DNA of 64,000 bases from Arthrobacter sp. FB24 (GTDB lineage Bacteria; Actinomycetota; Actinomycetes; Actinomycetales; Micrococcaceae), in assembly GCF_000196235.1 (NCBI RefSeq), contig NC_008541.1:496001-560000 (forward strand), given 5' to 3'. The translations under genes were made by a program, and so were the position numbers. The notes beneath the pieces were generated by a model. That model saw nothing but the letters and a program-made list of their open reading frames with translations. It had not been told where the DNA came from and did no database searches. Below are positions 1-64,000 of the stretch, piece after piece. The number at the start of each line of letters is the position of its first letter. Within the stretch, counting starts at the first letter, position 1.

Positions 1-75
1 TCTGCTGTCCTTAGCTTGGGGTTGGGCATATGGCTCCTCCGGCCACATCGAGGGGGCAAGAACATACACTCTTAA
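1..75 (+). CDS. possible 3' end of a membrane protein gene (partial)
   Basis: The frame starting at base 1 is open for 24 codons and ends in TAA at 73-75. The predicted peptide has a hydrophobic stretch (LSLGLGIWLL) followed by a basic tail (RPHRGGK), as in the C-terminus of a single-pass or sortase-anchored surface protein. It is too short to assign and may be chance. No other gene is evident before the RHS gene. Confidence 0.2.
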   Translation, partial: SAVLSLGLGIWLLRPHRGGKNIHS

Positions 76-236
76 CTGGACTGATGGGGGCTTGAGTGTG
101 TCAAGTATTCGTGGCCCCGGCAGGGCGGCTTAAGTTGGCCCCACTTCGGTCTGTTTTGCGGGGGGCGTGTCTCATTCTGGTGAATGTCTGTGTCCTGTCG
201 GCCGACGACTTATTCAAGTTATTTTCCTAATCGCTT

Positions 237-3200
237 GTGCTTTTGATGGCTGTGCGTGAAGATTCCTTTCAAGCCCTAGATGACGACGGCTTGTGGGGCC
301 GAAATTTGGGGGTTTTGGTGCGTCTTTGTCGTATGGCTTTGTCCTTTGTTGTTGTGACATCAGTGGCTTTGACAGGGATGGGCGCACCTGCTGTGGCCGC
401 CCTTGACGCGTCAGTACTGACCGCCCCGGCGGCTCCATCACCTCCGTCCAGTCCAGTAACGGAGGCGAAACTGGAACCGGCGCCTGAGCCTGTCCAGGTC
501 GAGCCAGAACCGGGGGATGAAGTACCTTCCTCTGATGCTGAAGGTACGCCCATCATCCCGGAGGAAGCGCCGGCGGCTTTGGCTGTCGCCGCCTTGGCCC
601 CGGCAACCGGAGCGAATGGCGTCGCGTCAGGCAACCGTGCCGCTGCGTCCATGGTCACCCGCCAGCTTTCGGATGCCGCCGCACTTTCCTGGAATCCGAC
701 GAACGGGAACATCGTGCTGACCGGGGATCTGCTGCATCTGAAAGGCGTCACCCGGGACATGGACGTGAAATGGCGCTACAACAGCCTCAATGACGTCCGC
801 CCAACGCTTTCGGTCGGTACCCGTGAAGCTGGCGTCAGGGTCGATGCGTCCAACAACATCACGTACACCGCAGCGGACGGCGGGGAGTACACCTTCGTTC
901 CCGACGGAGCCGGAGGATGGACCCGGCCCGCAGGCCTGAATGCCTCTATCCGGTCGCTTTCCGCAACCAACCTCAACATCAATTTCGATGACACCGGATA
1001 TGGCAATGGATACGTCAAGAGCGGGGACGTGTACGTCCTCCGAAGCGAGGACGACCACTACGGAGACCTTCCCAACCGGGCCTCGTACTACGACACCGAC
1101 GGCCGACTCAGTGCCAGCTCGGATAACCGGAACCAGATCATCAACTACGTCTACCAGGACGCGAATAACGAGGAACAGCCCTCCCAGATCATCGACACCA
1201 CGATCAACCGGGCGATCAACATCGAGTACAACGGCGGATCCGGACGGATGTCCAAGATCACCAACGCCTCCGGCGCGGCCCTGTCCTTCACCTACAACTC
1301 CGCCGGCAAGATTGCCACCGTCAAAGACGGCCGCGGCACCACCACCACCCTGGAGTACGACACCAATGGCAGGGCAAAGAAAATAACCTACGGCACCGGC
1401 ACCACCGCCCAAAGCATCTTCACCCCGGCTTACCCCACCGCGACATCCTCGACGCTGACGGACCCGAACAATAAAACAGCGACCTACGCTTTCACAGGAG
1501 CCCGGCAGGTCACCCAGGTCACCGATCCGAACGGGAACACCACCCAAGCCACCTGGGACGCCCACGACAACCGCCTGACCTCAGTGGACGGGCTGGCCAA
1601 GACAACCACCGCCACGTACAACCTCAATAACTCCCTGACCAAGATCACCAAGCCCGCAGCCGGGACCGGGACAGGAAGCGAAACGATCTACACCTATGCC
1701 GGCCCGAACGGCCGCCTACCGATCGCGTCCACAAACAGCGAAGGACACGTCACCACCTATGGCTACGACGTGAACACTGCCAACATCGACAAGGCACAGA
1801 CACCAGGGCCCAACGGCGGCGCAGGCGGCGCCCGAACCTGGAACTTTGAGCGCGATGACGAACTAACCACCTGCGGAGCTCAGCGCGGTCAGCTGTGCAA
1901 AACCACGGACGGCAACGGCAACGTCACCAGCTACGCCTACGACGCAAACCGCAACCCCGTCACGATCACCCGCCCAGCACCCCTTGGTGTCATCACCAAC
2001 ACCTTCGACGCCGCAGACCGGCTGATCACGTCCAAAGATGGCAAGAACCAGACCCAGACCCACACCTACGACAACAATGACCGGATCACCCAGACCCGCC
2101 AGGGCGCCACCTGCATCCCCGCGACCTGCGTCACCTACACCTACGACGCGAACGGCAACCTCACCCAGCGCGTCGACGCAGGGGGCACCACCACCATCAC
2201 TTACGACGCCCAGAATAGGCCAACGACTAAGACCATCGGCGGCACCACCACGACGCTCACCTACGACGGGGCCTCCAACATCCTGACCAGTGTGGACCCG
2301 CTCGGGACCGTGACCTATAAATACGACGCCGGGAACCGGCTGATCTCCCTCGCCGAGCCCGGCGGATCCTGCCCCGCAACCCCGGTATTTCCGAACAGCA
2401 CCAAATGCACGGGCTTCGAATACGACGCCAACAACAACCGCACCGCCACGAAATACCCCAACGGGATGAAGAACACCACGGTCATCGACGCGGCCGGGCG
2501 GACCACCTCCATCACCGCGACCAACACCACCGCGGGCGTCCTGGCCAGACGCGCCTACACCTACACCGTCAACGGCACCAAAGACGGTGCCCTGCGCAAA
2601 ACCGTCACCGACCATGCAGGCACCGTCACCACCTACAACTACGACGAGGTCAACCGGCTCACCCAGGCCGTGACCGGGACCAACACCGAAACCTGGGCCT
2701 ACGACAAGAACAGCAACCGGACCGTCGATACCAAGACCGGGACCGCGAACGTGTACAACGCCTACAACGGAGCCGACCAGCTCTGCTGGGTAGGGGCCAG
2801 CGCCGGGACCTGCGCCTCACCCCCGGCAGGGGCCGTCACCTACGCCTACGACGCCAACGGCAACACCACCACCGCCGGGGCAACCACCCAGACCTACAAC
2901 GTCTTTGACCAGTTCACCTCCAACACCAACGGCGGCACCACCAACTACGCCTACGCAGGCACCCGCAACGACGAACGCACCACCGCCGACGGAACCGCGT
3001 TCCTCAACGGTGCACTGGGCATCACCCGCCAAACCACCGGCGGGGCAGCCACGTCCTTCATCCGTGACCCGGACGGTAACCTCGTCAGCATGCGCACCAG
3101 CACCGGAGCCAGCTACTACTACACCACCGACGCCCTCGGCTCGGTCATCCTCCTCACTGACAGCGCCCAGACGAAAGCCGCCGAATACGCCTACGACTCC

Positions 3201-3605
3201 TGGGGACTGACCACCACCAACAGCGGCGCCCAGGCAGCTGTGAACCCGTGGACCTACGCCGGCGGGTACAACGACACCACCAGCAACCGCATCAAATTCG
3301 GCGCCCGCTACTACAACCCCTGGCGCGGACGCTTCACCCAACCCGACCCATCAGGCCAAGACCAAAACCGTTACGCCTACGTAAGCTGCAACCCAATCAA
3401 CGCCACAGACCCAACGGGCCTCGGCCCTGCCGAATGCTTTTTCAACGCTTCGGCCGCTGTATTTTCCGCTTTCGTTGTTGCGGGGGCAGGCGCCGCCGCT
3501 GTCGCAACTGGCGGTTTGGCAGTCGTTGGCTTGATCGGGGCGATTGGACTTGAGGCTACTACTGCCACTGCCGCTGGCTACTACTGTGGAGAGCTGATCA
3601 AATGA
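237..3605 (+). CDS. secreted RHS/YD-repeat protein with variable C-terminal tip
   Basis: This 1122-residue protein has a hydrophobic signal segment at about 33-50 (probable cleavage after AVAA, about 55). A low-complexity Pro/Ala/Glu linker follows, then a long array of YD-type repeats (many Y-D-A-N-G-N motifs) from about 160 to 960. The conserved RHS core (DPDGNLVS ... RYYNPWRGRF ... DPTG) ends near 1065. RHS proteins are large shell-forming surface or secreted proteins that often carry exchangeable toxins after this core. Here the tip is only about 60 residues, rich in Gly, Ala and Val, with no recognised nuclease or deaminase motif. Codon use becomes more T-rich after about 3430, as expected for an exchanged tip. 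The GTG at 237 and an in-frame ATG at 246 are both possible starts, with no clear ribosome-binding site for either. A small membrane protein gene overlaps its stop. Confidence 0.85.
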   Translation: MLLMAVREDSFQALDDDGLWGRNLGVLVRLCRMALSFVVVTSVALTGMGAPAVAALDASVLTAPAAPSPPSSPVTEAKLEPAPEPVQVEPEPGDEVPSSDAEGTPIIPEEAPAALAVAALAPATGANGVASGNRAAASMVTRQLSDAAALSWNPTNGNIVLTGDLLHLKGVTRDMDVKWRYNSLNDVRPTLSVGTREAGVRVDASNNITYTAADGGEYTFVPDGAGGWTRPAGLNASIRSLSATNLNINFDDTGYGNGYVKSGDVYVLRSEDDHYGDLPNRASYYDTDGRLSASSDNRNQIINYVYQDANNEEQPSQIIDTTINRAINIEYNGGSGRMSKITNASGAALSFTYNSAGKIATVKDGRGTTTTLEYDTNGRAKKITYGTGTTAQSIFTPAYPTATSSTLTDPNNKTATYAFTGARQVTQVTDPNGNTTQATWDAHDNRLTSVDGLAKTTTATYNLNNSLTKITKPAAGTGTGSETIYTYAGPNGRLPIASTNSEGHVTTYGYDVNTANIDKAQTPGPNGGAGGARTWNFERDDELTTCGAQRGQLCKTTDGNGNVTSYAYDANRNPVTITRPAPLGVITNTFDAADRLITSKDGKNQTQTHTYDNNDRITQTRQGATCIPATCVTYTYDANGNLTQRVDAGGTTTITYDAQNRPTTKTIGGTTTTLTYDGASNILTSVDPLGTVTYKYDAGNRLISLAEPGGSCPATPVFPNSTKCTGFEYDANNNRTATKYPNGMKNTTVIDAAGRTTSITATNTTAGVLARRAYTYTVNGTKDGALRKTVTDHAGTVTTYNYDEVNRLTQAVTGTNTETWAYDKNSNRTVDTKTGTANVYNAYNGADQLCWVGASAGTCASPPAGAVTYAYDANGNTTTAGATTQTYNVFDQFTSNTNGGTTNYAYAGTRNDERTTADGTAFLNGALGITRQTTGGAATSFIRDPDGNLVSMRTSTGASYYYTTDALGSVILLTDSAQTKAAEYAYDSWGLTTTNSGAQAAVNPWTYAGGYNDTTSNRIKFGARYYNPWRGRFTQPDPSGQDQNRYAYVSCNPINATDPTGLGPAECFFNASAAVFSAFVVAGAGAAAVATGGLAVVGLIGAIGLEATTATAAGYYCGELIK

Positions 3606-3760
3606 GACCGTTCGAACGTTCGTTGACCATCATCGGAATCTGCGGCGGAGCCGCCTTAGCAGTTTACGGCGCAACGATAGGATCCCCTTGGTGGATACTA
3701 GGGCTCCTAATCGTTCTATTCGGCGCGATCGTGTTGTGGACCGCCAAGAGTAAGAATTGA
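3602..3760 (+). CDS. small two-helix membrane protein, candidate immunity partner of the RHS tip
   Basis: The ATG overlaps the RHS stop (ATGA), so the two genes are almost certainly translationally coupled. The 52-residue product has two predicted membrane segments, about 7-23 (LTIIGICGGAALAVYG) and 30-47 (WWILGLLIVLFGAIVLW), joined by a short GATIGSP turn, with a basic C-terminus (TAKSKN). Codons such as TTA, ATA and CTA, rare in the rest of the window, are used several times, which suggests foreign origin. RHS toxins are usually followed directly by an immunity gene. A membrane protein here would fit a tip that acts in the membrane, but this function is inferred from position and topology only. 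It could also be a chaperone or an unrelated small protein. Confidence 0.55.
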   Translation: MRPFERSLTIIGICGGAALAVYGATIGSPWWILGLLIVLFGAIVLWTAKSKN

Positions 3761-3913
3761 GGTCTACCTCCAGTGGATTCCGCCAATCAGTGTATGGACC
3801 GAAGGCAGGCCCGGAACACTACCAGATTGCACTCACCGCTAAGTGGGCAAGTGAAATCGCTCCAGCTAATTCCAAAACCACTACCTTAAGCCGTAGACAA
3901 ACCCCTGTGCTGT

Positions 3914-4732
3914 TTACCTAGCGGCCTGCTGGGCGATGCTGTGGGCGAGGCGATATGAATCGGTTCCGGTTTCGATGATGGTGCCGTTGAAGGTCAGCCT
4001 GTCCACGATCGCGGCGCAGAGGCGTGGGTCGGTAAAGGTCTTGGTCCAGCCGGAGAAGGATTCGTTGGAGGCTATGGCGATGGAATTCTTCTCCTCCCGT
4101 TCGGTAAGGACCTGGAAGAGGAGTTCTGCGCCACGGCGGTCCAGTTCCATGTAGCCAAGTTCATCAATGCAGAGCAGATCCACCCGGCCATAGCGGGCGA
4201 TGGTCTTGGCCAGGACTCTCTCATCCGCGGCTTCGACGAGTTCGTTCACCAGCCGGGTCGCCAGGATGAATTTCACCCGGTAGCCCTTCTCCGCCGCGGC
4301 GGTGCCGAGACCGATCAGCAAGTGGGATTTTCCCGTCCCGGAATCCCCGATCAGGCACAGCGGCGATCCTTTGCGGATCCATTCCCCGGTAGCAAGGGTG
4401 TGGATAGTGGCGGGGTTGATGTTCGGGTTCGCGTCGAAATCGAAATCCCCGAGCCATTTGTCCCGGGGAAAGTTCGCTGCTTTGACCCGGCGGATCGAGG
4501 AGCGCCGGTCCCGGTCATCACATTCCGCCAGCAGCAGTTCGGCTAGAAAGCCCTGATAGGTCAGTTGTTCCTTGCCTGCGACGGTGAGGGCTTCGTCCAA
4601 GACAGCACGGATGGTTGGCAGGCGTAGCCGGCGGCAGGCTTGGTCCACGGCCGCGACGGCGGCCTGCTCGGTGAGACCGCGCCGCCGGCGCAGGGTCGGT
4701 GTGATGGTGGTGGCCGGTGCGGTGGGCCTCAT
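3914..4732 (-). CDS. istB: IS21-type helper ATPase IstB
   Basis: This 272-residue AAA+ protein is close to the usual 250-270 of IstB. Walker A is GDSGTGKS at 129-136, Walker B is DLLCIDELGY at 185-194, and a sensor-like SNESFSGW lies at 222-229. IstB assists the IstA transposase in target selection and strand transfer. Its start overlaps the stop of the preceding istA remnant by ATGA, the normal istA-istB arrangement. The istA gene is truncated, so this element should not transpose on its own unless IstA is supplied from elsewhere. Confidence 0.9.
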   Translation of the reverse strand: MRPTAPATTITPTLRRRRGLTEQAAVAAVDQACRRLRLPTIRAVLDEALTVAGKEQLTYQGFLAELLLAECDDRDRRSSIRRVKAANFPRDKWLGDFDFDANPNINPATIHTLATGEWIRKGSPLCLIGDSGTGKSHLLIGLGTAAAEKGYRVKFILATRLVNELVEAADERVLAKTIARYGRVDLLCIDELGYMELDRRGAELLFQVLTEREEKNSIAIASNESFSGWTKTFTDPRLCAAIVDRLTFNGTIIETGTDSYRLAHSIAQQAAR

Positions 4733-4935
4733 GACATGTCCTCCTTGGACGCGGTTCCTGCGGGGTGTTCGGTTCGTTTGGCCAGAAGCTCGTCATAGGC
4801 ACTGATCGAGGGCACGGGCCGGGTGTCGGGAGGGAGCCCGGCGATGACCGCGGCCGGGTCCTCCTCCGGACGACCCCGCCCCTCACCAGCACAAACGCAG
4901 GCTCGACCGGGCACCCCCACCGTAAGACCCGTCCG
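4729..4935 (-). pseudogene. 3' remnant of IS21 transposase gene istA
   Basis: The minus-strand frame directly upstream of istB encodes a C-terminus ending in PSISAYDELLAKR ... KEDMS. Its stop overlaps the istB start by ATGA. The SAYDELL-type ending and the overlap match IstA C-termini. Only about 65-70 residues look like IstA. The catalytic DDE and helix-turn-helix parts are absent, because the divergent resolvase gene begins at 5000. The exact left edge of the remnant is uncertain. This is probably an IS21 copy cut by a later insertion or deletion. Confidence 0.5.
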
Positions 4936-4999
4936 CTGAAGTGCCCGGTGACGGTGGCATATCTGGTCCACCAAAAGTACGCGTGGCACACTGTTGCGC

Positions 5000-5593
5000 A
5001 TGACCGCTTTGCTGGTCGGCTACGCGCGGGTGTCCACGGAGCAGCAGGACCTAACGGCGCAGCGCGACGCATTGTCAGCTATGGGGATCACCGCGGACCG
5101 GATCTACGTAGATCACGGGCTGACGGGCACTGACCGGAACCGTCCGGGCCTCAGGGAAGCGATGGCGGCCTGCCGGGACGGTGACACGTTCGTGGTCACC
5201 AAGCTGGACCGCCTCGCCAGGTCCGTTCGGGATGCCCACGAAATCGTCGACGAGCTCGCCCAGCGGAATGTGAAACTCAGCATCGGCGGATCGGTGCACG
5301 ACCCCACGGACCCCATCGGAAAGCTGCTATTCAACGTCCTGGCCATGGTGGCCGAATTCGAGAGCGACCTGATCCGGGCCCGTACCCGCGAGGGCATGAA
5401 AATCGCCAAGGCCAAAGGCCGCCTGAAGGGCAAAAAACCCAAGCTGTCTCCGGCCCAGGAAGCCCACCTCGTCAAATTGCACGATGCCGGCGAGCACACC
5501 ACCGGGGAACTCGCAGAACTCTTTTCAGTGGCCAGGTCCACGGTGTACCGGGCGGTGCAACGCGCCCGCCACAAGTCAGGACCTGCCCGCTAA
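5000..5593 (+). CDS. serine recombinase (resolvase/invertase family)
   Basis: The protein has 197 residues from the ATG at 5000 (a TTG lies six bases upstream). The N-terminal catalytic domain begins LLVGYARVST, with the nucleophilic serine at residue 12. It continues through the Arg-rich TKLDRLARS and the AEFESDLIRARTREG helix. The C-terminus has a Hin-like helix-turn-helix (TGELAELFSVARSTVYRAV). Length and order match the compact resolvases/invertases of about 180-200 residues, which act on res or inversion sites. It diverges from the istA/istB remnant, and it may belong to a Tn3-like element or act as a stand-alone invertase. No res site could be identified by eye. Confidence 0.92.
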   Translation: MTALLVGYARVSTEQQDLTAQRDALSAMGITADRIYVDHGLTGTDRNRPGLREAMAACRDGDTFVVTKLDRLARSVRDAHEIVDELAQRNVKLSIGGSVHDPTDPIGKLLFNVLAMVAEFESDLIRARTREGMKIAKAKGRLKGKKPKLSPAQEAHLVKLHDAGEHTTGELAELFSVARSTVYRAVQRARHKSGPAR

Positions 5594-5619
5594 CCGGAAG
5601 CTTGGCGAAGCCAACGCAA

Positions 5620-5654
5620 CAGCCCCTCCGGACCGGAAAGGTTCGGAGGGGCTG
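5620..5654. terminator. bidirectional hairpin between resolvase and cold-shock gene
   Basis: An 11-bp perfect stem (CAGCCCCTCCG / CGGAGGGGCTG) encloses a 13-nt loop. It lies between two convergent genes. There is no T-tract, as is common in high-GC actinobacteria. Confidence 0.7.
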
Positions 5655-5705
5655 GTGTTGGTGCAGGGTGGCCCGGCTAAGCGCCGTGACCGTTACCCTA
5701 AGCCT

Positions 5706-5909
5706 TTAGAGAGGGCGGATGTTCTCTGCCTGAGGGCCCTTCGGACCCTGGGTCACATCGAATTCGACCTTCTGGTTCTCGTCCAGTGAACGGTAACCGC
5801 TGGTAGCGATCGCCGAGTAGTGGGCGAAAACGTCAGCTGATCCGTCATCGGGGGCAATGAAGCCAAAACCCTTTTCGGCGTTGAACCATTTAACTGTGCC
5901 TGTTGCCAT
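5706..5909 (-). CDS. cspA: cold-shock protein (CspA family)
   Basis: This 67-residue single OB-fold protein begins [18 protein letters not shown]. It carries RNP1 (KGFGFI) and RNP2 (VFAHYSAI), the aromatic nucleic-acid-binding surface of CspA proteins. It acts as an RNA/ssDNA chaperone in the cytoplasm. A ribosome-binding site (AAAGGAA) precedes the ATG. The gene is followed by a gap of about 140 bp before the next gene upstream, room for the long 5' leader typical of csp genes. Several paralogues are usual, so cold induction cannot be assumed. Confidence 0.95.
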
Positions 5910-6053
5910 GGCTGCATTCCTTTATGTGACTCTGATTCTCTCTGCAGACACGGCGGCCCGCAGAGCGGAGAACGTCCCCCGCTGTCCCCAACGTACGGGG
6001 CGGACGCCTCGCTTGCAAGGGTATAAGTGCTCTTGCGACACTATATGTCCGCT

Positions 6054-6977
6054 TCAGCCGCCCTCGGCGTACATGGCAAGCAGGTCCCGGCCGAACTGAT
6101 GCGGTGACGTTTCGGACGGGCTGTGCCCCCCGCGGTACACCGAAATCCGGGCTCCGATGGACTGCGCGAACTGGCGGTGCAAGTGCAACGGCCACAAATC
6201 GTGCTCGCCCACCGCCACGAATTTCGGCACGGTTGCGGCGGCGAGGTGCTCCCGCAGGTCCGGGACATTCTTCATCAGCCCGTAGATGTCCCGCACGGAC
6301 TGGCGCCGCGTAAACCGGAACCGGTTCCGGACAAACCGCAGCCGGTTGGGGGAGACCTTGTTGACGTTCCGGCGGATGCCCCAGATCATCAGCGCAGCGC
6401 CCACCCGGCCATTGGCCAAGCCGGTGAACCGCCCGAACCGGCTGATCCCCCGGAAGCACTGCCCCGTCAGGGGCGGGCAGCTTAGAAGGGTGAAGCTGCG
6501 AAACAGCTCCGGGCGCTTTGAATAGGCAATCTGCGCCACGATCGCGGCAAAGGAGTACCCCACCACATGGGCAGGGACACCGCCCGACTCGAGGACGGCG
6601 ACGAAGTCGTTCACGAAGAGCTCGTAGTCATAATGCCTGCGGGGCGGGACGAGGTTCTCCGGCCCCGCGCCTGCCGATTCGTACTGGCCGGCAAGGTCGT
6701 AACTCAGCACATAGAACCCGGCTTCGGCAAGCTCCGGCATCATCACGGCGAAGTCCTCTTTGGAGCCCGTGGCACCGGGAACCAGCACCACCCGCGGGTT
6801 CTGCGGCTTGCCCATGGCCACCATCGCAAGACTCCCGCTCGGCGCCGCAAAACGAGTGCTCACCGAGCCTTTGGGAAGGACGGCCCAGTTCCAGTCGCGG
6901 ATCTCCGCATCCTTCAGCGTCGCATCATCCATCACCCCGTCCGCGGAAGGGTATTCCTCGTACTCGGGGGACGCCAT
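6054..6977 (-). CDS. alpha/beta hydrolase
   Basis: This 307-residue alpha/beta-hydrolase-fold protein has an oxyanion-region strand VVLVPGATGS (63-72). The nucleophile elbow is GYSFAA with Ser142, followed by Asp260 (VGEHDLW) and His285 (YRGGHSP), which together give a complete catalytic triad. No signal peptide is seen, so it is probably cytoplasmic. The substrate is unknown; an esterase or C-C hydrolase is equally possible. The ATG lies six bases after a -10-like hexamer, suggesting a leaderless transcript. It stands apart from the PEP-synthase-like gene upstream (90-bp gap). Confidence 0.85.
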   Translation of the reverse strand: MASPEYEEYPSADGVMDDATLKDAEIRDWNWAVLPKGSVSTRFAAPSGSLAMVAMGKPQNPRVVLVPGATGSKEDFAVMMPELAEAGFYVLSYDLAGQYESAGAGPENLVPPRRHYDYELFVNDFVAVLESGGVPAHVVGYSFAAIVAQIAYSKRPELFRSFTLLSCPPLTGQCFRGISRFGRFTGLANGRVGAALMIWGIRRNVNKVSPNRLRFVRNRFRFTRRQSVRDIYGLMKNVPDLREHLAAATVPKFVAVGEHDLWPLHLHRQFAQSIGARISVYRGGHSPSETSPHQFGRDLLAMYAEGG

Positions 6978-6983
6978 GGCTCA

Positions 6984-6989
6984 ACGATA
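6984..6989 (-). promoter_or_regulatory. -10 element for leaderless hydrolase transcript
   Basis: On the minus strand TATCGT is followed by six bases and then the ATG of the hydrolase. This places the expected transcription start at the start codon. No convincing -35 or Shine-Dalgarno sequence is present. Confidence 0.45.
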
Positions 6990-7067
6990 GCCCCGGCGGA
7001 ACCCGTTCCCTCGAAAAACGACCGCATCCCGCCCCGAGCAAGCCCCGGTACCAAGGTCAGCCGGACC

Positions 7068-9788
7068 TCACCATGTCACGGTTCCGGCCGCGCCATCCAC
7101 GGTGACGGTCTGCCCGTCACGCAGCCGCACGGTGGCATCAGCCACACCCACGACGGCGGGGATGCCGTACTCCCGGGCCACCACTGCGCCATGGGAAATG
7201 ACGCCGCCCATCTCCATCACCAGGGCACCCGCGGTCAGGAAGAGCGGCGTCCAGCCGGGATCAGTGGAGGGGGCCACCAGGATTTCCCCTGGTTCCACAT
7301 GGGCACCCACCGGATCCATGATCACCCTGACCTTCCCGGTGGCGGTGCCGGCCGAGGCCGGAGTCCCGGTGAGGCGGTCCGCGGCAGCCGCCTGGGGCAG
7401 CGCGGCCGCCGCCGCCATCATGGCGGCCTCCACGTCGGTGCCGTCCGAGAGCAAAAGGCGCGGAACGCGCCGCCGCCGCAGTTCGACGTCGTACATCCGA
7501 CGGCGGACGGCGACCACTTCCTTCAGGTCCGCACCGCGGAGGGCAACACGCAGTTCTTCAAAGTCCAGGAAGAAGACGTCGGTGGCAGCCGAGATGTTGC
7601 CGGTCCGCGTCAGTTCCTCGCCGACGGCGGTGAGCTGCCGGTGCATCTCCGCCAGCACCATCACGATGTAGAACTTGGGCAGCTCACGCAGTCCGGACAG
7701 CTGCCGTGCCCTGCGCAGGCACAGTGCCACCAGACGCCCCCGCAGCCGGCTCCTGGCTGCCGCCCGTTCCACGAGTTCGCTGACCCGGGCTTCCGCGTGA
7801 TCGGCGGCACGGGCAAACTGGCGGTCCGGAGCCTGCTCAGGATCCTCAACCCGGAGGTAGTTCGAGATTATCCCCAGAAGGTGGTCCGGTTCCTCGGCCC
7901 ATCGCGGCATCCCCAGGTCTATCTCCGCCACGGCCCGGTGGCCGTACTTGGACAGGAACGTTCGCAACCCCGCCTGCGCAACGCTCGGCAGCCCGCCCGC
8001 CGTGTACAGCGCCGCCAGCCCATCCGGCCGCAGCTCCGTGAACACCCTTCGCGACTCCGGGTCCCGGCCAAGCGACACCGCCAGCTGCCACAGTTCCAGG
8101 TCCATGATGGTGGTCACGTTGTGGGGAAGCCCCCGAAGGACCGCCTCAAGTTCGCGCGGTTTGGCAATCCCGCGCAGCAGCCTTCGGGCCGCCGCCAGCA
8201 TGAGGTATCCCACGGACGGACCCGGCAACGTCGCCTGGATGATCCCGTTGACAGTGCTTCCCAGGACGTCCTCCGCGTGCTGCAGCCGTCTCGCCGGATT
8301 CGCAGGGAGGGGGAGCGCAAGCCGGGCTTCGAGGCGGTCCTGGTAGCGCCGCGCCCGGCGAAGCTCCCCGTCCGGCCACAGCAGTGCCCTGATCATGGCC
8401 GGAATGAGACCGGCCATCAGCACCAGGCTCTGGGATTCCTCAGTGCCCTTTGCTTCTGTCCCGGCATGGCCCTTCGTGCGCTTCCTGCCCGGCAACCTGC
8501 GTGCCGGACGCACAATACTGAACCGCGGGTCCTCCAGCAGCGCGGGGAAGACCGCGGCCGATCTCCCGTCAGCCAGCGGCAGCAACCTCAACAGTGCCTT
8601 GCGGCCGGATTTGTTGCGGACCACCGCCGTCAGGTCCACGTACATCCGCAATCCCGGGTTGACGTATTTCCATGGCCCCTTGCTGTTCCTCATGAGGCCC
8701 AGCACGGAGAGGCCCATGGGCGTTAGAGGTCGGGTAAGTCCCTGGAGCAGCGTGCCGCACAGGTAGACGCGTGTGTCCCCGCCCGCTGTGCGGTCCGCGC
8801 CGCCGGTCCCGCCGGGTGATTCGTCCTCCGGCAGCGGATACAGCGTGGTGATGGGCCGCGATTGGGTCAACCAGGCCTTGCCGCCTGCGTCGATCACCCA
8901 CTCCACGTCCTGGGGTGCACCAAACAGCCGCTGGGCGGCGTCACCGAGGGATGTCAGTTCGCGAACCTGGGCCGGGTCCAAGCTGGTCCCGGCGCCCTGC
9001 GGCCCCTGCAGGATCCGGCTAGTGGCCGTGTCCACAACGAAGTGGTCCGGATTAACGGCCCCGGACACCACCGCCTGTCCCGGTCCGGGGCTGGAATCGA
9101 TGACGCTCTCGGTCCGCGTGCCCGTCACCGGGTTGGCGGTGAACAGCACGCCCGCCGTGCCGGCGTCGACCATTTGTTGAACGACGACGGCGAGTCCCGC
9201 CTCGCGGTTGCTGATCCCGTTCGCTGTGCGGTAAGCCACCGCACGGTCCGTCCACAGCGACGCCCAGCAGCGCCGGACGGCCTGGACGACGGCGTCGGCG
9301 CCGATGACATCCATGAAGGAGTCCTGCTGCCCGGCGAAGCTGGCAAAGGGCAGGTCCTCAGCGGTGGCGGACGAACGGACCGCCACCGGAGCGTCGCCCA
9401 TCGCGGCATAGGCCCCGCGGACAGCGGCCTCGACGTCGGCCGGAACCTGTGCTGCGGCCATCGCCTCGCGGGCTTGCCGCGCGAGGCCGTCCCGCTGGTC
9501 GTCCGGCAGCCCGGGAGCGCCGTCGTACTTTTTCGCCCCGTCCAGGCCGTTCGCCCCGTCCAGGCGGGCGGCGATGTAGTCCAGTTCCGCCGGCGCGGCC
9601 ATCCGGTAGCCCGTTGTGGTCAGGCAGAATCCCGCCGGAACCGGAAAGCCTGCGGCGGCGAGTTTGCCGAGGTTCAGGGCCTTGCCGCCCACGAGCGCCA
9701 GCGATCCTGATGCCAGCTCGGCAAGATCGACCACCAGGCTGTTCCCGGCGCCGCTGGCCGGCGCCGGAGCGGGGCTGACGTGAGCCAT
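7068..9788 (-). CDS. PEP-synthase-family phosphotransferase, rifampin-phosphotransferase-like
   Basis: This 906-residue protein has an N-terminal ATP-grasp PEP/pyruvate-binding domain (about 18-320: VGGKALNLG, VAVRSSATAEDLPFASFAG, VLFTANPVTG, DVEWVIDAGGKAWLTQSRPI). A long middle domain follows, containing KYGHRAVAEIDLGMPRW. The C-terminal swivelling phosphohistidine domain has GGVISHGAVVAREYGIPAVVG with His866. There is no TIM barrel as in true PEP synthase or PPDK. The layout matches rifampin phosphotransferase (about 865 residues), which phosphorylates rifamycins using ATP via the histidine. The real substrate is not shown by sequence, since many homologues have unknown targets. A Shine-Dalgarno TAGGAG precedes the ATG. 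It follows the small barrel gene by nine bases, so the two are probably co-transcribed. Confidence 0.82.
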   Translation of the reverse strand: MAHVSPAPAPASGAGNSLVVDLAELASGSLALVGGKALNLGKLAAAGFPVPAGFCLTTTGYRMAAPAELDYIAARLDGANGLDGAKKYDGAPGLPDDQRDGLARQAREAMAAAQVPADVEAAVRGAYAAMGDAPVAVRSSATAEDLPFASFAGQQDSFMDVIGADAVVQAVRRCWASLWTDRAVAYRTANGISNREAGLAVVVQQMVDAGTAGVLFTANPVTGTRTESVIDSSPGPGQAVVSGAVNPDHFVVDTATSRILQGPQGAGTSLDPAQVRELTSLGDAAQRLFGAPQDVEWVIDAGGKAWLTQSRPITTLYPLPEDESPGGTGGADRTAGGDTRVYLCGTLLQGLTRPLTPMGLSVLGLMRNSKGPWKYVNPGLRMYVDLTAVVRNKSGRKALLRLLPLADGRSAAVFPALLEDPRFSIVRPARRLPGRKRTKGHAGTEAKGTEESQSLVLMAGLIPAMIRALLWPDGELRRARRYQDRLEARLALPLPANPARRLQHAEDVLGSTVNGIIQATLPGPSVGYLMLAAARRLLRGIAKPRELEAVLRGLPHNVTTIMDLELWQLAVSLGRDPESRRVFTELRPDGLAALYTAGGLPSVAQAGLRTFLSKYGHRAVAEIDLGMPRWAEEPDHLLGIISNYLRVEDPEQAPDRQFARAADHAEARVSELVERAAARSRLRGRLVALCLRRARQLSGLRELPKFYIVMVLAEMHRQLTAVGEELTRTGNISAATDVFFLDFEELRVALRGADLKEVVAVRRRMYDVELRRRRVPRLLLSDGTDVEAAMMAAAAALPQAAAADRLTGTPASAGTATGKVRVIMDPVGAHVEPGEILVAPSTDPGWTPLFLTAGALVMEMGGVISHGAVVAREYGIPAVVGVADATVRLRDGQTVTVDGAAGTVTW

Positions 9789-9797
9789 GTCCGGCTC

Positions 9798-10115
9798 CTA
9801 GCCGTTTTCCGCGGCCTCTCCGTTGTCCTCCCACATGACATCCAGGTTGCGGAAGATCAGCGGTCCGTCGCACAGCGCCGCCATCTTCGCGGCGAACTCC
9901 GACGTCTCCGGCCGGTTGGAATTCTCCATCGCCGATTCATAGGAATCGAAGTCGACGATGGTGAAGTAGGTCCCGGGGCGGTCCCTGTCGGCCGTGGCCA
10001 CGATGCGGCGGAACGTGGGCGGAGTGCCTCCCTCGGTCCGTGACGGCCGGCCCAGCTGCTCTATCTCCTCGATGCGGGAGGTCTGGAATTCGATGATCTG
10101 CACAAACCCGGCCAT
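9798..10115 (-). CDS. small dimeric alpha/beta-barrel-like protein
   Basis: The protein has 105 residues. The ATG at 10115 was chosen because GAGGAG sits just upstream and the longer frame has no site. It starts MAGFVQIIEFQTSRIEEIE and contains TYFTIVDFDSYESAMENSNRPET, the pattern of ferredoxin-like dimeric barrels (antibiotic-biosynthesis-monooxygenase or EthD type). No cofactor or catalytic residues can be pointed to. It lies nine bases upstream of the PEP-synthase-like gene and may work with it. Confidence 0.7.
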   Translation of the reverse strand: MAGFVQIIEFQTSRIEEIEQLGRPSRTEGGTPPTFRRIVATADRDRPGTYFTIVDFDSYESAMENSNRPETSEFAAKMAALCDGPLIFRNLDVMWEDNGEAAENG

Positions 10116-10223
10116 GACGGCTCCTCGACGGCGGTGGATGCTGATGCGGATCAGGCTAGACCCGGCGGCGGGGGAGCGCAAAGGGGAGAAATGCCCTACT
10201 TTGCGGTCCGGTTCCTGCGCCGA

Positions 10224-11375
10224 CTACGGAGTATGGATCCCGCGGACCGTGCGGTTGCGGCCGAGCGATTTGGCCCGGTACAAGGCCGCGTCCGCCGTTG
10301 CGATCAGCTCATCAAGGCCGGACGTTCCTTTGCCGATAGGGGCGATGCCGTAACTGACCGTGGGCATCCGGGAACCGTCCGGGCCCCGGACCGCTTCGAG
10401 CTGCTTGTTGATCTCCGCGGTGATGGCCTCTGCCCGGTCCGGGCTCACACCGGGCAGCAGGAAGATGAATTCCTCGCCGCCGTAGCGTCCCACGAGGTCG
10501 GTTGAGCGGACCGTCTCGTTGCAGGCGGAGGCGAACGACTGAAGCGCGGCGTCGCCGGCCGCGTGGCCGTAGGTGTCGTTGACGGCCTTGAAGTGGTCCA
10601 GGTCGGCCAGCACCAGGGTGCCGAGCGCACGGGTGTGCCGCAGCCGCAGCAGCTCCTCGGAGGCGAGGTCCAGGAACGCCGCCCGGTTGAGCAGCCCCGT
10701 GAGGCCGTCCTGGGTGGCCACCGCCCGGAGCGCGCGTGTCTGCTGTTCGCTGCTGAGCGCCGCCATGCTGAAGGACACCACCACCAGCAGCACCATGGTC
10801 ACCAGGGTGGTCACCGCGGAGCCGAAATAGGTGACGAAGATCCGGCCGTCCGGGCCTTCAGCCAGATATACGACCAGCCGGCAGAAGTAGTAGGCGGCGA
10901 AGAAAGCCGCCGCGATGGCCAGCGGAATCCGGACCCGGGAGTAACCGGGCTCCAACCGCCAGAGTTCGCGGGACGCCAGGCCCAGCATCAGCCCCATCAG
11001 GGCAAGGAAGACCGCGCCTCCGGCCCAGATGTTAACCCCCGGGTTTTCCAGGGCTGATGACACCGTCACCACGGCGGGACCCGCCGCCAGTTGCCAGGAA
11101 CGCGGCCGTGCTGCCCGCAGGGACCGGGCACCGGCCCAGACGCATGCTCCGCCGGCAACCAGCAGGCAGTTCCCCAGCGGATTGGCCCACACCTGCTGCG
11201 GTGTTCCGTTGAAGAGGTAGGCCGCTGAACCGGCGAGGAATAGCGTCAGCGCCACGCACCACCAGGCGCTGTAAGGGGACCGCGTGCTCCGGTACGCAGC
11301 GAAGTAGAACAGGAGCGCCAACGTGAACGCAACAATGGCGAAGGCAACCCGGAGGGTCAAGGTGTCAAGTTGCAT
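10224..11375 (-). CDS. membrane diguanylate cyclase (GGDEF)
   Basis: This 383-residue protein has about seven hydrophobic segments in residues 1-205 (for example 8-27, 37-54, 66-82, 117-134, 151-171, 184-204), followed by a GGDEF domain. The active-site signature is GGEEF at 299-303 with DLDHFKAVNDTYGH upstream. An RxxD inhibitory site (RSTD, 290-293) lies five residues before it. The enzyme should make cyclic di-GMP from two GTP and be product-inhibited. No EAL domain is fused. A GGGGGAA ribosome site precedes the ATG. The input sensed by the membrane region is unknown. Confidence 0.92.
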   Translation of the reverse strand: MQLDTLTLRVAFAIVAFTLALLFYFAAYRSTRSPYSAWWCVALTLFLAGSAAYLFNGTPQQVWANPLGNCLLVAGGACVWAGARSLRAARPRSWQLAAGPAVVTVSSALENPGVNIWAGGAVFLALMGLMLGLASRELWRLEPGYSRVRIPLAIAAAFFAAYYFCRLVVYLAEGPDGRIFVTYFGSAVTTLVTMVLLVVVSFSMAALSSEQQTRALRAVATQDGLTGLLNRAAFLDLASEELLRLRHTRALGTLVLADLDHFKAVNDTYGHAAGDAALQSFASACNETVRSTDLVGRYGGEEFIFLLPGVSPDRAEAITAEINKQLEAVRGPDGSRMPTVSYGIAPIGKGTSGLDELIATADAALYRAKSLGRNRTVRGIHTP

Positions 11376-11471
11376 TCAGTTCCCCCAGTTCGCAACCAAT
11401 GCGAAGACCCGGACCGTTCCCGGACCGAGTCCCTACGCAGACTTAGTATCGCATTCCGAGCCCCTGGCGGG

Positions 11472-12527
11472 TCAGGGCGTGAGCAGCACCTTGATGGCGC
11501 GGCGTTCGTCCATGGCCTTGTAGGCTTGCGGCGCCTCCTCCAGCGGCATGACGGAGTCAAACACGCGCCCGGGGTTGATGCTGCCGGCCAGCACATCCGC
11601 CAGCAGTTCGGGGATGTAGGTTCGGGCGGGTGCCATGCCGCCGGCGATGGAAACGTTGGAGTCGAACAGGTAGCGCAGCGGGACCTCGCCCCCGCCGGTG
11701 GGGACGCCCACGAAGCCAAGCGCCCCGCCCGGACGGACGCAATGCAGGGCCTGCTCCATGGATTCCTTGGTGCCCACGCATTCCAGCACCGAATCGGCCA
11801 GCACGCCTCCCAGCAACGCACGGACCTTGGCCACGCCGTCGTCGCCCCGTTCCTCCACGATGTCCGTGGCGCCGAACTCCCGGGCCAGCGCCTGCCGGTC
11901 CGCGTGGCGGGACATGGCAATGATGCGCTCGGCCCCGAGCCGCTTGGCCGCAAGGACACCGCAAAGCCCGACGGCGCCGTCGCCCACCACTACGACGGTC
12001 CGGCCCGGCGCCACCTTCGCGGACAGCGCCGCGTGGTGGCCGGTGGCCATGACGTCGGACAGCGTCAGCAGGTTGGCCGTCAGTTCAGCATCCGGTTCGG
12101 TGACGCCCGGCACCTTGACCAGGGTGCTCTCGGCAAGAGGAACACGGACGGCCTGCCCCTGGCCGCCGTCGATCTTGTGGCCGGTGTCGTCCCGGCCTCC
12201 CCAGCCGGCCAGGTGGTCGCAGGCAACGGTGACGCCGTTGAGGCATTGCGGGCACTCGCCGCAGCTGACCACGAAGGGTGCGATGACGAAATCACCCACC
12301 GCCAGCTCAGTCACCCCTTCGCCGGTACTCTCCACCACGCCGACGAATTCGTGGCCGATGGCTGTGGGCCTGCGGGTCGGCCTGACGCCGCGGTACGGCC
12401 ACAGGTCCGAGCCGCAGACGCAGGACGCAGTCACCTTGACCACCACGTCCGTGGGCAGCTGGATGGTGGGGTAGTCCCGGTCTTCAACCCGGATGTCTCC
12501 AGGGCCGTGGATGATGGTGGCGCGCAT
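11472..12527 (-). CDS. zinc-dependent alcohol dehydrogenase family protein
   Basis: This 351-residue medium-chain dehydrogenase has catalytic zinc ligands in CVCGSDLWPYRG and GHEFVGVV, and the structural-zinc four-cysteine loop CGECPQCLNGVTVAC. The Rossmann motif is VVVGDGAVGLCGV. AAAGGAG precedes the ATG at 12527, which fixes the start within a longer open frame. It is the last gene of the leftward uronate/glucarate operon. It may oxidise or reduce a sugar-acid or aldehyde intermediate such as a semialdehyde, but the substrate is not shown by sequence. Confidence 0.88.
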   Translation of the reverse strand: MRATIIHGPGDIRVEDRDYPTIQLPTDVVVKVTASCVCGSDLWPYRGVRPTRRPTAIGHEFVGVVESTGEGVTELAVGDFVIAPFVVSCGECPQCLNGVTVACDHLAGWGGRDDTGHKIDGGQGQAVRVPLAESTLVKVPGVTEPDAELTANLLTLSDVMATGHHAALSAKVAPGRTVVVVGDGAVGLCGVLAAKRLGAERIIAMSRHADRQALAREFGATDIVEERGDDGVAKVRALLGGVLADSVLECVGTKESMEQALHCVRPGGALGFVGVPTGGGEVPLRYLFDSNVSIAGGMAPARTYIPELLADVLAGSINPGRVFDSVMPLEEAPQAYKAMDERRAIKVLLTP

Positions 12528-12589
12528 GGGGGCTCCTTTGAACGAGTGCTGGGCTAGGACTGAGTCTAAACCCGGCTCCGGGCGGCCGG

Positions 12590-13816
12590 TCATTCCTTCG
12601 GCTCGGTCCCCTCCCGGCCGCCGAGCAGCCCCAGGGCACCTGCGACTGCCTCCCTCCGCCTGGTCGAGGCGAGCCCCAGGTGATAAAGGTGAAGCTCGGT
12701 GCAGCCCTCGTCCAGTAGTGCCTTCCATTCCTGCGAGAGGGCACGGCTGTCTGCGGACTTCGGCGGCAGCGCGAGCACGTAGGCGCCGGTTGCAGCCGCT
12801 GGCGCATCGCTCCGGAAGGACCTCAGCGCCGCGGCGCTGTCCGTTGCGGCACCCCAGCAGGGCAGCACCGCCGTCGCGCCCGGAAAGCTCTCCCACAGTT
12901 TGCTGCGCTCCAGCGCGCGCAGGGACGCGAACGGCCCGGAGGACCAAGGGTCCGGGGAGGCATGGATCGAAAGCCGGACGTCCGGCCATGCTGCAGCCTC
13001 CGTCAGGACACCGTCCAGGAGCGTGGCAGTGGCATCCCACCGGCACTCCAGGAGCGGGACGAACCCGTCTGCATCACAGCCCGCTCCCAACTGCAGGCGG
13101 TGATTCCCACCGGCTTCCATGGAATCGGACAGCACCGCGGATCTGACTTTCGCTGCCAGGACGCCGGCATCCATGCCCCGGCGTCCATAACCGCTACGGC
13201 ATGCGTCGCAGAAGCAAAGGGAAAGCAGGGCCTGGACCCACGGCGAGTAGTCCGCCCCCTCTGTCTTTTCATGCTGGTTCTGGTGGCTGAAGCCGAGGGG
13301 CCCGGCGGCCTCAAGCACCAGGCCGTCCGGATTGCCGTGCCGGAGCACCTGGCCCACAATCGTTCGTGCGTACTTGCGGACCGCCTCGTTCGAGGGACAC
13401 AGGGCATGGAGGTAGGTTTCCCCAAAAGCGTTGCGGACGCACAACTGCGGATGCCTTGCGCCCAGGGAGCTGGAGTGGGTGAGGACCGTCCAGGCATCCA
13501 CCGGAACACCTGCGGACCGCAGCTGCCGGGCAGCTTCGCCAAAGGCATCACTGGTTCCGGTCCAGCCCGTGCCCTCCGCGGGAATCAGGTCCTGGCCCGC
13601 CCAGGCGTCGGTCACCGGGACGTACAGGGCCGCGGTGCGGGCGTCAACAACGCGCCGTCGGGGGTGGCGGGGGGTTGCCGCCCGCACCGAATGATAGGAA
13701 GCAGCTAGGGCAACCCGGTCCACGCCCACTGCCGCGACATCCGCTGCGGCGCCGGAATCACCCAAAACGTCCCAGGGGTAGAGGTAGCCGGTGACGCTGG
13801 CTCTCGTGTCATTCAC
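12590..13816 (-). CDS. uncharacterised protein in glucarate operon (TIM-barrel-like)
   Basis: The function is not recognised. This 408-residue protein has no signal peptide or membrane segments. Strand-like segments (VDRVALAASY, VPVDAWTVLTH, NPDGLVLEAAG, VRLSIHAS, ELHLYHLGL) alternate with helices, as in a TIM barrel. A cysteine cluster CFCDACRSGYG lies near the middle (about 202-212) and could bind a metal or stabilise a loop. An aromatic/His-rich stretch (GFSHQNQHEK) looks like a sugar-binding site. Its start overlaps the stop of the glucarate dehydratase by four bases, so it is translationally coupled to that pathway. A lactonase, isomerase or glycosidase role is possible. Confidence 0.7.
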   Translation of the reverse strand: MNDTRASVTGYLYPWDVLGDSGAAADVAAVGVDRVALAASYHSVRAATPRHPRRRVVDARTAALYVPVTDAWAGQDLIPAEGTGWTGTSDAFGEAARQLRSAGVPVDAWTVLTHSSSLGARHPQLCVRNAFGETYLHALCPSNEAVRKYARTIVGQVLRHGNPDGLVLEAAGPLGFSHQNQHEKTEGADYSPWVQALLSLCFCDACRSGYGRRGMDAGVLAAKVRSAVLSDSMEAGGNHRLQLGAGCDADGFVPLLECRWDATATLLDGVLTEAAAWPDVRLSIHASPDPWSSGPFASLRALERSKLWESFPGATAVLPCWGAATDSAAALRSFRSDAPAAATGAYVLALPPKSADSRALSQEWKALLDEGCTELHLYHLGLASTRRREAVAGALGLLGGREGTEPKE

Positions 13817-15102
13817 CAGCGCGGAAGGTCCGCTGTGTAGTCCGGGACGAACTTCTGCATGTAGCCGGTGTCGTCCCTCGCCGTCATGCCGGCGTCAAGG
13901 TATTGCTGGTGCAGTTCGGCCAGCTTCTCCCGGTCCAGCTGAACGCCCAGTCCGGGACCGGCCGGAACCTTGACGCTGCCGTCAACAAACCGCAGGGCGC
14001 CCGGTTTCACGACGTCGTTGTGGCCGTTCCACGGATAGTGGGTATCGCAGGCGTAGGTAAGCGCCGGGGTCGAGGCGGCGACGTGCACCATCGCTGCCAG
14101 ACTGATTCCCAGGTGCGAGTTGGAATGCATCGACAGGCCGATCCCGAACGTCTGGCAGATCGCTCCGAGTTCACGGGTGTGCCGCAGTCCTCCCCAATAA
14201 TGGTGGTCACCGAGGATGACCTGCACCGCGCCGAGTTCAACGCCGCGCTTGATGTGGTCAAAAGCCACCACGCACATGTTGGTGGCCAGCGGCATGGCGG
14301 CAGTCGTGGCCACCGCCGCCATGCCCTCAAGGCCCGGAGTGGGGTCCTCGAGGTATTCAAGCAGCCCCGACGTTTCCTGGGCTACCCAGCGAGAGGTTTC
14401 CACGGTCCACGCCGTGTTGGGGTCGAGCCGCAGCGGCAGCCCGGGGAAGGCCTGGCGAAGCGCCTTGATTGCTTCGATTTCCTGGGCGGGCGGAAATACG
14501 CCGCCCTTGAGCTTGATCGATTTGAAGCCGTACTCGGAGATCATCTTGCGGGCCTGCCGGACTATGCCCTCCGGGTCCAGGGCTTCACCCCATTCATCGG
14601 AAATGGCGGGCTTTCCGTCCAAGGCCGGATGTTCCGCCCACTTGTAGAAAAGGTAGGCGCTGAACGGAACCTCGTCCCGGACCGTGCCGCCCAGAAGTTC
14701 GCTGACACTCCTGCCCGTCGCATGGCCCTGGATGTCCAGCGCTGCCACTTCGAAGGCTGAGAACACGGCGGCCCGTTCAAATACGGAGGGCTCGCCGGCG
14801 AGCGCTTCATTGATGAGCAGCTCCATCAGGGTGGTATCGAAGACGCTCACGCCCCTGATGGCCCGGGCCCCGACGGCCAGGTTTGCCAGCCGGCTTTGCC
14901 CGCCGGCGCACTCGCCCAGCCCGAGCAGGCCGTTGGCGGTGCGAATCTCAATCACCACCCGGTGGACCAGCGGTTCATGGACCCCGACGGCGTTGAGCAG
15001 CGGTGGATCGGAGAAGGCGATGGGGGTGATGGTGACGTCGGTGATCTTGAGGTCGGCGGCTGTGGGAGTGGTGATGGCCTGGAAAGTGGTACTGGTGTTC
15101 AT
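13813..15102 (-). CDS. gudD: glucarate dehydratase (enolase superfamily)
   Basis: The 429 residues are near the usual 440-450. The active-site plan of GlucD is visible: KxK bases at Lys197/Lys199 (IKLKGG), metal ligands Asp227, Glu252 and Asn275, Asp299, and the general base His326 in SMHSNSH followed by LGISLAAMVH. It dehydrates D-glucarate to 5-keto-4-deoxy-glucarate in the cytoplasm. It sits downstream of a sugar importer and opposite uronate dehydrogenase, which makes its substrate through the lactone. The downstream unknown protein overlaps by four bases. Confidence 0.9.
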   Translation of the reverse strand: MNTSTTFQAITTPTAADLKITDVTITPIAFSDPPLLNAVGVHEPLVHRVVIEIRTANGLLGLGECAGGQSRLANLAVGARAIRGVSVFDTTLMELLINEALAGEPSVFERAAVFSAFEVAALDIQGHATGRSVSELLGGTVRDEVPFSAYLFYKWAEHPALDGKPAISDEWGEALDPEGIVRQARKMISEYGFKSIKLKGGVFPPAQEIEAIKALRQAFPGLPLRLDPNTAWTVETSRWVAQETSGLLEYLEDPTPGLEGMAAVATTAAMPLATNMCVVAFDHIKRGVELGAVQVILGDHHYWGGLRHTRELGAICQTFGIGLSMHSNSHLGISLAAMVHVAASTPALTYACDTHYPWNGHNDVVKPGALRFVDGSVKVPAGPGLGVQLDREKLAELHQQYLDAGMTARDDTGYMQKFVPDYTADLPRW

Positions 15103-15152
15103 TGAGCTTCTTTCGGGGAAGATAGGGGACTGGGCTGCCGTGCCGGCAGAAC

Positions 15153-16061
15153 CTATCCCTTTGTGGCGCCGGAGGTGATGCCGCGGATCATGGAACGTTG
15201 CAGGAAGAGATACACCAGCAAGCTGGGGATCATGGCCATCACTGCGCCGGCAACCAGGACTCCGGGGCCAACCGTGGTGTCATTGCGGAGCACGGAGAGT
15301 GCCACAGTGAGCGTGTAGTCGCTGGGATCGTTGGCCGCGATCAGGGGGAGCAGGTACTGGTCCCACACCATCATGAAGCCGAAGATTCCAATCACGCCCA
15401 GTGCGGGTTTGCAGAGGGGCAGGATGATGGTGAAAAGCATTCGGAATTCGCCCACCCCGTCCAGCCTGGCGGCCTCCTCGATTTCACCGGGAATCTCCTT
15501 CATGAACTCGCTCATGATGAAGATGGAGAATCCCCAGATGCCCACCGGCAGGATGACGGCCAGGACGCTGCCCTTAAGGCTGATGCCGAGCAGCGGCAGG
15601 TCGCCAAGGACGAGGGACAGCGGAATGCCGATCACTTCTTCCGGCAGCATCATGGTCATGAGAACCAACAGCAGGACCAGGGCCTGGCCGCGGAATTTCT
15701 TCCGGCTCAGGCTGTAGGCCGCGAACACCGAGACCGTCATCTGAAGCAGCAGTCCGCCGCCCGCGATGACCAGCGAGTTCAGCAGGTAGCCCCAGAGGCC
15801 CTGCTGCTGTGCCACCTCGAAGTTCTGCAGAGTGAACGTCTTCGGCAGCAGTGAAATTTCCGTGGGGCTGGAGTTCCGGTCGAACGCCGCCGAGATGATC
15901 GCCACGAACGGCAGGGCGAAGATGCAGAACACCAGGACGCAGAGGGTGATCCGCAGGGCCATGTTGGCGCCGAACTGCGGCGACCAGCCAAGTGCCGTAT
16001 CAAACCGGGCTGACGGGGAGGGACGGCGCCGGGGAGCAGCCGTTGTGCGGGCCAGGGTCAT
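15153..16061 (-). CDS. carbohydrate ABC transporter permease (MalG type)
   Basis: This 302-residue inner-membrane permease has six predicted spans. The EAA loop reads EEAARLDGVGEFRMLFTIIL, the coupling site for the ATPase. An FDRNSSPTEIS-type periplasmic loop follows span one. It overlaps its partner permease by four bases. No ATPase is encoded here, so a shared MsiK-like ATPase is probably used, as is usual for actinobacterial sugar importers. It is the third gene of the leftward operon. Substrate is inferred to be a uronic or aldaric acid or a glycoside of one. Confidence 0.92.
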   Translation of the reverse strand: MTLARTTAAPRRRPSPSARFDTALGWSPQFGANMALRITLCVLVFCIFALPFVAIISAAFDRNSSPTEISLLPKTFTLQNFEVAQQQGLWGYLLNSLVIAGGGLLLQMTVSVFAAYSLSRKKFRGQALVLLLVLMTMMLPEEVIGIPLSLVLGDLPLLGISLKGSVLAVILPVGIWGFSIFIMSEFMKEIPGEIEEAARLDGVGEFRMLFTIILPLCKPALGVIGIFGFMMVWDQYLLPLIAANDPSDYTLTVALSVLRNDTTVGPGVLVAGAVMAMIPSLLVYLFLQRSMIRGITSGATKG

Positions 16062-17008
16062 CGATCGGCCTTCCGTTTGGCAAGGTACTGGGTTCCGACT
16101 GTCAGCAGCAAAGTGACAACCAGCAGAAGCACGGCGGCGGCTGATGCGACGCCGATGTCGTTTCGCTGGAATCCGAGCGAGTACATCCGGGTCATCCAGA
16201 CTTCGGTGGAGCCGGCAGGGCCGCCGCCGGTGAGCACATACACTTCGGTGAAGCTGCGCAGGCTCCGGATCGCGGCCAGGGTAAGGACGATGACCAGCGA
16301 GGGGCGCAGAGCAGGCAGGGTGATGTAACGCAGCCTCTGCCAGACAGTGGCTCCGTCAACGCCTGCTGATTCGTAGAGTGATCGGTCCACCCCGGTCAGC
16401 CCTGCCAGGATGATCACCATGTTGTACGGCGCGCCGCTCCAGATTCCCACCACCGCGATGGACCACAGTGCCGTGTCCGTGCCGTTGAGGAACTGCAGCG
16501 GGCCCAGGCCCAGCCAGCCGAGGATGGAGTTCAGCGGGCCGTCGGCCGTGGGAAAGTACAAGATCCGCCAGATTTCGCCCACCACGGCCAGGGCGGTGAC
16601 GACGGGAAGGAAGATGGCCGTCCGGAGGAACCAGAGCGAACGCGCCTGGCCCTCCAGAAGCAGTGCCAGGACGAACCCCACCAGCAATGCGCCCAGGGTC
16701 TGGGTGACGCCGAGGAATATGGTGTGGCCCAGGGCCTCCATGAAACGCTGGTCGCCAAGTACCTTGGCATAGTTCTCGAAGCCCACGAAGATGTCCCCGA
16801 GGAACGGCTGAACCTTGAAGAGGCTCAGCCGGACGCCCTCGAACATCGGGATGAACTTGAAATACAGGCCAAGCAGTGCCGCCGGGAGCAGGAATAGCCA
16901 GACTGCGAGCGACTGTTTGCTGCCCCTGCGTTTCCGTGTGCCTCCCGCCGCCTTGTGGGCTGGAGGCGCCGGCCGCGAAACCGGGGTTTTCGTTGGAGTT
17001 GCTGTCAT
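16058..17008 (-). CDS. carbohydrate ABC transporter permease (MalF type)
   Basis: This 316-residue membrane protein has six predicted spans after a basic cytoplasmic start (KRRGSKQSLAVWLFLLPAALLG). The EAA loop is present as YESAGVDGATVWQRLRYITL. It pairs with the adjoining MalG-type permease to form the membrane channel of the importer. It overlaps both neighbours by four bases (ATGA), so the three transporter genes should be made together. Confidence 0.92.
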   Translation of the reverse strand: MTATPTKTPVSRPAPPAHKAAGGTRKRRGSKQSLAVWLFLLPAALLGLYFKFIPMFEGVRLSLFKVQPFLGDIFVGFENYAKVLGDQRFMEALGHTIFLGVTQTLGALLVGFVLALLLEGQARSLWFLRTAIFLPVVTALAVVGEIWRILYFPTADGPLNSILGWLGLGPLQFLNGTDTALWSIAVVGIWSGAPYNMVIILAGLTGVDRSLYESAGVDGATVWQRLRYITLPALRPSLVIVLTLAAIRSLRSFTEVYVLTGGGPAGSTEVWMTRMYSLGFQRNDIGVASAAAVLLLVVTLLLTVGTQYLAKRKADR

Positions 17009-18336
17009 GACTTGGCGTTCTGGCTGTTCAGTTCGTCATTGATCGCGGTGTCCAGGGCCTGCAAACCGGAGGCCACGTTGTCTGCAGGGCAATCGGCCAC
17101 GATCTTGTTCAGCGCTTCAGCCGCGGCCTGGCGGAACGGGACGAAGTTGATGGCGGACGGGAAGGCCTTGGACGACGACTTCAGTGCCTCCTGGACCACT
17201 GACCAGCGCGGATCATTGTAGACGGCGGCAGCATCGACGTCGGAATTCACCGGTACGCGGACGATCGGCTGCTTGCCGGCCGTCATGCCGGCCTTCTGGC
17301 CGTCCTGGGAAACCAGGTAGTCGATGACCTGCTTGGTCTGGTCCTTCTTGGCGTTGCTTGCCGTGACATAGATGTTCTCGCCCTCGGCCAGCACGGTGTT
17401 GTCCTTGGAGCCCTTGGGCGCTTCGATGACCTCGTAGACGTCCTTGCCGGGAGTCTTGTCGAACGATGAGAAGTTGTAGGGGCCGGTGAGGATGATGCCG
17501 GCCTTGCCGGTCTGGAAGAACGGGGAGGCCACGCTGGTGGCTGCGGTCAGGGCACCGGGCTGCGTGTTTCCCGGAGTGCAGAACTGCTGCTTGACCCAGC
17601 TGACACCTGCCTGGGTTTCCGGGGAGGAGGCGTTGGACGAGTACTTTCCGTTGCCCTCATCCTTCAGGTAGCTGCCGCCGTCCTGCCAGATGTACGAGGA
17701 AGCCCACCAGCCCAGGTATCCGCGTTCGGTGGAGCCGGGAACGACCATGCCGTATGTGTCTGCCTGGCCGTTGCCGTCCGGATCCTGGGTGGCGAAGGCC
17801 GTGGCGAGCTTCGCCAGGTCCTCAAGCGTCTTGGGGACGGGAAGTCCCAGCTTTTCGCGCCAGTCCTTGCGGATCATGGTGACCATGGTCTGGCGGGAGA
17901 ACGGAACTCCGTAGCTTGCTCCGTCCAGGCCTTCAGTCTCCTTCCACAGGGAATCGGCAATCCGGTCGCTACCGGTCACTGAGGACCTGTCGATCTTTTG
18001 GAGGTAGCCCTGCGCCGTGTAGTTGCCCAGCGCGGCGGAGTCGTTGATGACGATGTCCGGGAGCTTCTTGGATGCCGCGCGGGTCTGCAGTTGCTGGTCC
18101 AGGTCCGGAACCCCCTGGAAATTGACCTTCACACCCGTCTTCGCCGTGAATTCCTTGAACATGGCGGCGTAGGTGGTGGCGGCGTCGGTGCCAGCGCGTG
18201 CCCACACTTCAATGGGCTGGCCGTCGTCCGTGGCGGCCGGGGCGGACGGCCCGCTCCCGCAGCCGGTCAATGCAGCCGCTGAAGCGATGGACAGGGCCAC
18301 GGCAACCCGTGCTCGGAACCTGATCTTGGAATCCAC
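17005..18336 (-). CDS. extracellular sugar-binding lipoprotein of ABC transporter
   Basis: This 443-residue family-1 solute-binding protein has a lipoprotein signal (ASAAALTGCGSG, lipid Cys about 26). The mature part has the usual extended two-lobe pattern (IEVWARAGTDAATTYAAMFKEF near the start). It captures the imported sugar outside the membrane and delivers it to the two permeases encoded next. The start is GTG at 18336, preceded by AGGGAGAG. As first gene of the leftward operon it lies next to the palindromic operator candidates in the divergent promoter region. Confidence 0.93.
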   Translation of the reverse strand: MDSKIRFRARVAVALSIASAAALTGCGSGPSAPAATDDGQPIEVWARAGTDAATTYAAMFKEFTAKTGVKVNFQGVPDLDQQLQTRAASKKLPDIVINDSAALGNYTAQGYLQKIDRSSVTGSDRIADSLWKETEGLDGASYGVPFSRQTMVTMIRKDWREKLGLPVPKTLEDLAKLATAFATQDPDGNGQADTYGMVVPGSTERGYLGWWASSYIWQDGGSYLKDEGNGKYSSNASSPETQAGVSWVKQQFCTPGNTQPGALTAATSVASPFFQTGKAGIILTGPYNFSSFDKTPGKDVYEVIEAPKGSKDNTVLAEGENIYVTASNAKKDQTKQVIDYLVSQDGQKAGMTAGKQPIVRVPVNSDVDAAAVYNDPRWSVVQEALKSSSKAFPSAINFVPFRQAAAEALNKIVADCPADNVASGLQALDTAINDELNSQNAKS

Positions 18337-18352
18337 TTTGATTCTCTCCCTT

Positions 18353-18366
18353 TTTACATATGTAAA
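18353..18366. promoter_or_regulatory. perfect 14-bp palindrome, candidate operator
   Basis: TTTACATATGTAAA is a perfect palindrome in the gap between the divergent transporter operon and uronate dehydrogenase, 17 bp from the GTG of the binding-protein gene. It is a candidate site for the adjacent IclR regulator or another repressor. Confidence 0.45.
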
Positions 18367-18380
18367 TGACTGTTACTATG

Positions 18381-18394
18381 TGAAACGTACTTCA
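18381..18394. promoter_or_regulatory. TGAA-N6-TTCA inverted repeat, candidate operator
   Basis: An interrupted palindrome (TGAAACGTACTTCA) lies 14 bp from the perfect palindrome and seven bp before a -10-like TATGAT (18401-18406) directed towards uronate dehydrogenase. Its layout resembles IclR-type sites. Confidence 0.4.
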
Positions 18395-18440
18395 TGAGAG
18401 TATGATCGGGATCACAGGGTGTCAATATCGGGAGGAAGAA

Positions 18441-19277
18441 ATGTCAGCAGAGTCGGAGCCGATCACCGTTGCCGTGACCGGTGGCGCCGGAATGATGGCC
18501 ACCCTGCTGCGCCCGCACCTGAGGGAAGCCGGATACGCGGTGCGGCTGATCGACATTGCCGAGCCCGCCAGCCCGGCCCCCAGCGAATCCGTGCTGGTCG
18601 GTTCCGTGGATGACATTGCGTTCATGACAGAGGCACTGGCGGACGTGGACGCCGTAATCCATCTGGGCGGAATCCACCGGGAAAAGCCTTGGGACGATAT
18701 TGTCCGGACGAACATCACCGGGACCCAGGTGACACTGGAAGCTGCGCGAAGCAACGGCGTCAGCAGGGTCCTGCTCGCAAGTTCGACCCACGCCGTCGGG
18801 TTCACTCCGACGGCGGAGGCCGCACGGGACCATGCGCTGCCGCCGCGGCCGGACACGTATTACGGCGTTAGCAAGGCGGCCATGGAAGCGTTGGGGGGCC
18901 TCTATGCGGACAAGTTCGGCATGAAAGTGGTCAGCGCGCGGATCGGAACCGGGGGTGAGCGGCCGGGCAACACCAGGAGCCTGTCCTCGTGGCTTTCGCC
19001 CGGCGACTCCTTCCGCCTCGTGGAGGCCACCCTCAGTGAAAAAGGGGCGCCGGGGCACCATGTGGTCTGGGCGGTTTCAAACAACACGAGGGGCTGGGCG
19101 GACCTGTCTGCGGGAAAGCGCATAGGCTTCGAGCCTTTGGACGATGCGGAAGACTACGCTGACCAGGTCCCTGCGGATCCAGTTCCAGCAGACTGGGACG
19201 GCTTGCTGGGCGGCTTCTGGGCCAGTTCAAGCCACCGTCTCGGTGTGGACAATTATCCTGAGCTTGAGCTGAAGTGA
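18441..19277 (+). CDS. udh: uronate dehydrogenase (NAD-dependent, SDR fold)
   Basis: This 278-residue extended-SDR protein has a Rossmann loop VTGGAGMMATLL (12-24), a catalytic serine region LLASSTHAVG (111-120) and Tyr141-x3-Lys145 (YGVSK). Length and motifs match bacterial uronate dehydrogenase, which oxidises D-glucuronate or D-galacturonate to the aldarolactone with NAD+. The ATG at 18441 is preceded by GGGAGGAAGAA; an ATG further upstream lacks a site. It diverges from the operon that holds glucarate dehydratase, giving the oxidative uronate route. A general sugar epimerase is the alternative, but the context argues against it. Confidence 0.83.
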   Translation: MSAESEPITVAVTGGAGMMATLLRPHLREAGYAVRLIDIAEPASPAPSESVLVGSVDDIAFMTEALADVDAVIHLGGIHREKPWDDIVRTNITGTQVTLEAARSNGVSRVLLASSTHAVGFTPTAEAARDHALPPRPDTYYGVSKAAMEALGGLYADKFGMKVVSARIGTGGERPGNTRSLSSWLSPGDSFRLVEATLSEKGAPGHHVVWAVSNNTRGWADLSAGKRIGFEPLDDAEDYADQVPADPVPADWDGLLGGFWASSSHRLGVDNYPELELK

Positions 19278-19304
19278 ACGGTCCAGGTTAGCGGAGTGGG
19301 GGAG

Positions 19305-20126
19305 ATGAACGCAGTGATGAATCCGGCACATGCCGCGCCAGCCATGCCAGCCGGGGCGGCAGGGGACGTGAAGCTGGTCAAATCGGCCGAAAGAACCATC
19401 GCCATTTTGGAGATGCTCGCGGCGGCACCGAAGCCGCTGACAACAGCCGAGATCTACAAGCAGACCGGCTATCCGAGGTCGAGCCTGCACTGGCTCCTGC
19501 TGACCTTGCTTGAGCTGAACTGGATCGAGCAGAGTCCCGAAGGCGGGTACCGGATCGGCACGCACGCCCTGCTGTGCGGCACGGCGTACCTGGACAGGGA
19601 CCCGGTCATGGAACACGTCTCCGGCGTACTCGAAAAGGTTCGGAACGCCACCACGTTCACAACGCACTATGCGCGGCTGGACCGTTCGGACGTCATATAC
19701 CTGGCCACACGGCAAGCCGTGGACCGCCGGCGCCTTTCGTCCCGTGTGGGACGCAAGCTGCCCGCACACGTGACGGCCCTGGGCAAGGCCATCCTGGCCG
19801 AATTGACTGACGCTGAAGTGCGGGACAGGCTCGGTGAGGGACCCTACCCTCTGCTCACCCCGAACTCGGTGCCTGATTTCGCGGCGCTCCAAACGGAGCT
19901 CGCAGGCTTCCGCAAGGCGGGCTATTCACTCGAACGCGAGCAAAATACGGTGGGACTCTGCTGTGTTGGAATCGTGGTTCCGTACCGGATCCCCGGAACG
20001 GATGCGATTAGCTGCTCGATTCCCACGGAGCTGGCAACCGGGCAGGTGCTCAGCGACGTCGTCGACACTCTGAGGGGTGCCGCGGCCGAACTGGCGGCGA
20101 CGCTCCGGGCGGCCGGAATCCGCTAG
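19305..20126 (+). CDS. IclR-family transcriptional regulator
   Basis: The protein has about 273 residues. An N-terminal winged helix-turn-helix (SAERTIAILEMLAAAPKPLT ... YPRSSLHWLLLTL) is followed by the IclR effector-binding GAF-like domain (THYARLDRSDVIYLATRQ, LPAHVTALGKAILAEL, GLCCVGIVVPYR). It probably represses or activates the divergent udh and glucarate operon promoters in response to a uronate-derived ligand. The start is uncertain: GTG 19296, ATG 19305 and ATG 19317 are all in frame, and 19305 best fits AGCGGAG at 19290-19296. It lies 27 bp after udh and is probably co-transcribed with it. Confidence 0.9.
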   Translation: MNAVMNPAHAAPAMPAGAAGDVKLVKSAERTIAILEMLAAAPKPLTTAEIYKQTGYPRSSLHWLLLTLLELNWIEQSPEGGYRIGTHALLCGTAYLDRDPVMEHVSGVLEKVRNATTFTTHYARLDRSDVIYLATRQAVDRRRLSSRVGRKLPAHVTALGKAILAELTDAEVRDRLGEGPYPLLTPNSVPDFAALQTELAGFRKAGYSLEREQNTVGLCCVGIVVPYRIPGTDAISCSIPTELATGQVLSDVVDTLRGAAAELAATLRAAGIR

Positions 20127-20749
20127 CGCATCCCCTCGCGCCGGATCGCCGTGGCGATCGCGGCGGCCCTGGTTTCTACTCCGAGTTTGGCGTAGATGTG
20201 CGCCAGGTGGGTCTTGACGGTGGCCTCGGAGATGAACAGCCGCTGGCCGAGCTCCCGGTTGCTGAGGCCTTCGGTCAGGAGGCTGAGCAGCTCCGCTTCC
20301 CGTGGCGTCAGGATCTCGTCCGGGTTCCGCAGCTGCTGGAAGAGCCGCGAGGCCACTGGTGCACTCATCACGCTCCTGCCCTGCACGGCGCCGCGGACCG
20401 CGGCGAAAATCTCGTCCGGCGCCGCGTCCTTGAGCAGGTAGCCCATGGCTCCCGCGTCGACGGCCCGGACAATGTCCGCGTCCGAATCGTAGGTGGTGAA
20501 AACCAGAACGGCCTGCCGGGCGTTGCGGCGGCGCAGCTGTTTGATGGCCTCGATGCCGTCCATCCCCGGCCCCATGGCGAGGTCCATCATCACCACCGCG
20601 GGGCTGAGCTGTTCCGTCAGGGCCAGTGCCTCCTCCCCGGATGCCGCCTCCGCCACCACCTCAATGTCCGGCTGCGTTCCCAGCAGCGCCTTGAGCCCGC
20701 TGCGGACCACCAGATGGTCGTCCACCAGCAGCACGGTAATCGGGTTCAC
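20123..20749 (-). CDS. LuxR/NarL-family response regulator
   Basis: This 208-residue protein has a receiver domain (VLLVDDHLVVRSGL, phospho-acceptor Asp56 in VVMMDLAM, Thr/Lys switch residues in VFTTYDSD and YLLKDAA). The C-terminal LuxR helix-turn-helix is LTPREAELLSLLTEGLSNRE ... SEATVKTHLAHIYAKLG. Its start overlaps the stop of the histidine kinase gene by four bases, forming a two-component pair. Its 3' end overlaps the IclR gene on the other strand by four bases. Targets are unknown. Confidence 0.95.
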   Translation of the reverse strand: MNPITVLLVDDHLVVRSGLKALLGTQPDIEVVAEAASGEEALALTEQLSPAVVMMDLAMGPGMDGIEAIKQLRRRNARQAVLVFTTYDSDADIVRAVDAGAMGYLLKDAAPDEIFAAVRGAVQGRSVMSAPVASRLFQQLRNPDEILTPREAELLSLLTEGLSNRELGQRLFISEATVKTHLAHIYAKLGVETRAAAIATAIRREGMR

Positions 20750-21966
20750 TTTTCCTCCCCGGTGGGCAGTTGCGCGGCCACGATCGTCCCTTCGCCGGGG
20801 GTGCTTTCCACCGAGAATACGCCGCCCAGCTGTTCCACCCGCTGGCGCATGGCCCGGAGCCCGTAGCCTCCGGCGTCCGACGGCGGTGCCAGCGAATGCG
20901 GGTCGAAACCGGCGCCGTCGTCGTACACATCCAGGGTGACGGCGCCCGGAAGGAAGCCCAGCGTCACTGTGGCGTTCGCCGCCCCCGCATGCAGCTTGGT
21001 GTTCGCGGCGGCGCTCTGGACGACGCGCAGCAGCGCATGCCGGACATCGGCCGGGACGGGGCGCGGCTCGCCGGTGACCAGCAGGCGCACGCCCGGAACA
21101 TACTGGGACGCTGCCTGCAGCAGGGCCTCCGGCAAGGGCGCCGTGTCCAGCCCGGGGGAGGCGAGTTCGTGGACCAGGCTGCGGGTGTCCGCAAGGTTGC
21201 GGCGCAGCATCCCGCTGGCGGTGAGCACGTCCTCCCGCGCGGCCTCGGCGGGCCAGGACCGGTTCGCGGCTTCCAGCAGGAGGAGGCTGCTGGCCAGGCC
21301 CTGGGTTACGGTGTCGTGGATTTCCCGGGACACCCGCTCGCGCTCCTCAATGGTGCCGGCGCGGCGCTCGCTGGCCGCCAGCCGCCCCTGCGCGAGCGAC
21401 ACTTCGGCGTGCAGGTGGCGCTGCTCCGCAGCATCCTGCTCAATCCGGTCGTAAATCAGCGTCAACATAACGCCCACCGCCAAGGGTCCCAGAAGCATGG
21501 CAATATCGCTGCCGCCGCTCAGCCGGAACAGCCCGACGGCGGTGGCCGCCGCCGTCGCGCCGCCCGCCAAATATGCCACCCAGCCGCTGAAGGCGGTCCG
21601 GCACAGGAAGAACAGCGCGAACGAGCACCATGCAAAGCTGGGCGCCGCGATCACCAGTACAGCCCAGAGCGCCACAAGGACGAACATCCACACCGCCCAC
21701 GGCCGCCTGCGCTGCGAGAGCACGGCGATCACGGCGTAGAGCGAACACACGGCCACGGCCAGGGCCAGCACCCACAGGTTGTCCGCGGGGCTGTGCCGCA
21801 TCACGTACCGGACAGCCGACGCCACCAGCAACACGGCAAACCCAAGATGGACGACGGCGTCAATGCGGCCCAGCGGACCCCTTCCGGGGGCGCCGTGGCG
21901 GGGGAGCGGCCCGGGGGCCGGCGAGGGGACCGGCGCAGCCGGGAGGGGTGGTGGTGAGGAGGGCAT
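20746..21966 (-). CDS. NarL-type sensor histidine kinase
   Basis: This protein of about 406 residues has a Pro-rich start, about six membrane spans in roughly 38-185, and a HisKA_3 dimerisation helix EERERVSREIHDTVTQGL carrying the phospho-His. An HATPase domain follows (AANTKLHAG, YDDGAGFDP, GGYGLRAMRQRVEQLGG). It phosphorylates the overlapping LuxR regulator. The frame is open further upstream, but the ATG at 21966 fits the family start and avoids non-conserved sequence. No ligand-binding domain other than the membrane region is seen, so the signal may be membrane-related. Confidence 0.9.
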   Translation of the reverse strand: MPSSPPPLPAAPVPSPAPGPLPRHGAPGRGPLGRIDAVVHLGFAVLLVASAVRYVMRHSPADNLWVLALAVAVCSLYAVIAVLSQRRRPWAVWMFVLVALWAVLVIAAPSFAWCSFALFFLCRTAFSGWVAYLAGGATAAATAVGLFRLSGGSDIAMLLGPLAVGVMLTLIYDRIEQDAAEQRHLHAEVSLAQGRLAASERRAGTIEERERVSREIHDTVTQGLASSLLLLEAANRSWPAEAAREDVLTASGMLRRNLADTRSLVHELASPGLDTAPLPEALLQAASQYVPGVRLLVTGEPRPVPADVRHALLRVVQSAAANTKLHAGAANATVTLGFLPGAVTLDVYDDGAGFDPHSLAPPSDAGGYGLRAMRQRVEQLGGVFSVESTPGEGTIVAAQLPTGEEK

Positions 21967-22030
21967 GGGGGTCCGGTTCCGGTGGAGGAGTGCTACCCAC
22001 AATGCTAGGGCGCGCGCCGTTGCCGGTCTC

Positions 22031-22046
22031 TCAGCCTTTTGGCTGA
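22031..22046 (+). other. small hairpin in the gap before the HbpS-like gene
   Basis: TCAGCC-TTTT-GGCTGA gives a six-base-pair stem with a T4 loop. It lies about 130 bp before the GlcG/HbpS gene and 65 bp from the kinase start. It could be a terminator-like or leader structure. No known riboswitch was recognised. Confidence 0.35.
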
Positions 22047-22092
22047 TAAGGCGAGCCTGATGGGGTAGGCCGGAGCAGACTAACGCCCGATG

Positions 22093-22116
22093 CCTTTCCG
22101 CGTCCGGGCGGAAAGG
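22093..22116 (+). other. strong 9-bp hairpin in leader of HbpS-like gene
   Basis: The arms CCTTTCCGC and GCGGAAAGG pair perfectly around a six-base loop, 64 bp before the GTG start. Together with the upstream hairpin it makes this leader unusually structured. An attenuator or transcript-stabilising element is possible. Confidence 0.4.
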
Positions 22117-22179
22117 ATGGATTCCAGGCCCGCGGCATGAACCCGGGCAAGCGCAAGAATCCCATTCCAAGGAGAACCC

Positions 22180-22779
22180 GTGAAGATGTCCAAGAAGATC
22201 GCCGCCACCGCTGCCGCCGGAGCGCTGCTCCTGACCGGCGGGCTCACCGCCGCAGCCAACGCCGGGACCTCAGCTCCCGCGTCTGCGCCGGCAGCGGCTC
22301 CCGCAGCTGCTCCTGCCGCTGTTCCCGCAGCCGACGTCCAGCCGGCACCGGAAACCGTGGTGGCCCAGAACCGGATCAGCGTCGGTGCCTCCGCGGACGC
22401 GGTCAAGGCTGCCCTCGCCAAGTGCCAGGCGGACAAGTTGCCGTTCGTCACCATCGCCCTGGTGGACAGGTTCGGAACCATGCAGGCACTCCTCCGCGGC
22501 GACAACGCCGCCGAGCACACCATTGAAGCGGCGCAGCAGAAGGCCTACACCGCCGCGGCCTTCGGCACGCCCACCAGCGAGCTCGCCAAGCGCATCAACG
22601 GCAACGGGCCCAGCATCGCGGACCTCCCCGGCACGCTCTTCCTGGCCGGCGGAGTCCCGCTCAAGGTCAACGGTGTTTCCGTGGCGGGCATCGGCGTGGG
22701 CGGCGCCCCGGACGGCGCCCTGGACGAGGCCTGCGCAGCAGCCGGCGCCGAGGCCATTGCTGCCGGAACTGCAAAGTAG
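22180..22779 (+). CDS. secreted GlcG/HbpS-family protein
   Basis: This 199-residue protein has a Sec signal peptide (KKIAATAAAGALLLTGGLTAAANA, cleavage about 28) and an Ala/Pro linker to about 55. A GlcG/HbpS domain follows (AKCQADKLPFVTIALVDRFG, AQQKAYTAAAFGTPTSEL, GGVPLKVNGVSVAGIGVGGAP). HbpS of Streptomyces is an extracellular haem-binding sensor accessory protein; other members have no assigned role. The start is GTG at 22180 with AAGGAG six bases upstream, though ATG 22186 is also possible. It lies near a histidine kinase gene on the other strand, which recalls the HbpS-SenS arrangement, but this is only suggestive. Confidence 0.82.
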   Translation: MKMSKKIAATAAAGALLLTGGLTAAANAGTSAPASAPAAAPAAAPAAVPAADVQPAPETVVAQNRISVGASADAVKAALAKCQADKLPFVTIALVDRFGTMQALLRGDNAAEHTIEAAQQKAYTAAAFGTPTSELAKRINGNGPSIADLPGTLFLAGGVPLKVNGVSVAGIGVGGAPDGALDEACAAAGAEAIAAGTAK

Positions 22780-22790
22780 GCTTTGGGCTG

Positions 22791-23528
22791 ATGAGGCGGT
22801 TCAGGACTTGGCGTAGGGCGCGGCAGGTATCGGCGGTTGTCATCGCCTCCGCCGGCGTTGCTGCCTGCCTTGCGTCCTGCCAGGCGGGCCCCGGAGATCC
22901 GGGACGGCAGGAGACACCGCCGTCGTCCGCTCCTGTGACCTCCTCCGCCCCCGAGGCGCCGTCAGACGCGCCATCGGCAACTTCGGGGCCGCCTGCCGTG
23001 CCGGCAGCGACACGTCCTGCGTTGTCAGCTGAGGCGCAGGCGGAGCTCGACCAGCGGCTGATTCGGGCCGCTAAGGCCAACGATGCTGCGACGGTGGCGG
23101 AGCTGATCCGGGCCGGGGGCAACGTCAACGCCAAGGACGCCATCCAGGACTCGGCGTTCCTATATGCCGGGGCCGAGGGGTTCAACGAGATCCTGCAGCT
23201 GACCCTGGTTGCGGGTGCGGATGTCCGGAGCACCAACCGCTTTGGCGGAACTGCGCTGATCCCCGCCAGCGAACACGGGCATGTGGACACCGTGCGGATC
23301 CTCATCGCAGCCGGCGTGCCCGTGAACCACGTCAACAGCCTGGGATGGACCGCCATGCAGGAGGCCATCCTGCTCAACAGCGGCGGGCCAAGGCAGCAGG
23401 AGGTGGTGCGGCAGCTCCTCGACGCCGGCGCCGACCCCGGGATCCGGGATCCCCTAGGCCGCTCCGCCCTGGACAACGCGGAGCGGCTGGGATTTGCCGA
23501 AATCGCGGCCCTGATCCGGGCGCGCTAG
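22791..23528 (+). CDS. ankyrin-repeat lipoprotein
   Basis: This 245-residue protein has an N-terminal lipoprotein signal ending LASC with the lipid Cys at about 30. A Ser/Pro/Ala-rich linker runs to about 75. Four to five ankyrin repeats follow (LIRAAKANDAATVAELIRAG, then NVNAKDAIQDSAFLYAG, TALIPASEHGHVDTVRILI, QQEVVRQLLDAGADPGIRD). It would be tethered outside the membrane and bind a protein partner. It follows the GlcG/HbpS-like gene by 11 bp, so the two are probably one transcript and may act together at the cell surface. Confidence 0.87.
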   Translation: MRRFRTWRRARQVSAVVIASAGVAACLASCQAGPGDPGRQETPPSSAPVTSSAPEAPSDAPSATSGPPAVPAATRPALSAEAQAELDQRLIRAAKANDAATVAELIRAGGNVNAKDAIQDSAFLYAGAEGFNEILQLTLVAGADVRSTNRFGGTALIPASEHGHVDTVRILIAAGVPVNHVNSLGWTAMQEAILLNSGGPRQQEVVRQLLDAGADPGIRDPLGRSALDNAERLGFAEIAALIRAR

Positions 23529-23549
23529 CCCCTGCCTGCTTGGGTGGGG

Positions 23550-24734
23550 CTAGACCGCCTCGAGGACGCTCACGTAGTTGGCGATGCCCACCCCGCCCAT
23601 GTTCTGCACGGCGGCGCGGCGGGGGTTGGCGAGCTGCATGCCGCCCGCGGTGCCGGTGAGCTGCATGGCTGCGATGACGTGCTGCGAGACGCCGGTGGCA
23701 CCCACGGGGTGGCCCTTGGCCTTGAGCCCGCCGGACACGTTGATGGGCAGCTTGCCGTCCTTGAAGACCCAGCCTTCCTCGACGGCGCGGGCACCTTGGC
23801 CGGGTTCGGTCAGTCCCATGGCCTCATACATGAGCAGTTCGGCGATGGTGAAGCAGTCATGCACTTCGGCGAAGTCCAGGTCCTCCAGCCCGACGCCGGC
23901 CATCCCCAGCGCGCGCTGCCAGGAGACGCGGGTTGCGGCGAAGGCGGTGGGGTCCCGCCTTTCGGCCGGGAAGAAATCGTTCGCGTGGCCGATGCCGGCG
24001 AGCCGTACCGGGGCGGTGGCCCCGCCGGTAGGCGAGACAGACAGCACGACCGCGGCGGCGCCGTCGGACACGGGGGAGCAGTCGGTGCGGCGCAGCGGGT
24101 CCGCCACCATCGGGTTCTTGTCCGAAACGGTGCGGCAGAACTCCTCGCCGAGGTCCTTGCGGAGCTGGGCGTAGGGGTTGTCGACGCCGTTGCGGTGGTT
24201 CTTTGCCGCGATGGTGCCCAGGACATCGGACACCGGTCCGTAGCGCTTCTCGTAGTGCTTGGCGACCTCGGCGAACAGGCCGGTGAAGCCTGTGGTGGAG
24301 GCCTTGCCGGCCATGTCGTAGTCGGCACCCAGCAGGGCCGCCCCGACGACGTCCGCACCTGCGTGGGTCATCTTTTCGGCGCCGATCACGAGGACCGTCT
24401 TCGCGGTACCGGCCAGCAGCGACTTGGTGCCCTGCTGGAACGCAGCCGAGCCGGATGCGCAGGCGTTTTCCACCCGGGTGGAGGGGACGTTGGCCAGCTG
24501 CTCCGAGACCTGCAGGGCCAGCGAGGACGGGAACGCCAGCGGCATCATGCCGGAGTTGAACTGGCCCAGGTAGATCTCATCGATCTGGCCCGGGTCGATC
24601 CCGGCGTTGCCGATCGCCTCCGTGGCGACCTGGACGATCAGGGACTCCAGGGTGTCGTCCGTGAGTTTGCCGAAGCGGCTGTGGCCCCAGCCGGTGAGCA
24701 GGACATCTTTACCGAACTGTTCGCGCAGGCTCAT
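23550..24734 (-). CDS. thiolase (acetyl-CoA acetyltransferase family)
   Basis: This 394-residue thiolase-fold protein has the acyl-accepting Cys92 in [21 protein letters not shown] and [14 protein letters not shown] supply the other active-site loops. It resembles the SCP-x/acetyl-CoA acetyltransferase branch rather than classic PcaF (about 400 residues, with a C-terminal CxG motif not seen here). It would cleave a beta-ketoacyl-CoA to acetyl-CoA and a shortened acyl-CoA. It overlaps the CoA-transferase beta subunit gene by four bases. Confidence 0.9.
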
Positions 24735-25435
24735 GCTGTGGCTCCTTCAAGGGTGCTGGCTTCAATGGTCGTGGTTGCGTCGAGGGAGGGGGCGACATCG
24801 AAGTCGGCTTCGGTCTTCCCGCGGATCTCCTCGGCGGTGACGCCGGGGGCGAGACGGGTCAGCGTGAGCCGCCGGCCGCCGTCGTCCGTCTTTTCAAGAT
24901 CAAAAACGGCGAGATCGCTGATGATCCGGTCCACGCAGCTCAGCCCGGTGAGCGGCAGGGTGCATTCCTTCACGATCTTGGCCGTGCCGTCTTTGGCGTT
25001 GTGCTCGGTCAGCACCACAACGCGCGGGGTGCCGGCGACGAGGTCCATGGCGCCGCCCATGCCCTTGACCATCTTGCCGGGGATGGTCCAGTTGGCGAGG
25101 TCGCCGCTGCCGGAGACCTGCATGGCGCCCAGGATGGCGACCTTGACGTGCCCGCCGCGGATCATGCCGAACGAAGCGGCGGAGTCGAAGATGCTGCCGC
25201 CGGGGAGGACCGTGACGGTCTGCTTGCCGGCGTTGATGAGGTCGGCGTCTTCCTCTCCCTCGTAGGGGAAGGGGCCCATGCCGAGCAGGCCGTTCTCGCT
25301 CTGCAGGACCACGCGGACGCCATCGGGCAGGTTGTTGGCCACCAGCGTGGGGATGCCAATGCCGAGGTTGACGTAGTCGCCGTCGTTCAGTTCTTCGGCC
25401 GCGATCGCAGCCATTTCATTCCGGGTCCAAGCCAT
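24731..25435 (-). CDS. 3-oxoacid CoA-transferase, subunit B
   Basis: This 234-residue protein has the class-I CoA-transferase beta-subunit signature, including the catalytic glutamate Glu47 in [30 protein letters not shown] and TLPLTG are family motifs. With subunit A it moves CoA from succinyl-CoA to a 3-oxoacid (acetoacetate or 3-oxoadipate). The downstream thiolase overlaps by four bases and would cleave the product. The divergent IclR gene favours the beta-ketoadipate pathway (PcaJ), but ScoB cannot be excluded. Confidence 0.9.
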
Positions 25436-25467
25436 GATGATTCTCCTGAAGAAAGTAGGGGCGGCGC

Positions 25468-26208
25468 TCAGGCCGGAACGGATACGGCATCGGAGGTTAC
25501 GGCGGCTTCGGTGCGGGGGCGGACCGTGCGCTGCTCGATGTCCTTGACCCTGCCGCTGGCCCGCACCAGGCGCTGGACGAACACGCCCGGGGTGACGATG
25601 TGGTTCGGATCCAGCTGGCCGGGCTCCACGATCACTTCGGCTTCGGCCACCGTGATGACCCCGGCCGTGGCCACCACCGGGTTGAAGTTCCGGGCGGTGT
25701 AACGGTAGATCAGGTTGCCGTCCGTATCGGCGGTGTGCGCGTGCACCAGGGCGACGTCGGCCTTGATGGCGCGCTCCTGGACGTACGTCTCCCCGTCGAA
25801 CTCGGCCAGCGGCTTACCTTCGGCAACAAGGGTCCCGACACCCGTCTTGGTGTAGAACGCCGGAATGCCGGCGCCGCCGGCACGGAGGCGCTCGGCGAGG
25901 GTGCCCTGCGGAGTGAACTCCACCTCCAGATTGCCGGCAAGGTACTGCTCGGCAAAGAGCTTGTTCTCGCCTACGTAGGAGGCGATGACTTTGCGGACCT
26001 GTCCGGCTTCGATCAGGATGCCCAGGCCCTTGCCGTCCACGCCCATGTTGTTGGACACCACGGTGAGGTCCTTGACGCCGGAGTCGCGGACCGCCTCGAT
26101 CAGGTCAGCCGGGATGCCGCTGAGGCCAAAGCCTCCGACGGCGAGCGTCATGCCGTCCCGCAGTACGTCCTGCAGCGCGGCGGCCGCTCCGGATTTCAGC
26201 TTTGACAT
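25468..26208 (-). CDS. 3-oxoacid CoA-transferase, subunit A
   Basis: This 246-residue alpha subunit has [15 protein letters not shown] near the start (CoA-binding GxGGF type), [21 protein letters not shown] and [22 protein letters not shown], all typical of PcaI/ScoA. It forms a heterodimer or heterotetramer with subunit B, encoded 32 bp downstream. It is the first gene of the leftward operon, 30 bp from a TCCA-N5-TGGA operator candidate in the divergent gap. Confidence 0.9.
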
Positions 26209-26237
26209 CGCATCTCCTCATTGAGCTCTTGACGCAA

Positions 26238-26250
26238 TCCACTTTGTGGA
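26238..26250. promoter_or_regulatory. IclR-type operator candidate 1
   Basis: TCCAC-TTT-GTGGA, arms of five, shares the TCCA-N5-TGGA pattern with a second site at 26358-26370. It lies in the divergent gap next to the CoA-transferase operon. Confidence 0.5.
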
Positions 26251-26357
26251 CTGCTCCTCTGGTGTTGGAGCCTACGGTGCCGAAATGGGCACTGTCAACG
26301 GACGATTTTGGCGCGAAAAGCGGCGTTTTTACAGTGTGGACGATAGGATGGCGAGTG

Positions 26358-26370
26358 TCCATAATATGGA
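26358..26370. promoter_or_regulatory. IclR-type operator candidate 2
   Basis: TCCATA-A-TATGGA, arms of six, sits 38 bp before the preferred IclR start and shares its outer TCCA/TGGA bases and total length with site 1, pointing to autoregulation. Confidence 0.5.
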
Positions 26371-26407
26371 TGAGTTGGAGGATCTAACGCAAAGTCCGAG
26401 GAAAAAG

Positions 26408-27193
26408 ATGGCTTCATTACCGGTCCAGGGCGCACAAGTCGTCAGCCGCGTCGCGTCCCTGCTGCGCATTGTCGGACGGAAACCGGAAGGGTCCCCGCTC
26501 GTGGAACTCGTCAGGGAATCCGGGCTCACCCGCCCCACCGTGCACCGGCTGCTTTCCTCACTGGCCTCGGAGGGGCTGCTGGACCAGGATCCGCAAAGCG
26601 GGAACTGGGTCCTGGGTCCGGAGATCCTGCTGATGGGCTCCGTGGCCTCAGCCCGCTTCCCGCTCGAGGACATCGCCCGTCCCAGCCTCCGCCGGCTCGC
26701 CGAGGAGACCGGCGAAAGCGCGTTCTTCTCCATCCGCCGCGGCGCCGAAACGGTGTGCCTGCTCCGGGAGGAAGGCAGCTTCCCGGTGCGGTCCTTCGTC
26801 CTGCACGAGGGGGTCCGCTTCCCGCTGGGGGTTGCCTCTGCCGGAACCGCGATCATGGCGTTCCTGCCCGAGACGGAGCAGGAGGAGCTGCTGGCGGACT
26901 GGCCCGATCATGCGGGCAGTTTTGCGGCAGGCCACACCGAGGCACTGGTCCGGGAGAGCCTGGCCGCGACGCGGCAGGCCGGATACTCGGTGAATCCGGG
27001 GCTCGTGCTGGAGGGCAGCTGGGGGATGGGCGCAGCGGTATTCGACCAGCGCGGGCGCCCCGCCTGGGCGTTGTCGCTGACCGGGATTGAGCCGCGTTTC
27101 AAGGGGGAGCGGCAGGAGACGCTTGGCCGCCTCCTGATGGAAGAGGCGCACCGGATCTCGACGCTGCTCACACGGTCGCCGGGCGGCGCCTGA
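26408..27193 (+). CDS. IclR-family regulator of the CoA-transferase operon
   Basis: This protein of about 261 residues has an N-terminal winged helix (GAQVVSRVASLLRIVG ... LTRPTVHRLLSSLASEGLL) and an IclR ligand-binding domain (ESAFFSIRRGAETVCLLREE, PLGVASAGTAIMAFLP, AAVFDQRGRPAWALSLTG). The frame is open from 26246, but ATG 26408 is chosen. GAGGA lies five bases before it, and two palindromic operator candidates would otherwise fall inside the gene. It diverges from the CoA-transferase/thiolase genes and is probably their regulator. Confidence 0.88.
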   Translation: MASLPVQGAQVVSRVASLLRIVGRKPEGSPLVELVRESGLTRPTVHRLLSSLASEGLLDQDPQSGNWVLGPEILLMGSVASARFPLEDIARPSLRRLAEETGESAFFSIRRGAETVCLLREEGSFPVRSFVLHEGVRFPLGVASAGTAIMAFLPETEQEELLADWPDHAGSFAAGHTEALVRESLAATRQAGYSVNPGLVLEGSWGMGAAVFDQRGRPAWALSLTGIEPRFKGERQETLGRLLMEEAHRISTLLTRSPGGA

Positions 27194-27638
27194 CGTTGAG
27201 CAGTGAGTATCGACAAATCCGTTGTCCCAGAGCACGATTGGACTGTATCGGCAGTGTCCAACCGATCGGCCCCGGCCGCACAACGTCGGTTGCATCATCC
27301 GGGCGCTCACCGTCCAACGGATCCGTAATCGTTATCCCTCCGATGAACGGAGGACAGTGCATGGACCATTTGTCGTGGCACCGCACCGTGCGAGGGGGCA
27401 GCGCGGTAGCTGCGAGCTGGTAATACATTTCACGTTCACCGTAGGCGCGCCACGCCTCATAACGGGCGCGTCGGATCATGCTGACTTCTTTCCCGCCTAA
27501 GCCTGGGTAGCCCCGGGGAGGAGAAACGTGGCTGGCGTCTGCCGGGCCGACGTCGTGATTCGCGATGCCGGAACCGTCAGACCGGCCTCCCGGCCGTCAA
27601 CAACAACACAGGGAAAACACACAGAAGGAATGAGTCTT
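27194..27638 (+). other. intergenic region with one inverted repeat
   Basis: About 445 bp separate the IclR and cupredoxin genes. An open frame begins at 27528 but lacks a ribosome site there and is best read as leader. A TTGGAC/GTCCAA inverted repeat with a 12-nt spacer lies at 27238-27261 and could be a regulator site. No tRNA or further gene is seen. Confidence 0.5.
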
Positions 27639-28595
27639 ATGGCTCTCCAGAAAGAAAGCCGCCGACTGGTGCGCGCGCTCCTGGCGGCGTTAATCTCGCT
27701 GCTGATGCCGGTGGCACTTAGTGGCACCGCCGCCGCGGACGGCGGGAAGTCACCCAGGACCTGGACTGTCCAGGTCGGTTCCGAGTCATCGGACCAGGCG
27801 ATCCAGGGGATGTCCTTCCTCCCGGAAAATATCTACATCAATGCCGGCGACAAGATCACCTGGAAAGCGAACGCGGCAGAAATCCATACCGTGACGTTCC
27901 TTGCCGAAGGCCAGTCGCTGGAGTCCACGCAGCCGTTCAACCCGGGCAATCCGCAGTACGTTGAAGCGCAGGGCGGCAAGTCCTACGACGGAAAGTCGTA
28001 CTACAACTCAGGTGTCATGACGAACGTGTCAGACAGCGGCTTCAATGAAGTGGGACGCTACACGCTGAAATTCCCGGACACGGGCGAGTTCACGTACTAC
28101 TGCCTGGTTCATGGCATGGCCATGAAGGGGACCGTTCACGTGCGGGATGCCGGCACTGAGTACCCCTACACCCAGTCGCAGTACGACCGTCAGTCGAACA
28201 AACAGGAGCGGAAGATCCTGCGGGACGGCTACGAGCAATGGGACGCGGCTCGGGCCAAAGCCGATAACCATACCGTCATCGCAGGGACCGACAACGAAAC
28301 GGCCATGCTGATGCGGTTCGTCCGCTCGCACATCGTGGTCCATGTTGGCGACGAAGTGACCTTCGTGAATGACGGCATGGGAGCCCCGCACACCGTCACC
28401 TTCGGCGAGGAGCCGGCGGACGAGTTGGCAGCCGTGGGCGATCCTGCCGACTTCACCGGCGGTGACCTCAGTTCCGGCCTGATGCTGCCGAAGAGCACCT
28501 TCACCGTGAAGTTCAACAAGGCCGGGGAGTTCGATTACATCTGTGCCCTCCACGACTTCATGGGGATGAAGGGCACCGTGGAAGTCCGGGACTGA
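27639..28595 (+). CDS. exported protein with two tandem cupredoxin domains
   Basis: The protein has 318 residues from ATG 27639 (AGAAGGA nine bases upstream), with a signal peptide of about 33 residues. Domain 1 (about 40-170) keeps the type-1 copper ligands His83, Cys155, His158 and a Met at 160 or 162 (YYCLVHGMAMKG). Domain 2 (about 205-318) keeps His251, Cys302, His305 and Met308/310 (YICALHDFMGMKG). A charged linker (QYDRQSNKQERKILRDGYEQ) joins them. It should be an exported electron-transfer or copper-handling protein. There is no C-terminal anchor, so it is probably free or loosely bound outside the membrane. Confidence 0.88.
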   Translation: MALQKESRRLVRALLAALISLLMPVALSGTAAADGGKSPRTWTVQVGSESSDQAIQGMSFLPENIYINAGDKITWKANAAEIHTVTFLAEGQSLESTQPFNPGNPQYVEAQGGKSYDGKSYYNSGVMTNVSDSGFNEVGRYTLKFPDTGEFTYYCLVHGMAMKGTVHVRDAGTEYPYTQSQYDRQSNKQERKILRDGYEQWDAARAKADNHTVIAGTDNETAMLMRFVRSHIVVHVGDEVTFVNDGMGAPHTVTFGEEPADELAAVGDPADFTGGDLSSGLMLPKSTFTVKFNKAGEFDYICALHDFMGMKGTVEVRD

Positions 28596-28659
28596 CCGGA
28601 ACCTGCGGACTCCAGTGAATGAATCCGGCGGCCGGGAGGTAGTCAGGACCGGCCGCCGC

Positions 28660-28727
28660 GGGGCACTTTGACACGGACACGCCGTTATTTCGGGCCGCAA
28701 CGGTCCAACCGGCGACCAAAGTGCCCC
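28660..28727. repeat. 11-bp inverted repeat with long loop
   Basis: GGGGCACTTTG (28660-28670) and its exact complement (28717-28727, followed by GTTTT) flank 46 bp. It could be a terminator for the cupredoxin gene with a branched loop, or the ends of a very small mobile repeat. Confidence 0.45.
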
Positions 28728-28740
28728 GTTTTGGATCAGA

Positions 28741-28769
28741 GCCTGACCCGGTGGATCCCAGGGTCAGGC
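28741..28769. terminator. terminator hairpin of nadE
   Basis: GCCTGACCC / GGGTCAGGC forms a nine-base-pair perfect stem with an 11-nt loop. It directly abuts the nadE stop codon and lies between convergent genes. Confidence 0.65.
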
Positions 28770-29590
28770 TACCTCCACCACGTGTCGAAGATGGTCACCG
28801 GGACGGTGCGCTTGTGGCGGGTGCGAAGGTATTTCTGCTCAATCGATTCGGCGACGGCGTCCGGGACGTCGCGGCCTTCGAGGTAGTCGTCGATCTGGTC
28901 GTAGCTCAGGCCCAGTTCTTCCTCGTCCGTGCGGCCGGGCTTGCCGTCAAGGAGGTCGGCAGTGGGGACCTTCTCCCAGATCCGTGCCGGGGCGCCGAGT
29001 TCCGCGAGGAGTGCCCTGTTCTGGCGTTTGTTCAGCCCGAACAGCGGCAGGATGTCCGCGCCGCCGTCGCCGTATTTCGTGAAGAAGCCGGTGACGGATT
29101 CAGCGCCGTGGTCCGTGCCGATGACCAAGTAGTTGTGCTCGCCCGCGAGGGCGTACTGCGCGATCATGCGGGTGCGGGCCTTGGTGTTGCCCTTGTGGAA
29201 ATCGGAGATGCCGTTGCCCACGGTCTTCTCGAATTCTTCCTCGAAACCGTCAACCGCGGCGGAGATGTTGAACGTCCACTCGGTCTTGGCCTGGATGAAG
29301 TCCAGCGCTGCCTGGGCGTCGTCCTCATCGTGCTGCACGCCGTAGGGCAGGCGGACCGCCACAAAATTGGCTTCCGTGCCTTCCGCCGCAAGCTCTTCGA
29401 CGGCAAGCTGGGCGAGCCGGCCCGCGAGCGAGGAATCAAGGCCTCCGGAGATGCCCAGGACGAATCCCTTGGTGTGCGTCGCCTTGAGGTATTCCTTCAG
29501 GAACGTGACGCGTTTGCGCACCTCCCCGGCGGGGTCGATCCGGGGCTGGACGCCCATTTCTTCAATGATCCTGGCCTGGAGTTCGCGCAT
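28769..29590 (-). CDS. nadE: NH3-dependent NAD+ synthetase
   Basis: The 273 residues compare well with the 275 of E. coli NadE. The PP-loop is [13 protein letters not shown] (Ser48-Ser54), with [14 protein letters not shown] and [20 protein letters not shown] for ATP and deamido-NAD binding. It amidates nicotinate adenine dinucleotide with ammonia and ATP. There is no glutaminase domain, so ammonia is used directly. The ATG at 29590 was preferred to an in-frame TTG 27 bases upstream, because a -10 hexamer and near-consensus -35 precede it and predict a leaderless transcript. Confidence 0.95.
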
Positions 29591-29597
29591 GTGATCC

Positions 29598-29627
29598 AGA
29601 CTAGTCAGCAGTGTCAACCATGCTCAA
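29598..29627 (-). promoter_or_regulatory. predicted nadE promoter (leaderless)
   Basis: On the minus strand a TTGAGC (29622-29627) is followed by 18 bp and TAGTCT (29598-29603). Seven bases later comes the nadE ATG, so transcription should begin at or next to the start codon. Confidence 0.5.
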
Positions 29628-29654
29628 CTGTGTCCGTCCCGAGCCGGCCGGAAA

Positions 29655-30719
29655 TTAGCGGACGCCAGGCTCGGGCGCAGGCCCCGTGGAGCCGCGCACC
29701 GTGAGGTGGGTGGGCATCACTGCTAGGCGCCTGGTCGTTCCGCCGTGGAGCGGATTCAACTGGGAAAGGAGCATCGAAACGGCAACGCGACCAGCCTGTT
29801 CGATCGGGGAGGAAATGGTTGTTAGCGGAGGGTTGCAGAAATCAGCGCCGAAAATATCGTCGCATCCCACAATGCTCATGTCCTCGGGCACGCGGATGCC
29901 CCTCTCGCGCAATCGCTGCAGCATGCCTATGGCCAGCAGGTCATTGAAGACGATGCACGCCGTTGCCCCGGTGCGCACGGCAGCGTCGGCGGCTGCCGCT
30001 CCGGATGTGGTCTTCGGGGTGAAGGGGCCGATCCTGTGCGTTTCGAGTCCTCTATGGGCGGAGTCCTCCTCGAAGATTTTCCAGCGTCGCAAATTGGACC
30101 ACGACGTCGGCGGGCCGCTCACGTAGCAGATCCGGTGATGGCCGAGGGAGGCGAGGTGCTCCAATGCCTGGATCATGGCGGACGGCGTATCGATCACCAC
30201 GGTAGGTGCGTTCGCTGAGGCGCGATTGATTGTAACCAGCGGCTGCGAACCGGAAACGTCGGCAAGCTGCGCGTCCGTCAGGCGCGATGCCGCCAGGATA
30301 AACCCGTCCGCTGACCGCCGCATTTTGTGAAGTGCCTCAAGCTCCATCTCGCTGGACTCCTCAGTGTCCACCAGGAGCTGGGTGAGCCCGGCGGCCTTGA
30401 GCTGGTGCTGCGTCCCCCTGATGATGTCGAAATAGAAGGGGTTGGTAATGTCCGGCACCAGGACAGCTACAGTGTCCGTGCGACCCGAACTGAGTCCCCG
30501 AGCCTGCGAGCTGGGCACGTAATTGAGCCGGGCTGCGGCCTCTTCGATCCGTTCCCGGGTGTGCCGGTTTACCCGGTCCGGCTTGGACAGTGCGCGCGAA
30601 ACCGTTGAAGTGGCCACTCCCGCCAGCTCGGCTACGTCCTTGATTGTTGGCATTTTTTCGGCGGGCGGCCTGCGGACCTCGGCCCCGTTGTCCCCTGCAT
30701 CCACCACCGCAGAGCTCAT
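29655..30719 (-). CDS. LacI-family transcriptional repressor
   Basis: This 354-residue protein has an N-terminal LacI helix-turn-helix and hinge (TIKDVAELAGVATSTVSRAL ... RLNYVPSSQARGLSSGRT) after a 23-residue extension. The periplasmic-binding-protein-like effector domain contains VPDITNPFYFDIIRG, CIVFNDLLAIGML and SIVGCDDI. It probably binds the operator at 30822-30835 and releases in the presence of a sugar-acid inducer, controlling the divergent transporter/uxaC operon. AAAGGA precedes the ATG. Confidence 0.95.
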   Translation of the reverse strand: MSSAVVDAGDNGAEVRRPPAEKMPTIKDVAELAGVATSTVSRALSKPDRVNRHTRERIEEAAARLNYVPSSQARGLSSGRTDTVAVLVPDITNPFYFDIIRGTQHQLKAAGLTQLLVDTEESSEMELEALHKMRRSADGFILAASRLTDAQLADVSGSQPLVTINRASANAPTVVIDTPSAMIQALEHLASLGHHRICYVSGPPTSWSNLRRWKIFEEDSAHRGLETHRIGPFTPKTTSGAAAADAAVRTGATACIVFNDLLAIGMLQRLRERGIRVPEDMSIVGCDDIFGADFCNPPLTTISSPIEQAGRVAVSMLLSQLNPLHGGTTRRLAVMPTHLTVRGSTGPAPEPGVR

Positions 30720-30821
30720 GGATAAGTCCTTTCATGGCTGACGCATCGCCCCGGGCAGTGTGCGCTACGGGCTTGGGTGCAGTGCCTAATAGGTAACATC
30801 TCAACACCTTTGGCAACTTTT

Positions 30822-30835
30822 GGCAATCGCTTGCC
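30822..30835. promoter_or_regulatory. LacI-type operator
   Basis: GGCAATCGCTTGCC is a palindrome with central CG, the typical LacI-family layout, broken only at one pair. It abuts the -35 hexamer of the divergent transporter promoter, so binding should block polymerase. Confidence 0.65.
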
Positions 30836-30859
30836 GCAACATTGCCTTATCCCTAGACT
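30831..30859 (+). promoter_or_regulatory. promoter of the second sugar-acid operon
   Basis: TTGCCG (30831-30836), 17-bp spacer, TAGACT (30854-30859) form a good sigma-70-type promoter. Its -35 lies inside the right half of the LacI operator. Confidence 0.6.
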
Positions 30860-30932
30860 GAGTTTCGAATCGCCTGCAGTGATGTGCGCCACATGACGTT
30901 GTGGCCATGTGGGTGTCCTAGAGGAGAAAACA

Positions 30933-32294
30933 ATGAGGTTTAGATCGTCTTCCGGGCTTGCGGCAATCGTTACGGCTGCGGCTTTGGCATTGACCGGCTG
31001 CGGCGCGGGCGCAGGGACTACTGGCAGTTCAACAAACGCCGACGGAAAGGTGGACGGCACGGGCAAGACGCTCAACGTCCTGGTCGGCGTCCTCAGCCAG
31101 TACCCGGAGCAGCAGAAGAAGTGGCAGAGCGACATCGCGGCCAAGTTCAAGGCAGAAACCGGGGCCGACGTGAAGTTTGAAACCTTCGCCTCAGCCAACG
31201 ACGAGCTGACGCGCATCCAGACCTCCGTGGTTTCAGGGCAGGGCCCGGACATCTATGGGCTCGGCACCACGTTCACTCCGACCGCCTTCGCCACCAAAGC
31301 CTTCGTGACCCTGTCCGACGACGATTGGAAGAAGGTCGGCGGCAAGGACCGCTTCAACCCTGCAGCATTGGGCATCTCCGGCCCCGACGAGGGGCACCAG
31401 GCCGGCATCCCGTTCGTAAGCCGCCCCTTCGTGATGGCTTACAACAAGGAGCTGTTGGCGGCTGCAGGCATTGAGAAGCCTGCCACCAGCTGGGACGAGC
31501 TTGCCGAACAGGCGAAGAAAATGACCAAGGACGGCACGTTCGGCATCGCCACCGGGTACAAAGACTCCTACGATCCGTGGAAGTTCATCTGGGCCATGTC
31601 CGTCCAAGCCGGCAATCCGCTGGTGGACGGAAACAGCCTCAAGATGGATGATCCCACCGTCAAGAAGGCTTACGAGACTTATTTCGGCTGGTTGACCGAT
31701 GACAAAGTTGTGGACCCTGCCTCCGTCGGGTGGAGCAACAGCAACGCGGTTGCTGCCTTCGCCAGCGGAAAAGCCGGTTATCTGATGATGACGACGTCGA
31801 GCTCCATCCCAACGCTGGACAAGTCGGCCGTGGCAGGCAAGTACGAATACGCACTGATGCCCACTACCGCTCCGGGTGAATCCAGCCCCAAGAGTGACGG
31901 CGCGGAAGCCGCGAGCATCCTCTCCGGGGATAACCTCGTGGTGGCGGACTACTCGAAGGAGAAGGATCTCGCCTTCGCCTACATCAAGCTGATCACCTCG
32001 AAAGAGGAACAGCTGAACTACCAAAAGACCTTCGGCGACCTGCCCGCAAACGCCGAGGCGTTGGCCAGCCTCACTGATCCCAAGCTCAAGCCAATCGCGG
32101 ATGCCGCCGCCAAGTCCAAAGCCACCCCGTTTACAGGTGCTTGGGGCGACATCCAGCTCGGCTTGCTCAACGTCACTGTTCAGTCGATTCCGGACCTTTC
32201 CAGCGGCAGGCTCGACGAGTCGGCCCTCGAGGCTCGAATCAAGGACGCCCAGACCAAGGGGCAGGCGTCCCTTGACCGGGCCGCCAAGGGATAA
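30933..32294 (+). CDS. extracellular sugar-binding lipoprotein of ABC transporter
   Basis: This 453-residue family-1 binding protein has a lipobox AALALTGCGAG (lipid Cys about 23). An extended mature part follows (LNVLVGVLSQYPEQQKKW ... SVVSGQGPDIYGLGTTF). The ATG at 30933 has AGAGGAGA upstream. It is the first gene of the LacI-controlled operon. Its ligand is probably a uronic acid or glucuronide, inferred from the downstream uxaC-type genes. Two permeases follow directly. Confidence 0.93.
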   Translation: MRFRSSSGLAAIVTAAALALTGCGAGAGTTGSSTNADGKVDGTGKTLNVLVGVLSQYPEQQKKWQSDIAAKFKAETGADVKFETFASANDELTRIQTSVVSGQGPDIYGLGTTFTPTAFATKAFVTLSDDDWKKVGGKDRFNPAALGISGPDEGHQAGIPFVSRPFVMAYNKELLAAAGIEKPATSWDELAEQAKKMTKDGTFGIATGYKDSYDPWKFIWAMSVQAGNPLVDGNSLKMDDPTVKKAYETYFGWLTDDKVVDPASVGWSNSNAVAAFASGKAGYLMMTTSSSIPTLDKSAVAGKYEYALMPTTAPGESSPKSDGAEAASILSGDNLVVADYSKEKDLAFAYIKLITSKEEQLNYQKTFGDLPANAEALASLTDPKLKPIADAAAKSKATPFTGAWGDIQLGLLNVTVQSIPDLSSGRLDESALEARIKDAQTKGQASLDRAAKG

Positions 32295-32300
32295 GTTCTG

Positions 32301-33314
32301 ATGTCTACAGACGCTTCCAATGAAGTCCGGGTTGCGGCGGACTCCGCCGCAACCCGGGCCTCCCGGGCCGCCTCTTCCGTGGCTGGTCCGCCGCCTGCCG
32401 GCGAGAGCAAGGGCCGCCGCAAGGGCCTGAGTGAACGCAACCGCCCGCTGTGGATGCTCATCCCGGGCGGGGCACTGATGTTCATCATCATCGTGGTGCC
32501 GCTTGTGCTGGGCATCTACATGTCCACCCTCAACCTGGACCAGTACACGCTGCGCCGCTGGATCAGCTCACCGTTCATCGGGGTGGAGAACTTCGTCGAA
32601 GCGCTCACTTCGTCGCCGCTCCTCCACGCAACCTGGCTGAGCGTCAGCTACTCCCTGCTGGCCATGGTGGTCACACTTCCGCTCGGAATCGCGGCTGCCG
32701 TGGCAACTCAGAATGCCTTCAGGGGACGCGCCGTGGTCCGGTCCATCTTCCTGATCCCGTACGTACTCCCGTCCTTTGTGGTTGCGACGATCTGGCGCAC
32801 CATGTTCCAGCCGGACGGCATCGTGGACAAGGCCCTGGGAACTGTGGGCATCGAAACCGGGCTCTGGCTCAACGGGCCGCAGACCTTCTGGACGCTGGTT
32901 CTGGTCCAGATCTGGGCCTCTTGGCCATTCATCTACTTGCTTGCGCTGTCCGGACTGCAATCCGTGGACCACGAGGTCCATGAGGCGTCAGCCTTGGACG
33001 GAGCCCTGTGGTGGAACAAGCTTCGATACGTCATCTTCCCTTACCTCAAGGGACCGCTTGCCCTCGCCTTCCTGATCGGCATGCTGCACCACATCAACAA
33101 CTTCACCCTTCCCTTCGTGCTGTTCGGCGTCCCTGCGCCAGCCGACGTCGAAGTGCTCCCCATCCTTACCTACGTCACCAGCTTCCAAAGCTTCCGCTTC
33201 GGACTGAGTGCTGCCATGGCTTTCGTCTCCCTGGTTCTGATCGCCATCCCGCTGTTCGTTTACCTTCGCGCCGTCAAGCTCGACGACGCCGAGTCACCTG
33301 GAGCCAAGAAATGA
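32301..33314 (+). CDS. sugar ABC transporter permease (MalF type)
   Basis: This 337-residue protein has six spans after an extended Ala/Ser-rich cytoplasmic start of about 45 residues. The EAA loop appears as EVHEASALDGALWWNKLRYV. It begins seven bases after the binding-protein gene and overlaps the next permease by four bases. The transport ATPase is not in the operon. Confidence 0.92.
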   Translation: MSTDASNEVRVAADSAATRASRAASSVAGPPPAGESKGRRKGLSERNRPLWMLIPGGALMFIIIVVPLVLGIYMSTLNLDQYTLRRWISSPFIGVENFVEALTSSPLLHATWLSVSYSLLAMVVTLPLGIAAAVATQNAFRGRAVVRSIFLIPYVLPSFVVATIWRTMFQPDGIVDKALGTVGIETGLWLNGPQTFWTLVLVQIWASWPFIYLLALSGLQSVDHEVHEASALDGALWWNKLRYVIFPYLKGPLALAFLIGMLHHINNFTLPFVLFGVPAPADVEVLPILTYVTSFQSFRFGLSAAMAFVSLVLIAIPLFVYLRAVKLDDAESPGAKK

Positions 33315-34234
33315 GCACCTCCACCGCCAGCAGGGCCCGCACCTCCAGCACCGCTGTTCTCCGCCCCGGGTCCTCCCGGCAGCATGAAGTGACACGGCTG
33401 CTGCCCCGTCCGCTCCTTGCTTTTATCCTGGTGTTCCTTGGTGCCCTTGTCCTGATCCCCGTGCTTTACATCTTCCTTGCCTCGGTGAACTCGGACATCG
33501 GTGTGGCCAACGGCGAGTTCTGGCCGTCAAGCTTCACGCTGGAGAACTACTCGAAGATCTGGACCAGCGTGGGCCTGGCGACGGGGCTGGCGAACAGTGT
33601 CCTCGTGGCCGGCGCTACGGCGGTTGTCTCGGCCGCCATGTCTGTGTCAACGGCATTCGTCCTGGTCCGCTACACCTTCAGGGGCCGTCTCACGATTCTC
33701 CGTGGGCTCCTTGCCCTGCAATCGGTGCCCGGAACGCTGATGGTTCTCCCCGTGTTTGTGCTGTTCTCTTCGGCTGCAACGTACCTCGGCATCCAAGTGA
33801 TCGGGACGCAGTGGGGGTTGTTCGTCACGTACCTGACGTTCGCCATGCCGTTCTCCACCTGGGTCATGGTCACCTACCTTCGCGGGCTGCCCCGTGAACT
33901 CGAGGAAGCGGCCCGGATCGACGGCGCCAGCAACCTCGGCGTCCTGTTCAGGATCATCCTGCCCCTGAGCTGGCCAGGCATCGTGGTATCGGGAATCTTC
34001 GCGTTCCTGCTCGGGTGGAACGACGTCCTGTTTGCATCCGTGATGACCCGGCCGGAAAGCCAGACCGCAGCCGTTGCACTGCAGATTTTCGGGGCTTCCC
34101 AAGAAGGGGGCGCTATCCCGTACTACGGCCAGATGATGGCCGCAGCACTTGTCTGCGCGGCACCCGTGGTCATTCTGTACCTGATTTTCCAGCGTTATCT
34201 AGTTGGCGGGCTGACCGCCGGAGGAGTTAAGTAA
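33311..34234 (+). CDS. sugar ABC transporter permease (MalG type)
   Basis: This 307-residue permease begins at the ATG overlapping the previous stop. It has six spans and an EAA loop EEAARIDGASNLGVLFRIIL. It pairs with the MalF-type subunit. The longer open frame upstream is antisense to the reading of the first permease and was not used. Confidence 0.92.
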   Translation: MSTSTASRARTSSTAVLRPGSSRQHEVTRLLPRPLLAFILVFLGALVLIPVLYIFLASVNSDIGVANGEFWPSSFTLENYSKIWTSVGLATGLANSVLVAGATAVVSAAMSVSTAFVLVRYTFRGRLTILRGLLALQSVPGTLMVLPVFVLFSSAATYLGIQVIGTQWGLFVTYLTFAMPFSTWVMVTYLRGLPRELEEAARIDGASNLGVLFRIILPLSWPGIVVSGIFAFLLGWNDVLFASVMTRPESQTAAVALQIFGASQEGGAIPYYGQMMAAALVCAAPVVILYLIFQRYLVGGLTAGGVK

Positions 34235-34236
34235 CC

Positions 34237-35085
34237 ATGGTTTCAACCACTCAGGCCTCATGGGCTCTGTCGGGCTTCGGGGATGAGATCGACGACGACC
34301 CCGCCATCCAGATCGCCGTGCTGCAGGCGCTGGGCGCCAACCACATCGAGGTGCGCAGCGCTTGGGGCACGAACATCGTGGACCTGTCCGATGACCAGCT
34401 CCACGGACTTGCCGACATGCTGACGGCAAAGGGAATGAAGGTGTCTGCGATTGCCTCGCCGATTGGCAAGGTCGATGTCAGCGTTCCGGTGGAGCACGAA
34501 GTGGAGCGCCTGCGCCGGGCTGCCAACGCAGCCAAGGTCCTCGATGCGAAGTACATCCGCATCTTCTCCTTCTACTACGGCGAATCCGTGCCGGTGGACA
34601 GCATCCGCGATGCTGTCCTGGAGCGGATGCGTGCGCTGGCCGACGTGGCCGAGGAAGAAGGGGTGATCCTCCTGCACGAGAACGAGAAGGACATCTTCGG
34701 GGATGTTCCGGACCGTGTGCTCGACATCATCGAATCCGTGAATTCGCCGGCGTTGAAGGTGGCCTGGGATGCGGCCAACTTCGTGCAGGTAGGTGTGAAG
34801 CCCTTTGACGAGGCCTACAAGAAGTTGCGCCCGCATCTGGAATACCTGCAGGTCAAGGACGCGCTCTTTTCAAACGGGCATGTTGTTCCCGCAGGTGAGG
34901 GCGACGGCGACGTGCTGCGTACCGTGGAAGCGCTCAAGGCTGACGGCTTCAACGGCTTCGCTTCCCTTGAACCGCATCTTGCCGGCGCGCACGGCCTGGG
35001 CGGATTTTCCGGCCCTACGGCGTTCGGCATTGCCGCCCGCGCGTTTGCCAAAGTCACAGCAGAAGCAGGAGTCCAGACGGTATGA
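34237..35085 (+). CDS. sugar phosphate isomerase/epimerase-type TIM barrel
   Basis: This 282-residue AP-endonuclease-2-like barrel has a metal-binding pattern with Glu in LLHENEKDIFGD, Asp in KVAWDAANF, an EYLQVKDAL strand and a final Glu in ASLEPHL. Family members isomerise or epimerise sugars or cleave 3-keto-glycosides. It lies two bases after the permease and overlaps the Gfo/Idh/MocA gene by four, so these two enzymes probably act in sequence on the imported compound. The exact reaction is unknown. Confidence 0.85.
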   Translation: MVSTTQASWALSGFGDEIDDDPAIQIAVLQALGANHIEVRSAWGTNIVDLSDDQLHGLADMLTAKGMKVSAIASPIGKVDVSVPVEHEVERLRRAANAAKVLDAKYIRIFSFYYGESVPVDSIRDAVLERMRALADVAEEEGVILLHENEKDIFGDVPDRVLDIIESVNSPALKVAWDAANFVQVGVKPFDEAYKKLRPHLEYLQVKDALFSNGHVVPAGEGDGDVLRTVEALKADGFNGFASLEPHLAGAHGLGGFSGPTAFGIAARAFAKVTAEAGVQTV

Positions 35086-36248
35086 GTAAGACATTGAAGG
35101 TGGCCATTACCGGGTGTGGCGTCATCGGCCGCACCCACGCGGTTGCCCTGCAGGAATTCCCCGGGACCAGCATTGTGGCGCTGGTTGACGCCATCCCAGA
35201 TGCGGCCGAGTCGCTGGCGGACTTCATCGAGTCGAGCGGAAGGCCAAGGCCCTCGGTGCACACCTCCCTTGAGAGCGCCTTCGCAGCGGCCGACATTGAC
35301 CTGGTGGCCCTTGCCACTCCAAGCGGACTGCACATCCAGCAGGGCCTCGAAGTCCTTGCGGCCGGCAAGCATGTGGTCATCGAAAAGCCGCTGGATGTCG
35401 ATCTGAGCCGGGCCCAGGAGATCGAGGCGGCGGCCAACGAAGCAGCACGGCAGGGCATCGTTGCGTCGGTGATCAGCCAACACCGCTTTGACCAGGCCAG
35501 CGTGGCTGTTGCGGACGCAGTGGCAAAGGGCCGGTTTGGCCGGCTGACCTCGGCCATCGCATCCGTTGCGTGGTGGCGCGGGCAGGGCTACTACGATTCC
35601 GGCGACTGGCGCGGTACATGGTCAATGGACGGCGGGGGAGCCCTCATGAACCAGGGTGTCCACACGGTGGACCTGTTGCTGTGGTTCATGGGCCGGCCGG
35701 TAGAGATCCACGCCCACACGGCCCGCCTGGCACACGAGCGGATCGAGGTGGAGGACACGGCCGTTGCCACTGTCACGTTCGAGAACGGCGGCCTGGCAGT
35801 CCTGCATGCCACCACGGCCGCGTACCCGGGACTGACAGTACGGGTCCAACTGATGGGCTCGGAAGGCTCCGCAGTGGTGGACAACGACCAGTTGCAGTAT
35901 TTCCACGCCAGGGACGCCGGCGGCGCTTCGGCCGACATGGGGCTGCAGGGCGGAGGGAACCAGGCCCAAGAGGAACTGTCCAAATACCCGGCCGAGGACT
36001 ATGAGGCCAAGGATCCCACGGTGTATCCGGCCGGGCACGTCCGCCAGTACCGCGACATCCTGGGAGCCATCGCCGAGGGCCGCCAGCCTGGCGTGACCGT
36101 GAGCGATGCAGTCAATGCCCTGGCCACCGTGCGTGCCGTTTACGTGTCGGCCACCCTAAACCAGGCGGTCCTCTTCGAGGACGTCCTGGCGGGCAAGTAC
36201 AACGACCTTGAAGTCCGCACAGGGTCCACTTCGACAGAAAGCGCCTGA
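35082..36248 (+). CDS. Gfo/Idh/MocA-family NAD(P)-dependent oxidoreductase
   Basis: This 388-residue protein has an N-terminal Rossmann fold (VAITGCGVIGRTHAVALQ), the conserved EKPLDVD motif with the catalytic Lys, and a C-terminal alpha/beta domain with GGGALMNQGVHTVDLLLWF, where the His is a substrate contact. Such enzymes oxidise a sugar hydroxyl to a ketone, often at C3 of a glycoside. It sits between two TIM-barrel isomerase-type genes, overlapping the first by four bases. Substrate is not determined by sequence. Confidence 0.88.
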   Translation: MSKTLKVAITGCGVIGRTHAVALQEFPGTSIVALVDAIPDAAESLADFIESSGRPRPSVHTSLESAFAAADIDLVALATPSGLHIQQGLEVLAAGKHVVIEKPLDVDLSRAQEIEAAANEAARQGIVASVISQHRFDQASVAVADAVAKGRFGRLTSAIASVAWWRGQGYYDSGDWRGTWSMDGGGALMNQGVHTVDLLLWFMGRPVEIHAHTARLAHERIEVEDTAVATVTFENGGLAVLHATTAAYPGLTVRVQLMGSEGSAVVDNDQLQYFHARDAGGASADMGLQGGGNQAQEELSKYPAEDYEAKDPTVYPAGHVRQYRDILGAIAEGRQPGVTVSDAVNALATVRAVYVSATLNQAVLFEDVLAGKYNDLEVRTGSTSTESA

Positions 36249-36252
36249 CGCG

Positions 36253-37158
36253 ATGAAATTCTCAGTATTCACGGCCTCCACGCCTGACTGGACTCCGGAG
36301 GAAGCCGTCACCAACCTGGCCGCGCAGGGTTGGGACGGGATCGAATGGCGGATTACGGACCAGGCAGAGGCGCCCGAGCCCGGTTTCTGGGCCGGCAACA
36401 AAGCCACGATCCCCCTGACCGGACTTGAAGGCAACCTGCAGCGGATCGCCTCCATCACCCGCGACGCAGGCCTGGAGTTCTCCGGTATCGGTGGCTATGC
36501 GCGGTGTGACAACCACGACGACGTCGAACGGATGCTGGCGGCCACCGCCGCGTTGGGTGCGGGCCAGGTCCGCGTGACAACCCTGCCGCTGGGGTCTGCA
36601 GGTTGGGGGAACGAAGAGCCGAGCGGCATCCCCTACCCTGTCCTGTTTGAGGCGGCCCGCCGGGATTTCGAATGGGTAGCGGAACGTGCTGCCCACCACG
36701 GCGTGAAGGCGCTGGTTGAACTGCACCACCGCACCATTACGGCGTCAGCTTCATCGGCCCGGCGTCTGCTGGAGGGCCTGGATCCCCGGCACGTGGGAGT
36801 CATCCATGACCTGGGCAACCTGCTGATCGAGGGGCAGGAAGACTACCTGCCTGCCTTCGAACTGCTGGGGGACTACCTGGCGCATATCCACGTCAAGAAC
36901 GCCGTGTGGGTCCGCAGGGATGAAAGGGATGCCTCCGGTGCCGCAGTGTTCCAGAACGAATGGGCACCGCTGCAGTCCGGACAGGGCAGCGTCCTTGAAT
37001 ACTTCAAGGCGTTGGCAGCCCATGGCTACGACGGCTGGGTCACGGTGGAAGACTTCTCCACGGAGCTTCCCCTGGCCGAACGTACTGCCGGGAACCTTGA
37101 CTACCTGCGGCGCACGGCGGCTCTCGCCGGGCTTACCGCAGGGGCAGGGGCACGCTGA
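36253..37158 (+). CDS. second sugar isomerase/epimerase-type TIM barrel
   Basis: This 301-residue protein starts at ATG 36253, five bases after the oxidoreductase stop. It is a divalent-metal TIM barrel with ALVELHHRTITAS, VGVIHDLGNLL, LAHIHVKNAVWV and a terminal WVTVEDFSTELPL carrying metal-ligand Glu, Asp and His candidates. It is only distantly like the first barrel in the operon, so the two probably have different tasks, for example isomerisation and lyase steps. It is followed four bases later by uxaC. Confidence 0.85.
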   Translation: MKFSVFTASTPDWTPEEAVTNLAAQGWDGIEWRITDQAEAPEPGFWAGNKATIPLTGLEGNLQRIASITRDAGLEFSGIGGYARCDNHDDVERMLAATAALGAGQVRVTTLPLGSAGWGNEEPSGIPYPVLFEAARRDFEWVAERAAHHGVKALVELHHRTITASASSARRLLEGLDPRHVGVIHDLGNLLIEGQEDYLPAFELLGDYLAHIHVKNAVWVRRDERDASGAAVFQNEWAPLQSGQGSVLEYFKALAAHGYDGWVTVEDFSTELPLAERTAGNLDYLRRTAALAGLTAGAGAR

Positions 37159-37162
37159 GACC

Positions 37163-38566
37163 ATGGTGCACTCTATGGCAGCCCACCCGGACCGGCTCCT
37201 TCCTGCGGAGCCCGGCGTCCGGGACATAGCCCGCTCGCTGTACAACCTGGTGGAGGGTCTTCCGATCATCTCCCCGCATGGCCACGTGGATGCTGCGGTG
37301 ATTGAACAGAACCTGCCCTTCCCCGATCCCGCCGCCCTGCTGGTCACACCGGACCACTACGTGACCAGGTTGATCCACGCAGGGGGCGTCCCGATGGACC
37401 AGCTGGGCCTCGGCGAAACCGCCGCGGACTCGCGCCAGGTCTGGCGCAACTTCTGTGCCGCGTGGCCTGACTTTGAGGGCACGGCCTCCGGTTATTGGAT
37501 CCGGCAGGAATTCGAGCACGTCTTCGGTTTGCACGAGGAACCGACCGTGGAGAATGCCGACAGGATTTTCGACGCTGTTTCGGCCAAGCTTTCCGAACCG
37601 GGATTCCGGCCACGGCAGCTGTTCAAAGAGTTCAACATTGAGGTGCTGGCCACCACGGACGATCCGCTGGACTCCCTGGACAGCCATGCGGCCCTGGCCG
37701 CGGACCCTGCGTTCGCCGGCCGCGTCCTGCCAACCTTTCGCCCGGACCCTTACCTGAACATCGCCCATCCGGAATGGCGGGACAACGTGGAACGCCTCAT
37801 CGGCGTCGGCGGTTCAGGTGCGTCCGGATATGCGGGCTACATCGGTGCACTGGAATCAAGACGGCGCCACTTCGTGGAAAACGGTGCGGTGTCCGCTGAC
37901 CACGGCGTCCGCACGCCCGCAACCCTGAAACTGGACGCCGCCGACGCGGAGCGGCTGTTTGAGCGCGCCCGGGCGGGCAAAGCCAGCCCGGAGGACCGCG
38001 AGGCATTCGAGGCCCACATGATGTACCAGATGGCCAGAATGTCCGTGGAAGACGGGCTGGTCATGACGATCCACCCCGGCTCTTACCGCAACCATCACGG
38101 TCCCACGTTCGAGGCTTTCGGCGCGGATACGGGTCATGACATCCCGTTCGCCGTGAACTACACCGAGGCTATCCGGCCCCTGCTGCAGGACTTCGGCACG
38201 GCCAAGGACTTCCATCTGGTGCTGTTCACCCTGGACGAGACCGTGTTCTCACGGGAACTGGCGCCCTTGGCGGGTTTTTATCCGTCCGTGTATATAGGCG
38301 CCCCGTGGTGGTTCCTGGACGCGCCGGATGCGATGCTGCGCTTCCGGGCGGCGATCACGGAAACGGCCGGCTTCTCCCGGTCCTCCGGGTTTATCGACGA
38401 CACCCGCGCATTCTGCTCCATCCCGGCCCGCCACGACACCTCGCGCAGGATCGAGTCCTCATTTTTGGCACGGCTGGTAGCCGAGCACCGGATCAGCGAA
38501 GAACGCGCCCGCGAGCTGATCGTGGACATCGTGGACTCCTCCCCGCGAAGGGTGTTCAAACTATGA
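37163..38566 (+). CDS. uxaC: glucuronate isomerase
   Basis: The 467 residues are close to the 470 of E. coli UxaC. The N-terminal metal site HGHVDA (LPIISPHGHVDA), VLATTDDPLDSL, VMTIHPGSYRNH and the C-terminal DDTRAFCSIPARHDTSRR are typical. It converts D-glucuronate to D-fructuronate (and galacturonate to tagaturonate) as the first step of the isomerase pathway. It overlaps the next reductase gene by four bases. Start is ATG 37163 with a weak upstream ribosome site. Confidence 0.93.
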   Translation: MVHSMAAHPDRLLPAEPGVRDIARSLYNLVEGLPIISPHGHVDAAVIEQNLPFPDPAALLVTPDHYVTRLIHAGGVPMDQLGLGETAADSRQVWRNFCAAWPDFEGTASGYWIRQEFEHVFGLHEEPTVENADRIFDAVSAKLSEPGFRPRQLFKEFNIEVLATTDDPLDSLDSHAALAADPAFAGRVLPTFRPDPYLNIAHPEWRDNVERLIGVGGSGASGYAGYIGALESRRRHFVENGAVSADHGVRTPATLKLDAADAERLFERARAGKASPEDREAFEAHMMYQMARMSVEDGLVMTIHPGSYRNHHGPTFEAFGADTGHDIPFAVNYTEAIRPLLQDFGTAKDFHLVLFTLDETVFSRELAPLAGFYPSVYIGAPWWFLDAPDAMLRFRAAITETAGFSRSSGFIDDTRAFCSIPARHDTSRRIESSFLARLVAEHRISEERARELIVDIVDSSPRRVFKL

Positions 38567-40011
38567 GCGCCAACCAAGCGCCCGTGCTGAACCGGGCACT
38601 GATGCCGCTGCCCAAGGCCCCGGTGCGGATCGTGCATCTGGGCCTCGGAGCATTCCACCGTTCGCACGAGGCCTGGTACACGCAACATGCCGGCGACGGT
38701 GCCGAATGGGGGATCGCGGCGTTTACCGGCCGGCGGCCCGACGCAGCACGGGCGCTGGCCGCGCAGGATGGCCTGTTCACGCTAATCGAGCGTTCCGGCG
38801 ACGGGGACAGTTTCGAAGTCATCGGAAGCATCACCGAAGCTGTGGACGGAGCCGACCTCGGGCGCCTTCGCGAGCTCGTCTCCGCCCCGGCCACCGCCAT
38901 GGTCACGCTGACCATCACCGAGGCCGCATACGGCCTGGCGCCGGACGGCAGCTTCCACGCAGGCGCGCCCGAAATTGCCGAAGATCTCGCCATGCTGGCG
39001 CACGTTGCCGGTACCGGCGGGAAGCCCCGGACGCCGCTGGGCCGGCTGGTCTCCGCCCTCGCCGGCCGCAGGGACGCCGGGTCAGGGCCGATCGCCGTCG
39101 TCAGCTGCGATAACCTATCCGGCAACGGAGACGTGGCCCGCCGCGCAGTCACGGGAATGGCAGAAGCTTGGGACAGCGAGCTTGCACTCTGGATCGGCGA
39201 GAATGTCAGTTTTGTCAGCACATCCGTGGACCGGATCACGCCGCGGACCACCGACGCGGACATCGCAGAGGTGGAGCAAGCGTGCGGCTACCGGGACAGC
39301 ACGCCTGTGGTCGCCGAGCCGTTCCGGGACTGGGTCATCAGCGGTGATTTCCCGAAAGGCAGGCCCCGCTGGGAGGATGCCGGCGCCGTCGTGGTGGACG
39401 ACATTGAACCCTACGAGAACCGCAAGCTGTGGCTCCTGAACGGCGCCCACTCACTCCTGGCATATTCCGGTCAGCTCCGGGGGCACACCACGGTGGCCCA
39501 AGCACTCGAAGATCCGGCGTGCCGGGACGCCGTGGAAGCTTTTTGGGACGAGGCAGCGGCTCATCTTCGCGGCGACGATCTCCACATCCCCGAGTACCGG
39601 GATGCACTCCGCGGCAGGTTCGGCAACGGCCGCATCGCGCATCATTTGTCGCAGATTGCCGCCGACGGCACCACGAAACTCCGGATGCGGGCCCTCCCGG
39701 TCCTCGCCGCCGAGAGATCCGAGGGCCGCTCCGGTGCCGGCAGCGCCCTTATGCTGGCCGCCTGGATCGACTTCGTGGCCGTACACAAGGAGCTTCAGGA
39801 CCCAATGTCCGATGCCATCGGCACGGCGAACGGGGCCCGCGGCCCTGAGCGGGTGGCCTCCCTCCTCAACCTCATCAGCCCGCAGCTGGGCGGGGACCCG
39901 CAGATCGTTGCCCTGGTGGCAGGTCTGAGCGGCACTTTCAGCACGGACACCGGCCAAACGTCTTCCGAGACCGCCACACTTGCCCACCTGATTCCCGGAA
40001 GGAACAGCTGA
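38563..40011 (+). CDS. fructuronate reductase-like (mannitol dehydrogenase family)
   Basis: This 482-residue long-chain polyol dehydrogenase starts at the ATG overlapping the uxaC stop. It has an N-terminal Rossmann segment [20 protein letters not shown] and the catalytic Lys/Asn/His pattern [16 protein letters not shown]. Between uxaC and a mannonate dehydratase it most likely reduces D-fructuronate to D-mannonate with NADH (the UxuB role). Mannitol or tagaturonate activity is the alternative. Confidence 0.9.
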
Positions 40012-40016
40012 AGTTC

Positions 40017-41246
40017 ATGAAAATCATTGCAGCAGAAGTATTCGTCACCAGCCCGTCCCGTAACTTCGTGACCTTGCGGATCACCACCGAGGACGGTGTG
40101 ACCGGCATCGGTGACGCGACCCTGAACGGCCGCGAGCTCGCGGTGGCGGCGTACTTGAAGGAACACGTCGCGCAGCTGCTGATCGGCAAGGACCCGCACA
40201 GGATCGAGGACACCTGGCAGTTCCTGTACCGCTCCTCCTACTGGCGCCGGGGCCCGGTCACCATGGCCGCAATCGCCGCAGTGGACATGGCGCTCTGGGA
40301 CATCAAGGGTAAGGTGGCCGGGCTGCCGGTCTACCAGCTCCTGGGCGGGGCGTCCCGGAACGGCCTGCGTGCCTACGGCCACGCCTCTGGTTCGGATATC
40401 CCCTCGCTGTTTGATTCGGTCCGCGAACACCTGGAGCTGGGCTACAAGTCGATCCGGATCCAGACCGCGGTCCCCGGCATCAAGGCGGTCTACGGCGTGG
40501 CCGCGCAGGCCCAGGCCTCGGGGGAGCGTTACGACTATGAACCCGCCGGGCGAGGCACCTTCCCGTTGGAGGAGGACTGGGACACCCGGGCGTACCTGCG
40601 CCACCTGCCCACCGTGTTCGAGGCCGTCCGCAACGAATTCGGGCCGGAAATCCCGCTGCTGCACGACGGCCACCACCGCATGACCCCGATCCAGGCGGCC
40701 AAGCTGGGCAAGGCACTGGAACCGTATGACCTGTTCTGGCTTGAGGACTGCACGCCGGCCGAAAACCAGGAAGGGCTGCGCCTGGTGCGCCAGCACACCA
40801 CCACTCCGCTGGCGATCGGTGAAGTATTCAACACCGTGTACGACTTCCAGACCCTGATCAAGGAACAGCTGATCGACTACGTCCGGGCAGCCTCCACGCA
40901 CTTTGGTGGCATTTCCCCGCTGAAGAAGGTCATGGACTTCGCCGCGCAGTACCAGATCAAGTCCGGCTTCCACGGCCCCACCGACATCTCCCCGGTGGGC
41001 TTCGCCGCGCAGCTCCACGTGGGCCTGGCCATCCACAACTACGGCATCCAGGAATACATGCAGCACTCGGACAAGACCAACGAGGTCTTCGAACAGTCCA
41101 TGACCTTCGTAGACGGTTACCTGCACCCGGGAGACAAGCCCGGCATCGGCGTCGAATTCAACGCCGAAGCCGCAGCCGCCTACCCGTACCAGCAGGCCTA
41201 CCTCCCGTACAACCGCCTCGTGGACGGCACCGTCCATGACTGGTGA
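40017..41246 (+). CDS. manD: D-mannonate dehydratase, ManD type (enolase superfamily)
   Basis: This 409-residue enolase-superfamily enzyme has metal ligands Asp217, Glu243 (FWLEDCTP) and Glu269 (AIGEVFN), with His219 next to Asp217. Arg147 and Tyr159 correspond to the catalytic pair of ManD. It dehydrates D-mannonate to 2-keto-3-deoxygluconate. It is unrelated in fold to classic UxuA. Its stop overlaps the start of the kinase-GH3 fusion by 11 bases. Some ManD-like enzymes act on gluconate or are slow, so the activity is not certain. Confidence 0.9.
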
Positions 41247-43596
41247 CGCGCGGGCTGTGACAGCGCACCGCACGGCCAAGCACCGGATCATCGTCATGGG
41301 CGTTTCCGGCTGCGGCAAGACCACCATCGGCGACCTCGTGGCCCGCGAACTGGGCGTACCGTTCCTCGACGGCGATTCCCTCCACCCGGTGGAGAACGTG
41401 GCCAAGATGGCGGCCGGTATGCCGCTGACCGATGAGGACCGCTGGCCCTGGCTGGCCACCGTGGGCGCCGAGCTCGCCGAAGCCGGCGACGGCGGACTGG
41501 TGCTCGCCTGCTCTGCCCTGCGGCGCAGCTACCGCGACGCCATCCGGGAACAGGCGCCGGACACCGTGTTCCTGCACCTGCACGGCAGCAAAGAAGTGCT
41601 GCGGGCACGCACTGAAGGGCGCACCGGCCACTTCATGCCGCCCGCCCTCCTTGATTCGCAGCTCGCCACGCTGGAACCGCTCGACGCCGATGAAGCGGGC
41701 ATCGTGGTGGACATCGCCGCCCCGGTAGACCAGGTGGTAGCCGAAGCGCTGGCCGGCATTGCCGCCGGGAACGCTGGCGCCGTCGGAACCACCGCCGTCG
41801 CCCGTTCCACGACAGCAGGCACCCGCGAAGGTGCCGCCCGCACCCAACCGCGGCAGTTCGACGTCGACCTCCAGGCTGCGCCGTTCAACCTCGACGACGA
41901 CGCCGTTGCCTGGGTGGATTCCACGATCGCCGGGATGAGCCTCGAGGAAAAGATCGGGCAGCTGTTCATCAACCACAACAACGACTACTCCCCGGAGTAC
42001 CTCGACAGCGTGCTGGAGAACTACCACGTGGGCGGCATGCGGTACCGGCCCGGCCCCTCCGCCGCGGTGCAGGAGCACATCCGGTACGCCCAGTCCAGGA
42101 CCCGGATCCCGCTGCTGGTGGCCTCCAACCCGGAAATGGGAGGAGCCGGCAGCTGCGACGACGGCACGTTCGTGTCCACGCACCTGCAGGCCGGCTCGCA
42201 CCCGGACAAGGCCATCGCCCGGCAGATGGGCCAGGTTGCCGGCGTCGAAACCGCGGCGCTGGGCTGCAACTGGGCCTTCGCGCCGATCGTGGACATCCAC
42301 TACAACTGGCGGAACACGGTCATCTCCACCCGGTCCTTCGGCAACACCCCGGAGATCGTGGTGGAGCGCGCCCAGGAGTATTTCGACGGCATCAGCGAGT
42401 CACCCACCGCCTGCGCCATGAAGCACTTCCCCGGCGACGGCATCGACGAACGTGACCAGCACGTGGTCACGTCCTACAACACCCTTGGCTACGAGGACTG
42501 GAACCGGAGCTACGGGCACGTGTACCGCGAAATGATCGGCCACGGCGTGCAGTCCATCATGATCGGGCACATCGGGGCACCCGAATTGTCCCGGCACTTC
42601 CGCCCCGGCATGGCGGACGCGGACATCCTGCCGGCCACACTGTCTCCGGAGTTGCTCCAGGACCTGCTGCGCGGGGAGCTCGGCTTCAACGGGCTGATCC
42701 TCACGGACGCCTCGCAGATGATCGGACTCACCCAGGCCATGAAGCGCAAGGACCTGGTGCCGGCCACCATTGCCGCCGGCTGCGACATGTTCCTGTTCTT
42801 CCGCAATCCCGCGGAAGACTTCGGCTACATGATGGACGGCTACAAGTCCGGTGTGATCACCGAGCAGCGGCTGCATGACGCGCTGCGCCGGATACTGGCA
42901 CTCAAGGCTTCACTGGGCCTCCACCGGAAGGCACGGCACGAGCTTGTCCCGCCGGCGGAAGCACTCGCGGTGATCGGTAGCGACGCACACCGCGCCATTG
43001 CGGCGGAAATTGCGGACAAGACCGTCACCCTGGTCAAGGACACTGCCCACAACCTGCCCATCACTCCGGTGACACACAAACGGATCCGCCTATACGGCAT
43101 CTCCGGCAGCGCCGACTTCACACGCGCGGACCCGCTCGCCTACCTGGACACCGTCAAGGAAGAACTGGAAACGGCCGGCTTCGAGGTGCACCTTTTCAAG
43201 ACGGCGGACCAGCGGGAGGCCGCAGGGGAGACCGGCGTGAACTTCATGTCGGTCATCTCGGAGGAAGCCACCGGCGATTATGCGGACAAGTACGATGCCG
43301 CCTTCGTGTTCGCCAATGTGAAGGGCTTTGCCCAGGAGGCAGCCATCCGCATCAAGTGGTCCACCCCGATGGCCGCGGAGATCCCGTGGTACGTCACCGA
43401 GGTCCCCACCGTATTCGTCTCGCTCAACCAGCCCAACCACCTCATTGACGTGCCGATGGTGAAGACCGCCATCCACGCCCACACAGGAACCCGGGAAGCC
43501 ATCCGGGCAACCATCGAGAAGATCATGGGGAGCTCGGAATTCCAGGGAACGTTCAACGAGAACGTGTTCTGCGATTCCTTCGACACCCGGCTTTGA
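41236..43596 (+). CDS. gluconokinase / glycoside hydrolase family 3 fusion protein
   Basis: This single 786-residue frame joins two full domains. Residues 1-175 match GntK gluconokinase: P-loop [10 protein letters not shown] (21-30), FLDGDSLHP (43-51), [17 protein letters not shown] (57-73) and [10 protein letters not shown] (92-101). An Ala/Thr-rich linker of about 40 residues follows. From about 222 on is a GH3 domain of the NagZ/beta-glucosidase type: [36 protein letters not shown] (395-409) and the probable nucleophile Asp491 in [11 protein letters not shown]-terminal alpha/beta-sandwich part (about 570-786) completes the GH3. No signal peptide is present, so both act in the cytoplasm. 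It closes the uronate operon and overlaps manD by 11 bases. No 2-keto-3-deoxygluconate kinase is seen in the operon. Confidence 0.88.
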
Positions 43597-43614
43597 CCCG
43601 GCTTCGGCAACAAG

Positions 43615-43653
43615 CGAAAGCCGTACGCGCAGCATTTTCGCGTGCGGCTTTCG
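43615..43653 (+). terminator. terminator of the second sugar-acid operon
   Basis: CGAAAGCCG / CGGCTTTCG makes a nine-base-pair stem whose loop contains a second small CGCG pairing, 18 bp after the GH3 fusion stop. Confidence 0.65.
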
Positions 43654-43664
43654 TGCGTCCGGCG

Positions 43665-43670
43665 TAGCGT
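43665..43670 (+). promoter_or_regulatory. -10 element for leaderless FAD-oxidoreductase transcript
   Basis: TAGCGT lies six bases before the ATG, predicting that transcription starts at the start codon. No ribosome-binding site is present. Confidence 0.4.
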
Positions 43671-43676
43671 GGGTGC

Positions 43677-44939
43677 ATGGAGCGAACGGGGTGCGCTGTT
43701 GTCGGGGGAGGGCCCGCGGGCATGATGCTGGGACTGCTGCTGGCCCGGGCCGGGGTGGAAGTCACGGTCCTCGAAAAACACGGGGACTTCCTCCGGGACT
43801 TCCGGGGCGACACCGTGCACGCCTCCACCATCAGGCTGATCGACGAGCTCGGGCTGGGCGACGGATTCCGCAGGCTCCCGCAGAGCAAACTGAACAACGT
43901 CGCCTTTCCCATCCCGGGCGTCGGACTGGTCACGCTGGGCGATTTCGCGACCCTGAAGCCCCCGTACAACTACATTGCGATGATGCCGCAGTGGGACTTC
44001 CTGAACTTCCTGGCCACCGAGGCCGCGAGCGAACCCACCTTCACGCTCCTGATGGAGCATGAAGCGACTTCGTTAATGTTCGACGGCGGCCGCGTCACCG
44101 GCGTCCGTTACCGGACGCGCGGAGGTTCCAAGGGCCAGGGTACTGAAGGGGCGCTGCACGCGGACCTTGTGGTGGCCACCGACGGACGCCATTCGGTCCT
44201 GCGCCGGGCCGCCGGCCTGCAGCCGAAGGACTATCCGGTTCCCTTCGACACCTGGTGGTTCAAGCTCCCGCGCCATGCTTCGGAGAAAGGCGCAGTGGCA
44301 GGCATCGTCCCGGCGTTCCGGGACCGCGAAGCCATGATCGCGCTGTTCCGCGACGACTACTACCAGATGGGCTACCTCGGCCCCAAGGGAGCGGATGCGC
44401 GGATCCGCTCCGAGGGCGTGGAGCGGTTCAGGGAGCGGGTTGCCTCATTGCGCCCGGACCTGGCCGACCGGGTGGACTCCATCCGTTCGCTCGATGACCT
44501 TCACTGGCTGGACGTCCGGCTGGATCGGCTGCGGCGCTGGTATGTGGACGGGATGCTGTGCATCGGCGACGCCGCCCATGCCATGTCCCCTGCGGGCGGG
44601 GTGGGCATCAACCTGGCCATCCAGGACGCCGTGGCGGCAGCTGCACTGCTGGCACCGGCCCTGATCAGGGGCAACGTGTCGGTCAAGGACCTCGCCGGGG
44701 TGGAACGGCGGCGCCGGATGCCCACCGTCATTATCCAGACCGTCCAGCGTGTCATGCACCGGGCGGTGTTCGTTCCCCTGTTCGCCGGACGAAGGACGGG
44801 TGCTCCGCCGGTCCTGCTGTTTTTTGTCCGGCACGCCCCGGTGGTGCGTCGGCTTTTGCCGCGCCTCATCGCCTTCGGACCCAGGCCGGAGCATGCGCCC
44901 GCTTTTGCCCGCCGCGCTCAGCCGCGGGCGGCGAGGTAA
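43677..44939 (+). CDS. FAD-dependent monooxygenase (PHBH-like)
   Basis: This 420-residue flavoprotein has a dinucleotide-binding GxGxxG (AVVGGGPAGMMLGLLLARAG, 7-26), the DG motif (LVVATDGRHSVLRRAAGL) and the second FAD motif GDAAHAMSPAGGVGINLAIQDA. The class A aromatic-hydroxylase fold uses NAD(P)H and O2. The substrate is unknown, possibly a phenol or quinone. A hydrophobic/basic C-terminal extension (PVLLFFVRHAPVVRRLLPRL) may aid membrane association. Its 3' end overlaps the ACP gene on the other strand by 22 bases. Confidence 0.88.
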   Translation: MERTGCAVVGGGPAGMMLGLLLARAGVEVTVLEKHGDFLRDFRGDTVHASTIRLIDELGLGDGFRRLPQSKLNNVAFPIPGVGLVTLGDFATLKPPYNYIAMMPQWDFLNFLATEAASEPTFTLLMEHEATSLMFDGGRVTGVRYRTRGGSKGQGTEGALHADLVVATDGRHSVLRRAAGLQPKDYPVPFDTWWFKLPRHASEKGAVAGIVPAFRDREAMIALFRDDYYQMGYLGPKGADARIRSEGVERFRERVASLRPDLADRVDSIRSLDDLHWLDVRLDRLRRWYVDGMLCIGDAAHAMSPAGGVGINLAIQDAVAAAALLAPALIRGNVSVKDLAGVERRRRMPTVIIQTVQRVMHRAVFVPLFAGRRTGAPPVLLFFVRHAPVVRRLLPRLIAFGPRPEHAPAFARRAQPRAAR

Positions 44940-45160
44940 TCGATCATGCCTTTGACGGTGGCCACTGCCGTGTAGTCACGTTCGGGAATGTCCACGCCGG
45001 TAGCCTCGTTGATGGATTCCACCAGCCTGAGGAAATCCAGCGAATCAAGTTCAAGGTCCTGCCGCAGCCGGGAGCCCTCGTCGAGGCCGTCAAAATCAAC
45101 GTCCGGCGCAACCTGGCTGATGGCCGTCTGCACCGCCTGCCGTGCGTCCTGCTCGTTCAT
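44918..45160 (-). CDS. stand-alone acyl carrier protein
   Basis: This 80-residue ACP has the phosphopantetheine site DSL (LRQDLELDSLDFLRLV, Ser40) and the expected four-helix pattern. GGAGGAGCT precedes the ATG at 45160. The start overlaps the stop of the E2 gene by four bases, so it is coupled to the dehydrogenase complex rather than to fatty acid synthesis genes. It may accept an acyl group (acetyl) or serve as a swinging carrier. Its partner is inferred from position only. Confidence 0.88.
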   Translation of the reverse strand: MNEQDARQAVQTAISQVAPDVDFDGLDEGSRLRQDLELDSLDFLRLVESINEATGVDIPERDYTAVATVKGMIDYLAARG

Positions 45161-46605
45161 AGCTCCTCCGGTTTTTGCAGCAGTTCGTCGATGCGGGCCA
45201 GGAAGCGGCCGCCCCGGAGCCCGTCGCTGACCCGGTGGTCGGCGGACAGGGTGGCGGTCACAGCGGGCCGCACACCGAGCATCCCGTCGTGCGCCCAGGG
45301 CTGCTCCACCAGCTTGCCCAGGCCCACCATGGCCACCTGCGGCGGATAGATGACGCCGTAAACGGCCTCCACGCCGAGGTCGCCCAGATTCGTCACCGTG
45401 AGGGTGGGATCGGCCATTTCCGCGCGCTGCAGCCGCCCGGCCCGAGCCCGGCTGACCAAGTCCCGCAGCTGCTGCATCAGCACATCCACGGCCAGGGTGT
45501 CGGCGTCGTGGATGGCGGGCGCCACCAGTCCGCCGTGCCGCAGGGCCACCGCAACGCCGAGGTGCACGGAGCTGCTCGGCCGGAACACCCCGTCGGTGAA
45601 GAAGCCGTTGACTTCCGGAACCTCCTTGGCAGCCAGGGCCGTTGCCTTCAACAGCAGCGCCGAGGGAACAAGCCGCGAGGCCACCGGCCGCTGTTCGTTG
45701 ACCTGCTGCATCCACGCGATGGCGGCGCGCAGGTCCAGCGTGGTGCTGACGTAGTAGTGCGGGATGGACTTCTTGGACCGGGTCATGAGCGAGCCGATGG
45801 CGCGCCGCAGGCTGGACAAGCGGTCCTGCGCTTCCGACGGCGGCGCCTCCTTCGGGGGCAGCGCCTCCGCCCCGGGAACGGTGGCTTCTTCCGGTAGGGC
45901 CTCTTCTGCCGGAGCCGCCGCAGTGTGCCCGCTTACGGCACGCTGGACATCAGCTTCGGTGACGGCGCCGTCGGGCCCCGTGCCTGGCACACCCCCGATG
46001 TCGACGCCAAGCTGGTCCGCGAGCCGCCGGGCCCGCGGCGAGGACCGCACCCGGGCTCCGTGGGGCATCGGCGCAGGGGTGGCTGCCGGAGCTGCCGGGG
46101 CCGCCGGACCGGGCCGGGCCGCTGCGGCGTGCTCCACATCGGCGCGGGTGACGGCGCCGTGCCTTCCCGTTCCGCGTATCCCTGCCGTATCCACCCCAAG
46201 CTGGTGCGCGAGGTGCCGGACCGGGGGAGGAACTTGCACCGCGGCAGCGGCAGCGGCAGCGCCTGCCGGCTCCGCGGCAGCTGCCGCGACTGCTGTCTCT
46301 GCCGCTCCTGAAGCCGGCTTCGCGTGCGGACCCGCAGGCCGCCCTCCTGCCTGGCCAGCGCCGTCGTCGGGTGTCCGGGTGATCCGGGCCAGCGGAGTGC
46401 CGATGGGAACGGTGGTGCCCACATCCACCAGCAGTTCTGCCACCACGCCCTCTTCGAAGGACTCCACGTCCATCACCGTCTTGTCCGTGTCCACAACGGC
46501 CACCACATCGCCGCGGTGCACGTAGTCGCCCGGCTTGATGAGCCACTCCACCATCTTGCCGTGCTCCATGTCCGCACCAAGGGAGGGCATCTTGAAATCA
46601 CCCAC
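45157..46605 (-). CDS. dihydrolipoamide acyltransferase (E2) with two subunit-binding domains
   Basis: This 482-residue protein has one lipoyl domain (1-80, lipoyl Lys42 in [13 protein letters not shown]), an Ala/Pro linker, and a first peripheral-subunit-binding domain at about 127-160 ([19 protein letters not shown]). A second, near-copy lies at about 188-223 ([19 protein letters not shown]). The catalytic acyltransferase domain follows (about 258-482), with His457 in [10 protein letters not shown]. It transfers the acyl group from lipoate to CoA. It overlaps the E1 beta gene by eight bases. An E3 gene is not present here and would be shared. Confidence 0.93.
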
Positions 46606-47578
46606 GCGCCCCTACCGCCTCCCGGGCAGCAGCGACGATGCGTTCCGTCGTAGGCAGCGCCGCCAGTTCCAAATGTTTGGCATAGGGCAGCGGCACTTCC
46701 GCGCTGCAGACGCGGCCCACGGGCGCGTCCAGGTCGAAGAAGGCATTTTCGGTGATCCGCGCACTCAGTTCGGCCGAGATGCTGCCGCTCCGCCAGCCTT
46801 CATCCACCACCACGGCGCGGTGGGTCTTGGCCACGCTCCCCAGGACGGCGGCGTCGTCGAGCGGGCGCAGTACCCGCAAATCCAGCACCTCGGCGTCGAT
46901 GCCTTCACCTGCCAGTTGGGTGGCGGCGTCAAGCACCGCCGGCAATGTGCCGCCATAAGTGATGAGTGAAATGTCCGCACCGGGCCGGCGGACGGCAGCT
47001 GTGCTGATATCCACAGGGCCGGCGTCGTCGGCGAGGTCCCCGGCCACGTTGTACAGGGTGCCGTGCTCGAAGATCAACACCGGATCCGGGTCCTGGAGTG
47101 CGGTCCACAGCATCCCGCGGGCGTCCTCCAGGGTTGCGGGGGTCAGGATACGTAGGCCCGGAATGTGCGCCAGCCACCCTTCCAGGCTGTGCGAGTGCTG
47201 GGCACCCAGTTGCCGGCCGGCGCCGGTGGTCATCCGGATGACCAGCGGCACGTTGAACTGCCCGCCGGACATGTGCAGCAGCGTGGCGGCATTGTTCACC
47301 AGCTGGTCCAGCGCCAGCAGGCTGAAATTGACGGTCATGATCTCCACAATGGGACGCATCCCGCCCAGTGCCGCCCCGATGCCTGCGCCCACGAAGCCGG
47401 CTTCGGACAATGGGGTGTCCCGGATCCGTTCAGGACCGAATTCCTCGAACAAGCCAAGGCTCACGGCGAAACACCCGCCGTACGCACCAACATCCTCACC
47501 CATGAGGAATACCCGTTCATCGCGCTGGATGGCATCCCGGATGGCTGCGCGCATGGCCTCGCGGTAGGTGGTCTTCAT
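46598..47578 (-). CDS. 2-oxoacid dehydrogenase E1 beta subunit (pyruvate type)
   Basis: This 326-residue transketolase-like pyrimidine-binding subunit contains [14 protein letters not shown] (catalytic Glu contacting TPP), [20 protein letters not shown] and [20 protein letters not shown]. It partners with E1 alpha, whose gene overlaps its start by four bases. It resembles PdhB. The E1 alpha context argues for pyruvate over acetoin or branched-chain acids. Confidence 0.93.
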
Positions 47579-48572
47579 TCCGGGCTCCGCTCGCTGTAGA
47601 CGAACCGGGTCAGGTCTTCCAGCGGCTCCGGGGTGCCGGCCTCGGCGAACTCCACCGCGGCATCCACTTCGGTGTCAACGTCCTGCTGAATGGATTTCCA
47701 GTCCTTTGCCGACAACTGTCCGGCAGCTTCCAAAGCGGTCCGCAGCGTGTCGATGGGATCGCGCTCCATCCAGCGGGAGACCTCCGCCTTGTCGCGGTAC
47801 CGTTCGGGATCGAACATGGAGTGCGCCCTGAAACGGTAGGTTCGCAGCTCAAGGAAGTGCGGTCCGCCGCCCGCCCGGACAGCGTCCACGGCGCGCCGGG
47901 CCGCCTCCTCGACGGCGATCACATCCATCCCGTCCGCGGACCATGAGGCGATCTCGTAGCCGGCGGCTTTGAGGGCAATATCGGTCTGCGATTCGGAACG
48001 GGCAAGCGCGGTGCCCATGGCGTACAGGTTGTTTTCGCAGCAGAACAGTACGGGCAGCTGCCAGAGCGCGGCGAGGTTCAGGCTCTCGTGGAATGCGCCC
48101 TCGGCCACGGCGCCTTCGCCGAAGAAGCAGACGGTCACCCGGGAGCGTCCGGACATTTTGTCGGCGAGGGCCAGACCCACGGCCAGCGGCAGTCCGCCCG
48201 CCACGATGGCGTTGCCGCCGTAGAAGCGGGTGCCGGCGTCGAACAGGTGCATCGAGCCGCCGCGGCCGCGGCAGCAGCCTTCCACGTGGCCGTACATTTC
48301 GGCCAGGATGGCTCCTGCGGGCACGCCGCGCAGCAACGCGTGGCCGTGTTCCCGGTACGTTGCCACCACGGCGTCGTCCGGCGCCAGGGTGCTCATCACA
48401 CCTGCGGCCACCGCTTCCTCGCCGATATAAACGTGCAGGAATCCGCGGATCTTGGCGGCGCTGTATAGCTCCACGCACTGCTCCTCGAGCCGCCGCACCC
48501 GCAGCATCTGGCGGAGCAGGTGGCGGGCATGGTCGGAGTCCGCGTTTCCCGTGCCGCGCGCTGAGGTGCCGG

Positions 48573-48576
<4 letters not shown>
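47575..48576 (-). CDS. 2-oxoacid dehydrogenase E1 alpha subunit (pyruvate type)
   Basis: This 333-residue TPP-binding subunit has [20 protein letters not shown] and CENNLYAMG for TPP/Mg binding. [18 protein letters not shown] matches the plastid/cyanobacterial PdhA loop rather than the acetoin dehydrogenase version. It decarboxylates the 2-oxoacid and loads lipoate on E2. Most actinobacteria use the one-chain AceE for pyruvate, so this heterodimeric E1 is probably a specialised second system. It overlaps the acyl-CoA synthetase gene by four bases. Confidence 0.92.
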
Positions 48577-50396
<1,820 letters not shown>

Positions 50397-50531
50397 GATT
50401 CAATCGGACTCCTCGCCGGGAAAGCTGCATAGAGTAGAAAGTCCCGTGGGCTTTACCCTGCGGTCCTAGCCCCGTTCCGGAGCCCGCCCCCCGGCACCGC
50501 GGGTACGGGCCGTCACAAACCGCGGAGCCAC

Positions 50532-50537
50532 TAAACT
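50532..50537 (+). promoter_or_regulatory. -10 element for leaderless pyrE transcript
   Basis: TAAACT seven bases before the pyrE ATG, with no ribosome site between, predicts a leaderless mRNA. Confidence 0.45.
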
Positions 50538-50544
50538 GGACCCC

Positions 50545-51129
50545 ATGACTGCCTCCAGCGCCCCTGCAGCAGATGCTGCCGCCGCCCGTGCCCGCCTGCT
50601 TGAACTCATCAAAGAACTCGCCGTGGTCCGCGGCAAGGTGATCCTGTCCAGCGGAGCCGAGGCCGACTACTACATTGATCTCCGCCGCATCACGCTGCAC
50701 CACGAGGCGTCCAAGCTGGTAGGCCAGGTCATGCTCTCGCTAATCGACGAGGCCGGCATCGACTTTGAGTGCGCCGGCGGGCTCACCATGGGAGCCGATC
50801 CCGTGGGCACCGCCGTGATGCACGCCGCCGGGGACGCCGGGCGCAGCGTCGACGCGTTCGTTGTCCGCAAGGCGCAGAAATCCTACGGCATGGGCCGACA
50901 AGTGGAAGGGCCCTCGGTGGAGGGCCGCAAAGTCCTGGTGCTTGAGGACACGTCCACCACCGGCGGCTCCGCGCTGACCGCCGTCGAGGGTGTCCGCAAG
51001 GCCGGCGGCAACGTTGTGGCTGTCGCCGTGATCGTGGACCGCGACACCGGTGCGAAGGAAAAGATCGAGGCCGAGACCGGTGTTCCCTACCTGTTCGCCT
51101 TCGGTAAGGATGAACTCGGCCTGAGCTAG
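50545..51129 (+). CDS. pyrE: orotate phosphoribosyltransferase
   Basis: This 194-residue type I phosphoribosyltransferase has the PRPP-binding VLVLEDTSTTGGSA, GADPVGTAVM and the mobile RKAQKSYGMGRQVEG loop. It makes orotidine 5'-phosphate from orotate and PRPP in pyrimidine synthesis. The location next to other conserved genes (HAD, TrmH methylase, fba) fits actinobacterial gene order. It probably starts without a leader. Confidence 0.95.
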   Translation: MTASSAPAADAAAARARLLELIKELAVVRGKVILSSGAEADYYIDLRRITLHHEASKLVGQVMLSLIDEAGIDFECAGGLTMGADPVGTAVMHAAGDAGRSVDAFVVRKAQKSYGMGRQVEGPSVEGRKVLVLEDTSTTGGSALTAVEGVRKAGGNVVAVAVIVDRDTGAKEKIEAETGVPYLFAFGKDELGLS

Positions 51130-51178
51130 GAGTATGGCGGCAGCGTATCGGCACGATTCAGCCGGAAGCTAATTCGGC

Positions 51179-51208
51179 TTGGATGGCCGCAAGGCGTGAC
51201 CCTACAAT
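51179..51208 (+). promoter_or_regulatory. promoter of the GAF-ANTAR gene
   Basis: TTGGAT (51179-51184), 18-bp spacer, TACAAT (51203-51208). The -10 lies within a small CTACA/TGTAG inverted repeat that may bind a regulator. The start codon is about 40 bp downstream. Confidence 0.5.
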
Positions 51209-51252
51209 TTGTGTAGCTCAATTACAAGTCACGCACCTGGAGAGAACGCGCC

Positions 51253-52035
51253 ATGCTCCCGTCCAACCCAGTACCCACCACCGTGGACCAGATCCAGAAC
51301 CTCATTCTGGAGAGTGCCGATTTCGAGGACTTCCTCAACGAATTGGCGCGCTTTTCCGCGCACCAGATGGCGGGCGACGGCGATGACGCACTCTGCGGCA
51401 TCACATTGCTCCGGGACCGCAAGGCTGCCACCATCGGCTGGAGCAGCGATTCGGCGCGCGAGGTGGACGAGATCCAGTACAGGCTTTCGCAGGGACCCTG
51501 CCTGACTGCAGCGCAGGAGGAACGCGAGGTTCACGTCCCGGATCTCTTCGAAGAGGACCGGTGGGGTCCCGACTACGCCAACGCCGTCGCCTCCCACGGG
51601 CTGCGGTCGGTGCTGTCGCTGCCCTTCACCCTGCAGGGCGATGCGAAGGCTGCCCTGAACCTCTACTCGGATGTTCCGCGGAAGTTTGATGAAAGGGCGG
51701 CGGCGCGAGCCCGGGAGTACACCCGGGAAATCTCGCAGGCCCTCCGGCTGGCCGTCAGGTTCTCGCTGCACACGGACAGTGCCACGAACCTCCGTGCCAC
51801 GCTGGAATCAAGGACCACCATCGACATCGCCATAGGCATTGTCATGGCGCAGAACCGCTGCAGCCAGGAGGCGGCGGTGCAGATCCTGACTGATGCGTCC
51901 AGCAACAGCAACGTCAAGCTGCGGGACATCGCCAAGTCGCTGGTGGATTCCGTAGGCGGGGCGGGCACGCGGACCCACTTCGAGGAGCCCGGCCAGGGCC
52001 AGGACCGCGGACAGGGCCGAAGCCAGGCCGGGTAG
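51253..52035 (+). CDS. GAF-ANTAR regulator
   Basis: This 260-residue protein has a GAF domain (about 20-168: CGITLLRDRKAATIGWSS, LSQGPCLTAAQEER, SVLSLPFTLQGDAKAALNLYS). An ANTAR RNA-binding domain follows (about 180-235: LESRTTIDIAIGIVMAQNRC ... AVQILTDASSNSNVKLRDIA). ANTAR proteins act as antiterminators that stabilise paired hairpins. Ligand or signal is unknown. GGAGAGA precedes the ATG. The last 25 residues are Gln/Gly-rich and variable. Confidence 0.9.
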   Translation: MLPSNPVPTTVDQIQNLILESADFEDFLNELARFSAHQMAGDGDDALCGITLLRDRKAATIGWSSDSAREVDEIQYRLSQGPCLTAAQEEREVHVPDLFEEDRWGPDYANAVASHGLRSVLSLPFTLQGDAKAALNLYSDVPRKFDERAAARAREYTREISQALRLAVRFSLHTDSATNLRATLESRTTIDIAIGIVMAQNRCSQEAAVQILTDASSNSNVKLRDIAKSLVDSVGGAGTRTHFEEPGQGQDRGQGRSQAG

Positions 52036-52187
52036 AAGGGCACTGCCAAGCAGGGCCTGGAAACAGGGCCGAACAGTCGCACGGGCAGCGTCCCTGCCCT
52101 GAAGTTCGGGCTTGTGGTGCCGCCCGGCGGAGGATACGCTGTCCAGGGTTGAGCCGTCGGCCATAGACACCCTTTTTTGGAGTACCT

Positions 52188-52781
52188 ATGGACCGCAAAC
52201 TTCACGCCCTCGTTAAACTGGACGTCGTCGCCGACGTTGTTCGGATCGAAGTCCGGGGCAGCCTCAACCAGGAATCCCGACCCGCCCTGGTGCATGTTAT
52301 CCGGCGCATCCGCCGCATGGGCATCACTGCCCACATCCGGGTGGATCTCTCCCAGGCCGCATTCGTTGAATCGCCCGCGTTGGTGGGGCTCCGCAACGAC
52401 CTCAACGCGATCGACGGCGTGGCCCCCGACGGCGACGGCTCCGGCGCCTCAGGCGTTTCGCTCGAATTCATGCCGCGGCCGGACTCCTTGGCCCTTGACG
52501 CCGGACCCGGTTCGAAAACCTTGGAAATCACCGGCGAATTCGCGGCCTCCATCGATCCTTCGGGATGCGGACCCCTGGCCCAGTATTCCGACGACGAGCT
52601 CCTGGCAGCCAGCGACTCCGTCTTCGGTCTCCTGGACGATCCCGCCGCGATTTCCGGTACGGAGCTGCTGGCGCAGTACGACGCGATCGGGATGGAGCTT
52701 TCACGGCGGGAAAGCGCCGTAGCTGGCCGGAACAACTCAACGGACGAACTGGCGGCGCGTCCGGCCGAGCCCGTGATCTAG
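52188..52781 (+). CDS. STAS-like domain protein
   Basis: This 197-residue protein has a first part (about 1-100) that follows the STAS pattern: a beta strand VVRIEVRGSLNQESRPALVH, an IRVDLSQAAFVES segment like the anti-sigma antagonist core, and a closing helix. A conserved phosphorylatable Ser at the STAS centre is not clear. The remainder (about 110-197) has no known domain and is acidic. TTTGGAGTACCT precedes the ATG. It follows the GAF-ANTAR gene by 150 bp and may work in the same stress or signal pathway. Confidence 0.65.
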   Translation: MDRKLHALVKLDVVADVVRIEVRGSLNQESRPALVHVIRRIRRMGITAHIRVDLSQAAFVESPALVGLRNDLNAIDGVAPDGDGSGASGVSLEFMPRPDSLALDAGPGSKTLEITGEFAASIDPSGCGPLAQYSDDELLAASDSVFGLLDDPAAISGTELLAQYDAIGMELSRRESAVAGRNNSTDELAARPAEPVI

Positions 52782-52831
52782 CTGGTTTCGCGGGTTTCAT
52801 TTACGGGTTCCGCTGTGGCTACGGTAGAGGT

Positions 52832-53875
52832 GTGCCGCGTGTCCAGGACCCATCACAGTCTGAGGGCGGCCCCGGATCAGCCGAGGGCCGCCTCCTCAAG
52901 CATGCCGCCGAACTCAAGCGCTTTTCCCGGCGCAATTTCCTGATGGGGACGGGCGCGGCGTCGCTGCTGGCCGCGGATATGTTCTTCACCAGGTACGTCC
53001 AGGCGGAACGCCGTACCAACAAAATCTTGACTGTTGGCGATGATTTTGCCGAGAGCTACTACCCGCACTCAAGCTGGATCCTGTTTCCAGGTTATAAAAC
53101 CAGCTGGGAGGAAGCACAGTGGATCCTCAACTCCCTGCGCGGAGCCCTGCGCCAGCGCGGCCAGCTTGCCGCCGTCGGCTATTCCAACGAGGGGCTGGAC
53201 ATTGACCAGATTGTGATCGCGGTCATTGGATACGTCCGCGCCAAAAAGCTGACCAGCCTGTACTTCTACGGCCACAGCTTCGGCGGCATGGTGGCCACCC
53301 AGGTCGCTGCCCGCCTGCGCGAACTGCACGGCGTGGAGGTTGAATTCATCCTCTTGGACTCCAGCCCGTACAGCAAGTTCGATGTCCTGGACCAAAGCTG
53401 GTTCGAAGGCGTAGTGGTTCTCTACGAGGGCGGCTTCCGGGTTCCCACTGTGCTCCGCGGCGGGTATGAGCTGGGCGAGCGCATCGTGCACAAGGACGAA
53501 CGGTCCTGGCGGCAGGTGCTGGACCAAAGCCTGGAGCAGTTGTCGCCGATCGCCCCGTCCAGCGTGCTGATCCAGTCCGAATCCGCCTACATCTACCACT
53601 TTGACGCCACCCGGTTCGCCGGCATGCTGGGCGGGACCAGGATGGCCTTCATCGGTAACCCCCGTGATGGCACCGTGAACTACGAGACGGCCCGCCAGTC
53701 GTGGGCACAGACGTTTGCCGCCAACATGGTGTCCAATGACCGCCGCACCGAGGACGCCCTGCCCGCGCATGCCAGCCCGCAGTGGAACCCGTTCGTCTAC
53801 CGGCCCATCATCGAGGAACTGCAGGATGAGATCTTCCCGCTGCCTTCCGGCGGGCACAGGATGACCGCGTTCTGA
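52832..53875 (+). CDS. Tat-exported alpha/beta hydrolase
   Basis: The protein has 347 residues from GTG 52832. A twin-arginine signal is visible: FSRRNFLMG (Arg33-Arg34) before a hydrophobic segment GTGAASLLAADMFF. The hydrolase part begins near 65 and has the nucleophile elbow YGHSFGG with Ser149, then LLDSSPYS and a late His-rich region (SGGHRMTAF). It should fold in the cytoplasm before export. Substrate is unknown, perhaps a lipid or ester. A TACGGT -10 (52820-52825) lies six bases before the GTG, suggesting a leaderless start. Confidence 0.82.
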   Translation: MPRVQDPSQSEGGPGSAEGRLLKHAAELKRFSRRNFLMGTGAASLLAADMFFTRYVQAERRTNKILTVGDDFAESYYPHSSWILFPGYKTSWEEAQWILNSLRGALRQRGQLAAVGYSNEGLDIDQIVIAVIGYVRAKKLTSLYFYGHSFGGMVATQVAARLRELHGVEVEFILLDSSPYSKFDVLDQSWFEGVVVLYEGGFRVPTVLRGGYELGERIVHKDERSWRQVLDQSLEQLSPIAPSSVLIQSESAYIYHFDATRFAGMLGGTRMAFIGNPRDGTVNYETARQSWAQTFAANMVSNDRRTEDALPAHASPQWNPFVYRPIIEELQDEIFPLPSGGHRMTAF

Positions 53876-53896
53876 GCCGGCCCGCCAGGTCCGGGC

Positions 53897-54727
53897 CTAG
53901 ATCTGGCTCTTGAGGTCTGCCACCGAGTTCAGGATCTGGTTGGGCCGGAACGGATAGGCGGCAATGTCGTCCTTGTGGGTGATTCCGCTGAGGACCAGCA
54001 CCGTGTGCAGCCCGGCCTCCATGCCGGCGATGATGTCGGTGTCCATCCGGTCGCCGATCATGGCGGTGGTCTCGGAATGGGCGTCGATCTGGTTCATGGC
54101 CGAACGGAACATCATGGGGTTCGGCTTGCCCACAATGTAGGGCTCACGGCCGGTGGCTTTGGTAATCAGCGCCGCGATGGCTCCGGTGGCGGGCATGGGG
54201 CCGTCTTTGGACGGGCCCGTGGCATCCGGGTTGGTGGCGATGAAGCGGGCGCCTGCCAGGATTAGCCGGATGGCCATCGTGATGGCCTCGAAGGAGTAGG
54301 TGCGTGTCTCGCCAAGCACCACAAAGTCCGGGTTCTGGTCGGTGAGGATGAAGCCGGCCTCGTGCAGCGCCGTCGTAAGCCCTGCCTCGCCGATAGTGTA
54401 GGCGCGGTTCCCGGAATCCGAGCCGCGCACCTGGTCCTTGAGGAACTGGGCGGTGGCCAGGGCCGAAGTCCAGATGTTCTCCTCGGGGATCTCCAGGCCG
54501 GAGGAACGCAGGCGCGCGGCCAGGTCGCGGGGCGTGAAGATGGAGTTGTTGGTGAGCACCAGGAAACGCTTGGAGGTGTCCACCCAGCGCTGGATCAGTT
54601 CAGCGGCGCCCGGGATCGGCTGGTTTTCGTGGACCAGGACGCCGTCCATGTCAGTCAGCCAGCATTCGATTTCCTGGCCGCTTCGGTAAACCGCTGCTGA
54701 TGAACGTACTTCGTCTGACTCTGCCAT
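53897..54727 (-). CDS. HAD-IIA phosphatase (NagD/PNPase-like)
   Basis: This 276-residue HAD phosphatase has nucleophile Asp26 and acid Asp28 in LTDMDGVLVHEN, VLTNNS as the second motif, GKPNPMMF with the third-motif Lys, and MIGDRMDTDI. A C2-type cap lies between motifs 2 and 3. TGGAGGATC precedes the ATG at 54727. It would dephosphorylate a small phosphorylated metabolite, as in housecleaning. The exact substrate is unknown. Confidence 0.9.
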   Translation of the reverse strand: MAESDEVRSSAAVYRSGQEIECWLTDMDGVLVHENQPIPGAAELIQRWVDTSKRFLVLTNNSIFTPRDLAARLRSSGLEIPEENIWTSALATAQFLKDQVRGSDSGNRAYTIGEAGLTTALHEAGFILTDQNPDFVVLGETRTYSFEAITMAIRLILAGARFIATNPDATGPSKDGPMPATGAIAALITKATGREPYIVGKPNPMMFRSAMNQIDAHSETTAMIGDRMDTDIIAGMEAGLHTVLVLSGITHKDDIAAYPFRPNQILNSVADLKSQI

Positions 54728-55005
54728 GCTGATCCTCCAACGCTGATGTGCCGGTTCCGGCTCCCAGTCTGTCATTTTTCGGACGGCGGAACATCCGGTG
54801 GCCGGGAATGACGGACAAGCCGCGGCGTTCCGGGACGGTGCCGTTCCGTTAGGCTCGTAGCTGGCACCAGGTGCCAGCGGCCACGGATTGGGGGATATCC
54901 GCGGCGGTTTGTTGTGCCGGCATGCGCCGGCAGATCCCCGCCGCCGGACATCAGCAGGCATCCAGGGAACCGCAGGATGCCCGCAAGCACCTGAAAGGGC
55001 CCACC
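54728..55005. other. intergenic gap between divergent genes
   Basis: About 280 bp between the HAD phosphatase gene and the next gene on the other strand. Open frames here lack ribosome sites and conserved features. GAAAGGG close to 55006 belongs to the downstream gene. No RNA or repeat was seen. Confidence 0.5.
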
Positions 55006-56037
55006 ATGAGCAACAACTACAGTGCACCGCCGCCCGGAGAAAACCGGGCCGGAGATACTGAGAGCTACCCTGAGGTGCCCCGCCCGCCGCAGGGCCGGCA
55101 GGCTCCTCCTTACCCGCCGCAGCAGTTCCAGCAGCACCCATACGCGGCCCAGCCCCACACGGCCCAGCCCCAGCGCAACAACAAGAACCTGATCATTGTG
55201 CTGGCCGCCGTTGCCGCCGCCGTCATCGTTGCGCTGGTCGCCGTTTTCGTCTGGGTCATTCCGGCGTTCAGCAAGCCGCAGGCGGAAGGGAATCCTGCGC
55301 CTGCGGCAACGTCATCCGAAGCCGCGTCATCGGAGGCGGCCGGGGAGAGCCCTGCCCCCGAGGAATCCGCGGCGCCGTCGGCTGATCCCGGCTCGGACGG
55401 GATGCCCGCCGGGGCCTTCCCGCTTCCGGCAGGGTGGGCTGAACTGCAGGGTCCCGCCAAGATTCCGGCCGACGACGACCCGCTGTACAACCGGTTTGTC
55501 ACCGGGGAATCCTCGTTCTCCTACCTGTCCGCCTGGAGCAGCGACGACACGTTCGGGATCACCAAGGATCCGTCCACCGGCGCCCCCATGCAGCAGGTCG
55601 CCAAGGGCACCGAAGAGCGTGACGGTGACGGCATTTCCACGGCCTTCGCCTTCTTCGCAGAGGCGGAGGAAGGCAAGTACGGCAAGGAACCCGCGAAGGT
55701 CCAGGCAGCGATCAAGGACATCGAGGCAAAGCTCAAGGCCATCCCCGCCGCTGAACTGCCGCAGCATCTCGTCGGCCACAAGTGCGCCGGCGGCTTTGAG
55801 GCGTCGACGCCGGAAATCCGGGAGTTCCGCCGTGCGGCCGCTGTCGTGGTCGGCTTCACGTGCACCAATGCCGGGGGCGACGCCATCCGGGCCGTCAACC
55901 TGTTTACCGTGACACCGTGGGGCACGCCGCAGATGGTTGGCGTCAGCGGACACGAAAGCTACTGGAGCGCCAACCCGGAGGCCCTGGAAAAGATCGGCAA
56001 CTCGTACCGGGCGAACCGCTGGAAGCTGGACGGCTAG
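55006..56037 (+). CDS. uncharacterised single-pass membrane protein
   Basis: Not recognised. The 343 residues begin with a Pro/Gln-rich cytoplasmic tail (about 1-58), then one membrane span at about 61-86 (NLIIVLAAVAAAVIVALVAVF). A Ser/Ala/Pro linker follows, then an extracytoplasmic domain (about 130-343) with two cysteines (HKCAGGFEAST, VGFTCTNAGG) that could form a disulphide. Proteins of this layout are common and poorly known in actinobacteria. The ATG has GAAAGGG upstream. It sits between housekeeping genes and may act in envelope function. Confidence 0.75.
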   Translation: MSNNYSAPPPGENRAGDTESYPEVPRPPQGRQAPPYPPQQFQQHPYAAQPHTAQPQRNNKNLIIVLAAVAAAVIVALVAVFVWVIPAFSKPQAEGNPAPAATSSEAASSEAAGESPAPEESAAPSADPGSDGMPAGAFPLPAGWAELQGPAKIPADDDPLYNRFVTGESSFSYLSAWSSDDTFGITKDPSTGAPMQQVAKGTEERDGDGISTAFAFFAEAEEGKYGKEPAKVQAAIKDIEAKLKAIPAAELPQHLVGHKCAGGFEASTPEIREFRRAAAVVVGFTCTNAGGDAIRAVNLFTVTPWGTPQMVGVSGHESYWSANPEALEKIGNSYRANRWKLDG

Positions 56038-56095
56038 CCGGTCCGGTGTCCGTCCCGGCCGGGGCACTGCGGCCACCGGCCGGGTTGGACGCCGC

Positions 56096-56101
56096 TAAAG
56101 T
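56096..56101 (+). promoter_or_regulatory. -10 element for leaderless methylase transcript
   Basis: TAAAGT six bases before the GTG start. No ribosome-binding site is visible at the correct spacing. Confidence 0.4.
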
Positions 56102-56107
56102 TGAGGG

Positions 56108-56782
56108 GTGACTGACCACCCCCAGACCCCAGCCCTGCCCGTTCCTCCACCCGGGGAGGAACCGGAACCCAAGGCGGAGGTCGGCGTCGGGCCCTGGGAA
56201 GGCGAGTTTCCCGAGGGTGAGCACTGGGACCCGGACCTCCTGGCCGACGGGGACCGCCGGAACGTGGTGGACAAGTACCGCTACTGGAAGCACGAGGCCA
56301 TCGTGGCGGACCTCGACTCGAAGCGCCACGACTTCCACATCGCCATCGAAAACTGGCAGCACGACCTCAACATCGGCACCGTCGTGCGCACCGCCAACGC
56401 CTTCCTCGCCAAGGAAGTGCACATCATTGGGCGACGCCGGTGGAATCGCCGCGGAGCCATGGTCACCGACCGCTACCAGCACGTCCGCCACCACCCCACG
56501 GTTGAGGACTTTGTGGCGTGGGCGCAGGGGGAGGGGCTGGCCATCATCGGCATCGACATCTTCCCCGATTCCGTGCCCCTGGAAACCTACGACCTCCCGA
56601 AAAACTGCGTCCTGGTGTTCGGCCAGGAAGGCCCGGGCCTGACTCCGGAAGTCCACGAGGCGGCCGTGGACACCTTGTCGATCGAACAGTTCGGCTCCAC
56701 CCGGTCCATCAACGCGGCGTCCGCTGCGGCCATCGCCATGCACGCCTGGATCCGCCGGCACGTGTTCAGCCAGCACGTCTAA
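56108..56782 (+). CDS. TrmH/SpoU-family RNA methyltransferase
   Basis: This 224-residue protein has three SPOUT motifs: DLNIGTVVRTANAFLA (Asn/Arg), LVFGQEGPGLT and STRSINAASAAAIAMHAW. These bind AdoMet in the knotted fold and methylate a ribose 2'-OH in tRNA or rRNA. The first 60 residues are an acidic/Pro-rich extension. Start is GTG. Its place just upstream of fba is conserved in actinobacteria. Target nucleotide unknown. Confidence 0.9.
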   Translation: MTDHPQTPALPVPPPGEEPEPKAEVGVGPWEGEFPEGEHWDPDLLADGDRRNVVDKYRYWKHEAIVADLDSKRHDFHIAIENWQHDLNIGTVVRTANAFLAKEVHIIGRRRWNRRGAMVTDRYQHVRHHPTVEDFVAWAQGEGLAIIGIDIFPDSVPLETYDLPKNCVLVFGQEGPGLTPEVHEAAVDTLSIEQFGSTRSINAASAAAIAMHAWIRRHVFSQHV

Positions 56783-56990
56783 AACCCCGCCGAGTTGGCA
56801 CTTCGCGGCAATGCCGGCGAGGCAAGGACTGCCGCGTACTGCCACTTCGGGCGCGCGCAGCGCAAAGTGTTACCCGGCCAGTGACCCGAAACACTGCCCC
56901 CGCGCAGAAATGGCTAGGATGGGTGCTAGCCGACGAGGTTCACTCCAGGGTCAACACAACCCGTAGACGAAATTCACTTTAGGAGTCAGC

Positions 56991-58010
<1,020 letters not shown>

Positions 58011-58012
58011 TC

Positions 58013-58435
58013 ATGTCCGACGAGTTCCGCAGGAACCTGATGGGCCCGGAGCCCACGCTCCTGCCCGCGGAGTCCGAGATCTACCAGCACCTGGCTCTCG
58101 GCCAGGAGGCACTGGATCTTGTGGCGAAGCACCCCACGTCCTCGCTTCTGTGGGCCATCCTGGCCGAGGAAGCCTGGAATGAGGGCCGGATTGTCGATTC
58201 CTATGCCTACGCCCGCGTTGGCTACCACCGGGGCCTGGATTCGCTGCGGCGCAACGGCTGGCGCGGCGTGGGACCCATCCCGTGGGAACACGAGCCCAAC
58301 CGCGGCTTCCTGCGCGCCCTGTACGCGCTGGGCCGTGCATCGTCGGCCATCGGCGAGGCAGAGGAACCGGAGCGCATTGAGAAGTTCCTCAATGACTCCG
58401 ATCCCACCGCCAAGGCGGCCATCGAAGGCACGTAA
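58013..58435 (+). CDS. DUF3151 family protein
   Basis: This 140-residue cytoplasmic protein has no membrane or signal segment. The N-terminus MSDEFRRNLMGPEPTLLPAE and HPTSSLLWAILAEEAW are the conserved DUF3151 pattern. The helical middle looks like a TPR-type pair (AYARVGYHRGLDSLRR). The function is unknown. It lies two bases from fba, a pairing kept widely in actinobacteria, so they share a transcript that ends at the terminator at 58444. Confidence 0.88.
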   Translation: MSDEFRRNLMGPEPTLLPAESEIYQHLALGQEALDLVAKHPTSSLLWAILAEEAWNEGRIVDSYAYARVGYHRGLDSLRRNGWRGVGPIPWEHEPNRGFLRALYALGRASSAIGEAEEPERIEKFLNDSDPTAKAAIEGT

Positions 58436-58443
58436 CTGGGTTA

Positions 58444-58487
58444 ACGACGGCGGCTCCCCACCTTTCCGGGTGGGGAGCCGCCGTCGT
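58444..58487. terminator. strong bidirectional terminator
   Basis: A perfect 19-bp stem (58444-58462 with 58469-58487) and six-base loop lies between two convergent genes. Its stem shares GACGGCGGC / GCCGCCGTC with the purA terminator. Confidence 0.85.
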
Positions 58488-58503
58488 ATGTGCTTCAGTG
58501 CGG

Positions 58504-59136
58504 TTAGTTAGCCTTGGTGAGGCCGGTGCGGGCCATGGCGTCTGCGTACACAACGTGCATTTCGTCGAGGTACTGCTGCTGGCGCGCCTCGGTTCCGGCG
58601 AAGGCGCGGCCGCTGAGTGAGCGGACCTTGTAGGTCTTCAGGCCCCGGCGCCACAGCAGCGGCACTTCGGTCTTCAGGAGCAGCTGGGCCAGGCGGTTGG
58701 CTTCGGTACCGTGGGCCACGATCACGGAGGCACGGGGAACCAGCGCGAGGAACTTCAGCAGCGGCTTGAGGCCGGCCGAAATCTGGTCCGGCGTGAACTT
58801 GCCGTTGGGTTCGCCGGGGATGTGCCACGGGTGGACGTTCCAGGGCATGACGAACTCGGGGCGCAGGCCCAGCTTCCACTGCACGCCGAGCATGCGGGTG
58901 GCAGCTTCGCTGTCGCCGGCGGTGATGAAACCGGATTCATCGGCGGTGCCGATGTTGGAGTACAGGCTGATGATGCGGCACTCGTCGACGTCGTGCATCG
59001 GGTCCACGTAGGGGACCACAGTGTCCGGCTTGAGGCTCTGGAAGGTATCGCACAGCTCATTGACAACTGCGACGTTGGGTTCGTAACGGCGGCTCAGAAG
59101 CTGCTCGCGGAAAGATTCAGTAGCCAGGGCTGTCAT
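58504..59136 (-). CDS. conserved protein, tentative uracil-DNA glycosylase-superfamily member
   Basis: This protein of about 210 residues starts at ATG 59136, the more likely start as AGGAG is upstream. It has a possible catalytic strand EFVMPWNVHPWHIPGE and a second motif SVIVAHGTEANRLAQLL, spaced like the two active-site loops of uracil-DNA glycosylases, though the classic sequences are changed. No signal or membrane segment is seen. A DNA-repair role is uncertain and a different hydrolase is possible. It stands alone between a terminator and the methionine-synthase pseudogene. Confidence 0.6.
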   Translation of the reverse strand: MTALATESFREQLLSRRYEPNVAVVNELCDTFQSLKPDTVVPYVDPMHDVDECRIISLYSNIGTADESGFITAGDSEAATRMLGVQWKLGLRPEFVMPWNVHPWHIPGEPNGKFTPDQISAGLKPLLKFLALVPRASVIVAHGTEANRLAQLLLKTEVPLLWRRGLKTYKVRSLSGRAFAGTEARQQQYLDEMHVVYADAMARTGLTKAN

Positions 59137-59355
59137 GTATTGCTGTGTCTCCTGCGGGATCGGTGACGCTGCCACATCGGATGCGGGCAGGCCAATTAGC
59201 GGCACGCCAGATACGGTGTGGTGTGAAAATGTGGTGAGTGGACCGATTCCTGATCGATCCTTATCAGTCTATCAAGCCCGGCGAAATGCCGGGCCGGCCG
59301 TCATCGGCAGACCCGGCATTCAGGTGCACGAGGTGAGGGAGATTACCCTAGGCCG

Positions 59356-60488
59356 TCACCACAGCCGCTTGGTGGCGCGGCGTGCACCTTCGCCCAGGGA
59401 CTCCAGTTTGGCCACGGCAATCTGCGGGTGGACGCGGCGCCCAGCCCGCAGTCGGTGGACGCTATGACGTTCTCGCGCCCCACCAGCTCCGCGAACTTGA
59501 CGATCCTGTCCGCCACCAGGTCCGGGTGCTCCACCACGTTGGTGGCGTGCGAGACGACGCCCGGGATGATGACCTTGCCTTCGGGGAGCCTGGTGTCCTC
59601 CCAGACCCGCCACTCATGTTCGTGCCGGACGTTGGCAGCTTCGAAGGAGTAGGCTCCGGCGTTGACCTGAAGCACCGAGCCGATGATGTCCGCGAAGGGG
59701 ATGTCGGTGGTGTGCGGGCCGTGCCAGGAGCCCCAGCACACGTGCAGGCGGATCTGGTCCTGGGGGAGGTCCCGGAGTGCCCAGTTCGTGGCCTCGACGC
59801 GAAGCTGGATGAACTTCAGGTAGTCCGCCAGGCTCGGCTCGGGATTGATCTGGTCCCAGCTTTCAGCAAGCGAGGGATCATCCAGCTGCACGGTGAGGCC
59901 GGCGTCGATGATTGCCTTGTATTCCTCACGCATGGCGTCGGCGCAGGCATAGACGAGCTCTTCGTCGGAAGCGTAGTACTCGTTGGCCACCCGGGCGCAG
60001 GAGCCGGGGGAGAGGGACGCCACGAAACCCTCGGCCAGCCCGGCAGCGGCCAGGCCAGTCTTCAGGTTGGTGATGTCCGGCGCCACCAGGTCGTGCCCTG
60101 TGTAGGTCAGGGGACCGGCGATCTTGGGCTGGGCGACGCTTTTGCGGTGCGCCAGGATCCCGGACGAGGGGTCGTTATAGGCGTCGTTGAACTTCTGCCT
60201 GTCCCGACGGTCCGGGAAGGACGTGAGCACGATATTGCCGGGCGAGGAACGGTGCACTTCGGCGTCGGCCCAGCGGTCAACGTTCGTGGGCTCCAGCCCG
60301 CCGAGCCGGGAGAAGGAATAGTTCCACCAGGCGCCGTAGTCCACGGAGCTGGCCATGGCGTGGCCGTACTCCCCGTCATTGGGGATGTCGATGCCCACGT
60401 CCTTCTGCCGCTGGACTACGTCCACCACCGAGGTTTCCAGGGTTGCTGCGGCGTCAACGATCCAGGTCTCTCGGCCGCTCGGGATGGG
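59356..60488 (-). pseudogene. cobalamin-independent methionine synthase II-like pseudogene
   Basis: Most of the chain is well preserved (IPNDGEYGHAM, FVASLSPGSCARVANEYY, LTVQLDDPSLAESWDQINPE, LHVCWGSWHGPHTTDIPF, VVSHATNVVEHP), and the residues that bind zinc and folate in MetE-like enzymes are seen (HVCWG, TDCGLG). Two lesions are present. The reading frame shifts at about 59436-59441, where one G is missing after ASTDCGLG; the proper C-terminus (RVHPQIAVAKLESLGEG) continues in another frame to a stop at 59356. The N-terminus lacks the usual THVGSLPR start, and a stop lies just before 60488. A GTG at 60428 could still give a shortened chain. A sequencing error could explain the first lesion but not both. 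Confidence 0.75.
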
Positions 60489-60766
60489 TCACTCTTAATT
60501 CCATTCAAGGAAGATTCCGCAACTCCCTGACCTGGGGTGAAGCTGGTGTGAAGCCGCCCCGGTGAGGGGCTAAAGCGGTGCTTGCCACTCATATCGGCTA
60601 AACTTGGGTGGTAAGAGCCCCGGAACTCTTGCGTTGTGCGTGACGGCCAGTTGGCCGGACAGGTACGGCAGTGGAATTCGGGGCATTCTCATGAACGGCG
60701 TTGTACCTGGCTGGCCACTTCGGTGAACCGGCTGCGGTCCGGCCCGAACGAATGGGGGAGGATCCC
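60489..60766. other. intergenic region upstream of purA
   Basis: About 280 bp with a -10-like TAAACT at 60599-60604 on the plus strand. It includes what should be the missing 5' end of the methionine-synthase gene, but no matching reading frame was found. No riboswitch pattern was recognised. Confidence 0.45.
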
Positions 60767-62056
60767 ATGCCAGCAATCGTGATCGTCGGAGCCCAGTGGG
60801 GCGACGAAGGCAAAGGTAAAGCCACTGACCTGCTTGGCGGCCGCGTCGACTACGTGGTCAAGCCGAACGGCGGCAACAACGCCGGGCACACCGTCGTCGT
60901 GGGCGGTGAGAAGTATGAGCTCAAGCTCCTTCCTGCCGGCATCCTGAGCCCGAACGCGGTTCCGATCATCGGCAACGGCTGCGTGGTGAACCTCGAAGCA
61001 CTGTTCCAGGAAATTGACGGCCTGGAGGCCCGCGGTGCGGACACCTCCAAGCTTCGCGTCTCCGCCAACGCCCACCTTGTGGCGCCCTACCACCAGGTGC
61101 TGGACAAGGTCACCGAGCGCTTCCTCGGCAGCCGTGCCATCGGCACCACCGGCCGCGGCATCGGCCCGGCCTATATGGACAAGGTGGCCCGCCTGGGCAT
61201 CCGCGTGCAGGACGTTTTCGACGCTTCGATCCTGCGCCAGAAGGTCGAAGGATCGCTGCGCCAGAAAAACGAACTCCTCGTCAAGGTCTACAACCGCCGC
61301 GACATCGAGGTGGACGAGATCGTGGACTACTTCCTGTCCTTCGCCGAGCGTCTCCGCCCGCTGGTCATCGACAGCACCTATGTCCTGAACACGGCACTGG
61401 ACGAGGGCAAGGTGGTCCTTATGGAGGGCGGCCAGGCCACCTTCCTGGACGTGGACCACGGCACGTACCCGTTCGTGACCTCCTCCAACCCGACTGCCGG
61501 CGGCGCGTCGGTGGGCTCCGGCATCGGCCCCACCCGCATCTCGCGCTCCATAGGCATCATCAAGGCCTACACCACGCGAGTGGGCGCCGGACCGTTCCCC
61601 ACGGAACTCTTCGATGAGATGGGCATGTACCTGCAGAAGACCGGCGGCGAGTTCGGCGTCAACACAGGCCGCCCCCGCCGCTGCGGCTGGTACGACGCCG
61701 TGCTGGCGCGCCACGCCTCACGCGTCAACGGCTTCACGGACTACTTCGTCACCAAGCTGGACGTGCTGACCGGCATCGAGCAGATCCCGGTCTGCGTGGC
61801 CTACGACGTGGACGGCGTGCGGCACGACGAAATGCCCATGACCCAGACCGAGTTCCACCACGCCAAGCCGATCTTCGAGTACTTCGAGGGCTGGACCGAG
61901 GACATCACCGGCGCGCGCACCCTGGAGGACCTCCCGGAGAACGCCAAGAACTACGTGCTGGCCCTCGAGAAGCTGTCCGGCACGCGGTTCTCGGCGATCG
62001 GCGTCGGCCCGGACCGTGACCAGACCATCGTGGTCAACGATTTGATCAACGACTAA
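60767..62056 (+). CDS. purA: adenylosuccinate synthetase
   Basis: The 429 residues are of normal length. The N-terminal GTP loop is [11 protein letters not shown], with [40 protein letters not shown] and [10 protein letters not shown]. It makes adenylosuccinate from IMP, aspartate and GTP. The ATG at 60767 has GGGGGAGGATC upstream; the longer frame to 60701 has no site. It closes the conserved fba-purA region. Confidence 0.97.
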
Positions 62057-62091
62057 CGGTTCAGGACTGACGGGCACGTACTGACGTTCGA

Positions 62092-62133
62092 CGACGGCGG
62101 CGGCTCACCTTGAAAGGTGGGCCGCCGCCGTCG
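62092..62133. terminator. terminator of purA
   Basis: GC-rich stem of about 19 bp with one wobble (62092-62110 with 62115-62133) and TGAA loop, between convergent purA and the small protein gene. It resembles the fba-region terminator. Confidence 0.8.
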
Positions 62134-62136
62134 CGG

Positions 62137-62349
62137 TTAATGCTGAATGGATACCGTCTGGTCGGGGGACTGCCTGCTGCGGGTCTGCAGCAGGTGCTGC
62201 TGCAGTTTCGCCTCGGCATCGCGGCGGCGGCGGGCCTGCTCGCGCATGGCCCGCGTTGCGGCGGAACCCTGGGAATTGATCAGCCCGGTCACATGTTTGG
62301 GGGTCGCTGCCGGACCGGCGGCAGGGACGGCCATCACTTCCTCGCTCAT
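62137..62349 (-). CDS. small basic/coiled-coil protein
   Basis: The product has 70 residues. GAGGAT precedes the ATG at the usual distance, and the gene ends right at the purA terminator, which supports it. The middle (ATRAMREQARRRRDAEAKLQ) is a charged helix that could be coiled-coil. No known domain. Confidence 0.5.
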   Translation of the reverse strand: MSEEVMAVPAAGPAATPKHVTGLINSQGSAATRAMREQARRRRDAEAKLQQHLLQTRSRQSPDQTVSIQH

Positions 62350-62602
62350 GCCCGTATCCTCACATTCCTGCCTGCCGCACGTAACCCCCGCGGGCGGAGC
62401 GTTACAGGATCGGGATCTGCACGGCGGCCCTGGCGCCGGTACGTAGTGGTGCGCATGAGACAGGTGATAGCGGGTGTGATTCGGGTACCGGCCACTCGTG
62501 ACCGGTCGGTCAGCCCTCCCTATGTTGGATCCACCGGCACTGCGCTGGGAGTAGGGCTCCCACAGGCAAGTCGTCGGCCGCTAACGGGAGGGGATGGGCG
62601 TC
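62350..62602 (+). other. intergenic region with promoter-like TATGTT
   Basis: About 250 bp between divergent small genes. A TATGTT at 62521-62526 may be the -10 for the HPt-like gene. No strong -35, repeat or RNA was found. Confidence 0.35.
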
Positions 62603-63064
62603 ATGGGTCTCAGCTTGAAGTCAGGTAAGAACAAAACCGGTCCGGAGCCAGGGCTGCCGGAGCGGACCGCAGCACTCGAACAGGGGCCGCGTCGGTACCG
62701 TGCCCGGATCAACCGGGCCCCGGTCCTCGACCCCACGCGGGTGCAGGAGCTCGCCGGGAACATCCACGCCCAAAGCCGGCTTCTTGAATTCCTTAACCTT
62801 TTCCTGGTCCTGCTGCCCTCCAGGGTCAACAATGTGGCAGGTGCCTTGGCCAGCGGAGACCCTCAGGCCGCGAGCGCGGCCGCCCAGAGCCTTGCATCGT
62901 CCGCCGCGATGGCCGGAGCAGCCCGGCTGGAACTCGTTGCCCTGCTCGTCGACAGCGATCTCCGCATTGGTCGGATGGACCGGGCCCGCGAGACCGGCCG
63001 GCGCCTCGGACCGGACGCCGCCGAGCTGGCATCAGCCCTGTCCCGGCTGCTGACAGGCCGCTGA
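62603..63064 (+). CDS. HPt-like protein lacking the phospho-histidine
   Basis: The protein has 153 residues from ATG 62603 (GGAGGGG about ten bases upstream). The C-terminal half (about 70-150) follows the histidine-phosphotransfer helix pattern: LPSRVNNVAGALASGDPQAA, then AAAQSLASSAAMAGAARLEL, matching A-H-S-L-K-x-S-x-x-x-x-G-A with His replaced by Gln95. It cannot be phosphorylated at that site, so it may be a binding or regulatory relic. The N-terminal 60 residues are basic and disordered. Not every HPt-like helix is real HPt, so this call is moderate. Confidence 0.6.
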   Translation: MGLSLKSGKNKTGPEPGLPERTAALEQGPRRYRARINRAPVLDPTRVQELAGNIHAQSRLLEFLNLFLVLLPSRVNNVAGALASGDPQAASAAAQSLASSAAMAGAARLELVALLVDSDLRIGRMDRARETGRRLGPDAAELASALSRLLTGR

Positions 63065-63124
63065 CGGGCCGCTGGCAGCAATCCGGAGATGCCCGGAATG
63101 CTGGTGCTGCCCACGCAGCGGACC

Positions 63125-64000
63125 CTATTCGAAGCGTGTGGCCGTCACCGCTGTGTTGCCGCGGATGAGGCTGAATGTCGCGATGACCGCTCCGAGGGCC
63201 AGGACCAGGCTGAGGCCCAAGGCCAGGAAATACTCGGGCGCAGGCCACGTCACCCGGTACGTGTCGTCAATGAAGGCCACCATGAGCCAGGCCACGAGGA
63301 ACCCCAGGCCGACCGAGAGAAGCACCACGGTCAGGAGCGGGACGGCCGCCTCACGCGTGATGATCCGGCGAAGGACCGAGACGGGCATCCCCATCAGCCG
63401 CATCAGGCCGAGGACTCTCTTCCGGTCCAGGATGGCGGAGGCGGTGGCGACGGCCAGGGACAGCCCGGCTATGGCGATTGCGACAAACATGCCGAGGTAG
63501 GCGAGCGCCGCCAGGCCCTGGATCAGGCGCGTGGAGGACTGCGGCTGGAGGTCCAGCCGGGCAGTGGCCGGGATGGCCGTGACGGCTGAACCGTTCAATG
63601 CCGTGCGGGCGCGGTCCATGGCTTCGGGGGTCCCGTCGGTGCCGAGCACAATCACCACCGGGATTAGTCCATCCAGGTTGGCGGCCGGCGCTGGGGTCAG
63701 TGCCACTGGCTGCGTCGTCCAGTACTGGAGGAACGACGTATCGACGGCGACTGTTTCTGTTGCCGGGATGTCCTCGAACCCAAGGCCGGGAGCGTCCGCG
63801 GCGCGAAGGTAGATTTCCGGGCCGGCATCCCGTTCGGAGAGGGCTGCCGGACCGTAGCCGATGGTGGCGTTCCGGATTCCCGGCAGTTCCCCGGCTGCGC
63901 GGACGGCGTCCGCGACCTGGTCAGGGGTGTGTCCGGCGGCCACGGTCGCGTGGAGGCTGGTGGGCTGGAGGAGGCCGGGCCGGGCAGGAGGCGCCTGCGT
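63125..64000 (-). CDS. FtsX-like ABC transporter permease (3' part, runs off window)
   Basis: The frame is open from the stop at 63125 to the right edge without an internal start in a natural place. The visible 290 residues hold an extracytoplasmic domain (ATETVAVDTSFLQYWTTQP) and three membrane spans near the C-terminus (ALAYLGMFVAIAIAGLSLAV, LLTVVLLSVGLGFLVAWLMV, YFLALGLSLVLALGAVIATF). Between spans lies the FtsX cytoplasmic loop DRKRVLGLMRLMGMPVSVLR. This is the MacB/FtsX permease type, used for lipoprotein, peptide or drug export. The ATPase gene should lie outside the window. Confidence 0.85.
   Translation of the reverse strand, partial: TQAPPARPGLLQPTSLHATVAAGHTPDQVADAVRAAGELPGIRNATIGYGPAALSERDAGPEIYLRAADAPGLGFEDIPATETVAVDTSFLQYWTTQPVALTPAPAANLDGLIPVVIVLGTDGTPEAMDRARTALNGSAVTAIPATARLDLQPQSSTRLIQGLAALAYLGMFVAIAIAGLSLAVATASAILDRKRVLGLMRLMGMPVSVLRRIITREAAVPLLTVVLLSVGLGFLVAWLMVAFIDDTYRVTWPAPEYFLALGLSLVLALGAVIATFSLIRGNTAVTATRFE

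Follow-up and report, generated by a model that had tools for sequence, protein, structure and literature searches.

A conserved fusion of a GntK-type kinase and a phosphorylase-type GH3 enzyme in a uronate operon of Arthrobacter sp. FB24

The fusion gene and its operon

In the window (the whole stretch of 64,000 nucleotides analysed from Arthrobacter sp. FB24), a GntK-type kinase and a glycoside hydrolase family 3 (GH3) enzyme are encoded by a single gene. The preliminary description had placed this gene in a uronate operon, and the genes for UxaC, a UxuB-like reductase and ManD upstream of it bear this out. The operon and the parts of the fusion are as follows:

29655..30719, minus strand: LacI-family regulator, divergent from the operon (PF00356/PF13377)
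30909..32294, plus strand: solute-binding protein of an ABC sugar importer (PF01547)
32301..33314, plus strand: ABC importer permease 1 (PF00528)
33008..34234, plus strand: ABC importer permease 2, whose actual start is probably internal to the open reading frame (PF00528, residues 216-399)
34237..35085, plus strand: TIM1, sugar isomerase/epimerase-like TIM barrel (PF01261)
35082..36248, plus strand: Gfo/Idh/MocA dehydrogenase (PF01408/PF22725)
36208..37158, plus strand: TIM2, second sugar isomerase-like TIM barrel (PF01261)
37169..38566, plus strand: UxaC glucuronate isomerase, start picked within a longer open reading frame (NF002794 equivalog, 565.8 bits, cut-off 387)
38560..40011, plus strand: UxuB, fructuronate reductase-like, start picked within a longer open reading frame (NF011611, 250.3 bits, below the cut-off of 603)
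40017..41246, plus strand: ManD, D-mannonate dehydratase (NF043051 equivalog, 686.7 bits, cut-off 550)
41236..43596, plus strand: fusion of a GntK-type kinase and a phosphorylase-type GH3 enzyme, 786 aa (profile matches, PDB match, predicted fold)
41275..41775, plus strand: kinase domain, about residues 14-180 (TIGR01313 at 18-173; predicted model)
41773..41856, plus strand: linker, residues 180-207 (pLDDT under 50; length varies between relatives)
41857..43593, plus strand: full-length GH3 domain, residues 208-786, with clade-specific R269 and N298, dyad D407/H409 and nucleophile D491 (alignments; 5vqd match)

The fusion gene is open from the ATG at 41236 to the stop codon ending at 43596, with its first bases overlapping the 3' end of the gene for ManD. 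A gluconokinase-like domain and a full GH3 domain do lie in one frame, as had been proposed: TIGR01313 (gluconokinase, GntK/IdnK-type) matches residues 18-173 with 184.7 bits (cut-off 113.75), PF00933 (GH3) matches residues 236-555 (E 4.1e-56), and the GH3 structure 5vqd can be aligned across residues 212-786. The motifs noted earlier are present, namely the P-loop GVSGCGKT (residues 22-29), KHFPGDG (396-402) and D491, which aligns with the GH3 nucleophile. A domain search of the protein returned only GH3 and P-loop kinase-type domains, and no UidA-type GH2 domain. The predicted model of the kinase domain is mostly confident but weak at about residues 121-140, and the linker is predicted to be disordered. 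No signal peptide was seen when the N-terminus was inspected by eye, in keeping with the cytoplasmic location suggested earlier.

Conservation of the fusion

The fusion is a genuine and conserved gene fusion. Of 8000 candidates scored, 1991 were homologous at E <= 0.001, and the best 120 of these, drawn from several databases, all carry PF01202 and PF00933 and are 754-792 aa long. Among 42 loci with a GH3 of at least 60% identity (window excluded), 29 have the two genes fused in frame, four are scored as split (L021, L025, L122 and L125, of which L025 and L122 are apparently one locus counted twice and L125 is a decayed copy with stops), and nine have no kinase, L018 being counted here only owing to its fragmentary assembly. 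An assembly or frameshift artefact is excluded by the best 120 homologues and the 29 fused loci. The preliminary description had proposed looking for the same fusion in other genomes, and it is found in many species. Its two reservations do not hold: the fusion is present in numerous genomes of Arthrobacter-type soil bacteria (Arthrobacter, Pseudarthrobacter and Paenarthrobacter), which speaks against an artefact joining two genes, and although separate genes occur (at L021 and L122 with gaps of tens of bases), their neighbours are related. The fusion is not obligatory, since the GH3 is found without the kinase (L123, L024 and L120) and the kinase without the GH3 at many loci. In the wider phylum, the GH3 clade is sporadic, being found at E <= 1e-60 only in the window's own genome among 296.

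The GH3 half

The PF00933 match and the catalytic D491 place this half in GH3. D407, H409 and D491 are invariant across all 92 clade sequences, and the Asp-x-His acid/base dyad assigns the clade to the His/Asp-dyad (phosphorylase-type) subgroup, so that the earlier GH3 assignment stands with the correction that the domain belongs to this branch. The available part of a 2022 review describes this dyad as important for phosphorylase-type GH3 enzymes (PMC8950772).

The best PDB relative by sequence (E 1.1e-116) and by fold (TM 0.92 when normalised by target length; the structural alignment has 36% identity) is 5vqd, the retaining beta-glucoside phosphorylase BglP/BglX (PDB 5VQD, 5VQE). The two share full-length alignment, fold, nucleophile, the Asp-Gln-His dyad segment and, by alignment position, an Asn at N298, where B. 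subtilis NagZ has Asp. BglP/BglX differs in standing alone, in its modest identity and in having Met in place of R269, which is invariant in the clade and is Ile in B. subtilis NagZ; in the accessible text of the review it is described as acting on glucosides (PMC8950772). The NagZ/Nag3-type GH3 beta-N-acetylglucosaminidases of B. subtilis and Paenibacillus also have the Asp-His dyad, the KHFPG motif and the nucleophile, but carry Asp at the position of N298 and Ser in place of the Gln of the dyad segment. The changes at R269 and N298 could fit the C6 carboxylate of a substrate. That 5vqd, described as a beta-glucoside phosphorylase, also has the Asn of N298 counts against a glucuronide reading. 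From the role of the same Gln in BglP, we take Q408 to be compatible with a glucose-type glycon.

Genomic context of the GH3 clade

Outside Micrococcaceae, at least one core glucuronide or uronate gene is found in 35 of 53 GH3 loci and at least two in 31; representative neighbours are UidA (NF007538, 799 bits), UidB (NF007353, 646 bits) and UxuA (509 bits). A HAD gene is present in 38 of these loci, in 31 of them within 300 bases of the GH3, while 12 have neither uronate, HAD nor second GH2 genes. GntK was found in none of the 53. UidA and UxaC adjoin the GH3 in ten, and UidA and GH3 are also together in cluster L118. TIM1 relatives (65-68%) adjoin stand-alone GH3 genes in Cryobacterium/Microcella.

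At 34 ManD loci that also hold a UidB-like transporter, the GH3 occurs without UidA 20 times, UidA without the GH3 nine times, both once and neither four times; the 21 loci from family genomes divide into 7, 9, 1 and 4 (p 0.024), these locus statistics ignoring kinship between genomes. Thus, in Micrococcaceae, the GH3 clade and the beta-glucuronidase UidA largely alternate. UidA belongs to another family (GH2) and shares some outside clusters with the GH3, but it takes the same place in the genome, next to UidB and ManD. The earlier suggestion that the GH3 releases a sugar acid is strengthened by this alternation and by the gene context: the clade probably removes glucuronic acid from molecules that the cell has taken up, and a glucuronide is the likely substrate.

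The HAD partner suggests that the product outside the family is a phosphate ester. A fold search with the HAD protein returned phosphoglycolate phosphatases and beta-phosphoglucomutases, and a sequence search against the PDB gave no convincing match. No HAD partner was found in 61 family genomes (the search recovered it in both known positive genomes among seven controls), so a phosphorolytic product would have no obvious fate in the family.

The kinase half and the route to KDG

The GntK/IdnK-type profile match, well above its cut-off, is accompanied by the P-loop and by G22, K28, D47, H50, N54, R69, R125 and R129, which are uniform in 24 fused (strictly defined), 42 ManD-linked and 9 GntP-linked rows, counting rows with a letter at the site; D45 is found in 78% of the GntP-linked rows. 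The kinase differs from gluconokinases of this type in being linked to ManD rather than to GntP/Gnd, and in its fusion to a GH3. Residues gave no clear signature of specificity. The biggest difference from the GntP-linked, presumably canonical gluconokinases is at residues 131-133, which are G-H-F in the fusion and mostly H-E-Y in the latter; E. coli GntK presumably also has G-H-F here. Outside this stretch the conserved residues match those of the GntP-linked enzymes, which counts against KDG as the substrate.

Of 70 ManD loci, 42 have GntK directly after ManD, 11 have a PfkB KdgK nearby and only one has both (69 distinct of 73 places at >= 70% identity; the window's own, G039, G180 and the broken G098 left out). 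The kinase clade stands behind ManD without a GH3 in many related genomes, and the kinase half is descended from a GntK already at that position. Fused kinases do not form one clade (tree topology test, AU p 1.25e-6, with fused status by open frame and ten distant or ManD-unlinked rows omitted from nine loci: L158-L162, L166, L170, L173 and L226), and the closely related GH3s joined to either kinase lineage are interleaved in the GH3 tree.

In the part of PMC6353982 available, glucuronate passes through UxaC, UxuB and mannonate dehydratase to 2-keto-3-deoxygluconate (KDG), before KDG kinase. The idea that what the GH3 releases is itself the kinase substrate finds no support, given the three enzyme steps between glucuronate and KDG and the kinase clade behind ManD without GH3. 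These three steps, together with a PfkB KdgK-like kinase and aldolase-like pair elsewhere in the genome (C4:2099984-2101571), leave direct channelling between the halves unsupported.

The kinase half had also been proposed to fill a gap left by a missing KDG kinase. This fares less clearly. GntK and KdgK are almost never together beside ManD in the family, and relatives of the C4 PfkB at E <= 1e-50, a threshold that misses other KdgKs, are patchy (present in 3 of the 12 genomes from the same genus and in 40 of the 197 from the family). Against it stand the pair at C4 and three of the 21 order-level loci (L252, L255 and L264), which combine KdgA, KdgK, ManD and GntK. As a simple KdgK replacement, suggested by the near-absent co-occurrence at ManD, GntK is weakened as a candidate by these three loci and by L132, where KdgK and GntK are together. 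The PfkB domain of KdgK is not present in the GntK-type kinase half, which may nevertheless function as a KDG kinase.

Interpretation

The best explanation overall, on which we are evenly divided, is that the fusion joins two enzymes from a single operon for glucuronide utilisation. The GH3 half would cleave an imported beta-glucuronide in the cytoplasm, D491 forming a glucuronyl-enzyme that the D407/H409 dyad would let phosphate (or water) resolve to beta-glucuronate-1-phosphate (or free glucuronate). UxaC, the UxuB-like reductase and ManD would then convert free glucuronate to KDG, and the kinase half may act last in the route, phosphorylating a sugar acid on its 6-hydroxyl. The candidates are KDG, tentatively favoured, and, with less probability, gluconate and mannonate. 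The fusion would thus link the first and last steps of the pathway, not two consecutive ones. The analysis establishes the fusion and its conservation, the operon, the residues and a predicted fold, whereas the substrates, phosphorolysis over hydrolysis and any advantage of the fusion are inferences.

Whether phosphorolysis is the main GH3 reaction is evenly balanced. A somewhat unlikely alternative is a water-using beta-glucuronidase standing in for UidA, with a dyad owed merely to NagZ-like ancestry; it would account for the alternation with UidA, for the free glucuronate that UxaC requires and for the lack of a HAD match in the 61 family genomes, but the nearest characterised relative (5vqd) is a phosphorylase, the HAD gene at outside loci points to a phosphate ester, and UidA and GH3 share some clusters. 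The joining itself may also be neutral, a stop codon having been lost between adjacent, co-regulated gntK and GH3 genes coupled only by operon membership. The closely spaced split genes, the disordered and variable linker and the separate absence of either half in relatives fit this possibility, which we doubt but take seriously; the fusion is, however, kept across many species, and two distinct kinase lineages are found on interleaved GH3s, a pattern that linker recombination could equally yield.

It is improbable that the substrate of the kinase half is mannonate, or gluconate derived from mannonate, with 6-phosphogluconate as the product, a route that has been proposed for some uronate users. 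Mannonate kinase and 6-phosphomannonate 2-epimerase activities in cell extracts of Lactobacillus suebicus, described in the accessible part of PMC6978723, provide a precedent, and the operon has two epimerase-like TIM barrels, but the adjoining ManD would use up mannonate, and TIM1 is found in about a third of ManD-GntK loci and TIM2 in three (by eye, in regions of limited length). More remote still is cleavage of a beta-glycoside of gluconate (for instance, cellobionate) by phosphorolysis or hydrolysis, with the kinase phosphorylating the released gluconate. This would give a direct reason for the fusion and would agree with the gluconokinase-family score, the canonical kinase residues and our assumption about Q408; it is opposed by the UxaC, UxuB-like and ManD genes of the operon, by the many genomes with the kinase clade behind ManD and no GH3, and by the 53 outside loci in which no GntK was found.

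Significance

In the part of the 2022 review available, only two GH3 phosphorylases are characterised, neither on glucuronides (PMC8950772), and a search of titles and abstract openings of open-licence papers found none on a GH3 glucuronide phosphorylase or a kinase-GH3 fusion. The broadest reading of the joint glucuronide route, rather unlikely as a whole, is that the clade comprises the first retaining beta-glucuronide phosphorylases (R269, N298, D407/H409), the product beta-glucuronate-1-phosphate going to the adjacent HAD in Bacillota, while the Arthrobacter type has acquired two kinase lineages and its GntK-fold partner has become the KDG kinase of the glucuronate route. If true, many proteins named 'beta-N-acetylhexosaminidase' could be tested for a new function, Bacillota, including gut lineages, would have a phosphate-based branch of glucuronide breakdown, and the GntK-type kinases adjoining ManD would be candidates for the final kinase step in the breakdown of uronates.

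A conserved fusion of two known enzyme families

The fusion is real and conserved, is built from known enzyme families, and begins within the last codons of a D-mannonate dehydratase (ManD) gene:

40017–41246, ManD gene
41236–43596, forward strand, open frame of 786 aa (kinase half, linker and GH3 half)

In profile searches, residues 18–173 match GntK/IdnK-type kinases (184.7 bits; cut-off, 113.75) and residues 236–555 match GH3. The predicted structure (mean pLDDT 85.1) consists of two parts modelled mostly with confidence, plus residues 180–207, which are disordered. A homologue search scored 8000 candidates, 1991 of them with E ≤ 0.001; both halves are present in all of the best 120, in proteins of 754–792 aa, and the closest homologue among the matches listed (99% identity) is named from an Arthrobacter. 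The window is accordingly treated as part of an Arthrobacter-type genome, with Micrococcaceae as its family. The open frame and these 120 homologues thus bear out the preliminary description, which had placed both domains in one frame, and exclude an artefact. Public records name the homologues "beta-N-acetylhexosaminidase", "glycosyl hydrolase" or "gluconokinase"; under each of these labels one half of the protein goes unmentioned, and the first label is probably incorrect. No kinase–GH3 fusion was found in a literature search of titles and abstract starts of open-licence papers.

The window operon also encodes a LacI regulator, an ABC importer, two isomerase/epimerase-like TIM barrels, a Gfo/Idh/MocA dehydrogenase, glucuronate isomerase (UxaC) and an enzyme like fructuronate reductase (UxuB). 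Many relatives have an alternative layout of UxaC, UxuB, the transporter UidB, ManD and the fusion. A second sugar-acid locus lies elsewhere in the window and may provide an oxidative uronate route alongside the isomerase route:

13813–20126, whole locus
15153–18336, ABC importer-like genes (recognized by eye)
within 13813–20126, enolase resembling glucarate dehydratase (239 bits; equivalog cut-off not reached)
within 13813–20126, NAD-dependent dehydrogenase-like gene and IclR-type regulator

The GH3 half resembles a phosphorylase

The best solved relative of the GH3 half is the beta-glucoside phosphorylase BglP (PDB 5vqd; alignment 212–786, E 1.1e-116), which it matches in sequence and in predicted fold: 5vqd and 5vqe ranked top in a fold search (TM 0.92 and 0.90 by target length). 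The half carries an Asp–His acid/base dyad, D407 and H409. According to excerpts of a review, phosphate can enter where such a dyad replaces Glu or Asp, and only two GH3 phosphorylases have been characterized (PMC8950772). In an alignment of 92 clade sequences (38 at ≥60% identity and 54 below 60%), D407, H409, D491, K396, H397, R366, N298 and R269 are invariant, and Q408 is Gln in 83. Bacillus subtilis NagZ has Ile at the R269 position, where 5vqd has Met, and at the N298 position an Asp that we take to bind sugar O4 and O6. In the predicted structure, strands 267–270 and 294–297, neighbours in sequence order, have R269 and N298 at their ends, so that both residues could be directed at a uronic acid's C6 carboxylate. 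The substrate of this GH3 group looks new. Two GH3 copies of the clade occur together in six loci (L040, L044, L059, L063, L074 and L082), which suggests two activities inside the clade.

Proposed phosphorolysis or hydrolysis of a glucuronide

In the proposed mechanism, a beta-glucuronide would be imported and cleaved by the GH3 half via a glucuronyl-enzyme, which phosphate or water would resolve. Glucuronate would then pass through UxaC, the UxuB-like enzyme and ManD to 2-keto-3-deoxygluconate (KDG), which the kinase half would phosphorylate; the UxaC/UxuB/ManD sequence to KDG is described as the usual route in excerpts of PMC6353982.

A genome scan for GH3 gave 591 confirmed stretches, the best 80 of which form 79 loci, 53 of them outside Micrococcaceae. 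Neighbours in these 53 were called by homology at E ≤ 1e-12; some loci are cut by contig ends, and broad families (PfkB, transporters) are possibly over-called. Among the 53 are loci with UxaC (26), UxuA (26), a mannonate-oxidoreductase SDR (21), a UxuB resembling that of the window (5), a PfkB-family gene like the KDG kinase KdgK (14), the aldolase KdgA (21), the GH2 beta-glucuronidase UidA (14) and a UidB-like transporter (22). At least one uronate or glucuronide gene is present in 35/53 and at least two in 31/53; 12/53 lack any such gene, the HAD gene described below and a second GH2. NCBIfam models support calls of UidA in L036 (799 bits; cut-off, 544), UxuA in L040 (509; 191, subfamily model) and UidB in the Arthrobacter locus L008 (646; 528).

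A HAD-family gene accompanies GH3 in 38/53 outside loci, lying within 300 bases of it in 31. Among 33 aligned sequences, D22, D24, K202, D224 and D228 are intact in all and S171 in 32. The model (pLDDT 94.6) resembles phosphoglycolate phosphatases and beta-phosphoglucomutases in a fold search, and the representative L036:9128–9982 has no NCBIfam match at 1e-8. These predicted features would fit an enzyme acting on a beta-sugar-1-phosphate. The family of this gene, with members in 32 further loci, adjoins GH3 in many outside glucuronide clusters. The HAD gene was not found in 61 Micrococcaceae genomes by a search that recovers both known positives among 7 genomes. The fate of a phosphorylated GH3 product is therefore the weak point of the mechanism in this family, and hydrolysis by the GH3 half, rather than the phosphorolysis to which its closest solved relative and dyad point, is a serious rival.

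The kinase half is a partner of ManD

The ManD set comprises 70 loci at ≥70% identity; L172 and L226 cover the same region, leaving 69 distinct loci out of 73 such places counted. GntK lies immediately 3' of ManD in 42 of the 70; the kinase therefore partners ManD irrespective of GH3. A KdgK-like PfkB gene lies within 3.5 kb of ManD in 11/70 loci (10 distinct), and only L132 has both kinases nearby. Because GntK and KdgK nearly exclude each other beside ManD, they may share one job, KDG phosphorylation. Two observations count against this reading. In an order-level search (best 30 loci, flanks of 1.5 kb), 7 of the 21 ManD loci from outside the family have GntK, and 3 of these 7 have KdgK and KdgA too; and elsewhere in the window's genome a KdgK-like PfkB lies beside an aldolase-like gene that falls slightly under the TIGR01182 cut-off. 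This genome has 20 PfkB matches overall, and C4:2022076–2022675 scores above the TIGR01182 cut-off. Relatives of the PfkB at E ≤ 1e-50 occur in 40/197 family and 3/12 same-genus genomes; KdgKs adjoining ManD are mostly about 35% identical to it, so they fall below this threshold. A second GntK in the genome (49% identity) is labelled as adjoining a GntP-like gene. Conserved kinase residues do not discriminate possible substrates in a residue comparison, and mannonate kinase in uronate breakdown has a precedent in cell extracts, according to excerpts of PMC6978723.

A kinase tree also contains a distinct GntK cluster that does not belong to the ManD pair (10 rows, supported at 100/99), from L116, L122, L124, L128, L129, L133, L134, L148 and L155, in several of which a MerR-type regulator gene adjoins. 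In another ManD locus type (L198, L199, L202, L203, L207, L208 and L226), the order is ABC permeases, a 30% ManD paralogue, KdgA, KdgK and ManD, with no GntK next to ManD; in L226, a GntK lies about 3 kb away.

Distribution and origin

UidB accompanies ManD in 34 loci: 20 of these carry GH3 only, 9 UidA only, 1 (L118) both and 4 neither; 13 of them came from the genome scan and were chosen for GH3, and L025 and L122 are possibly one locus twice. For the 21 from family genomes the counts are 7, 9, 1 and 4, and GH3 and UidA largely alternate (Fisher p 0.024, loci counted without kinship correction). Full-length GH3 of this kind occurs in 13/197 family genomes (own included) among the matches listed, fused to the kinase in 10 of the 13. 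At least two more hold only remains of the system: G098 carries, downstream of ManD and GntK, a GH3 gene interrupted by in-frame stops (L125), and G182 a C-terminal GH3 fragment adjoining a GntK (L124). Across 296 genomes of the wider phylum, GH3 of this kind at E ≤ 1e-60 is confined to the window's own genome. The fusion's GH3 gene looks like a sporadic acquisition.

At 42 loci with GH3 at ≥60%, the genes are fused in 29 and scored split in 4 (one apparently counted twice and one decayed), with the kinase not detected in 9; true split cases are separate genes with a few dozen bases between them. Compared with the window, the 29 fused loci have kinase identities down to 53% and GH3 identities of 84–94%. 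A single clade of the 30 fused kinases is rejected in an 88-row kinase tree (AU p 1.25e-6; log-likelihood loss 162.6). The GH3 tree joins L118 and L010 as sisters (100/100 support), and their kinases fall in different halves of the kinase tree that shows the distinct GntK cluster; the deepest fork of that tree carries no star. These trees point either to two origins of the fusion or to a kinase swap by recombination at the linker. Under either origin, two kinase stocks have been retained in fusion with GH3, which argues mildly for a benefit of joining the two enzymes.
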